A stretch of 34,183 bases of DNA from an uncultured Bacteroidota bacterium (GTDB lineage Bacteria > Bacteroidota > Bacteroidia > 2-12-FULL-35-15). Shown here piece after piece: positions 1-34,183 of this stretch (its first letter is position 1; each line of letters begins with the position of its first letter). The position numbers were made by a program, and so were the translations under genes. Location: assembly GCA_903870175.1 (NCBI GenBank), contig CAIQBY010000237.1:1-34183 (forward strand), written 5' to 3'. Under the pieces are notes generated by a model. That model made no database searches and was not told the origin of the DNA. It saw only the letters and a list, made by a program, of their open reading frames with translations.

Positions 1-2
1 AA

Positions 3-101
3 GAATTTGAGGAGTTATTGATTACAGAAGGATACAAAGATTTCGTAATTCCGATTGGGAGCATGAAAAGAAAGACCGAAAAAGTCGTTGAAATCATATA
101 A
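3..101 (+). CDS. 3' end of an unidentified gene (truncated by window edge)
   Basis: An open frame runs in from the left edge without a start and stops at a TAA. The visible 32 residues are charged and end in a lysine-rich stretch (SMKRKTEKVVEII). This is too little to assign a family. The last 14 bases overlap the proposed TTG start of the membrane protein that follows, which suggests the two genes are co-transcribed. Confidence 0.45.
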   Translation, partial: EFEELLITEGYKDFVIPIGSMKRKTEKVVEII

Positions 102-1533
102 TACCAGCTTTTTGAAGAAGTACATAAATATAATAAGTAGCTGGCTTGTTGCCTTGTCAGCAGCTTCCTTCCTGTTACTTTATTTTGTATTGGGTTTCTT
201 TAATCGTCCAGCCTCTGACGATATTATTTTTATTTCTATAATTAAAGGAAAAAATATTGTAGAATACATTAAATGGTTTTATGAAACCTGGAGCGGAAGG
301 TGGACGGGAAATGCTTATTTCTTTGCTGTTATGTCGGCAAGTAACGCATTTCAAACTATCCATTATTTTATGTTTATTTATTATATAATTACGCTCATAT
401 TATTTATTTACTCCATAAGTACAATTATTAAAATAGGCGCTTATAAATTATTTTTGGTTCAATTAGAAGTAAAAAAAGTAATTATTTATAGTGTTTTGTT
501 TCTTGGATCATTCTATTTTCTGACATTTCAATATATTGAAGTCTGGTGGTGGATGTGTGCCAGTGTTGATACACTTCAGGGCATTGTTTTCCTATTATTA
601 GGAACGGCCTTATTATTGAAAGAAAATAAGAAATTCATTCATTATATTTTTATCAGTTTCGCTTTTATTTATGTCGGTGGAGGGTTTGAAATATATTCTA
701 TTATAACAATTGCCATTTTCATTTTTATATTGATTTATTATTTATTCCAAAGAGACAGGGCTTTTTTTTCATTTAGTAACAATTCACTTTTAAAGGGTTT
801 GTCAATTGCGATATTATCATTTATACTTTCTTTTTCCGTAAGTATTATTTCACCAGGAAATAAAGCTAGAAGAAACTCTGTTCTTGATGAAAATAAAATC
901 GAATCAAATGGTTTAAGTATTAGTAATGTTGGCCCATTATTAAATGCTGCTGTCTTTACTCAAAAAAAATTTATTGCAGGTATTGGTTTTGCTGCATTAT
1001 GGATGCTGCTTGGAATGCAATTAAGTAATAAATCAAATGTTGTATTGGCTAAAAGTAAAATGAAATATCTCCTTCGTTTATCAGCTTTAGTTATGCTTTT
1101 TTCCATACTTATTACACTGGCATTCCAATATTTTATTCTAGACAATTCTTTTATTCCTTCACGGGGGTGGACGTTTACAAGCTTTGCAATAGCAGTCTTT
1201 TTATGTCTTTTATTTTTGTTTATTGGTTGTTATGCAAATAGTTATTCTTACATTTCCCAGTCGATTAAAATTATTCTCCCTTCAATGATGTTTATAATAT
1301 TAGTGTTTACAGTATATAAGCAATTTAATTATGTATCGAAATATGCATGTGAATACGATAAGTTAATTGCCGAATTGTTGGAGAAACAAAAAGGCGGAAA
1401 TGTAGAAACTATTTATGTAAATAATTTACCTGATTCGGGAATGCTTCTTTCAATTGATATTTCAGATAGTACTAACACAATCCCCATTAAGGAAATTCTT
1501 GATTTGAAGTATGATATTGTTGTGAAAAAATAA
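88..1533 (+). CDS. Multi-pass inner-membrane protein, DUF6056-like
   Basis: This is a 481-residue integral membrane protein with roughly ten or more hydrophobic segments (the first near residues 18-38, further ones to about residue 410) and a short hydrophilic C-terminal tail. Near the N-terminus, RPASDDIIF is followed by a WSGRW motif (about residues 40-75). An acidic pair followed by WSGR is what I associate with the DUF6056 group of glycosyltransferase-like membrane proteins; that link is from memory of the motif only. The acidic pair after the first helix would fit a lipid-linked sugar transferase fold, but no reaction can be named. The start is a TTG at 88; no in-frame ATG lies nearby. 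The base composition is very AT-rich. The gene overlaps the end of the gene to its left and converges on sucB. Confidence 0.75.
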   Translation: MKSYNTSFLKKYINIISSWLVALSAASFLLLYFVLGFFNRPASDDIIFISIIKGKNIVEYIKWFYETWSGRWTGNAYFFAVMSASNAFQTIHYFMFIYYIITLILFIYSISTIIKIGAYKLFLVQLEVKKVIIYSVLFLGSFYFLTFQYIEVWWWMCASVDTLQGIVFLLLGTALLLKENKKFIHYIFISFAFIYVGGGFEIYSIITIAIFIFILIYYLFQRDRAFFSFSNNSLLKGLSIAILSFILSFSVSIISPGNKARRNSVLDENKIESNGLSISNVGPLLNAAVFTQKKFIAGIGFAALWMLLGMQLSNKSNVVLAKSKMKYLLRLSALVMLFSILITLAFQYFILDNSFIPSRGWTFTSFAIAVFLCLLFLFIGCYANSYSYISQSIKIILPSMMFIILVFTVYKQFNYVSKYACEYDKLIAELLEKQKGGNVETIYVNNLPDSGMLLSIDISDSTNTIPIKEILDLKYDIVVKK

Positions 1534-1565
1534 AGGAAGAGAAAGTAAAAACCTTCCCCTCCTTT
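1532..1565. terminator. Possible bidirectional terminator between convergent genes
   Basis: The arms AAAGGA and TCCTTT enclose a purine/pyrimidine-skewed stretch between the stop codons of the membrane protein (+) and sucB (-). A second, overlapping pairing (GGAAG with CTTCC) is possible. The stem is short and lacks a clear T-tract on the plus strand, so this is weak. Confidence 0.25.
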
Positions 1566-1583
1566 AATTAAAATAAATAATAT

Positions 1584-2843
1584 CTACAACCCTAAAACCA
1601 CTTCGCTCGGGTCTTTTCCTCCAAACAACATTCTTGTTGGATTCTCAAGCATCTCTTTTACTTTTACCAGAAAACCAACTGATTCACGTCCGTCAATTAT
1701 TCGATGGTCGTAGGATAGAGCGACATACATCATCGGACGAATAACCACCTGGCCGTTAACAGCCACAGGGCGTTCAACAACATTGTGCATTCCAAGTATT
1801 GCGCTTTGCGGCGGATTAATAATAGGAGTGCTCATCATCGAGCCAAAAACCCCGCCATTTGTAATGGTGAAAGTACCGCCTGTCATATCGTCCAAAGTAA
1901 TTTTATTATCGCGAGCTTTCACAGCAAGGTTTTTAATCGAGGTTTCTATTTCCGCCAGACTCATTTGCTCGGCATTGCGAAGAACCGGCACGACCAAGCC
2001 TTTGGGCGCACTCACTGCTATTCCAATATCAGCATATTTATGGTAAACTATTTCGTCGCCGTCAATCATTGCATTCACTGCCGGAAAATGATTCAATGCT
2101 TCGGTTACCGCCTTTGTAAAGAAACTCATAAAACCAAGATTTGTTCCATGTACTTCCTTGAATTTATCTTTGTATTTGGCGCGCATAGTGTAAATGGCAC
2201 TCATATCCACTTCATTGAAAGTAGTAAGCATTGCCGTTTCATTTTTTACAGCAACTAATCGCTGTGCAAGTTTCTTGCGCAACGGCGACATTTTTGTCCG
2301 GTCGGTATTTCTGCTACCCCCCCATTTTGCTGTAACAGAAGAATCAAAACCGGCTGACAAAGTATTTAAAACATCTCCTTTTGTTATGCGTCCATCTTTA
2401 CCAGAAGCAACAATTTTATTTGCAGGAATATTATTTTCATCCATTAGTTTTTTTGCAGCAGGCGAAGGAGTTCCATTGGCATAAGAAGTTGTTTGTTGTT
2501 TGTTGATAGTTGTTGGTGTCGCTTCTTTAACTGCCTCTACAGTTGCCTTTGCACTTTCCACTTTCACACTTTCTTCTTTCTTCCCCACCTTCTTTTCACC
2601 TTTTACCGAAGTATCAATCGTACAAACTACCTGTCCTACTTTTACAGTATCGCCTTCTGCAGCCATTGTTTTTATTGCGCCCGACTCTTCTGCATTAATA
2701 GTCAATGTTGCTTTATCAGAATCTATTTCCGCCACCACTTCATCTTTCTCTACATATTCACCGTCTTTTTTTACCCAGCGGGCAATCACTACTTCTGTAA
2801 TCGATTCGCCCGGACTCGGTACTTTCATTTCTATTATTGCCAT
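1584..2843 (-). CDS. sucB: Dihydrolipoamide succinyltransferase, E2 of 2-oxoglutarate dehydrogenase
   Basis: This is the E2 core of the oxidative 2-oxoglutarate dehydrogenase complex (TCA cycle, cytosol). It transfers the succinyl group from the E1-bound intermediate to CoA through a swinging lipoyl arm. The order is classical: one N-terminal lipoyl domain with the modified lysine in DSDKAT (Lys44), a charged Ala/Lys/Val-rich linker, a peripheral-subunit-binding domain (about residues 125-160), then the catalytic domain ending in [10 protein letters not shown] with catalytic His380 and Asp384. The 419-residue length is normal for SucB. It lies 67 bp downstream of sucA on the same strand, with a hairpin between them. 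The E3 subunit is not in the window. Confidence 0.97.
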
Positions 2844-2868
2844 TTTATTTATGTATTAAGTATTATAT

Positions 2869-2902
2869 ATTATGTACAGTATCTTAATACTCTGTACATA
2901 AT
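2869..2902. repeat. Intergenic hairpin between sucA and sucB
   Basis: The perfect 11-bp arms ATTATGTACAG (2869-2879) and CTGTACATAAT (2892-2902) surround a loop that contains a further GTAT/ATAC pairing. The outward flanks are also nearly complementary. It is AT-rich with no T-tract in the direction of transcription, so it looks more like a palindromic repeat, mRNA-processing or stability element than a terminator. It could set the sucA:sucB ratio. Confidence 0.5.
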
Positions 2903-2910
2903 ACATAATA

Positions 2911-5634
2911 CTATTTATTTACTAATTGTTTTGTAAACACAGCGTTTATAATGCTTTCCTGTTGCTGATTATGCAACTTACCATATCCTGTAGCCGGACT
3001 CGCACTTGCTTCTCTGCCTACATATTTTAAATTCACTTCACGGAATTTACTTTGCATATATATCCAGGCACCCATGTTTTCGGGCTCTTCCTGTACCCAA
3101 AGATATTCTTTCGCATTTGAATATTTTTTCAGCACTTCTTTCAGTTGGATAATTGGCAATGGATACAACTGCTCCACACGAACAATTGCAATATCTTCAT
3201 TCCCTTCTTTTTGTTTGTATTCAATCAAATCATAATATATTTTTCCACTGCAGAAAGCAATCTTCTTTACTGATTTTGCTTTTGTTGTTTCATCATCTAT
3301 TACTTCCTGAAAGTTTTTTTCTGTAAAATCTTTCAACGATGAAACGCAAGTTGGATAACGCAAAAGTTTCTTTGGAGTGAAACAGATTAATGGTTTTCTG
3401 AAATCACGCTTTATCTGTCGGCGAAGCACGTGGAACTGATTTGCAGGTGTTGTACAGTTTACAATTTGTAAATTGTTTTCAGCGCATTGCTGTAAAAAAC
3501 GTTCAATTCTTGCGCTAGAATGTTCCGGTCCCATTCCTTCATAACCGTGTGGCAACAGCATTACCAAGCCAGTCATTCTTCGCCATTTATATTCTGAAGA
3601 AGTAATATACTGGTCAATTATAATTTGTGCTCCGTTGAAAAAATCGCCGAACTGCGCTTCCCATATTGTCAATGCATTCGGCACTGCCATTGAGTATCCA
3701 AACTCAAAACCAAGTACTCCATATTCCGAAAGCAGGGAATTATAAATGGTTAATTTTCCTTTTGCACCAATATTATTCAATGGTATATATTTTTCTTCCG
3801 AATCCTCGAAAGTAACAACGGCATGTCGGTGAGAAAAAGTTCCGCGTTCCACATCCTGTCCGCTGAAACGAACATTCGTTCCATCGTTCATCAATGTTGC
3901 ATACGCCATTAACTCGCCCATTGCCCAATCGTATTTATCATTGGTAATCATTGCTGCGCGGTCGTCAAACAGCTTTTTTACTTTATTGAAAAACGGTTTA
4001 TCCTTCGGCAGTTCAACAGTTTTCTTAGCAATCTCCAAAAATGTTTTCTTGTCAATGGAAGTATCCGGTGATTTATCAAATGCTGTTGCATCAGCCATTT
4101 TAAAGCCATTCCATTGTCCTTTCAGGAAAGAAGTTATTTTCGTTTTCTCTCTTTGCTTTGCCAAATCAAGTTTTTCCTGCAGCAACTCCCTGAAGTTTTT
4201 CTCTACATCCTTTGCATAATCAGTATCTATAATGCCTTCAGCAATTAATTTATCTGTATAAATATCTTTAGGATTTGGATGAGAAGCAATTGCTTTATAT
4301 AAAAGAGGCTGTGTGAAACGCGGTTCATCGCCTTCGTTATGCCCGTATTTACGATAACACAGCACATCTATAAATACATCGCGATGGAATTTCTGACGGA
4401 ATTCCATTGCCATCTGTGAAACAAAAACCAGTGCTTCCACATCATCTCCGTTCACGTGAAACACAGGCGACAGCGTCACTTTAGCCACATCCGTACAATA
4501 TGTGGACGAACGCCCATCGAGATAATTGGTAGTAAATCCTATCTGATTATTGATGACAACATGTATCGTTCCTCCGGTTTTATATCCTTCCAGCTGCGAC
4601 ATCTGCAATACTTCATACACTACGCCCTGGCCCGCCAACGCTGCATCTCCATGTATCAATATTGGGCAGACTTTATGAATATCTCCTTTGTGAATAGTAT
4701 CAATTTTCGCTCTGCAGATTCCTTCCACAATAGGGTCTACGGTTTCCAAGTGAGATGGATTAGGAGTAAGGCTCAAGTGGAAACTGTTGCCGTTATCGGT
4801 TATCCGGTCGTTGGAGTATCCCTGATGATATTTTACATCGCCGTCAAAATCCACGTCTTCGGTAAGGTATCCTTCAAATTCAGAAAATACATCTTCAAAT
4901 TTTTTATGAAGAATATTGGTAAGTATGTTCAAACGTCCGCGGTGAGCCATTCCTATCACATAGTCCTTTACTCCCAAATCGGCACCACATTCGCAAACAG
5001 TATCCAGTGAAGGTATTGCAGCTTCTGCTCCTTCCATCGAGAAACGTTTCTGTCCCACGAATTTAGTATGCAGGAAGTTTTCGAATATCACAGCCTGATT
5101 AAGTTTATCAAGTATAGTAAGCTTTTCGAGATTTGAAAAAGCAGGAGTATTCCTCGAGTTTTCCATTTTGGTCTGCAGCCAACTAACTACTTCAGGTGTG
5201 CGGACATATAAATATTCGGCACCTATCGATTGGCAATACGTCTGATGAAGATGTGCAATAATATCCTTCAGTTTGGCAGGTCCTATTCCTATTTGCACTC
5301 CGGCATGGAACACTGTTTCCAAATCGGCATTGGACAATCCGAAATTCTCGACATCCAAAGTAGGCGTATATTTTCTGCGTTCGCGCACCGGATTGGTAAC
5401 TGTGAACAGGTGACCACGCTGCCTGTAGCCGTTTATAAGATTGATAACATCAAATTCCTTTTTTACACTGGAAGGTATCTCACCGGCTTCTTCATAATTT
5501 TTTCTTGCAAATTCGAACCCTGAAAAGAACTGTTTCCAGCCACTTTCCACCGAATCGGCATCTTTCAAATATTGTTGAAATAATTCTTCAATCGCTATTG
5601 TATCGGCATTGCCTAAATACGAAAATTTGTCCAT
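2911..5634 (-). CDS. sucA: 2-Oxoglutarate dehydrogenase E1 component
   Basis: This thiamine-diphosphate E1 decarboxylates 2-oxoglutarate and succinylates the lipoyl group of SucB. At 907 residues it has the usual length. The N-terminal motif near residues 1-40 (FSYLGNADTIAIEELFQQYL, then GWKQFFSGFE) is the E1o E2-binding segment. GMAHRGRLN (about residue 230) and HGDAALAGQGVVYE (about residue 330) are signature active-site and ThDP-binding stretches. The C-terminal part carries the transketolase-like domain with GHGYEGMGPEHSSAR-type sequence (here LPHGYEGMGPEHSSAR). The sucAB pair is transcribed leftward, divergent from a large operon that encodes ferredoxin-dependent 2-oxoacid oxidoreductases, including a KorDABC set that could serve the same TCA step under low oxygen. 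Confidence 0.97.
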   Translation of the reverse strand: MDKFSYLGNADTIAIEELFQQYLKDADSVESGWKQFFSGFEFARKNYEEAGEIPSSVKKEFDVINLINGYRQRGHLFTVTNPVRERRKYTPTLDVENFGLSNADLETVFHAGVQIGIGPAKLKDIIAHLHQTYCQSIGAEYLYVRTPEVVSWLQTKMENSRNTPAFSNLEKLTILDKLNQAVIFENFLHTKFVGQKRFSMEGAEAAIPSLDTVCECGADLGVKDYVIGMAHRGRLNILTNILHKKFEDVFSEFEGYLTEDVDFDGDVKYHQGYSNDRITDNGNSFHLSLTPNPSHLETVDPIVEGICRAKIDTIHKGDIHKVCPILIHGDAALAGQGVVYEVLQMSQLEGYKTGGTIHVVINNQIGFTTNYLDGRSSTYCTDVAKVTLSPVFHVNGDDVEALVFVSQMAMEFRQKFHRDVFIDVLCYRKYGHNEGDEPRFTQPLLYKAIASHPNPKDIYTDKLIAEGIIDTDYAKDVEKNFRELLQEKLDLAKQREKTKITSFLKGQWNGFKMADATAFDKSPDTSIDKKTFLEIAKKTVELPKDKPFFNKVKKLFDDRAAMITNDKYDWAMGELMAYATLMNDGTNVRFSGQDVERGTFSHRHAVVTFEDSEEKYIPLNNIGAKGKLTIYNSLLSEYGVLGFEFGYSMAVPNALTIWEAQFGDFFNGAQIIIDQYITSSEYKWRRMTGLVMLLPHGYEGMGPEHSSARIERFLQQCAENNLQIVNCTTPANQFHVLRRQIKRDFRKPLICFTPKKLLRYPTCVSSLKDFTEKNFQEVIDDETTKAKSVKKIAFCSGKIYYDLIEYKQKEGNEDIAIVRVEQLYPLPIIQLKEVLKKYSNAKEYLWVQEEPENMGAWIYMQSKFREVNLKYVGREASASPATGYGKLHNQQQESIINAVFTKQLVNK

Positions 5635-5661
5635 CGCTCTATCTCTCTATTTTAAGGAATA

Positions 5662-5669
5662 CAAAAATA
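5662..5669 (-). promoter_or_regulatory. Candidate -7 box of the sucA promoter
   Basis: Read on the minus strand this is TATTTTTG, a match to the Bacteroidota -7 consensus TAnnTTTG, about 28 bp upstream of the sucA start codon. I see no good TTTG -33 partner at the usual spacing, so the assignment rests on one box and its position. Confidence 0.4.
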
Positions 5670-5779
5670 CTGATTTATATCATTCATTATTTTATTCTTT
5701 TTTATATAAGTCCATTGGATTTTGAATCGGTGTTTAAAAAAAGCACTATATTTCCAGTGGACTTTTTTGTTTGAAACGT

Positions 5780-5820
5780 ATTAAAACCTTCAAGATTTTC
5801 AAAATCTTGAAGGTTTTAAT
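5780..5820. repeat. Perfect 20-bp hairpin, palindromic repeat element
   Basis: Two 20-base arms (core AAAACCTTCAAGATTTT and its complement) are separated by a single C and form a perfect 41-base palindrome. It lies in the sucA upstream region. The sequence resembles short palindromic elements that recur in intergenic DNA of many Bacteroidota; this is recognition from memory, not a search. It could act as a transcription barrier between the two divergent units. Confidence 0.7.
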
Positions 5821-5886
5821 TTTAAAGATGAGTTAGTTTTAATTTCTGCTTTTTTCGTTTGCTTTAAAAGTACTTCCAAATTCACG

Positions 5887-6003
5887 CGACGTGTGTCATT
5901 TTCCAATTGACGTGTGTCATTTCCAATTTGACGTGTGTCATTTGGCATTTGACGTGTGTCATTTCCAATTTGACGTGTGTCATTTGCCAAATGACGTGTG
6001 TCA
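5887..6003. repeat. Six phased copies of a 21-bp repeat with palindromic core (TGACGTGTGTCA)
   Basis: The core TGACGTGTGTCA occurs at 5887 (first base C instead of T), 5908, 5929, 5950, 5971 and 5992, exactly 21 bp apart each time. The 9-bp spacers vary (TTTCCAATT, TTTGGCATT, TTTGCCAAA), while the 12-bp core is invariant from copy two onward and has dyad arms TGAC...GTCA. A period of 21 bp is two helical turns, so all cores face the same side of the helix, as in iteron or multi-operator arrays. The array also reads on the minus strand as a 63-residue frame of NDTRQ-type heptads (5990-5799). That follows from the period being a multiple of three, so I treat it as a DNA repeat first. Confidence 0.8.
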
Positions 6004-6094
6004 GGCGAACATTTACGTGCTTTTTTACTAAAATTCAGAAATCTTTAGGTGTTTTGTAGTGACGAATGATTTCGAGCACCAATTATTTTATAAG

Positions 6095-6102
6095 TACTTT
6101 TG
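6095..6102 (+). promoter_or_regulatory. Candidate -7 box upstream of the lipoprotein remnant
   Basis: TACTTTTG matches TAnnTTTG and lies 16 bases before the TTG start of the broken lipoprotein gene. No convincing TTTG box lies 17-23 bp upstream. It may be a leftover of the promoter of that gene. Confidence 0.3.
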
Positions 6103-6118
6103 TGTAAGTCTAATTATT

Positions 6119-6297
6119 TTGAAAAAGATAAAATACATATTAATATTGATTTTTATTCCTCTTTCATTTTTTTATCCTGTAAGAAGAATAAAGATAATGA
6201 AATACATACAGTTTCGTGTAAAGTAACAGATGCTATAACCCCGTTCGACGTAGCGGACGCTACGTCGCTCTTAACAAGGCGTCCCGCCTTTAAATGA
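6119..6297 (+). pseudogene. Lipoprotein remnant, frameshifted at a T7 tract
   Basis: A TTG-started frame begins MKKIKYILILIFIPLSFF, a typical lipoprotein signal peptide, and then loses frame at seven Ts (6167-6173). The frame that continues the lipobox (LSCKKNKDNEIHTVSCKV) is the +1-base frame; with eight Ts the two join into one reading frame ending at 6297. The last 20 or so residues are encoded by the palindromic element at 6246-6290, so the 3' part of the original gene has been replaced. I conclude this is a dead short lipoprotein gene; its function is unknown. Confidence 0.5.
6246..6290. repeat. Double-hairpin palindromic element
   Basis: Two perfect stems lie close together. CGACGTAGCG pairs with CGCTACGTCG across a GA loop (6246-6267), and AAGGCG pairs with CGCCTT across TCC (6276-6290). 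Both are GC-rich in an AT-rich surrounding. The paired-hairpin form resembles REP/BIME-like elements. It overlaps the 3' end of the lipoprotein remnant. From 6298 to about 6556 I see no gene, repeat or RNA that I can support. Confidence 0.6.
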
Positions 6298-6556
6298 AAT
6301 GAAAGAAAAAGCCCAGAGGACTTGTCATTTATGACATAGCGGAACACTACACCAAACAATGTCCAATAATAGTCAACACAAACCCGATAAAACTTTATAA
6401 AGAACACCACTCTTCCAACTGCACCTTATTGTAGCCGAAAGCAGGGAGGAACTTAATAAATAGCAGTAAGGAAATTCGCTCAAAACATAAAATAGTTACC
6501 TGCGCTTTGCAAATTCCCACTTTATGACTTTCGTTGGTAGCTGATATATATCATAG

Positions 6557-6584
6557 TTTGCTGATTTAACTATAAATAGCTTTG
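6557..6584 (+). promoter_or_regulatory. Candidate promoter of the large 2-oxoacid oxidoreductase operon
   Basis: TTTG at 6557-6560 and TAGCTTTG at 6577-6584 match the Bacteroidota -33 (TTTG) and -7 (TAnnTTTG) boxes with 16 bp between, slightly short of the usual spacing. The -7 box ends 33 bp before the first ATG at 6618, giving a short leader. No other promoter-like pair was seen closer to the operon start. Confidence 0.5.
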
Positions 6585-6617
6585 TGTAATTAAATAAAAC
6601 ACAGCCACGCAAAATAG

Positions 6618-7745
6618 ATGATGGAAGCAGCCGTAAAAGAATCGCGATTGATAATGGATGGCTCTGAATTGATAATAGAGTCGCTGGCTCGCGCCGGTGC
6701 TGATGTATTTATTGGATATCCGATAACGCCTGCCAATCTTTTATACTCTTATTCTCAGGAACGTCTTCCTTCGTTTTTTGCTGCACCGGATGAAATTTCC
6801 ACGCTGCAATGGATGTGCGGATATGCAACAACAGGGAAGTTTCCTGTGACAGCCTCTTCGTTTCCGGGGTTTGCGCTGATGCTCGAATCGGTGAATATGG
6901 CATACATGATGGAGTTGCCGATGCTGATAATACTTGTTCAGCGCCTTGGACCTGCAACAGGAACAGCTACTTGCGGAGCTCAGGGAGATTTGGCATTGCT
7001 GAATGGTGCTATTTCAGGAGGGTTTTCGTTGCCAGTGGTAAGTATTTCCAATATGAAAGACTGCTGGGAGATGCCTGCAAAAGCAATGCAAATGGCTATC
7101 GACTTGAGAACGCCTGTGGTATTTCTTACTTCGAAGGAAGAGATAATGACGCTTGCCAGTTTCTCGATTGCAAAACTTAATGCAATAAATAAAATAGAAC
7201 GGAAATTTTATGAGGGCGATGAAACATACGTGCCTTATAAAACAGGGGAATCAATGGTTCCTGAATTTCTGCCGGTAGGTAATTCAAAACATCAGGTACG
7301 GTTTACTGCTTCCACTCACGACCAGAAAGGAATTATTCAGAACACTTCGAAAGAAGCCATTGACAATACAAAGCGGCTGGAATACAAACACAGACAAAAT
7401 CATAAACAGCATTTGTTTTATGATTATGATGAACAGAATGGAGCGGAGACACTTTTGATTTCGTATGGAATTACAAGTGCTGCAAGCAGGGAAGCAGTGA
7501 AAAACATAAGAGAAGAGGGAGGAAAAGTTTCGCTGTTGAAAGTGAAAACAATGTTGCCTGTGCCGCCGGTGTATTTTGAACTAATGGATAAGTATAAAAA
7601 AATGGTGATAGCAGAAGAGAATCTTTCGGGACAATTCAGGAATATTCTTTTTGGCGAGCGGGGAAATAAAAATGTAAAAGGAGTGAACGGAATTGCGGAA
7701 ATGATAACTCCTGCAAGAATTATGGATGCTGTTTTGTGTGAATAA
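6618..7745 (+). CDS. 2-Oxoacid:acceptor oxidoreductase, alpha subunit (KorA/PorA-like)
   Basis: This is the alpha subunit of a thiamine-diphosphate, iron-sulfur 2-oxoacid oxidoreductase (2-oxoacid + CoA + oxidised ferredoxin to acyl-CoA + CO2 + reduced ferredoxin). GYPITPANLLYSY (about residues 34-46) is the YPITP signature of the pyrimidine-binding domain. A transketolase C-terminal-like domain fills about residues 270-370 (LLISYGITSAASREAV). At 375 residues it has the length of a standalone alpha subunit without fused ferredoxin. It starts the operon at a double ATG and is followed after 21 bp by its beta-gamma partner. It is only loosely like the second alpha subunit in this operon (11897-13024), so the two presumably differ in substrate. 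The substrate cannot be read from the sequence. Confidence 0.88.
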   Translation: MMEAAVKESRLIMDGSELIIESLARAGADVFIGYPITPANLLYSYSQERLPSFFAAPDEISTLQWMCGYATTGKFPVTASSFPGFALMLESVNMAYMMELPMLIILVQRLGPATGTATCGAQGDLALLNGAISGGFSLPVVSISNMKDCWEMPAKAMQMAIDLRTPVVFLTSKEEIMTLASFSIAKLNAINKIERKFYEGDETYVPYKTGESMVPEFLPVGNSKHQVRFTASTHDQKGIIQNTSKEAIDNTKRLEYKHRQNHKQHLFYDYDEQNGAETLLISYGITSAASREAVKNIREEGGKVSLLKVKTMLPVPPVYFELMDKYKKMVIAEENLSGQFRNILFGERGNKNVKGVNGIAEMITPARIMDAVLCE

Positions 7746-7766
7746 ACAGGAAAAAAGCAAGACGAT

Positions 7767-9083
7767 ATGAATAACTTTTTAACGGATGCGCCATTACCTT
7801 TCTGCAAAGGATGCGGACATAATCATATAGCTGCGAATACCGAAAAAGCGTTGCAACTGTTGGGTTACGACCCGATGAATATTGTGCTGGTAACTGATAT
7901 TGGCTGCCACGGAATTATAGATAAATCATTTTTGACACATACAGTTCACGGTTTGCATGGTCGGTCGGTGGCATTGGCTACAGGCGTTTCGGCAGCTTTG
8001 AATAATCCTGATAAGAAGGTAATTGTTTTTATAGGTGACGGTGGAGCGACTATCGGAATGCAGCATTTGATAGATGCAGCACATAATGGTTTTAACATGA
8101 CGGTGGTTATTCACAACAATTTTCTGTATGGAATGACCGGAGGACAGCCGAGTGAATTTACTCCTTTCGGGTTTAAAACTCCTTACTTACCTGAAGGTGG
8201 TGTGAAGACGGGATATGATATCTGTAAATTAATTTCAGCAGTTGACGGAGTATCGTATGTATCAAGGCTGGAAGGCATTTCGGACTTCTCAAAAGAACTT
8301 GCTGAAGCATTTTCGAGGAAAGGTTTTTCGCTGGTTGAAGTGATGGAAATTTGTCCGAGCTACGGAGTGAAATCAAATCCGGGAATGAAACTTTCAAAAG
8401 TGGTGGAAGGCGCAGGATTGAAGATTGAAAAGTTTGTTGACAGAGAAGTAGAAGCATATAAAACAGTAGTGAAGAGCGAACTTAAACCACTTTTCAATGA
8501 AGAAGATGCAATTAAAACTTTATTTGCTACGACATTGAAAAAACCTATTCGCCTTATGTTATGCGGCTCTGCGGGAGAAGGAGTGCAGGCTGCAGCAGAA
8601 TTTTTATTGAAGGCAGGAATAACTTCGGGATTAAACGGAACAAAAAAAGGAAGTTATCCGGTGACTGTAGGAGTTGGATTTTCGGCAGCTGAAGTAATAC
8701 TTTCTTCCGAAGAAATACTTTATACCGGTTCGCCAAACCCGGATGTAATATGTGTTACATCAGCTGACGGATTGGAATATGCCCGCAAAACACTTGCAAA
8801 TATGAAGGGCGGAAAACTATTTATTGACAGTTCATTAAAAGCTCCTGAGACAAAAGCAGAAGTTATTCCATTCCCTTTTAGAGAAAGAGGCGGAGCAAAA
8901 AACTCTTCCATATATAATATATTCTATCTGTTGAAACGCACAGAAATGATTCCTATGGAAGCGCTGCTGCATGTATTCAATGAAAATAAAATAGCAAAGA
9001 AGTTTGATTTGGGAAAAATGTTTCAGGCATTAGAAGAACCATTTTACGCGGAGATAAACGAAAAGACGACAGCACCTATGTAA
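7767..9083 (+). CDS. 2-Oxoacid:acceptor oxidoreductase, fused beta-gamma subunit
   Basis: Residues 1 to about 250 are a KorB-type beta subunit. CKGCGH gives Cys13 and Cys16; with Cys47 (DIGCHG) and Cys196 (EICPSY) these are the four ligands of the catalytic [4Fe-4S] cluster. GDGG at 90-93 and the following NNFLYGMTGGQ bind thiamine diphosphate. From about residue 260 a gamma domain follows (LMLCGSAGEGVQAAAEFLL), the KorC/IorB-type domain that contacts CoA. Beta and gamma are normally separate in Bacteroidota, so this is a fusion; with the preceding alpha subunit it gives a complete two-polypeptide enzyme. No ferredoxin domain is included. The ferredoxin at 11646 could serve it. Confidence 0.88.
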   Translation: MNNFLTDAPLPFCKGCGHNHIAANTEKALQLLGYDPMNIVLVTDIGCHGIIDKSFLTHTVHGLHGRSVALATGVSAALNNPDKKVIVFIGDGGATIGMQHLIDAAHNGFNMTVVIHNNFLYGMTGGQPSEFTPFGFKTPYLPEGGVKTGYDICKLISAVDGVSYVSRLEGISDFSKELAEAFSRKGFSLVEVMEICPSYGVKSNPGMKLSKVVEGAGLKIEKFVDREVEAYKTVVKSELKPLFNEEDAIKTLFATTLKKPIRLMLCGSAGEGVQAAAEFLLKAGITSGLNGTKKGSYPVTVGVGFSAAEVILSSEEILYTGSPNPDVICVTSADGLEYARKTLANMKGGKLFIDSSLKAPETKAEVIPFPFRERGGAKNSSIYNIFYLLKRTEMIPMEALLHVFNENKIAKKFDLGKMFQALEEPFYAEINEKTTAPM

Positions 9084-9085
9084 AA

Positions 9086-10453
9086 ATGAGTACTATTATA
9101 TCATACGGAATTGCATTGCCTCACTTCAGGATTGAGGACAGCATCCTGAATCCGAAAGGAAAGAAAGGTGTGATGAAAGCAGTTTGCTATACCGATGAAG
9201 ATATAATTACTCTTGCTTACGAAGCAACGAAAGACATACCGAAGGGAACTATTGATGGAATATTTTTCGCAACATCTACTCCTGTTTTTCAAAATCGTTA
9301 CCATGCTTCTTACCTTGCTGATTTATTAAATCTTAATCAGGGAATATTAGCACTTGATTTTACTGCTGGTTCGCGCAGCGGAACGGATGCTTTATTATTG
9401 GCACACGAATTTATTGACACTGGAAAATATAATAATATACTTGTTGTGGCTGCCGATGTTGTTTTCCCTGAGACAGGCAAAGAACTTACTGCTCCTTTCG
9501 GACATGGTGTATGCGCACTATTATTGAGTAATGAAAAAGGAAATACAGAGATAACAACCGCGAGATCGTTCAGCAGTGCTCTTGCTGAAGAATTCACTTA
9601 TAAATTAAATGACATTCAGTACGACCCGAGATTCAGCAGAGATGCAGGTTTTAAAAACAATGTTTCATTTTCATTAAAAAATATTGTAAAAAATCCGAAG
9701 ACAATAGATGCTGTAATTCTTAATTCGCTTTATGCACGCATGGCAGGAGGCATATTTGCTAAAGAAGGGTTTGAAGAAAGTCAATTTGCCAAGGATACAC
9801 TAACATCAAAAATCGGAAACACCGGTTCTGCTCATGCTTTGCTGCTTCTTATAAATGAATTGGAGAACGGGAAGAAAAATATTCTTCTTGCAGATTATAC
9901 CAATGGTACAAACTATTTTGAAATAAAAAGTACTGGTGCTCCGAAGAAGAAACTGTTGCAGGAACAGCTTAGCAGTTTTGATTTAATAAATAGCTATCAG
10001 GATTATTTGCTGATTAAAAAGGCGGGTGATTTTAAATCATCTCAATATAGTACTAAGGAAATGTTCTCATCGGAAATGATGGCGGAGCGAGAAAAAGACA
10101 CGTTACTTTATTTGAAAGGATTTAAATGTGAAGAGTGCGGAACAATTTATTATTTGAAATCAACAAGGTGTAAAAAGTGTAAATGCGACAAGTTTTCAAT
10201 TGTACAATTAAATAAAACAGGAACAGTTTATACGCTGACGAATGAACATTATTTCCCTGCTTCATTTCCGCCAATCGCCATGCTGGTAATTGATTTGGAT
10301 GGAGGAGGACGGATTACCGTTCAGCAAACAGATACTATGTTCCCTGATAAAAACAATATAACTATTGGCTCAAAAGTTAAATTGGTTTTAAGAAAAATGA
10401 TTGAGAATGATGCAAAGCCAAACTATTTCTGGAAAGCGATAAGCAATGAGTAA
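9086..10453 (+). CDS. HMG-CoA-synthase-like domain fused to DUF35 Zn-ribbon/OB-fold; active-site residues lost
   Basis: Residues 1 to about 290 have the thiolase-superfamily fold of HMG-CoA synthase/KAS III, with a C-terminal GNTGSA motif (244-249). The catalytic Cys position aligns with Ser96 (DFTAGSRSGTDAL against the usual ACKAGT), and the general-base His aligns with Asn213 (VILNSLYAR), so it should not catalyse condensation. Residues 345-455 are a DUF35 module: a zinc ribbon with Cys348, Cys351, Cys362 and Cys365, then an OB-fold. In archaeal thiolase/HMG-CoA synthase complexes and in the PhlACB acyltransferase, proteins of these three types form one assembly. Here the thiolase is the next gene, overlapping by 8 bp. 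I infer a structural, CoA-gating partner of that thiolase. A thiolase plus DUF35 pair also occurs in BbsAB of toluene degradation. Confidence 0.82.
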   Translation: MSTIISYGIALPHFRIEDSILNPKGKKGVMKAVCYTDEDIITLAYEATKDIPKGTIDGIFFATSTPVFQNRYHASYLADLLNLNQGILALDFTAGSRSGTDALLLAHEFIDTGKYNNILVVAADVVFPETGKELTAPFGHGVCALLLSNEKGNTEITTARSFSSALAEEFTYKLNDIQYDPRFSRDAGFKNNVSFSLKNIVKNPKTIDAVILNSLYARMAGGIFAKEGFEESQFAKDTLTSKIGNTGSAHALLLLINELENGKKNILLADYTNGTNYFEIKSTGAPKKKLLQEQLSSFDLINSYQDYLLIKKAGDFKSSQYSTKEMFSSEMMAEREKDTLLYLKGFKCEECGTIYYLKSTRCKKCKCDKFSIVQLNKTGTVYTLTNEHYFPASFPPIAMLVIDLDGGGRITVQQTDTMFPDKNNITIGSKVKLVLRKMIENDAKPNYFWKAISNE

Positions 10454-11627
10454 ACAGGCAGACATAGCGATAATAGGAATTGGCGTAACCAGGTTCGGTG
10501 AATTGTTTCATCAGAGTTATGATGATTTGGTTCGTGATGCTGCAATGCAGGCTGTTGCTGATTCCGGTGTTTCAATGGATGATATTGGCGCAGCATGGTT
10601 ATCAACTGCGTTTCCTGAGATAGGTGTTTTCAAAGGAAGAAGCGGAATGGACTTAAGCGAACCGCTTTCGCTGTATAATATACCAGTTACAAGAGTATCC
10701 AACTTCTGTGCTTCGGGAGCAGATGCGATACGAAATGCGGTGAATTCATTACGCGCCGGAGAATGTGATGTTGCTTTAGCATTAGGTGTGGAGAAGCTGC
10801 GTGACAGACAACCACAGGATTCAATAGTAAAAATGATGGTTGAATACGGTCATCCATTTTTGCAAAAAGGATTTACTGCGGCAGGAACTTTTGCTGTGTA
10901 TGCAAACAGAATGATTAAAGAATTTGGAGTTACGCGTGAAGATATTTCAACTGTTTCAGTAAAGAATCATTATCACGGTTCATTAAATGAAAAAGCCTTT
11001 TATCGCAAACCTTGTTCGCTGGAAGAAGTTATGAAATCGCAGATGGTTGCAAATCCATTAACTGTTCTTGACAGTTGCCCGACCACTGATGGCGCGGCTT
11101 GTGTGATAATGGTAAGAGCAGAAGATGTTGATAAGAAGAAGCATAAACCAATTTATATAAAAGGATTAGGACTCTCTGTTTCTACCGGATGGGACTTGCC
11201 TTTCTTTGATCCAAACCATGATTTTCTTTCATTTGAAGCAACACGGCAGGCAGCAAAAACTGCATATAAACAGGCAGGAATTACCAACCCGATTGATGAA
11301 ATAGATTTGGTAGAAGTACACGATTGTTTTTCAATAGTTGAATTGCTTACTTATGAAGACTTAGGATTGTGCAAACAGGGAGAGGCAAAGGAACTGATAC
11401 GTGGAAAGGAAACACAACTTGGAGGAAAGATTCCGGTGAATGTTAGCGGTGGTTTATTATCCTGCGGACATCCGGTGGGAGCCACAGGAATAAGAATGGT
11501 GGTGGAAGTAGCCAATCATTTGCGGGGAAATGCCGGGGAAAGGCAAGTGAAAAATGCAAAAAGGGGATTGACCCATAACATAGGCGGACCGGGTGCAATA
11601 GCTTCGGTAATAATATTGGAAAATTAA
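10446..11627 (+). CDS. Thiolase, SCP-x/lipid-transfer type, partner of the HMGS-DUF35 protein
   Basis: This is a 393-residue thiolase with all the expected catalytic groups. The nucleophile is Cys88 in NFCASGADAI, His292 lies in VEVHDCFS, and Cys340-Gly-His342 lies in SCGHPVGATG. The C-terminal motif is HNIGGPG rather than the CxGGG of ordinary acetyl-CoA acetyltransferases. HDCF and HN.GG place it in the SCP-x-like group, whose members act on branched or bulky acyl-CoAs and often need a DUF35 partner. The ATG overlaps the end of the HMGS-DUF35 gene, which fits a stoichiometric complex. The probable role is thiolytic release of acetyl-CoA (or propionyl-CoA) from an aromatic or branched 3-oxoacyl-CoA made by this pathway; the actual substrate is unknown. 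Confidence 0.9.
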   Translation: MSKQADIAIIGIGVTRFGELFHQSYDDLVRDAAMQAVADSGVSMDDIGAAWLSTAFPEIGVFKGRSGMDLSEPLSLYNIPVTRVSNFCASGADAIRNAVNSLRAGECDVALALGVEKLRDRQPQDSIVKMMVEYGHPFLQKGFTAAGTFAVYANRMIKEFGVTREDISTVSVKNHYHGSLNEKAFYRKPCSLEEVMKSQMVANPLTVLDSCPTTDGAACVIMVRAEDVDKKKHKPIYIKGLGLSVSTGWDLPFFDPNHDFLSFEATRQAAKTAYKQAGITNPIDEIDLVEVHDCFSIVELLTYEDLGLCKQGEAKELIRGKETQLGGKIPVNVSGGLLSCGHPVGATGIRMVVEVANHLRGNAGERQVKNAKRGLTHNIGGPGAIASVIILEN

Positions 11628-11645
11628 TAATTAAATTAGATAACA

Positions 11646-11885
11646 ATGGCAACAGTAAAAGGAGAAATTGTGGTAAACACAGAAAGATGCAAGGGTTGCG
11701 AGCTTTGCGTGCCTGTATGTAAGGAGAAAACCATTAAGATGTCGGGGAACTTAAACAGTAAAGGATATCATTTTGCTACTAGTATTAATGACGACTGTAA
11801 TGGATGTACCAATTGCGCATTGGTCTGTCCGGATGGCGCAATAACAGTGTACAGAGTAAAATTAAAAGAAGAAAAAGTAAATTAA
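11646..11885 (+). CDS. korD: 2[4Fe-4S] ferredoxin subunit of 2-oxoacid oxidoreductase
   Basis: This 79-residue ferredoxin has two full cluster motifs: Cys15, 18, 21 and 25, and Cys51, 54, 57 and 61 (the last followed by Pro). An insertion of about 25 residues between the motifs, with YHFATSIN, is usual for the delta subunit of Kor/Vor enzymes. It directly precedes alpha, beta and gamma genes in the order ferredoxin-alpha-beta-gamma, the arrangement common in Bacteroides for the set annotated as VorB/KorA. It carries electrons from the ThDP subunit to cellular ferredoxin, and may also serve the other oxidoreductase in the operon that has no ferredoxin. Confidence 0.9.
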   Translation: MATVKGEIVVNTERCKGCELCVPVCKEKTIKMSGNLNSKGYHFATSINDDCNGCTNCALVCPDGAITVYRVKLKEEKVN

Positions 11886-11896
11886 AATAATAAAAT

Positions 11897-13024
11897 ATGA
11901 AGGATATAAGATTAATGAAAGGTAACGAAGCAATTGCCGAAGGCGTTATTCGTGCGGGATGCGATGGGTATTTCGGTTATCCGATTACTCCACAGTCGGA
12001 GGTACTGGAATATCTGATGGCTACCAAAACGAAGGAAAGAACCGGTATGATTACGTTGCAGGCGGAGAGTGAAATTGCTTCCATACACATGGTATATGGT
12101 GGAGCAGCTTGTGGTAAAAGAGTGATGACCTCCTCTTCTAGCCCTGGTATCAGCTTAATGCAGGAAGGGATTTCATTTATGGCAGGCACCGAACTTCCAT
12201 GTTTGCTGCTTAATGTTGTTCGCGGAGGCCCAGGATTAGGCACTATTCAGCCATCGCAGTCGGATTATTTTCAGGCGGTGAAAGGAGGAGGACACGGCGA
12301 CTATAAGATGATTGTGCTTGCTCCTGCTTCCGTTCAGGAGATGTATGATTTCGCGAAGCTTGGCTTTGAACTTGCTTTCAAACATCGTATTCAGGTAATG
12401 GTTTTATCGGATGGCGCAATAGGTCAGATGATGGAGAAGGTAGAATTAGATGAACAGATTCAGAGACTAACTGATGCTGAAATAAAACAAAAATATCCCT
12501 GGGCTACTACTGGCAAAACGCCAGACAGAGAGCGAAACATCATCACTTCCCTTGATTTGAATCCTGTGAAACAGGAAATAATCAATATAAATCTTCAGAA
12601 AAAATTCAAACATATTGAACAAACTGAAGTTCGTTTTGAAAGGATTATGTGTGATGATGCAGAGTATTTATTTGTTGCTTATGGCTCCAGTGCACGTATC
12701 TGCCAGAAGGCTGTATTACTTGGCAGAGAGCGCGGAATTAAAGTTGGGTTGCTTCGACCTATTACCCTTTTCCCTTATCCGTCAAAGGAATTAGCGAAGC
12801 TTGCAAAGCAGGTTAAAGGAATGTTGTCAGTAGAGATGAGCGCAGGACAGATGGTTGAGGATGTCCGTCTTTCTGTTAACGGCGCTGTACCTGTTGAGCA
12901 CTATGGTCGCCTTGGCGGTATCATGCCTGCACCGGATGAAGTATTAAATGTTCTTGAAAATAAATTTATTAGGTTGTCGGTTAATACCCCGAGGCTCTGC
13001 CTCGGAATTAAAAAAATCCTTTAA
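11897..13024 (+). CDS. korA: 2-Oxoacid:ferredoxin oxidoreductase alpha subunit (KorA/VorB type)
   Basis: This is the alpha subunit of the second 2-oxoacid oxidoreductase, which in Bacteroidota uses 2-oxoglutarate or branched-chain 2-oxoacids. FGYPITPQSEVLEYL (about residues 26-40) is the YPITP signature, and QAESEIASIHMVYGGAACG (about 54-72) is characteristic of the KorA/VorB branch. A C-terminal transketolase-like domain ends near residue 360. The last residues (TPRLCLGIKKIL) are encoded by a palindromic repeat (12989-13005) that has replaced the natural end of the gene, so the tail is not native protein sequence. The beta gene follows after 49 bp, which contains a second copy of the repeat. 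Confidence 0.9.
   Translation: MKDIRLMKGNEAIAEGVIRAGCDGYFGYPITPQSEVLEYLMATKTKERTGMITLQAESEIASIHMVYGGAACGKRVMTSSSSPGISLMQEGISFMAGTELPCLLLNVVRGGPGLGTIQPSQSDYFQAVKGGGHGDYKMIVLAPASVQEMYDFAKLGFELAFKHRIQVMVLSDGAIGQMMEKVELDEQIQRLTDAEIKQKYPWATTGKTPDRERNIITSLDLNPVKQEIININLQKKFKHIEQTEVRFERIMCDDAEYLFVAYGSSARICQKAVLLGRERGIKVGLLRPITLFPYPSKELAKLAKQVKGMLSVEMSAGQMVEDVRLSVNGAVPVEHYGRLGGIMPAPDEVLNVLENKFIRLSVNTPRLCLGIKKIL
12989..13005. repeat. Palindromic repeat, copy 1, inside the 3' end of korA
   Basis: CCGAGGC and GCCTCGG form a perfect 7-bp GC-rich stem around TCT. It lies within the coding sequence and supplies the codons for TPRLCLG at the KorA C-terminus. The second copy starts 42 bp downstream. Confidence 0.75.
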
Positions 13025-13030
13025 CTGATA

Positions 13031-13051
13031 CCTCGAGGCTCTGCCTCGGGG
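13031..13051. repeat. Palindromic repeat, copy 2, between korA and korB
   Basis: CCTCGAGGC and GCCTCGGGG pair around TCT (9 bp with one G-T). The core matches copy 1. It sits a few bases after the korA stop and 22 bp before the korB start, so it may form a stem-loop in the polycistronic mRNA. No T-tract follows, so it is not a normal terminator. Confidence 0.75.
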
Positions 13052-13073
13052 TAATTCATTAAAGAAAAAAATT

Positions 13074-13859
13074 ATGAACTACATACCAACTAGAGAAGAA
13101 ATAATAGCAGACCACGATAATGTGGTTTATGAGAGAACGTGTTTGCTGACAGATAACCCGCTTTCGTATTGTCCGGGCTGCGGACATGGAACTGCTCACC
13201 GCTTGATAATGGAAGTGGTGGAAGAAATGAATTTACAGGCAGACACAATAGGAGTGGCTCCTGTAGGCTGTTCGGTACTTGCATATGATTTTATGAATAT
13301 CGATATGCAGCAGGCTGCACACGGTAGAGCACCGGCAGTAGCGACAGGAATTAAAAGACTCATGCCTGATAAATTTGTATTTACTTATCAGGGAGATGGC
13401 GACCTTGCTGCGATTGGAACAGGAGAAACGCTGCACGCTTGTAATCGCGGAGAGAACATTACTATCTTTTTTGTAAATAATGGTATCTATGGAATGACCG
13501 GCGGACAAATGGCTCCCACTACTTTGCCGAATATGAAAACAGCTACATCACCTTATGGACGTGATGTAGAGACTATGGGATATCCTTTAAAGATTACTGA
13601 ATTAATTGCTATGCTCCCAGGTACTTATTTTGTTTCTCGTCAGTCTGTGCATACTCCGGCTAATGTACGCAAGGCAAAAAAGGCAATTGAAAAAGCAATA
13701 CAATATCAAAAATTGAATAAGGGGTTGTGTTTTGTGGAGATTGTTTCAAATTGCAATTCGGGCTGGAAGATGACACCTGAACAATCAAACAAATGGATGG
13801 AAGAGAACATGTTTCCTTATTATCCGTTGGGTGATATTAAAGTTCCGAAGGAAAAATAA
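13074..13859 (+). CDS. korB: 2-Oxoacid:ferredoxin oxidoreductase beta subunit
   Basis: This is the thiamine-diphosphate and [4Fe-4S] beta subunit. CPGCGHG provides Cys33 and Cys36, VAPVGCS Cys66 and IVSNCNSGW Cys227, the four cluster ligands. GDGD at 107-110 and NNGIYGMTGGQ at 135-145 bind ThDP and magnesium. The 261-residue length, with no fused gamma domain, is usual for KorB, unlike the fused beta-gamma at 7767. It is flanked by its alpha and gamma genes. It decarboxylates the 2-oxoacid and passes electrons one at a time through the cluster to the ferredoxin subunit. Confidence 0.93.
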   Translation: MNYIPTREEIIADHDNVVYERTCLLTDNPLSYCPGCGHGTAHRLIMEVVEEMNLQADTIGVAPVGCSVLAYDFMNIDMQQAAHGRAPAVATGIKRLMPDKFVFTYQGDGDLAAIGTGETLHACNRGENITIFFVNNGIYGMTGGQMAPTTLPNMKTATSPYGRDVETMGYPLKITELIAMLPGTYFVSRQSVHTPANVRKAKKAIEKAIQYQKLNKGLCFVEIVSNCNSGWKMTPEQSNKWMEENMFPYYPLGDIKVPKEK

Positions 13860-13909
13860 ATGTCGGATTTGTGAATTTAAAATGGAATTAAAAATAAAAT
13901 TATTTCAAA

Positions 13910-14464
13910 ATGACTGAAGAAATTATTATCGCCGGATTTGGCGGACAAGGCGTTTTATCAATGGGTAAGATACTTGCTTATTCGGGTATGATGCAGAATA
14001 AAGAAGTAAGTTGGTTCCCGTCTTACGGCCCTGAAATGCGCGGTGGCACTGCCAATGTAACTGTTATTATAAGTGATGAACGCATCAGTTCGCCTATTTT
14101 AAATAAGTTTGATACTGCCATCATTCTTAATCAGCAATCAATGGATAAGTTTGAAGACTCAGTGAAACCAGGCGGTGTATTGATTTACGACCCTAATGGA
14201 ATTGTTCGTCATCCGGTAAGAAAAGACATCAACGTATATACAATTGATGCTGCAGATGAAGCGGCACGACTGGGTTTATCTAAAGTATTTAATATGCTTG
14301 TACTTGGTGCTTTCTTAAAATTGAAGCCTTTAATTGAACCTGAATATATGCGTAAAGGACTTGAGAAGTCTTTGCCTATGCGCCATCACAACTTGATTCC
14401 TGAAAACGAAAAGGCTATTGAACGCGGGAAACAATTAGTAAAACTTGAGCATTTAATGAATTGA
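13910..14464 (+). CDS. korC: 2-Oxoacid:ferredoxin oxidoreductase gamma subunit
   Basis: This 184-residue gamma subunit begins with the glycine-rich IIAGFGGQGVLSMG motif (residues 5-18). It carries SYGPEMRGGTANVTV (about 39-53), diagnostic for the KorC/VorC branch. Gamma binds and gates CoA in these enzymes. It completes the ferredoxin-alpha-beta-gamma set. The mutase small subunit starts 13 bp later, so the acyl-CoA made here may be a mutase precursor, or the genes may only share regulation. Confidence 0.93.
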   Translation: MTEEIIIAGFGGQGVLSMGKILAYSGMMQNKEVSWFPSYGPEMRGGTANVTVIISDERISSPILNKFDTAIILNQQSMDKFEDSVKPGGVLIYDPNGIVRHPVRKDINVYTIDAADEAARLGLSKVFNMLVLGAFLKLKPLIEPEYMRKGLEKSLPMRHHNLIPENEKAIERGKQLVKLEHLMN

Positions 14465-14477
14465 AATAGTATCAGAG

Positions 14478-14861
14478 ATGAAAGTATTATTAGCAAAACC
14501 GGGACTTGACGGGCATGATGTAGGAGTAAAAGTACTTGCTCACGGATTAATTGATGCAGGATTCAATGTGGTTTATACGGGTCTTAGAAAATCTATTGAA
14601 GAAATTGTTGATATGGCTGTAGAAAATAAGGTGGACATTATTGGTATGTCAATACTTTCGGGCACTCACCTGGTACTTGCACAAAAAATGAAAGAAGTAA
14701 TGCAGGAAAGAAAGTTGAACATTCCATGGTTTGTAGGAGGTAATATTCCTGCAAAAGATATTGCTAAATTAAGGGAGATTGGCGCATCACAAGCATTTCC
14801 GACAGGCAGTAAAGTATCAGATGTTGTAGCTTATTTTAATACAATTAATGTTTCCGTCTAA
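14478..14861 (+). CDS. Coenzyme B12-binding small subunit of an acyl-CoA mutase
   Basis: This is a 127-residue cobalamin-binding domain. LDGHDVG (10-16) supplies His13, the lower axial ligand of base-off B12; SILSG (about 57-61) and VGGNIP (about 82-87) complete the DxHxxG...SxL...GG signature. Separate small subunits of this size are known from archaeal methylmalonyl-CoA mutase and from isobutyryl-, 2-hydroxyisobutyryl- and aryl-succinyl-type mutases, whereas Bacteroidota usually encode the fused MutA/MutB type. It lies 21 bp upstream of the catalytic large subunit, as expected for a stoichiometric pair. Confidence 0.93.
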   Translation: MKVLLAKPGLDGHDVGVKVLAHGLIDAGFNVVYTGLRKSIEEIVDMAVENKVDIIGMSILSGTHLVLAQKMKEVMQERKLNIPWFVGGNIPAKDIAKLREIGASQAFPTGSKVSDVVAYFNTINVSV

Positions 14862-14882
14862 TTATAGAATAAAACTGAAATA

Positions 14883-16520
14883 ATGAACGCTAGCGAAACA
14901 AAAACAGTAAAGGGCAAGACTGCAAAGGAACTGAATGTGAAACCAGTATTTCTTGAATCAGGGATTGAAGTGAATCCTGTTTATACAGAAGCGGATATTA
15001 ACGAATCGGTTATTAAAAATGAGATGCCTGGTGAATATCCTTTCACGAGAGGGATTCATCCGACCATGTACAGGAATAAACCATTCACGATTCGTCAATA
15101 TGCCGGTTTTGCTTCTCCTGAAGAAACAAATGAACGATTTCAATTTCTTATAAAAAATGGACAATCGGGCTTAAATGTAGCATTTGATTTACCAACTCAA
15201 TGCGGTCTTGATTCTGACGACCCTAGAGCGTTTGGCGAAGTAGGAAGAGTGGGAATGTCAATAGATACTTTAGCTGATTTTGAAATTGCTTTCAAGAATA
15301 TTGATCTGGATAAAATCACGGTATCGCTGACTATCAACGGCACTGCAATTATTCTTATTGCGATGTATGTGGCGATGGCGGAGAAAGCAGGTTATGATAT
15401 TTCAAAACTTAGAGGCACTGCTCAGAATGATATTCTTAAAGAATTTATTGGCAGGGGAACGTGGATTTTTCCTGTTGATAAATCAGTGAAATTAGTTGTT
15501 GATACGATAGAATACTGTGCGAAACATGTTCCTAAGTATAGCCCTGTTAGTGTTTGCGGCTATCATATCCGCGAAAGCGGTGCAAATCCAATACAAGAGA
15601 TGGCGTATGCTTTTTGTATTGCAAAAGCATATACAGATGGTGCTTTGGAAAGAGGAATTACCATTGATGATTTTGCGTCACGGCTTTCTTTCAACTTTGA
15701 TATATATGGAAATTTGTTTGAACAGATAGCTAAGTTCAGAGGCGGAAGAAGACTTTGGGCAAAGATTATACGCGAAGAGTATCATGCACAACAGGACAGT
15801 TCGTGCTGGCTGCGCATGATTGCGGGCGGTGGTGGTGGCGGACTTACTAAGGAACAACCTGAAAACAATATTGTTAGAAGTGCATATTATGCATTGATAA
15901 GCGCCCTTTCGGGTACACAAACAATGGCACTCTGCAGTTATGATGAAGCCTATACAATTCCGACAGAACATTCTGCTGAAATTTCTCTTCGCACGATGCA
16001 GATAATGATTCATGAAATGGGAATTTGTGATACTGTGGATCCGCTGGGAGGCTCGTATTACGTGGAAGCGCTCACAGATAAGTTTGAAGAAGAGATTAAA
16101 AAGGAAATGAAAACCGTGGAAAAATGGGATGGAATTGTGAATGCGGTAGCTTCCGGTAAAATTCAGGAATCAGTCTCAAAACAAGCATACCAGCGCGAAA
16201 TGGGAATGCAGACCGGTAAAGTTCCAAAAGTGGGAGTTAATATCTTTACAAGGGAAGAAGAATCAAAAGATGTTGAGTTTCATCCTTACGACCCTAAAGG
16301 CGCGGATATTCAGATTGCAAAGCTTAATAAGATTAAGGCGGAAAGAAATGGAGATAAGGTAAAAGCGTGTCTCGCTGTAGTTAAGCAGGATGCTATAGAT
16401 AATAAAAATCTGATGCCATCCATAATTGCTGCAGTGAAGGAATACTGCACGGTTGGTGAAATTGTAACTGCAATGAAAGATGTTTATGGTGAATTTAAAG
16501 AACCGATATTTTTTAAATAA
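14883..16520 (+). CDS. B12-dependent acyl-CoA mutase, catalytic large subunit (methylmalonyl-CoA mutase-like)
   Basis: This is a TIM-barrel mutase subunit of 545 residues without its own B12 domain. It rearranges the carbon skeleton of an acyl-CoA by a radical mechanism. Aligned from memory with P. shermanii methylmalonyl-CoA mutase, TIRQYAG gives Tyr73 (Tyr89 there), QNDILKEFIGRG gives Arg191 (Arg207, which grips the substrate carboxylate) and GYHIRESGA gives His228 (His244). Isobutyryl-CoA mutase has Phe/Gln and 2-hydroxyisobutyryl-CoA mutase has Ile/Gln at the first two places. The substrate should therefore carry a carboxylate, such as methylmalonyl/succinyl-CoA or a substituted succinyl-CoA. 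No propionyl-CoA carboxylase or epimerase lies nearby. The neighbours (CoA-transferase, IOR, Mo hydroxylase) would fit an aryl-succinyl-CoA mutase like that of indoleacetate degradation; this is inference. Confidence 0.92.
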   Translation: MNASETKTVKGKTAKELNVKPVFLESGIEVNPVYTEADINESVIKNEMPGEYPFTRGIHPTMYRNKPFTIRQYAGFASPEETNERFQFLIKNGQSGLNVAFDLPTQCGLDSDDPRAFGEVGRVGMSIDTLADFEIAFKNIDLDKITVSLTINGTAIILIAMYVAMAEKAGYDISKLRGTAQNDILKEFIGRGTWIFPVDKSVKLVVDTIEYCAKHVPKYSPVSVCGYHIRESGANPIQEMAYAFCIAKAYTDGALERGITIDDFASRLSFNFDIYGNLFEQIAKFRGGRRLWAKIIREEYHAQQDSSCWLRMIAGGGGGGLTKEQPENNIVRSAYYALISALSGTQTMALCSYDEAYTIPTEHSAEISLRTMQIMIHEMGICDTVDPLGGSYYVEALTDKFEEEIKKEMKTVEKWDGIVNAVASGKIQESVSKQAYQREMGMQTGKVPKVGVNIFTREEESKDVEFHPYDPKGADIQIAKLNKIKAERNGDKVKACLAVVKQDAIDNKNLMPSIIAAVKEYCTVGEIVTAMKDVYGEFKEPIFFK

Positions 16521-17726
16521 ATGACAGGCAGCAAAAAAATAACTGTGTTGTCTCTTGAGCAGGCACTTGCTTTGCCCTTTGCTACGCAACGCATGGTGCA
16601 TCAGGGATGGAGAGTTATTCGTCTGGAAACTCCTGCCGAAGATGGTGGTGGAAATCCCGGCGACCCTAATCGTTATATAGGCGCAGATGTTGGATATAAA
16701 GACTTGCATTCTTATTATATTGCCCCAAACATTGGCAAAGAGGCGATAACAATCAATCTTAAGAAGAAAGAAGGGCAGGAACTTTTATTGAAAATTATAA
16801 AAGAATTGAAGGTAGATGTGTTTATGTGCAACACATTACCGAAAAGATACAAGCAACTTGGAATTGATTTTGAAACGCTGAAACAAGCTAATCCGAAATT
16901 AATCTGGTGCAGCATTTCTGCCATGGGACCTGCATATCCCAATAGTGCAGGCTACGACCCTGCATTACAAGCCTTGATGGGATATACTTATTTAACAGGT
17001 GAACCTGAAGGGAAACCTGTTCCTTGCGGCATTCCTATTATTGATTTAAAAGCAGGAGACGAAGCATTTACACAGGTTCTGCTTGCCATGCTTGAAAATA
17101 ATGCTGGTGGTAAAGAAATTAATATTTCAATGGCTCAATGCGCTGCAAGCTGGTTGATTACTGCATTGCCTCAACATCAATTTGTAAAAGGCGATACTGA
17201 ACTTTTCAAAAGAAGTGGTAATGAACACCGAAGTTTTATTCCCTGCAATGTTTATTCTACACGAGACGGAATGGTATATCTCGCCATTGGCAACGATTCC
17301 CAATGGGCAAAGTTTTGTTCATTAAAAGGTTTTGAAACACTTTTCAAACAAGATAGAATAACAAACCAGGGACGAATGAATGATAAGGAAACGATTTATA
17401 AAGAAATAGGAGAGCTCACCAAACGTTATTCCACTAAGGAGTTTACTGAATTATGTCTTTGTATTAATCTTTCGGTTTCACCGATTAACACAATAAAAGA
17501 AGTTGCTTCGCTTGAATTTATCGCAAGAGAAATGTTGAAGACAAAAATGCCTGATGGCAGAGTTGTTTCATTATTTCCACCTTCTTTTGAAACTGCTTTT
17601 TTGAAAACAAATAACAATACACTTACTTGTGCACCGCGTCTTGGCGAGCAAACCAGGAAAGTTATTGCAGAGGCTGGATATACGATTGACGAACGAACCA
17701 TACTTGAAAAAAATAATGTGATATAG
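16521..17726 (+). CDS. Class III CoA-transferase (CaiB/BaiF family)
   Basis: This 401-residue protein has the family fold signs: an N-terminal Rossmann-like start (ITVLSLEQALALPFATQRM), DPNR/PNIGKEAITINLKKKEG (about residues 48-85), and PIIDLKAG with Asp175, the position of the catalytic aspartate that forms the mixed anhydride. Family members move CoA between carboxylic acids, for example carnitine, formate or benzylsuccinate. The gene abuts the mutase (TAA then ATG) and the iorA gene (TAG then ATG), with no spacer on either side, so it is translated with them. It probably activates the free acid that feeds the mutase, using succinyl-CoA or another pathway thioester as donor; donor and acceptor are not visible in sequence. 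Confidence 0.9.
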   Translation: MTGSKKITVLSLEQALALPFATQRMVHQGWRVIRLETPAEDGGGNPGDPNRYIGADVGYKDLHSYYIAPNIGKEAITINLKKKEGQELLLKIIKELKVDVFMCNTLPKRYKQLGIDFETLKQANPKLIWCSISAMGPAYPNSAGYDPALQALMGYTYLTGEPEGKPVPCGIPIIDLKAGDEAFTQVLLAMLENNAGGKEINISMAQCAASWLITALPQHQFVKGDTELFKRSGNEHRSFIPCNVYSTRDGMVYLAIGNDSQWAKFCSLKGFETLFKQDRITNQGRMNDKETIYKEIGELTKRYSTKEFTELCLCINLSVSPINTIKEVASLEFIAREMLKTKMPDGRVVSLFPPSFETAFLKTNNNTLTCAPRLGEQTRKVIAEAGYTIDERTILEKNNVI

Positions 17727-19919
17727 ATGATAGAACGCACTATTAAAATATTAACGCCTCATACTTCCCCTCATAAAACATGTGTTATGGGCAATGAAGG
17801 AATAGCGCGCGCTGCTCTGGAAGCAGGTGTTAATGGTGTGTTTGCTTATCCCGGAACTCCTTCAACGGAGATTTCAGAAATATTCAGTCATGTTAATACC
17901 TTTCAAAGTAATCCAATAAATCAAGAGAAGTATCCAGAGATAACTAAAGACCCAGTGTATTTTGAATACAGCATCAATGAGAAAATAGCCTTGGAGAAAG
18001 CAATTGCTTATTCTATTGGCAATCGCAGCGCCATGTGTGTAATGAAAAATGTAGGGATGAATGTGGCGAGCGATGCACTTATGTCAGTTACATATCAGAC
18101 AATTGGTGCGCCTTTAGTTATAGTTGTTTGTGACGACCCCGGTTGTCATTCCAGTTCAAATGAGCAGGATTCACGCTATTGGGGACAAATGGCTTCGGTT
18201 CCAATGCTTAATCCTGCTACTCCTGCCGATGCTTTTGAAATGATTAAACAGGCATTTGAACTTTCAGGAAAAATCAAGTTGCCTGTTATAGTACGCACTA
18301 CCACTCGTGTTTCTCATACCAAAGGAATTGTAACATATGGAAATATTAATCATGAATTCGGCATTCCTAAATTTGAACGTTTACCCGAGCATATAAACAT
18401 TCCTGCCCGCACAGCGGCAGCACACGCCCGATTACTTGATAAATTGAAGAATGAAAATGTGCTTGAGTTACTTGCTGTGAACAGCAAATATATATTTAAT
18501 GAACACAAAGCTAAGCATGGAATAATAAGCACCGGAGTAGCTACTACTTATATAACAGAAATACTTTCTCAAAATAATGTTACCGAAAAAGTTAATGTTC
18601 TTGACTTGGGAATGATTCATCCTTTTCCTGAAAAAGAAGTAGTCTCATTTTTAAAAAGAGATTATGAGAAAATATTAATCCTTGAAGAACTGGATGCTAT
18701 ACTTGAGAATTCAGTGCGAACGATTGCTCAAAAAAATAAAATAAATACAACTATTCTTGGAAAAGGTTTTGCAGGATTAGTTACAACAGGGGAGTTTTCA
18801 ATTGACTTGATTACAAATGTTCTTCAGGATTTTTTGGAAACAGATTTCAGCAGTACTGAAAATATTACACTTGCAGATACCGAAAAGTATTTGAATAATC
18901 TTCCTCCTCGTCCTCCTGCATTATGCGCTGGATGCCCGCATCGCGCCACCTTTTATTTATTGAAACTTGCGATTTCGCGCGAACAAAGCGAACTTATTTT
19001 ATGCGGAGATATTGGATGTTTCGGTCTTGGTGCATTGCCGCCATTGAAAATGCTTGATACAATCAATCATATGGGAATGAGTATAAGTATGGCTCAGGGA
19101 CTATTTGAATCGGCTCATAATTCAGAAAAAAAGCAGAAGGTGGTGGCATTAGTTGGCGATGGAACATTCTTTCATTCCGGGCTTGCATCCCTTGTAAATG
19201 CAGTATATACAAGAGCAAACATACTTGTTGTTATTTTTGATAACAGAACTACTGGGATGACCGGACATCAGGCCCATCCTGGGGCTTCACGACTTCCTAA
19301 ATATCATGAGATTGATATTCCGCCTTTGTTGAAAGGGCTTGGAGTGGAAATGGTTAAAACTATTAATCCATTTAATATTCGTGATAGCTTCAAACAATTG
19401 AATAAAGCAATGGAGTTTGAAGGCGTTTCTGTAGTGATAGCAAAAGCCTCGTGCATCTTCCTGCCTGATTTCAAAGATAAAATTGATAAGAAATTAAAAA
19501 TCGCTGTTGATCATAATCGTTGTAATTCCTGCGCCAACCATGAAGATGCTTTGATTTCCTGTTCAAGATGCTATGCGCCCAAAAATAATTTATCAAGAGC
19601 GAAAGCAAAATTAATTTCTGAAATTTCTATTTCTGGAGACGAACAACTTTGCCCTGCAAACATCTGCAATCATGGGTTTTTCAACTCTATAATTGAAGGC
19701 GATTATAAATCGGCAGTGGAAATTGTTCGTGATAAAATGTTGTTTGCAAGAACCTGTAGTGCTATATGTCATCGCCCTTGCGAACTTTTTTCAACACAAA
19801 ACAATGTAGTGCCGATTAAGAAATTAAAACACCTGGTTTCTGCAATTGATGAAAACTTCCGTGACTTTTCTCATCCAAAGAAAAGAACAAAGAATGCAAT
19901 AAAAAAAATAAGTCTGTAG
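17727..19919 (+). CDS. iorA: Indolepyruvate oxidoreductase alpha subunit, N-terminal part of an IorA-GltD-ferredoxin fusion
   Basis: IorA oxidatively decarboxylates aryl pyruvates (indolepyruvate, phenylpyruvate, 4-hydroxyphenylpyruvate) to arylacetyl-CoA. Visible parts are YPGTPSTEIS (41-50, pyrimidine domain), CAGCPHR (Cys400, Cys403) with CGDIGCFGLG, and GDG at 477-479 followed by DNRTTGMTGHQ (ThDP site). Where IorA normally ends in a 2[4Fe-4S] ferredoxin domain, this protein continues from about residue 599 with CNSC...SCSRC, then CPANIC (from Cys642) and CSAICHRPCE, the iron-sulfur N-terminal domain of GltD-type NAD(P)H oxidoreductases. The frame stops at a TAG just after an A8 tract. 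The next frame holds the rest of the GltD domain and the missing ferredoxin domain. Joined, the product would be about 1,131 residues. Its start abuts the CoA-transferase stop. Confidence 0.9.
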   Translation: MIERTIKILTPHTSPHKTCVMGNEGIARAALEAGVNGVFAYPGTPSTEISEIFSHVNTFQSNPINQEKYPEITKDPVYFEYSINEKIALEKAIAYSIGNRSAMCVMKNVGMNVASDALMSVTYQTIGAPLVIVVCDDPGCHSSSNEQDSRYWGQMASVPMLNPATPADAFEMIKQAFELSGKIKLPVIVRTTTRVSHTKGIVTYGNINHEFGIPKFERLPEHINIPARTAAAHARLLDKLKNENVLELLAVNSKYIFNEHKAKHGIISTGVATTYITEILSQNNVTEKVNVLDLGMIHPFPEKEVVSFLKRDYEKILILEELDAILENSVRTIAQKNKINTTILGKGFAGLVTTGEFSIDLITNVLQDFLETDFSSTENITLADTEKYLNNLPPRPPALCAGCPHRATFYLLKLAISREQSELILCGDIGCFGLGALPPLKMLDTINHMGMSISMAQGLFESAHNSEKKQKVVALVGDGTFFHSGLASLVNAVYTRANILVVIFDNRTTGMTGHQAHPGASRLPKYHEIDIPPLLKGLGVEMVKTINPFNIRDSFKQLNKAMEFEGVSVVIAKASCIFLPDFKDKIDKKLKIAVDHNRCNSCANHEDALISCSRCYAPKNNLSRAKAKLISEISISGDEQLCPANICNHGFFNSIIEGDYKSAVEIVRDKMLFARTCSAICHRPCELFSTQNNVVPIKKLKHLVSAIDENFRDFSHPKKRTKNAIKKISL
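19901..19908 (+). other. A8 tract: candidate -1 frameshift or transcriptional slippage site joining IorA to GltD
   Basis: Eight As lie in the iorA frame as A-AAA-AAA-ATA, the heptamer form that allows -1 slippage of two lysine tRNAs and also RNA-polymerase slippage. One extra A, or a -1 shift, turns KKISL-stop into KKNKSVAIIGAGPAGLSAAYDL, running directly into the nucleotide-binding motif. The -1 frame is open from 19865 to 21121 and offers no ATG before that motif. Whether the shift is programmed, a mutation or a base-call error cannot be settled from this sequence. Confidence 0.6.
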
Positions 19920-19945
19920 CAATAATAGGAGCTGGACCGGCTGGA

Positions 19946-21121
19946 TTGAGTGCTGCTTACGACTTGATACAAACAGGATACGATATTACTATTTTTGAAA
20001 AAGAAACAAAGGCAGGTGGCATGATAACCTATGCTATTCCTGACTTCAGAATGGATAAAACAGGCTTTGATTATGAAGCAATGCAGCTTGAAGAAATGGG
20101 TGTTACTTTCAAATTTAATACCGCTTTAGCTAAAGAAATTTCATTGGAAAAATTAAATAAAGAATACGATTCTATAATTCTTGCCATTGGAATGAATAAA
20201 TCAAAAACGCTTGAATTGATTGATTCTACAGTACCTTCTGATAAAAGAATAGATGCTCTTTCTTTTCTTAAATCATTTAATGCGAGAGAAAATAATATAA
20301 AACACGGAGCAACAGTATTGGTTATTGGTGGCGGAAACAGTGCCATTGATGTAGCACGTGCAGCAAAAAAATTAAACTCATTGAACAAAGTAGTTGTAAC
20401 TTGTATTGAAACAGAAGCTGCAATGCCAGCATTTGCTGAGGAAGTAAAACATGCTGTGGATGAAGGAATAGAATTTATTCATGATAGTTTTGTAGAAACT
20501 TGTTCCATAAATAAAACAGGAGAAATAAATATTTCGCTGCATTATTTCAACAATAAAAAACATTTGGAGGACTTGAAATGCGATTATATCATCACTGCTA
20601 TTGGACAAACTACCGAATCATCGGTGATTGAGAAGTTGAATAAAGATGAAAACATGCGAGTGAAAAACGAGGATAGTTTCACAGGTTATAATAATGTATT
20701 CGTTGCAGGAGATATAAGTTCCGGTAATAATATAAGTGTCATTGGCGCTATTGCATCTGGGAAGAAAGTCGCAATTGGGGTGCGTAAATTATTGGGGAAA
20801 TATGAATTTGAGTACGAAGGAAATTATTCTTTAAACAGATTAAATACCGTTCCTACTCCGACTCATAAACAGGAGAAAGAAGTGGCGGACGAGGATTTAT
20901 TAACGGAGGCAGAACGCTATAATCTTTTTCAGGCTTGCAAAAAATGCAATCATTGCATTGACAACTTCGGCTGTCCCGCAATGGTGAAGGTGCATGGCAA
21001 GGTGGAGATCGATATAAGCCGTTGTAATTTATGTGGCTTGTGTATTGATGTTTGCCCGAATAACGCGATTAGCTGGGTTAATGAAGAAGAAATGGAACTT
21101 GAACCGGAAGAAACTTTTTGA
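19946..21121 (+). CDS. GltD-like FAD/NAD(P) oxidoreductase module plus IorA-type ferredoxin domain (second part of the fusion)
   Basis: This frame carries the flavin and pyridine-nucleotide domains of a glutamate-synthase-small-subunit-like oxidoreductase. The first dinucleotide motif, VAIIGAGPAGLSAAYDL, is encoded from 19916, but the first possible start, TTG at 19946, falls inside it. An independent start would thus destroy the FAD site, so I read it as the continuation of iorA. A second motif, VLVIGGGNSAIDVARAAK, lies near 20320, and NVFVAGDISSG near 20700 closes the FAD site. The C-terminus, with CKKCNHCIDNFGCPA and CNLCGLCIDVCP, is the 2[4Fe-4S] domain that normally ends IorA. The NAD(P)H module is therefore inserted between IorA's ThDP and ferredoxin domains. 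Likely role: passing electrons from aryl-pyruvate oxidation to NAD(P)+. Only four bases separate it from iorB. Confidence 0.85.
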   Translation: MSAAYDLIQTGYDITIFEKETKAGGMITYAIPDFRMDKTGFDYEAMQLEEMGVTFKFNTALAKEISLEKLNKEYDSIILAIGMNKSKTLELIDSTVPSDKRIDALSFLKSFNARENNIKHGATVLVIGGGNSAIDVARAAKKLNSLNKVVVTCIETEAAMPAFAEEVKHAVDEGIEFIHDSFVETCSINKTGEINISLHYFNNKKHLEDLKCDYIITAIGQTTESSVIEKLNKDENMRVKNEDSFTGYNNVFVAGDISSGNNISVIGAIASGKKVAIGVRKLLGKYEFEYEGNYSLNRLNTVPTPTHKQEKEVADEDLLTEAERYNLFQACKKCNHCIDNFGCPAMVKVHGKVEIDISRCNLCGLCIDVCPNNAISWVNEEEMELEPEETF

Positions 21122-21124
21122 TAA

Positions 21125-21721
21125 ATGATTAAGAATTATAAGATTTTAATTGCTGGAGTTGGTGGTCAAGGTATTGTTTACTTGAGTAATATTATTGTGG
21201 AAGCGGCAATGTTATCAGGCATTCCGGTGAGTGTAAGTGAGATTCATGGGCTGTCGCAACGTGGCGGTGTGGTTACTTCCGGCATTGGGCTCGGTGAGTA
21301 TTGTACAGGATTTTATGGCAAAGCAGGTGTTGATTTTCTGATTGGCTTGGAGCCGCTGGAAACGCAGCGTTGCATAAGTTATCTTCATACCAGAAGCAGT
21401 GTTGTGTTTGGTAATTACAGAATTCAACCCTATTCTGTGAATGCGCAGATGGCTGAATATCCCGATGTGGTGGAGTTTGCGTATTATTTGGGTAAACAAT
21501 GCACGGAGGTAGCTTTTATTGAACATTTTCCGGAGGAGATTGATTCGGTTTTGTATAATGTCTTTTTGTTGGGGAGAGCTACGAGGATGAAAGACTTTCC
21601 TTTTAAAAAAGAAATTACGGAGCGGGCGATTGATTCGGTCGTGACGGGATATTATAAAGAGAAGACTTTAAGAGCTTTTAAATTAGGCTTGGATTATGAA
21701 TTGAATAAACAAATGGTTTAG
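21125..21721 (+). CDS. iorB: Indolepyruvate oxidoreductase beta subunit
   Basis: IorB is the gamma-type subunit (homologous to KorC) that completes indolepyruvate oxidoreductase. It begins with ILIAGVGGQGIVYLSN (8-23) and contains SEIHGLSQRGGVVTS (about 38-52), the IorB version of the KorC signature. At 198 residues it has the usual single-domain length. The start ATG follows the iorA-GltD frame stop by three bases (TGATAAATG), so translation is probably coupled. With the fused alpha chain it should give an enzyme that converts an aryl pyruvate to an aryl-acetyl-CoA. Confidence 0.93.
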   Translation: MIKNYKILIAGVGGQGIVYLSNIIVEAAMLSGIPVSVSEIHGLSQRGGVVTSGIGLGEYCTGFYGKAGVDFLIGLEPLETQRCISYLHTRSSVVFGNYRIQPYSVNAQMAEYPDVVEFAYYLGKQCTEVAFIEHFPEEIDSVLYNVFLLGRATRMKDFPFKKEITERAIDSVVTGYYKEKTLRAFKLGLDYELNKQMV

Positions 21722-21741
21722 TACATAAGTTAAAAAATAAA

Positions 21742-22269
21742 TTGAAAAAGGAGAAAATAAATAAAGTTATAAAACATGATATTTCATTTAAACTGAATGG
21801 AAAAAAAGTTGATTGCTCTATAAAAGGATCGACTGTTTTGCTGGATTTGTTGCGTGATGATTTGGAATTGAAAGGGACGAAAGCGGGATGCAATGAGGGT
21901 GAATGTGGTGCTTGCACTGTACTTGTGGATGATGCGCCGGTGAATTCGTGTTTGTATCTGGCAGTGAATGTGAATGGAAAAAGTGTTACAACTATTGAAG
22001 GGCTCGCAAATGGTGATGGCGAATTGCATCCGGTCCAGGAATCGCTGGTGAAAAGTGGTGCGGTACAATGTGGATTTTGTACTTCGGGGATGGCAATGGC
22101 AATAAAGGCAATGGTTTCGCAATATGAAAGCGGACAGCATGTGCCTGGTGAAAGTGGAAATAATTTTCCGAGCAGAGAGGAAATAAAAAAGTATTTGGAA
22201 GGGAATTTGTGCCGGTGTACAGGTTATGTGAAGATAGTGGATTCGGCTGAAAAATTATTTAGTAATTAG
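21742..22269 (+). CDS. Molybdenum hydroxylase, 2x[2Fe-2S] small subunit (xanthine dehydrogenase family)
   Basis: This is a 175-residue electron-transfer subunit with both clusters intact: Cys50, 55, 58 and 70 (plant-type: CNEGECGAC then SC) and Cys110, 113, 157 and 159 (QCGFC and LCRC). A roughly 20-residue insertion before the last motif is mild. It starts at a TTG at 21742; no ATG lies upstream of the conserved FKLNGKKV start. Its order, small-large-medium, with the next two genes is typical of CoxS/L/M-type or 4-hydroxybenzoyl-CoA-reductase-type clusters. Electrons flow from Mo through these clusters to FAD in the medium subunit. Confidence 0.93.
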   Translation: MKKEKINKVIKHDISFKLNGKKVDCSIKGSTVLLDLLRDDLELKGTKAGCNEGECGACTVLVDDAPVNSCLYLAVNVNGKSVTTIEGLANGDGELHPVQESLVKSGAVQCGFCTSGMAMAIKAMVSQYESGQHVPGESGNNFPSREEIKKYLEGNLCRCTGYVKIVDSAEKLFSN

Positions 22270-22281
22270 GGATAATCAGGA

Positions 22282-23574
22282 ATGAAAAGGGCATTAAAAG
22301 TCATAGGAACGGGCGTTCCGAAACAGGATGCAAAAATTCGGGTAACTGGAAAAGCGGTGTATGGGCATGACATTGTGTTGCCTGATATGTTGTATGGGGC
22401 GATATTGAGAACTGAACATCCTTCTGCAATTATTGAATCTATTGATGTTTTGGAAGCAATGAAGCTGGAAGGTGTGGTGTGTGTGATAACGGCAGACGAT
22501 GTAGATACTAATAACATTGGGTATAAGCGGGATCATCCTATTTTGAAGAAAGGTGAGGCAAATTGTACTCGTGATGAAATAGCTGCTGTGGCTGCAGAAA
22601 CGAAGGAAATTGCTAAGAAAGCGCTGAAGTTAATAAAGGTAAAATATAGAGTAAGGAGAGGTGTTTATGATATGCATGAGGCACTGAAAGAGGCTTCTCC
22701 GCAAATTAATAAATTTATAAGTGGTAAATTTTCCAACAAAAATATTGCTGAAACATTTCATTATGAGCATGGGAATTTGGAGGAAGAAAGGAAGAAGAGT
22801 GCACATATTGTTACGCGTAAATTTACGCTGCCACGCATGACGCATGCATGTATGGCGACAAGTAACGTGACGGCATCGTATAATAAAGTGGATAAAAAGT
22901 TGCTTATGTATAGTTCTACACAAGTTCCATTTTTATTTCAACGGGATTTGGCACATGCACTGAAAATGAATCCTTCGGATATACGAGTGATTCAACCTGT
23001 TATTGGTGGCGGGTTTGGAAGCAAACTGGATATTCATCCTTTTGAACCTATATGTGCTTTGCTCTCAATAAAAACTGGCAGACCGATGCAAATTCTTTAT
23101 ACGAGAGAAGAGGAATTTATAGCGTCACCTATACGACAGCCAATGGAGATAGAGCTTACAGCGGGTGTGGATAAGGAAGGCAATTTTACTTTCAGGGAAA
23201 TAAATATTGTGAAAGATAATGGTGCTTATACTTCGTGGGGCGCAACTACTCCGTTTGTTATTATGCAGTCGTTTTCTTCGCTTTATAAATTAAGGGCATG
23301 TAAATTTAATGCAACGGCAGTATATACAAACAATGTGTTTGCAGGTTCATTCAGAGGATATGGGAATCCGCAGGCGACTTTTGCTTTGGAGCGAGTGATT
23401 GATTTGCTTGCTGAAAAATTGGGGATGGATAAAGCTGCGATTCGCCTGCAGAATGCGAATGAAAAGGGTGAAGTAACAGGACAAGGTTTGCATTATGATA
23501 CTTGCGGACATAAGGATTGTTTGGAAGCAGTGATTACCAAGAGTAATTACGAATTACGAATTACGAATCTATAA
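22282..23574 (+). CDS. Molybdenum hydroxylase large (Mo-cofactor) subunit, N-terminal part
   Basis: These are the first 430 residues of the molybdopterin-binding catalytic subunit. RVTGKAVYGHDI (20-31) is the usual start of the domain, GGGFGSK (242-248) contacts the cofactor, and GSFRGYGNPQ carries Arg358 of the Mo site. The frame ends at a TAA directly after three copies of a 7-bp repeat (23545-23565), in the middle of the protein. Deleting two copies, or adding one, restores a continuous frame into the next feature, giving about 765 residues, a normal length for this subunit. As it stands the split would be inactive unless the two halves reassemble or slippage occurs. Confidence 0.85.
   Translation: MKRALKVIGTGVPKQDAKIRVTGKAVYGHDIVLPDMLYGAILRTEHPSAIIESIDVLEAMKLEGVVCVITADDVDTNNIGYKRDHPILKKGEANCTRDEIAAVAAETKEIAKKALKLIKVKYRVRRGVYDMHEALKEASPQINKFISGKFSNKNIAETFHYEHGNLEEERKKSAHIVTRKFTLPRMTHACMATSNVTASYNKVDKKLLMYSSTQVPFLFQRDLAHALKMNPSDIRVIQPVIGGGFGSKLDIHPFEPICALLSIKTGRPMQILYTREEEFIASPIRQPMEIELTAGVDKEGNFTFREINIVKDNGAYTSWGATTPFVIMQSFSSLYKLRACKFNATAVYTNNVFAGSFRGYGNPQATFALERVIDLLAEKLGMDKAAIRLQNANEKGEVTGQGLHYDTCGHKDCLEAVITKSNYELRITNL
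23545..23565 (+). repeat. Three tandem copies of AATTACG causing a frameshift in the Mo-hydroxylase gene
   Basis: The 7-bp unit AATTACG is repeated three times and followed by AAT. With one copy (or four) the flanking codons join in frame as ITKSNYESIKDGRYKKGIGLA. With the three present the frame ends at CTA TAA. The unit resembles the TTACGAAT motif of the 39-bp repeats at 32752-32945. Heptamer repeats in coding DNA are typical substrates for slipped-strand mutation. Confidence 0.8.
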
Positions 23575-23612
23575 AGGATGGAAGATATAAAAAAGGAATT
23601 GGACTTGCATCC

Positions 23613-24593
23613 ATGTTACATGTTGGAGGAGGTGCAAAAATATACCGTTCGGATGGCTGTGGAACGACTTTGAAAATTGATCCTTATGGATATTGTACAA
23701 TAATAACGGGTTCAAATGAAATAGGACAAGGTTCGGAAACTGTATTAGCCATGATGGCTTCAGAAGAATTGGGTATTGATTTAAAACGAATAAAAGTTAT
23801 TAATACAGATACAGATATAAAACCTTGGGATGTTGGAGTGCATGCATCGCGAACGAGTTTTGTAGCCGGCAATTCGTTGCTGGGAGCAATAAAAATATTA
23901 AAGGAAAAACTGAATAAGAAGGCCGGAGAGTTATTAAAAACAGCACATTCAGAGTTTGAATATGATGGTGGTGAAATAATTTCTAATAAAACAAAGGAGC
24001 ATATTGCATTAGATAAAGTAGTGAGAGAAATGCACTTTAGCGAACCGAATGAATTGGCAATTGCATCCTTCTTTTATGAACCTACCAGTAAGTTTCAGGA
24101 TAAAGAATTTAAAGGAAATGTTTCGGGTTCATATGCTTTCGCAGCACAGGCAATAGAAGTGGAAGTGGATACTTATACCGGAAATGTTCGAGTGCTTGAT
24201 ATATATGTGGCGCAGGATGTAGGAAAAGTTTTGAATCCGCTTTTGTTGGGCGGACAAATAGAAGGGGGAATTTTACAAGGTGTTGGATATGCTTTGACTG
24301 AAGAATTATTGATGCATGAAGGGAAAATATTGAATTCAAATTTTCATAATTATAAAATGCTTACTGCTGCAGATATTCCGAATATTCATTTCTTCCCGAT
24401 TGAAACAAATGATAAAGAAGGCCCTTATGGAGCAAAGGGTGTGGGCGAAGCACCATTAATACCAACTGCAGCTGCCATTGCAAATGCGGTATGCAACGCT
24501 CTTGACATTGAAGTTATTGATTTGCCGATAACACCAGAAAAAGTTTTGAGAGCGATAGCAGAAAAAAAGAAATTGAAAAAAGAAATTGTGTAG
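23613..24593 (+). CDS. Molybdenum hydroxylase large subunit, C-terminal part
   Basis: This is the second half of the Mo-cofactor subunit, in a different frame from the first. The frame is open from 23547; the ATG at 23613 is internal to the conserved GIGLASMLH segment and unlikely to be a true start. SNEIGQGSETVLAMMASEELGI (from residue 34) binds the pterin, and GVGEAPL provides Glu279, the catalytic base of the family. All key residues of the Mo site are thus intact on both sides of the break, which implies a recent or reversible event rather than long decay. Three bases separate its stop from the FAD subunit start. Confidence 0.82.
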   Translation: MLHVGGGAKIYRSDGCGTTLKIDPYGYCTIITGSNEIGQGSETVLAMMASEELGIDLKRIKVINTDTDIKPWDVGVHASRTSFVAGNSLLGAIKILKEKLNKKAGELLKTAHSEFEYDGGEIISNKTKEHIALDKVVREMHFSEPNELAIASFFYEPTSKFQDKEFKGNVSGSYAFAAQAIEVEVDTYTGNVRVLDIYVAQDVGKVLNPLLLGGQIEGGILQGVGYALTEELLMHEGKILNSNFHNYKMLTAADIPNIHFFPIETNDKEGPYGAKGVGEAPLIPTAAAIANAVCNALDIEVIDLPITPEKVLRAIAEKKKLKKEIV

Positions 24594-24596
24594 GTC

Positions 24597-25466
24597 ATGA
24601 ATTTTGAAATAATAAATCCGGGTACGACAAAAGAACTTCTTGGAGCAGTTAATAAATTGCAAAAGGAGAAATTTCGTTTTGGGGCAGGATGCACTGATTT
24701 GCTTATGGAACTGAAGAAAAAACCTGAGGATGGATTAACAATAATAAATCTTTCACAGGTGAAAGATTCATCGTTTTCCGGAATAAAAAAGTCTGCAAAA
24801 GGAATGCGATTGGGAGCAATGTTTACAGCACATAAAATTGTAGTAAATGAAGAAATAAAGAACGCTTTTAATGTTCTTCATGAATCAGCGCATAATTTAG
24901 CATCAACACAAATAAGACAAGTGGCAACTGTTGGGGGAAACTTATGTACTGCATCACCTTCAGGAGATATTGCATGTGCTTTGGTTGCTTTGGACGCTAC
25001 ATGTGAAATGCTTTCAACAACAGGAAAAAGAAGGGAAATAAATATAAAGGAGTTTTTTATTGGAGTGAGAACTACTGCCATAGGTAAGAATGAAGTGCTC
25101 TATGGCATTGCAGTTCCTGCGAATGAAAAGAAAACAAAAACTATTCATTCTAACTTTATAAAGATTGGAACAAGGCGTTCCATGGAATGTTCGGTGGTTT
25201 CATTGGCGTATCATATTCAGGTGAATGAGGAAGGGGTGATAATTAAAGCAGGAGTTTCAATTGGTGCTTCTGCGCCAACTGTTCGCTTTGCTGAGGAAGC
25301 TTGTGATTTTTTAATTGGGAAGAAATTCAAAGCCATTTCTCAAAAGGAAAAAGAAGAATTTGCAGAAAAGGTTTTGTCTTATGCTTCGCCAATTACAGAT
25401 ATACGAGCGACTTCATGGTACAGAAAAGAAGTATTGTTTAATATCAGTAAAAGTATTTTTGAATGA
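24597..25466 (+). CDS. Molybdenum hydroxylase FAD-binding medium subunit
   Basis: This 289-residue FAD subunit belongs to the CoxM/xanthine dehydrogenase family. RFGAGCTDLL (27-36) and ATVGGNLCTASPSGD (110-124) are the two flavin-binding loops; AGC replaces the common AGG. The protein has the standard length and lacks the roughly 40-residue cysteine-bearing insertion that holds the extra [4Fe-4S] cluster in 4-hydroxybenzoyl-CoA reductase. That cluster serves low-potential reductive dehydroxylation, so its absence points to a hydroxylase or dehydrogenase working in the oxidative direction. The stop overlaps the start of the aminotransferase (ATGA). Confidence 0.92.
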   Translation: MNFEIINPGTTKELLGAVNKLQKEKFRFGAGCTDLLMELKKKPEDGLTIINLSQVKDSSFSGIKKSAKGMRLGAMFTAHKIVVNEEIKNAFNVLHESAHNLASTQIRQVATVGGNLCTASPSGDIACALVALDATCEMLSTTGKRREINIKEFFIGVRTTAIGKNEVLYGIAVPANEKKTKTIHSNFIKIGTRRSMECSVVSLAYHIQVNEEGVIIKAGVSIGASAPTVRFAEEACDFLIGKKFKAISQKEKEEFAEKVLSYASPITDIRATSWYRKEVLFNISKSIFE

Positions 25467-26467
25467 CTGACACCAAACCAATCAGACTATCGGCAAATGA
25501 AAACTGCTATGGTTGCTCGCCTTTAGCGCTGGACGCTATTCAGAAAAAATATAAGGATGTTCATTTATATCCTGATGTATTTCCTAATTCTTTGAAAGGG
25601 AAGCTGGCGGAAAAGTTTGGTGTGTCTGCTGATAATATAGTTGTTGGTGCAGGGTCGGTAAAGATTATTGATGAACTTATTCGAACATATGTAGGGTTGG
25701 AGGATGAGATTCTAACATTTGAAAAAAGTTTTATTGCTTATAGTCAGCTAGCGGGATTTTATAAACTCAAATGTATTTTGGCTCCGCTAAACGATTATAG
25801 ATGTTTGCCAGGAAACCTTTTGCCATTGATAACTGATAAAACGAAATTGATTTTTATTGCCAATCCTAATAACCCTACGGGAACTATTATTAATCATGCT
25901 GAACTGGAAGCTTTTTTAAAATCAATATCAAATAAAATAATTGTTGTTATTGATGAAGCGTATGGAGAATATATTACTGATTTTAGTTTCCCTAAATCAT
26001 TAGAACTTCAAAAACAATATCCGAATCTAGTGGTACTTCGTTCCTTTTCCAAAATTTACGGTTTGGCTGGATTACGTATTGGATATGGTATTATGGAAGA
26101 GAAAATTGCTTCCGTACTTAATGCAAATCAGGTTCCATATTCATTAAGTTATCTTTCGTCGGATGCAGCTATTGCAGCTTTGATCGATAAATTATTTGTC
26201 TGTAATTCGGCGAGAGCCAATGCCGAACAGCGGGATTATTTATATTCTGAATTAACGAACTTAGGCTTTAAAACTATTCCTACACAGGCTAATTTTATTT
26301 ATGTCTGGTTTGACAATGATGTAGAAAAGCAACGTATTTATGATTTGTTGCTGAAAAATGGAATTGTGATTTGTGATTTGAAAGTTTTCGGACAGGAAAA
26401 ATCAGTGAGAATTACTATTGGAGATAAAGAAACAAATCAGCGGATTGTTTCCACTTTATCAAAGTAA
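25463..26467 (+). CDS. hisC: HisC-family PLP aminotransferase, probably an aromatic amino-acid aminotransferase
   Basis: This is a fold-type I aminotransferase of the histidinol-phosphate group. It shows NPNNPTG (134-140), VVIDEAYGEY with Asp164, and SFSKIYGLAGLRIGYG with the PLP lysine Lys197; the substrate carboxylate arginine is in SVRITIG near residue 319. At 334 residues it is slightly shorter than typical HisC. No histidine gene is nearby. The start overlaps the stop of the Mo-hydroxylase FAD gene in an ATGA arrangement, so it is translationally coupled to the catabolic operon. HisC paralogues often act on aromatic amino acids, and here that would supply the aryl pyruvate used by IorA/IorB. 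The family is certain; the substrate is inferred from context. Confidence 0.88.
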   Translation: MTDTKPIRLSANENCYGCSPLALDAIQKKYKDVHLYPDVFPNSLKGKLAEKFGVSADNIVVGAGSVKIIDELIRTYVGLEDEILTFEKSFIAYSQLAGFYKLKCILAPLNDYRCLPGNLLPLITDKTKLIFIANPNNPTGTIINHAELEAFLKSISNKIIVVIDEAYGEYITDFSFPKSLELQKQYPNLVVLRSFSKIYGLAGLRIGYGIMEEKIASVLNANQVPYSLSYLSSDAAIAALIDKLFVCNSARANAEQRDYLYSELTNLGFKTIPTQANFIYVWFDNDVEKQRIYDLLLKNGIVICDLKVFGQEKSVRITIGDKETNQRIVSTLSK

Positions 26468-26468
26468 A

Positions 26469-26493
26469 AGTAATTTGTCAAAATAAAATTACT
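26469..26493. terminator. Possible terminator at the end of the large operon
   Basis: The arms AGTAATTT and AAATTACT around a 9-base loop start one base after the aminotransferase stop codon. A T7 run follows about 14 bp later. The stem is entirely AT-rich apart from two pairs, so confidence is low. The 123-bp gap to the convergent gene holds nothing else I recognise. Confidence 0.3.
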
Positions 26494-26590
26494 CTATAAA
26501 GTGTTATTTTTTTCTTAAAGCTAACACAAATTGCAATTCTATTCTTTCCAATTGACATTTGTATTATAGAATAAAAAAGATTGTTATTCC

Positions 26591-27586
26591 TTATTCCTTC
26601 ACTTTAGCATCTTCCACAATAACTTCAAAAAAGTAACCGTTTCCAAAATCTTTATCCGCCGAAAGAATTCCTTCAAAAGTTACTTTATCGCCAACTTTCA
26701 AAGTTTTATCCGTAGTTAATACCAAATCCGATTTGCCAATATACGAAGTCCCATCAGTAATATGAACCCAGTTTTTCCCCAGAATGCCTGAACTATATTT
26801 GGTAACCTGTCCGGTAACAATAATCTTTCTGCCAGTATAATTCTTTTTATTTTCGAGCAAATCAGCAATCGAAATAACTGCAATTCCGGGTTTACTCATC
26901 GCTTTTGCATTTTTTTTCGAGTCGGCATCGGCTGCTTTTTTAAGAGTAGCAGCACGGTCTTCCACAGCAGCACCGGGATATAATTTTGAAAGAAACAGGA
27001 TTTCCTTGAAAGTTCTTTTTAATTCTTTACTGTAAAAATCAGTCATCGTTACCGCGTCATCATAATGGAAGGTCTGCCCTGTTTTTGCCTGAATTTTCAC
27101 AATTGCAAGCCATTGCTCATTTTTTCCTTCGACAACGCGTAAATAAGTATAACCACCAGCCTGAATCACTTCTTTAGCCACCACAGTATGAACAACAGGC
27201 GGAGGCGTGTTTTTGGAAGCAGTATCAACCAGCAACGGCGGAATAATTGTTTTTTCATCCACTTCAAGTGTAGTGCTTATTCCGCCAAGAAACAGAATCT
27301 GATTAAAAGTCCTTTTCAGTTCCTTGCTGGTAAATTGTCCCATCGCCATACCTGATTCGTAATAATATACATCACCTGCTTTTGCATGAATTACAGGCAA
27401 AGCAATCCATTCAACTGAATCTTTTCCATTGATTTGTTCAGTACCTTTCAAATAAGTGTAAGCCTGAGTTTGAAAAGCAGAATCAACTGCAACTTTATGC
27501 GAGTATGTTTTTGGAGCTGTTTGCGAAAATAAATCATTGGGATTTATTGAAAATAAAACGATGGTAATAAAAATAAAGAGTTTCAT
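26591..27586 (-). CDS. Secreted protein with two SH3-like repeats and a C-terminal OB-fold
   Basis: This is a 331-residue exported protein. An N-terminal signal peptide (FIFITIVLFSINPNDLFSQ, about residues 4-22) has no lipobox. Two repeats of about 75 residues (about 28-105 and 130-205) share YTYL, W(L/I)A, A..G, M..F.SKELKRTF and ILFL. These resemble the GG(Y)TY repeats of NrfJ-like proteins found near cytochrome genes, a recognition by motif only. Residues about 240-331 form a single OB-fold (GRKIIVTGQVTKY...NWVHITDGT...VGDKVTFEG...FGNGYFFEV). It is a clear paralogue of the lipoprotein at 31073, and the two flank ccsBA. A periplasmic role in heme or cytochrome maturation is suggested by position only. 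Confidence 0.8.
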   Translation of the reverse strand: MKLFIFITIVLFSINPNDLFSQTAPKTYSHKVAVDSAFQTQAYTYLKGTEQINGKDSVEWIALPVIHAKAGDVYYYESGMAMGQFTSKELKRTFNQILFLGGISTTLEVDEKTIIPPLLVDTASKNTPPPVVHTVVAKEVIQAGGYTYLRVVEGKNEQWLAIVKIQAKTGQTFHYDDAVTMTDFYSKELKRTFKEILFLSKLYPGAAVEDRAATLKKAADADSKKNAKAMSKPGIAVISIADLLENKKNYTGRKIIVTGQVTKYSSGILGKNWVHITDGTSYIGKSDLVLTTDKTLKVGDKVTFEGILSADKDFGNGYFFEVIVEDAKVKE

Positions 27587-27661
27587 AAAGTTTATATTTT
27601 AAAATTTCCTATTGACAAACATTTCATAATTTTATGCTGTAAAATTACTGATTTCGGGCAA

Positions 27662-27693
27662 TTGTTTTTATGTTTGTTTAATCATTACATTTG
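27662..27693 (+). promoter_or_regulatory. Candidate promoter of ccsBA
   Basis: TTG (27662-27664) and TACATTTG (27686-27693) match the Bacteroidota -33 and -7 boxes with 21 bp between them. The start codon is 163 bp downstream, leaving a leader that contains the two palindromes at 27750-27790. Confidence 0.4.
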
Positions 27694-27749
27694 TGCGAAA
27701 ATGCTTATCAATACAATAATACAAAGGACTGCAATATTTGCAATCGTAA

Positions 27750-27790
27750 ACATGACAGCTATCATGTACGTACACTGACAGCTATCATGT
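27750..27790. promoter_or_regulatory. Two 18-bp imperfect palindromes in the ccsBA leader, possible operator pair
   Basis: ACATGACAGCTATCATGT (27750-27767) is an 18-bp palindrome broken by one symmetric mismatch pair. CACTGACAGCTATCATGT (27773-27790) repeats its last 15 bases. The copies are 23 bp apart. They lie between the candidate promoter and the ccsBA start, in the divergent region shared with the OB-fold protein gene. They could be a transcription factor site or a dispersed palindromic repeat. Confidence 0.45.
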
Positions 27791-27856
27791 TTGGCACTAA
27801 AAATTAGATAGACCTTTGGCAAAAATTTTAAACAGCATAACTAAAAAACCCATATA

Positions 27857-30800
27857 ATGAAACGAATAACCGACATTCTTTTTTCTTCAAAAACTACGAT
27901 AATCTTGCTCTTGTTATTTGCAATAGCAATGGCAACAGGCACTTTTATAGAAGATAAATACGATACACTAACAGCCAGAGAACTTGTATATAATGCCCGC
28001 TGGTTTGAGCTGATATTAGTTTGGCTTGCTATTAATTTTATGGGACATATTAATATATATAATATGTTGAGGATAGATAAAATTGGCGGAGTAATATTCC
28101 ATCTTGCATTTGTGATAATGATTATCGGCGCTGGTGTTACCCGTTATTTCGGGTATGAAGGAACTATGCATATACGCGAAGGAGAAGAGTCGAATATCCT
28201 TATAAGTGCGGAAGATTATGTTCATATTTTATTTACTGAGAAGGACAAACCACTTGAAAAATATTTTCCTGCCGCCTTTGGGCCTTATGCCAGCAATTCT
28301 TTTAAAGCTGAAATACCTTCTGTTGAAAAAGGTAATGTAGAAATTAAATGCAAGGAATATATTACAAGTGCTATTGAAAGTGCAGATGAAAATGTAGCAG
28401 GCGGCAAGGATTATCTTGAACTTATTGTGCCGGTGGATGGAGGAAGAAAGAGAGTTTTCTTTGAAAAAGGGTCAGCGATTAACTTAGGTGCATTTATTAT
28501 AACGTATGATAATAATAACTTCAAAGATGCTATTAATGTTACCGAAAAAGATGGAAAAATATTAATTCATTCGCCTTTCGAAATGATGAGAACGACTATG
28601 ATAGGGCAGATAAACGATACTGTAAAAAAAGACAGTACCGTTGAATTTAAAGACCGTTGCGTTTATAATGTTAATAATTCAATATTTGTTTTCAAGAAAT
28701 TTTATAAAAGTGCAGTAAAGAAAGTTATCAGTTCGGATAAAAAGGAAGATGCAGGGATGGATGCTGTAAAATTTGAGGTTACTGTAAAAGACAAAAAGTA
28801 TGAAGCACCGGTTATATTTGCTAACGGGCAGGTAGCAGAAGATATAGATTTTAACTTTGATGGATTACAGTTAAAAATAGGGTATGGCAAAAAGCAAATT
28901 GAACTTCCTTTTTCCCTTCATCTTAATGATTTTATTTTGGAAAGATATGCAGGTTCCGAAAGTCCGTCTTCTTATGCAAGTGAAGTTACAGTGATTGACA
29001 AAAATAATAACAAGAACTTCAATCACCGGATATTTATGAATAATGTATTGGATTATGGCAATTATCGTTTCTTTCAATCGTCTTACGATAGGGATGAAAA
29101 AGGCACCATCCTTTCTGTAAACCACGATTACTGGGGCACTTTAATATCTTATACAGGCTATATTCTTCTCGCATTCGGTTTTATTCTTACTTTATTCAAC
29201 AAACAATCCCGTTTCTTGAGATTGAGAAGACAGATAGTTGAAATAAGAAAAGAAAGAAAAGCGCTTGTAACAACTATAGCTTTATTAATTGGATTTAGTT
29301 CTTTTGGTTTTTCTCAGGTAAAATCGGATTTACCGGGGAATATAGATGCAGCACATGCTGATAAATTCGGACATTTGATTACCCAATCCATTGAAGGAAG
29401 ATTTGAGCCGGTACACTCTCTTGCATTTGATGTGTTGCATAAAGTAACACGAAAAGATAAGTTTACAATTGAGGGAAAAGGAGAAATGGATGCCATGCAG
29501 GTATTTATGGATATGATTATTGAGCCTGATTTCTGGAAGCAGCAAAAGATAATTTATATAAAAGAACAGTCCGTTAGAGATGCAATTGGAATCACTACAA
29601 AAGAAGCTTCTTTTATGGATTTTTTTGAAGGCGGGGTAAAATATAAACTGCAACAGCTTGCCGATGATGCATTCAGAAAGAAACCTATTGACCAGAATAA
29701 TTTTGATAAGGAAGTTATCAAGGTGGATGAACGGGTAAACATTTTAATGATGACATTCCAGGTGAGCATTCTTAAAATATTTCCTGATCAGGATTCCCCA
29801 ACAAAAAAATGGATTAGCTGGGATGAACAAGGCGCTGTTGTTCCATTGAAGGGAGTTATCAATGTAATAAATGATGATTTAAAATTGCGTGTTTTAAATT
29901 ATACAAACATTGCTCAGATATATTTCGAGGAAGTAGTAAACAGTATCAAATCCGGAAAGTATGATAGAGCGGATAAAGTACTTGGTTATATTTCGAGTAT
30001 ACAGCGCCAAAGTTCGGCAGCGTCAAGTTTTTTACCTTCTGAAAGTAAAGTAAATGCGGAGATATTTTATAACAAAGCACAAATATTTATCTTCGTAAAA
30101 AACTGTTATGGTGTTTTAAGTTTGCTTCTTTTACTGCTTACTTTTATTGATAATGTTCGCAGTAAGAAGAGTAAAATAGTTACTGTCCTTTTAAATATTT
30201 CAATAGTATTGTTGGCAGTAGCCTTTTTATATCAGGCATTCGGAATGGCATTAAGATCTTACCTGCTTGGTTATGCACCATGGAGCAATGGTTACGAAGC
30301 ATTAATTTTAGTTGCATTTGGAACTTTACTTGCAGGATTTAGTTTTGTAAGGTATTCCAAAATGACCTTGGCTGCTACCTCTTTGCTGGCATTCTTTGTA
30401 TTGATGACAGCCGGACACAGCAGTTACGACCCGCAATTAACAAATCTTACTCCTGTATTAAAATCATACTGGTTAATTATCCATGTGGCTGTACTTACTA
30501 TCAGTTACGGGTTTTTAGGATTAGGTTTTATTATGGGAATAATGAATATGTTCATCTATCTTTTCAAGAATAAAGAGAATAATGACCGCCTTGATTTATT
30601 GATATTCGAACTTACTTATATCAACGAAATGAATCTGACAATAGGTCTGTTGCTGGCTACAGTAGGCACATTCCTTGGTGGTGTATGGGCAAATGAATCG
30701 TGGGGAAGATATTGGGGATGGGATGCAAAAGAAACATGGGCATTGATAATTGTTATCACTTATTCGTTACTGCTGCACCTAAGATTTATACCTAAGATGG

Positions 30801-31030
30801 GTGGAAAATTTATTTTCAATGTAGGTTCTGTACTTGCTTACAGCAGTGTGCTAATGACTTTTTTCGGAGTAAATTATTTTCTGTCGAAAGGAATGCATAG
30901 CTATGGAGCCGGCGACCATGCTATCTTCCCGATATGGGCATGGATTGCTATTGCATCAATTGTTTTATTAATGATAGCAGCCAAACTGAAAGATAATAAA
31001 GTGAATAAGGAACTTGATTCAACAGAATAA
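27857..31030 (+). CDS. ccsBA: Fused ResB/CcsA cytochrome c biogenesis protein
   Basis: This 1057-residue membrane protein of system II cytochrome c maturation moves heme across the membrane and attaches it to CxxCH apocytochromes. Residues 1 to about 470 are ResB/CcsB-like: three early membrane helices (about 14-32, 48-66 and 75-93), a large periplasmic domain, and a helix near 430-450. After a connecting periplasmic region (about 480-740) the CcsA half begins. It contains the tryptophan-rich heme motif [21 protein letters not shown], flanked by conserved histidines in LIIHVAVL and GMHSYG. The fused form is characteristic of Bacteroidota and some Epsilonproteobacteria. It probably forms an operon with the OB-fold lipoprotein and TPR lipoprotein that follow. 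It implies c-type cytochromes and respiration. Confidence 0.95.
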   Translation: [1057 protein letters not shown]

Positions 31031-31072
31031 TTAATATATATAAACTTAAACAATCTTTAAATAAAAACTAAA

Positions 31073-32128
31073 ATGAAAAACAAATTTTTAACTATTGCAA
31101 CAGTTGTTTTGCTGGCTGCATGTCAGTCATCAACTAACGATACTGCTAAAACTGCGACACCTGCAGGTGTACATACTGCTGTTGTTCAGGAAGTACTGCA
31201 GTCGACACAATATACTTATCTGCATGTGAAAGAAGGTGATAAAGACCCGTGGCTTGCTGTGCCTAAGATGGAAGCTAAAGCAGGTGATACCTATTATTAC
31301 AAGGACGGACTGGTGATGAATGACTTTAACAGCAAGGACCTTAACAGAACTTTCAAAGAAATACTGTTTCTTGACAATGTAAGTACTACTCCCAATATTC
31401 CTGAAAAGGCTGCCGTTACTGCCAATGCAACCAACGGTATTCCTTCCACAACTCCTGAAACGGAAACTGCTTTGCCTCCTGCATCCGACCCGAATGAAAT
31501 ACATACCATTAAATCTGCAGAGGTGCTTCAGACTACACAGTATACTTATATAAGAGCGAAAGAAGGGAATAATGATGTTTGGGTAGCGGTCACTAAAATG
31601 GATGCCACAGCCGGTAAAACATACTATTTTAAAGGCGGATTGAAGATGACCAACTTTGCGAGTAAGGAATTAAAAAGAACTTTCGCTGAAGTATTGTTTG
31701 TGGATAATATTTCTGCTAAACCTATTACTGCCGATGCAAAAGCGACTGCGACTAAAAAGGAAGCTGATGCTGCTACGCCAACCAAAGGAAGTACATCGGA
31801 TACTGAGAAAAAGGATGTGAAAATGAAACATGCCAAAGATGATATTACTATTGCCAAATTAATCGAAAACAAAAAAACGTATGCTGGTAAAACCATTAAG
31901 ATAAAAGGACAGGTTACTAAGTTTACCGGTGGTATCATGAAAAAGAACTGGATACATTTACAGGATGGAACAGACTTTTCGGGGAAATTTGATTTGGCTG
32001 TTACTACAAATGAAGAAGTGAAGGTAGGCGATAATATTACTGTGGAAGGCGTTATTACGCTGGATAAGGATTTTGGATTTGGATATTTTTACGAAGTATT
32101 AATGGAAGATGCAAAAATTAATAAATAA
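31073..32128 (+). CDS. Lipoprotein with two SH3-like repeats and a C-terminal OB-fold
   Basis: This 351-residue lipoprotein has signal peptide MKNKFLTIATVVLLAAC with the lipobox cysteine at position 17. Two repeats (about 33-110 and 142-215) share YTYL/YTYI, WLAV/WVAV, AGDTYYY, M..F.SK.L.RTF and ILFL/VLFV. A low-complexity Thr/Ala/Lys linker follows. The OB-fold (about 255-351) shows GKTIKIKGQVTKF, NWIHLQDGT and FGFGYFYEV. It is paralogous along its whole length to the protein on the other side of ccsBA (26591-27586), but membrane-anchored instead of soluble. It lies 42 bp after ccsBA and 18 bp before the TPR lipoprotein. Function unknown; cytochrome maturation is inferred from location. Confidence 0.85.
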   Translation: MKNKFLTIATVVLLAACQSSTNDTAKTATPAGVHTAVVQEVLQSTQYTYLHVKEGDKDPWLAVPKMEAKAGDTYYYKDGLVMNDFNSKDLNRTFKEILFLDNVSTTPNIPEKAAVTANATNGIPSTTPETETALPPASDPNEIHTIKSAEVLQTTQYTYIRAKEGNNDVWVAVTKMDATAGKTYYFKGGLKMTNFASKELKRTFAEVLFVDNISAKPITADAKATATKKEADAATPTKGSTSDTEKKDVKMKHAKDDITIAKLIENKKTYAGKTIKIKGQVTKFTGGIMKKNWIHLQDGTDFSGKFDLAVTTNEEVKVGDNITVEGVITLDKDFGFGYFYEVLMEDAKINK

Positions 32129-32146
32129 CATTTAAAAGATAATAGT

Positions 32147-32746
32147 ATGAAACATAAATTAATTGCAGTGATATTTTGCGCAGCAGGTCTTGCTTTTTTT
32201 TCGTGCAACAGAACTGAAAAGAAAGAGGAGGCAGCCGCAACAACTAAAAAGGACAGCATACCTGCAGCACAGGTGGCGGCAAATAAAGAAATGGAATTGC
32301 AGGAAAAGAAGTATGCTGCGGATACCACAAATTATGATAACAGAACAATGCTTGCTGCAGCTTATTATAATGCAGGGGCAATAGACAAGGCAATTTATCA
32401 GTTTACAAAAGTGGTTGACCACGACAGTAAAAATGTGATGGCACTTGGTAATCTGGGCAACATATATTATGATGTGAAGCAGGATGACAAGGCTATTGAA
32501 TATTATGAAAAAGCACTGGAGCTGGACCCGAAAAATATTGATATGCGCTGCGACCTTGCCACTTGTTATATGAATATTAATAAGCTTAAAAAAGCAATTA
32601 AGCTGTTGAAGGAAAACATTGAGATAAATCCGAAGCACGAAAAATCACATCATAACTTAGCTGTTATTCTGAAACAAAATGGCGACCTCAAGGAATCGGA
32701 AGATGAGATGAAGATTTATGAAAGCCTTAAATCAGGGAAGAAATAG
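32147..32746 (+). CDS. TPR-repeat lipoprotein
   Basis: This 199-residue lipoprotein has a signal peptide ending in AGLAFFSC, so Cys23 or so is lipidated. A Lys/Glu/Ala-rich stretch follows. Three to four tetratricopeptide repeats follow from about residue 65 (AYYNAGAIDKAIYQFTKVVDHD, ALGNLGNIYYDVKQDDKAIEYY, then CDLATCYMNINKLKKAIKLL and HNLAVILKQNGDLKESEDEM). It is the third gene of the ccsBA group. TPR proteins such as CcmI/NrfG serve as apocytochrome chaperones in system I; a comparable role here is a guess from the neighbourhood. The T8 tract in the signal peptide region is in frame. Confidence 0.88.
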   Translation: MKHKLIAVIFCAAGLAFFSCNRTEKKEEAAATTKKDSIPAAQVAANKEMELQEKKYAADTTNYDNRTMLAAAYYNAGAIDKAIYQFTKVVDHDSKNVMALGNLGNIYYDVKQDDKAIEYYEKALELDPKNIDMRCDLATCYMNINKLKKAIKLLKENIEINPKHEKSHHNLAVILKQNGDLKESEDEMKIYESLKSGKK

Positions 32747-32751
32747 AGGGG

Positions 32752-32945
32752 TACGGATAACTAATGGTTACGAATTTACGAATCTTTGTTTACGGATAAC
32801 TAATGGTTGCGAATTTACGAATCTTTGTTTACGAATAACTAATAAAACGAATTTACGAATCTGTGTACATCGCGATTCGTAAATTCGTTTTATTAGTTAT
32901 CCGTACCATAGAGATTCGTAAATTCGTTTTATTAGTTATCTGTAC
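32752..32945. repeat. 39-bp repeats: three direct then two inverted copies, forming a large hairpin
   Basis: Three direct copies start at 32752, 32791 and 32830 (period 39), each beginning TACGGATAAC or TACGAATAAC and containing ACGAATTTACGAATC. Two inverted copies start at 32874 and 32913, again 39 bp apart. Copies three and four are arms of a hairpin with 31-bp arms (one mismatch) around a 12-base loop. The array fills the gap between two convergent genes, so transcripts from either side end in the structure; it may serve as a bidirectional terminator. It looks like an expanded dispersed repeat. Confidence 0.8.
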
Positions 32946-32948
32946 TTT

Positions 32949-33929
32949 TTATTGTTTTACAAACTTCTTTCTTATTACGTTATTGGTTGGTGAGCTTGCC
33001 GAACCATCTGTTTGTATTTCCAGAAAATAAATTCCTTTTGAAATACTGCTTATATCAACACTTACACTTTCCGTCATCCTGAGGTTGTCGAAGGACAGAA
33101 TCTCACAGCCCATCACATCAAACACTTTTATTTCTTTTATGTTGGTGGATGATGTAATGGTAATGCTGGAAGTGGCGGGGTTGGGGGAAATAAGGATTTC
33201 GGGAGAGTTTGTTAGTTCATTTATTCCTTCGTGATTTAAACTATCACAACTACAACAATGTACATTTACATCATCAATAAAATAATATCCGCCAGCAGTT
33301 CCATTTGCATTAAAGTGTATAGTATCAGTTTGTGCGTCAGTATAAAAATTCCCAATAATTATATACTTTTCTCCGCCTTGGGCTATGTATTGACCATAAA
33401 CTAAAGTCCAATTTGCTGTATCACTTACTATATTAGTATCATTTATTTGAGGTATTAAATTTAATGGGTCATAATTAGGAACAAAAACGTGATTTGCTGA
33501 AAAACACATACCAAAATTATTATTACCCCATTTTGCCAAATTGGTAAGATTGACATAAAAGCTGGCACAATACTTTTGATTTGGAAGCAATGCGCTATCA
33601 AGCTCTACTTGTAAATATTCTCGTTCACCAGGAACACCACCATTAGAATAAAATACACCTCCCGCATATCCACTGCCAGTATGCGGATATTGAAACCCCC
33701 ATCCGTTTGCTGGAACTGAATAATAAAAATGAGTGGAGCAGGTATTATAAAGGTCAACACTTCCAGCGCTTGGACTATCCCAAGGAGGTGCAACAGTATC
33801 AACAATTGCCCCTGAACCAAAACTACACGAGTCTATTATTTCAAAACTTGGATTCGGCACCAAATTCTGCCCAATCCCATTAACACAAAGAATCACATTA
33901 ATAATAACTACAACTACAATTCTTTTCAT
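32949..33929 (-). CDS. Secreted protein with type IX secretion sorting domain
   Basis: I place the start at 33929 because MKRIVVVVIINVILCVNGIGQ is a good signal peptide; a longer frame to 33968 would put 13 residues ahead of it. The mature protein begins NLVPNPSFEIID, a common opening of Bacteroidota surface proteins with a carbohydrate-binding-like beta-sandwich (about residues 20-230). The C-terminal 80 residues are a type A sorting domain (ILISPNPATSSITI, IKEIKVFDVMG, ISSISKGIYFLEIQT, KKFVKQ), which directs export through the type IX system and surface attachment. A run of cysteines (HCCSCDSLN) near residue 230 precedes the linker. The substrate or partner is unknown. Confidence 0.88.
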   Translation of the reverse strand: MKRIVVVVIINVILCVNGIGQNLVPNPSFEIIDSCSFGSGAIVDTVAPPWDSPSAGSVDLYNTCSTHFYYSVPANGWGFQYPHTGSGYAGGVFYSNGGVPGEREYLQVELDSALLPNQKYCASFYVNLTNLAKWGNNNFGMCFSANHVFVPNYDPLNLIPQINDTNIVSDTANWTLVYGQYIAQGGEKYIIIGNFYTDAQTDTIHFNANGTAGGYYFIDDVNVHCCSCDSLNHEGINELTNSPEILISPNPATSSITITSSTNIKEIKVFDVMGCEILSFDNLRMTESVSVDISSISKGIYFLEIQTDGSASSPTNNVIRKKFVKQ

Positions 33930-33968
33930 CGTTATTAATTTATCAATGGTAAAAGTAACTAAAAGCAA

Positions 33969-34183
33969 AGGATAAACGGAGGCAGGAGAAAAGATAATTG
34001 TTAATAAGTAATGACGGAATTATTTTGCAGGTGGTTGTTATTTTGTATTATTGCGTATCGAATAAATATATATCCTTTGTTCGATGGATAAAATTTTCTC
34101 GCAGGTTGTTGACATCAACAGTTCGAGGTTGTTATTAAGCCGTTATTTTATTGCCTTGGCTTGGTAAGTTTTCAGTATCTAAA
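33969..34183. other. Right-edge intergenic DNA without recognisable features
   Basis: The last 215 bases contain only short frames (for example a 28-codon frame from 34084) with no homologous look, RNA gene or repeat. They are probably the upstream region of a gene beyond the window and of the type IX-secreted protein. Confidence 0.4.

Follow-up and report, generated by a model that had tools for sequence, protein, structure and literature searches.

A putative NAD+-linked indolepyruvate oxidoreductase alpha subunit with an internal GltD-type module in uncultured Bacteroidota

Within a 34,183-nucleotide stretch of DNA from an uncultured Bacteroidota bacterium (the window), we found a gene in which a GltD-type oxidoreductase lies between the ThDP core of an IorA-type protein and the terminal ferredoxin domain. 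Its motifs and neighbours led us to propose that the product of this fused gene is probably the alpha subunit of a CoA-acylating indolepyruvate:NAD+ oxidoreductase, which would supply an indoleacetate pathway of the iaa type. With less assurance, we lean towards the view that the fused proteins are a distinct clade with an internal NAD+ reductase, serving largely uncultured Bacteroidota, and a small number of other phyla, as a ferredoxin-free gateway from tryptophan to auxin-type (iaa) degradation. 2-Oxoacid oxidoreductases normally pass low-potential electrons to ferredoxin; a flavoprotein wired into the alpha subunit would commit such an enzyme to NAD+. Its reaction would thereby become effectively irreversible, and organisms lacking a dedicated ferredoxin:NAD+ system could use it.

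Results and Discussion

Domain organization of the split gene

The gene is broken into two frames which, once joined (17727-21121), encode 1,131 residues with zero internal stops. Its features are the following.

17727..19919, + strand: frame 1, an open reading frame of 730 aa with the IorA ThDP core (residues ~17-590) and the GltD-type Fe-S N-terminal domain (~597-720); TIGR03336, PF02775
19155..19244, + strand: ThDP-binding motif GDGTFFHSG...NAVYT...DN, residues 477-506; seen in the sequence and conserved in the family
19521..19781, + strand: GltD-type two-cluster domain with eight Cys (599, 602, 612, 642, 647, 677, 681, 685), invariant in 49/49 proteins
19901..19908, + strand: A8 run at which the frame is lost by one base, with A_AAA_AAA in the phase of frame 1; seen in the sequence
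19907..21121, + strand: frame 2 (-1), GltD FAD and NAD domains followed by a two-cluster ferredoxin domain; listed as an open reading frame at 19946-21121
19928..19945, + strand: FAD-binding GAGPAG motif; sequence conservation
20327..20410, + strand: NAD-binding GGGNSA motif, and TCIE at the place of the NADPH-type YRR; sequence conservation
20930..21079, + strand: IorA-type 2[4Fe-4S] ferredoxin domain with 8 invariant Cys; HMM tests and conservation

The NCBIfam profile IOR_alpha (TIGR03336) matched residues 17-606 of frame 1 (profile 2-559, 6.7e-171) and, through profile positions 550-595, frame 2 (3.5e-10); GltD/PRK12771-type matches fell between these two segments, and the FAD/NAD(P) domains matched PF07992. 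The insert ahead of the ferredoxin domain comprises about 470 residues. The matches in the two frames gave the order ThDP core, GltD Fe-S, FAD/NAD(P) and ferredoxin, bearing out the initial annotation, which had placed the GltD Fe-S domain at the end of frame 1 and the FAD and NAD(P) domains, then a two-cluster ferredoxin, in frame 2. The predicted structure (pTM 0.63) also recovered both parts: residues 15-372 matched 2-oxoacid oxidoreductases (Z about 33) and residues 597-1075 matched Nfn/Stn/GltD proteins (Z about 31), the best being Nfn-ABC, Stn and NfnL, with the ferredoxin domain hardly covered by the structure comparison. By sequence, the PDB gave no more than weak matches for the IorA half.

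The frame break

The frame is broken because the poly-A run is one base short. At the junction the window reads ATA AAA AAA ATA AGT CTG TAG, and continuing in -1 gives NAIKK-NKSVAIIGAG, which matches the relatives (the counterpart in relative L018 is NAVKKNKSVAVIGAG). No ATG, GTG or TTG precedes GAGPAG in frame 2, whose first start, the TTG at 19946, lies just past the motif; frame 2 therefore cannot be a gene of its own whose flavin domain is complete. This observation, together with the occurrence of the relatives as single open reading frames, led us to reject the existence of separate IorA and GltD genes.

Most likely, the break arose either during assembly, as an error, or through the recent deletion of one base. 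A biological origin, either as a pseudogene in this lineage or with the full protein produced by slippage at A_AAA_AAA, seems possible but doubtful: the A8 run is, in its phase, a classic -1 slippery heptamer at which a shift yields exactly the full-length protein, and the same operon contains a second split gene, that of the Mo subunit, broken at a 7-bp repeat; however, the relatives are in frame without any shift and many of them lack the long A run, the constraint on both halves of the split gene is the same as in the intact relatives, and the metagenome-assembled genome (MAG) of the window is fragmented into 423 contigs. As the RNA fold downstream of the A8 run was also unremarkable (z -1.38), programmed frameshifting as the normal mode of expression was ruled out.

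Intact relatives and distribution

We identified 48 distinct homologues of 1093-1202 aa, mostly from Bacteroidota MAGs, with the same domain order in one uninterrupted open reading frame, to which frame 1 is up to 85% identical. They substantiate the reading of the two frames as a single protein. The annotation had named two observations that would speak against it, IorA and GltD consistently encoded apart, each gene having its own start, and relatives without the C-terminal ferredoxin motif; the former was found in no relative of the clade, and all 8 Cys of the ferredoxin domain were kept in 49/49 proteins. IorB adjoins the fused gene in every relative locus whose contig extends that far.

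Four intact relatives scored 602.8, 575.9, 599.2 and 582.4 bits against TIGR03336, all below the NCBI curated cut-off of 650.9, so that the protein is a relative of IorA and not the NCBI equivalog. In relative L019, residues 17-616 covered profile positions 2-568 (6e-181), and the match to PRK12771 reached 267.6 bits, below the curated cut-off of 516.

In the ThDP-core tree the fusion proteins formed a monophyletic clade with support 0.944; the GltD tree also grouped them together, but weakly (support 0.364). Desulfobacterota carry other IorA-GltD fusions, which fell outside this clade in both trees; these are apparently independent of the Bacteroidota type, and a single origin of all IorA-GltD fusions was not supported. 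An internal insertion had been regarded as unusual: it is indeed uncommon, but the separate Desulfobacterota fusions mean that it is not unique. Among 249 genomes from the phylum of the gammaproteobacterial example, the fused type was found in one, the example itself. In plasmid records no region reached 80% coverage of the fused protein, and the open-licence literature yielded nothing on IorA with GltD and, judged by title, nothing on topic for a fused indolepyruvate oxidoreductase.

The GltD module probably lies inside IorA

The terminal ferredoxin domain distinguishes an internal insertion from an end-to-end fusion. When all 49 terminal domains were scored, the median was 50.2 bits with the IorA-type HMM vs 35.1 with the GltD-type; with the first training set the values were 43.7 for the IorA-type vs 19.5 and 14.2. 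The terminal ferredoxin thus scores as IorA-type and not as GltD-type, and therefore GltD sits inside IorA, which, together with the domain order of the 48 relatives, supports the earlier proposal of a whole oxidoreductase within IorA. The NADH-forming module would have entered IorA immediately ahead of its C-terminal ferredoxin domain.

An end-to-end joining of an IorA devoid of ferredoxin to a PRK12771-type GltD bringing its own C-terminal ferredoxin is improbable. It would agree with the absence of this domain from standalone Bacteroidota IorA proteins and with the alignment of the PRK12771 profile (566 positions) across GltD and the terminal ferredoxin, but it is disfavoured by the HMM medians of both training sets and by the spacing C-x2-C-x2-C-x5-CPA, which is the IorA pattern, unlike EA-x-RCxxCG; moreover, three Desulfobacterota fusions have two ferredoxins in succession, the first GltD-type and the second IorA-type.

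The internally fused protein shares with IorAB (TIGR03336/TIGR03334) the ThDP core, the terminal 2[4Fe-4S] ferredoxin domain and a separate IorB, and differs from it in the flavoprotein placed before the ferredoxin and in the predicted acceptor, NAD+ instead of ferredoxin. Phenylglyoxylate:NAD+ oxidoreductase, PadEFGHI of Azoarcus evansii, has its GltD-like part on a subunit of its own. According to the title of a study cited in PMC5109826, it is a 2-oxoacid oxidoreductase linked to NAD+, a property also predicted for the fusion, in which GltD is instead built into an alpha subunit with an IorA-type core. The GltD/NfnB/Stn family (PRK12771-like) has the same Fe-S N-terminal, FAD and NAD(P) domains, with Rossmann motifs that read GAGPAG and GGGNSA in the fusion; the fusion differs in being embedded in IorA and in having C-x-E in place of YRR. 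A GltD module is also joined to a 2-oxoacid oxidoreductase subunit in a POR-gamma+GltD+ferredoxin fusion (752 aa, L020:320-2575; also in L132), although on the gamma subunit and with YRR and its own GltD-type ferredoxin kept. In L020 this second fusion shares the locus with an IorA-GltD gene.

Electron acceptor

The YRR motif, which recognizes the 2'-phosphate of NADPH, is replaced by C-x-E, with C893 in 48/49 proteins and E895 nearly invariant; only L052 among the fusion members keeps YRR. This replacement in nearly all members points to NAD+, and the sequences thus indicate NAD+ rather than NADP+ as the acceptor. Transfer to NADP+, or to both nucleotides, is unlikely: GltD relatives are mostly NADPH-linked, as is known for the family, and L052 retains the motif, but in nearly all members C-x-E is found and an acidic residue ends the second strand. 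The electrons would travel through both sets of clusters, IorA-type and GltD, reach FAD and from there NAD+, with no free ferredoxin; in the genome of the window no RnfC was found above the cut-off. The fusion still needs IorB, encoded separately in the adjacent gene, so the original description as a self-contained aryl-pyruvate:NAD(P)+ oxidoreductase was too strong in its first term and can be narrowed to NAD+ in its last.

Pathway context and substrate

The neighbourhood of the fused gene in the window contains the following genes.

6618..9083, + strand: 2-oxoacid oxidoreductase alpha and beta/gamma-type genes
9086..11627, + strand: HMG-CoA-synthase-like/OB-fold protein and thiolase (BbsAB-like)
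11897..14464, + strand: VorBAC-like 2-oxoacid oxidoreductase
14478..16520, + strand: B12-dependent acyl-CoA mutase, small and large subunits, IaaGH-like candidate (PF02310, PF01642)
16521..17726, + strand: class III CoA transferase, IaaL-like candidate (PF02515 1.9e-62)
21125..21721, + strand: IorB, gamma-type POR domain, partner subunit (PF01558 2.1e-18, IOR_beta-type matches; adjacent in relatives)
21742..25466, + strand: molybdenum hydroxylase with Fe-S, Mo (two frames) and FAD subunits
25463..26467, + strand: HisC-like aminotransferase, candidate aromatic aminotransferase

The mutase and the CoA transferase are family-level matches to the candidate IaaGH and IaaL functions. Anaerobic indoleacetate degradation (iaa) includes a hydantoinase step, and a hydantoinase A/B pair is present in the context of the fusion, in an operon that encodes HyuA, HyuB and an acyl-CoA dehydrogenase with the motif IGGGTSEI. 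Hydantoinase_A proteins of 707-744 aa occurred in 15/15 genomes with the fusion vs 0/74 without it (89 related genomes, whose counts are not phylogenetically independent). In the surroundings of fused genes, 24 loci had the IGGGTSEI motif, among them contig C403 of the window genome; GGG in place of YEG has been reported for all IaaF acyl-CoA dehydrogenases (PMC8360864), and the dehydrogenases near the fused genes carry this GGG. TrpB2 is encoded near the fused gene in L056, L058 and L066, the last of which holds a hydantoinase and a phenylacetate-CoA ligase as well.

Together with IorB, the fusion would carry out the oxidative decarboxylation of indolepyruvate on ThDP, with CoA, to indoleacetyl-CoA and CO2, as the entry step to iaa-type degradation following a transaminase acting on tryptophan. 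OFORs that convert indolepyruvate to indoleacetyl-CoA are known (PMC13290082); the same paper gives no motif from which use of this substrate could be predicted. Phenylpyruvate or hydroxyphenylpyruvate may serve as substrates; that either phenylpyruvate or 4-hydroxyphenylpyruvate is the main one, with phenylacetyl-CoA entering a benzoyl-CoA-type pathway, merits little weight: IOR-type enzymes are promiscuous for arylpyruvates (as known for the family; PMC5109826), the locus of the fused gene in L044 contains a 6-hydroxycyclohex-1-ene-1-carbonyl-CoA dehydrogenase and the Mo-hydroxylase of the window resembles 4-hydroxybenzoyl-CoA reductase, but the strict co-occurrence with hydantoinase, the GGG acyl-CoA dehydrogenase and the TrpB2 neighbours fit the opening of an indole-derived ring, a step that phenylacetyl-CoA would not require.

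With indolepyruvate as the probable substrate, the context leads us to predict that uncultured Bacteroidota have an indoleacetate pathway of the iaa type that would start from tryptophan rather than from free auxin. The iaa operon of Aromatoleum aromaticum likewise combines a CoA transferase, a B12 mutase and a GGG acyl-CoA dehydrogenase and proceeds via indoleacetyl-CoA (PMC8360864); there, however, the ligase IaaB activates indoleacetate, whereas here indoleacetyl-CoA would come from indolepyruvate.

Conservation of the fused gene

The initial annotation proposed that a GltD-type module is embedded in IorA and named a search for uninterrupted homologues with the same domain order as a check. 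Two homologue searches recovered 48 distinct relatives in which the protein is encoded by a single ORF of 1093-1202 aa, and IorB follows the fused gene in every relative locus of sufficient length. The 16 iron-sulphur cysteines, 8 in the GltD-type domain and 8 in the ferredoxin domain, are invariant (49/49 sequences). The IorA-GltD fusion is genuine and conserved. Its carriers are mostly Bacteroidota MAGs; others are titled Ignavibacteriales, KSB1, Desulfobacterales, Gammaproteobacteria, Arenicellales and Armatimonadetes, although the assignment of single contigs to bins calls for caution. Ten genomes that are non-Bacteroidota or outlying were examined, and 6 of them also encode an ordinary full-length IorA above the family cut-off, so that in those six the fusion is a separate paralogue.

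In an AlphaFold2 model of an intact relative, L019 (mean pLDDT 81.7, pTM 0.63), residues 15-372 match pyruvate and 2-oxoglutarate ferredoxin oxidoreductases (Z ~32-34, rmsd 2.6-4.2), and residues ~597-1075 match Nfn-ABC, Stn and NfnL (Z 29-31, rmsd 2.4-3.1), the ferredoxin domain being barely covered.

The frame break

In the window the gene is split as follows:

17727-19919, + strand: frame 1, aligning with the core of the IorA alpha subunit model
-1 frame, ending at 21121, + strand: frame 2, with matches first to flavoproteins of the GltD/PRK12771 type and, after these, to the final 45 positions of the IorA model
19901-19908, + strand: A8 run, the site of the break, with one base missing

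Joined across the A8 run, the frames yield 1,131 residues with zero stops, and in relatives this stretch is in frame (e.g. AAT GCT GTG AAG AAA AAT AAA TCG GTG GCT, NAVKKNKSVA). Purifying selection on both halves is about the same as in intact relatives. A deletion that happened recently, or an error in the assembly, most likely accounts for the break. Some rescue by slippage is possible, because the run reads as the slippery heptamer A_AAA_AAA in the phase that a -1 shift requires; however, relatives need no shift and the RNA fold downstream is ordinary. Frame 2 was rejected as a separate functional gene, since no start codon precedes its FAD-binding motif. In the only other broken copy found among the relatives (L043:10060-10200), the damage lies at another place: a short duplication close to the cysteine motif of GltD, which may be an assembly glitch.

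Probable insertion of GltD into IorA

In Bacteroidota, IorA proteins that stand alone have no ferredoxin domain, so the terminal ferredoxin of the fusion could have arrived together with GltD as a tail fusion. The scores of the 49 ferredoxin domains argue against this: medians were 43.7 for the IorA-type versus 19.5 and 14.2 for the GltD-type with a first training set, and 50.2 versus 35.1 with a second. These values favour an insertion of GltD into IorA, as originally proposed. The window clade is monophyletic in the core tree (strong support, 0.944) and in the GltD tree (weak, 0.364).

Further, divergent IorA-GltD proteins were found in Desulfobacterota (L165, L166, L176 and L177); in three of them a ferredoxin of GltD type precedes one of IorA type. 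The Desulfobacterota fusions do not group as sisters with the window clade in either tree, suggesting more than one entry of GltD into IorA near the same point.

Electron acceptor

GltD relatives have a YRR motif where the second strand of the NAD(P) domain ends, and this motif presumably binds the 2'-phosphate of NADPH. The fusion has C-x-E instead (Cys893 in 48/49, Glu895 nearly invariant), which makes NAD+ the likely acceptor; YRR is kept in L052 alone. No RnfC above the family cut-off was found in the window genome, which would benefit from passing electrons directly to NAD+.

Every single module of the fusion is already known, and oxidoreductases producing indoleacetyl-CoA have been assayed (PMC13290082). 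In known NAD+-linked 2-oxoacid oxidoreductases the flavoprotein is a separate subunit, whereas here it lies inside IorA, an arrangement for which no published description was found among open-licence papers.

Probable indoleacetate pathway context

Of 89 genomes, the 15 that have the fusion, and no others, encode a Hydantoinase_A protein of 707-744 aa (Fisher p 2.6e-17, which ignores kinship); one further genome has a match of 1336 aa. In relatives the hydantoinase genes belong to an operon directly upstream, contiguous with the fusion cluster in L161 and L163 and on a separate contig (C403) in the window genome:

L162:3396-10760: 3-hydroxyacyl-CoA dehydrogenase/enoyl-CoA hydratase, HyuA, HyuB, RidA and IaaF-like acyl-CoA dehydrogenase

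This acyl-CoA dehydrogenase has IGGGTSEI at its end, and all motifs of this kind that a scan detected beside the fusion were GGG. PMC8360864 reports that GGG replaces YEG in every IaaF enzyme of indoleacetate catabolism, and that the pathway starts with indoleacetyl-CoA. TrpB2-like genes near the fused IorA in three proteobacterial loci (L056:959-2332, L058:5492-6883 and L066:5823-7082), together with a hydantoinase and a phenylacetate-CoA ligase in L066, point likewise to an indoleacetate-type pathway. Given the hydantoinase co-occurrence, the GGG motif, TrpB2 and the other neighbours, the fused enzyme would most likely convert indolepyruvate to indoleacetyl-CoA, and is expected to be promiscuous for arylpyruvates.

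The fused gene also neighbours, in an order largely kept in relatives, a CoA transferase, a B12 mutase, a thiolase, an HMGS-like protein, two more 2-oxoacid oxidoreductases, a Mo-hydroxylase and a HisC-like aminotransferase. A break splits the hydroxylase's Mo-binding subunit at 23545-23613, where the 7-bp unit AATTACG occurs three times; the corresponding loop in L062 holds a repeat-like insert of another kind. A second design of NAD(P)-wired 2-oxoacid oxidoreductase is a 752-aa protein in which a POR gamma domain is fused to GltD and ferredoxin (L020:320-2575, within the fused-gene locus, and also L132). In one relative the fused gene directly adjoins a gene for a 1465-aa activase of the BcrAD/BadFG type that includes DUF2229 (L023:3481-7875, L163:14565-18959).
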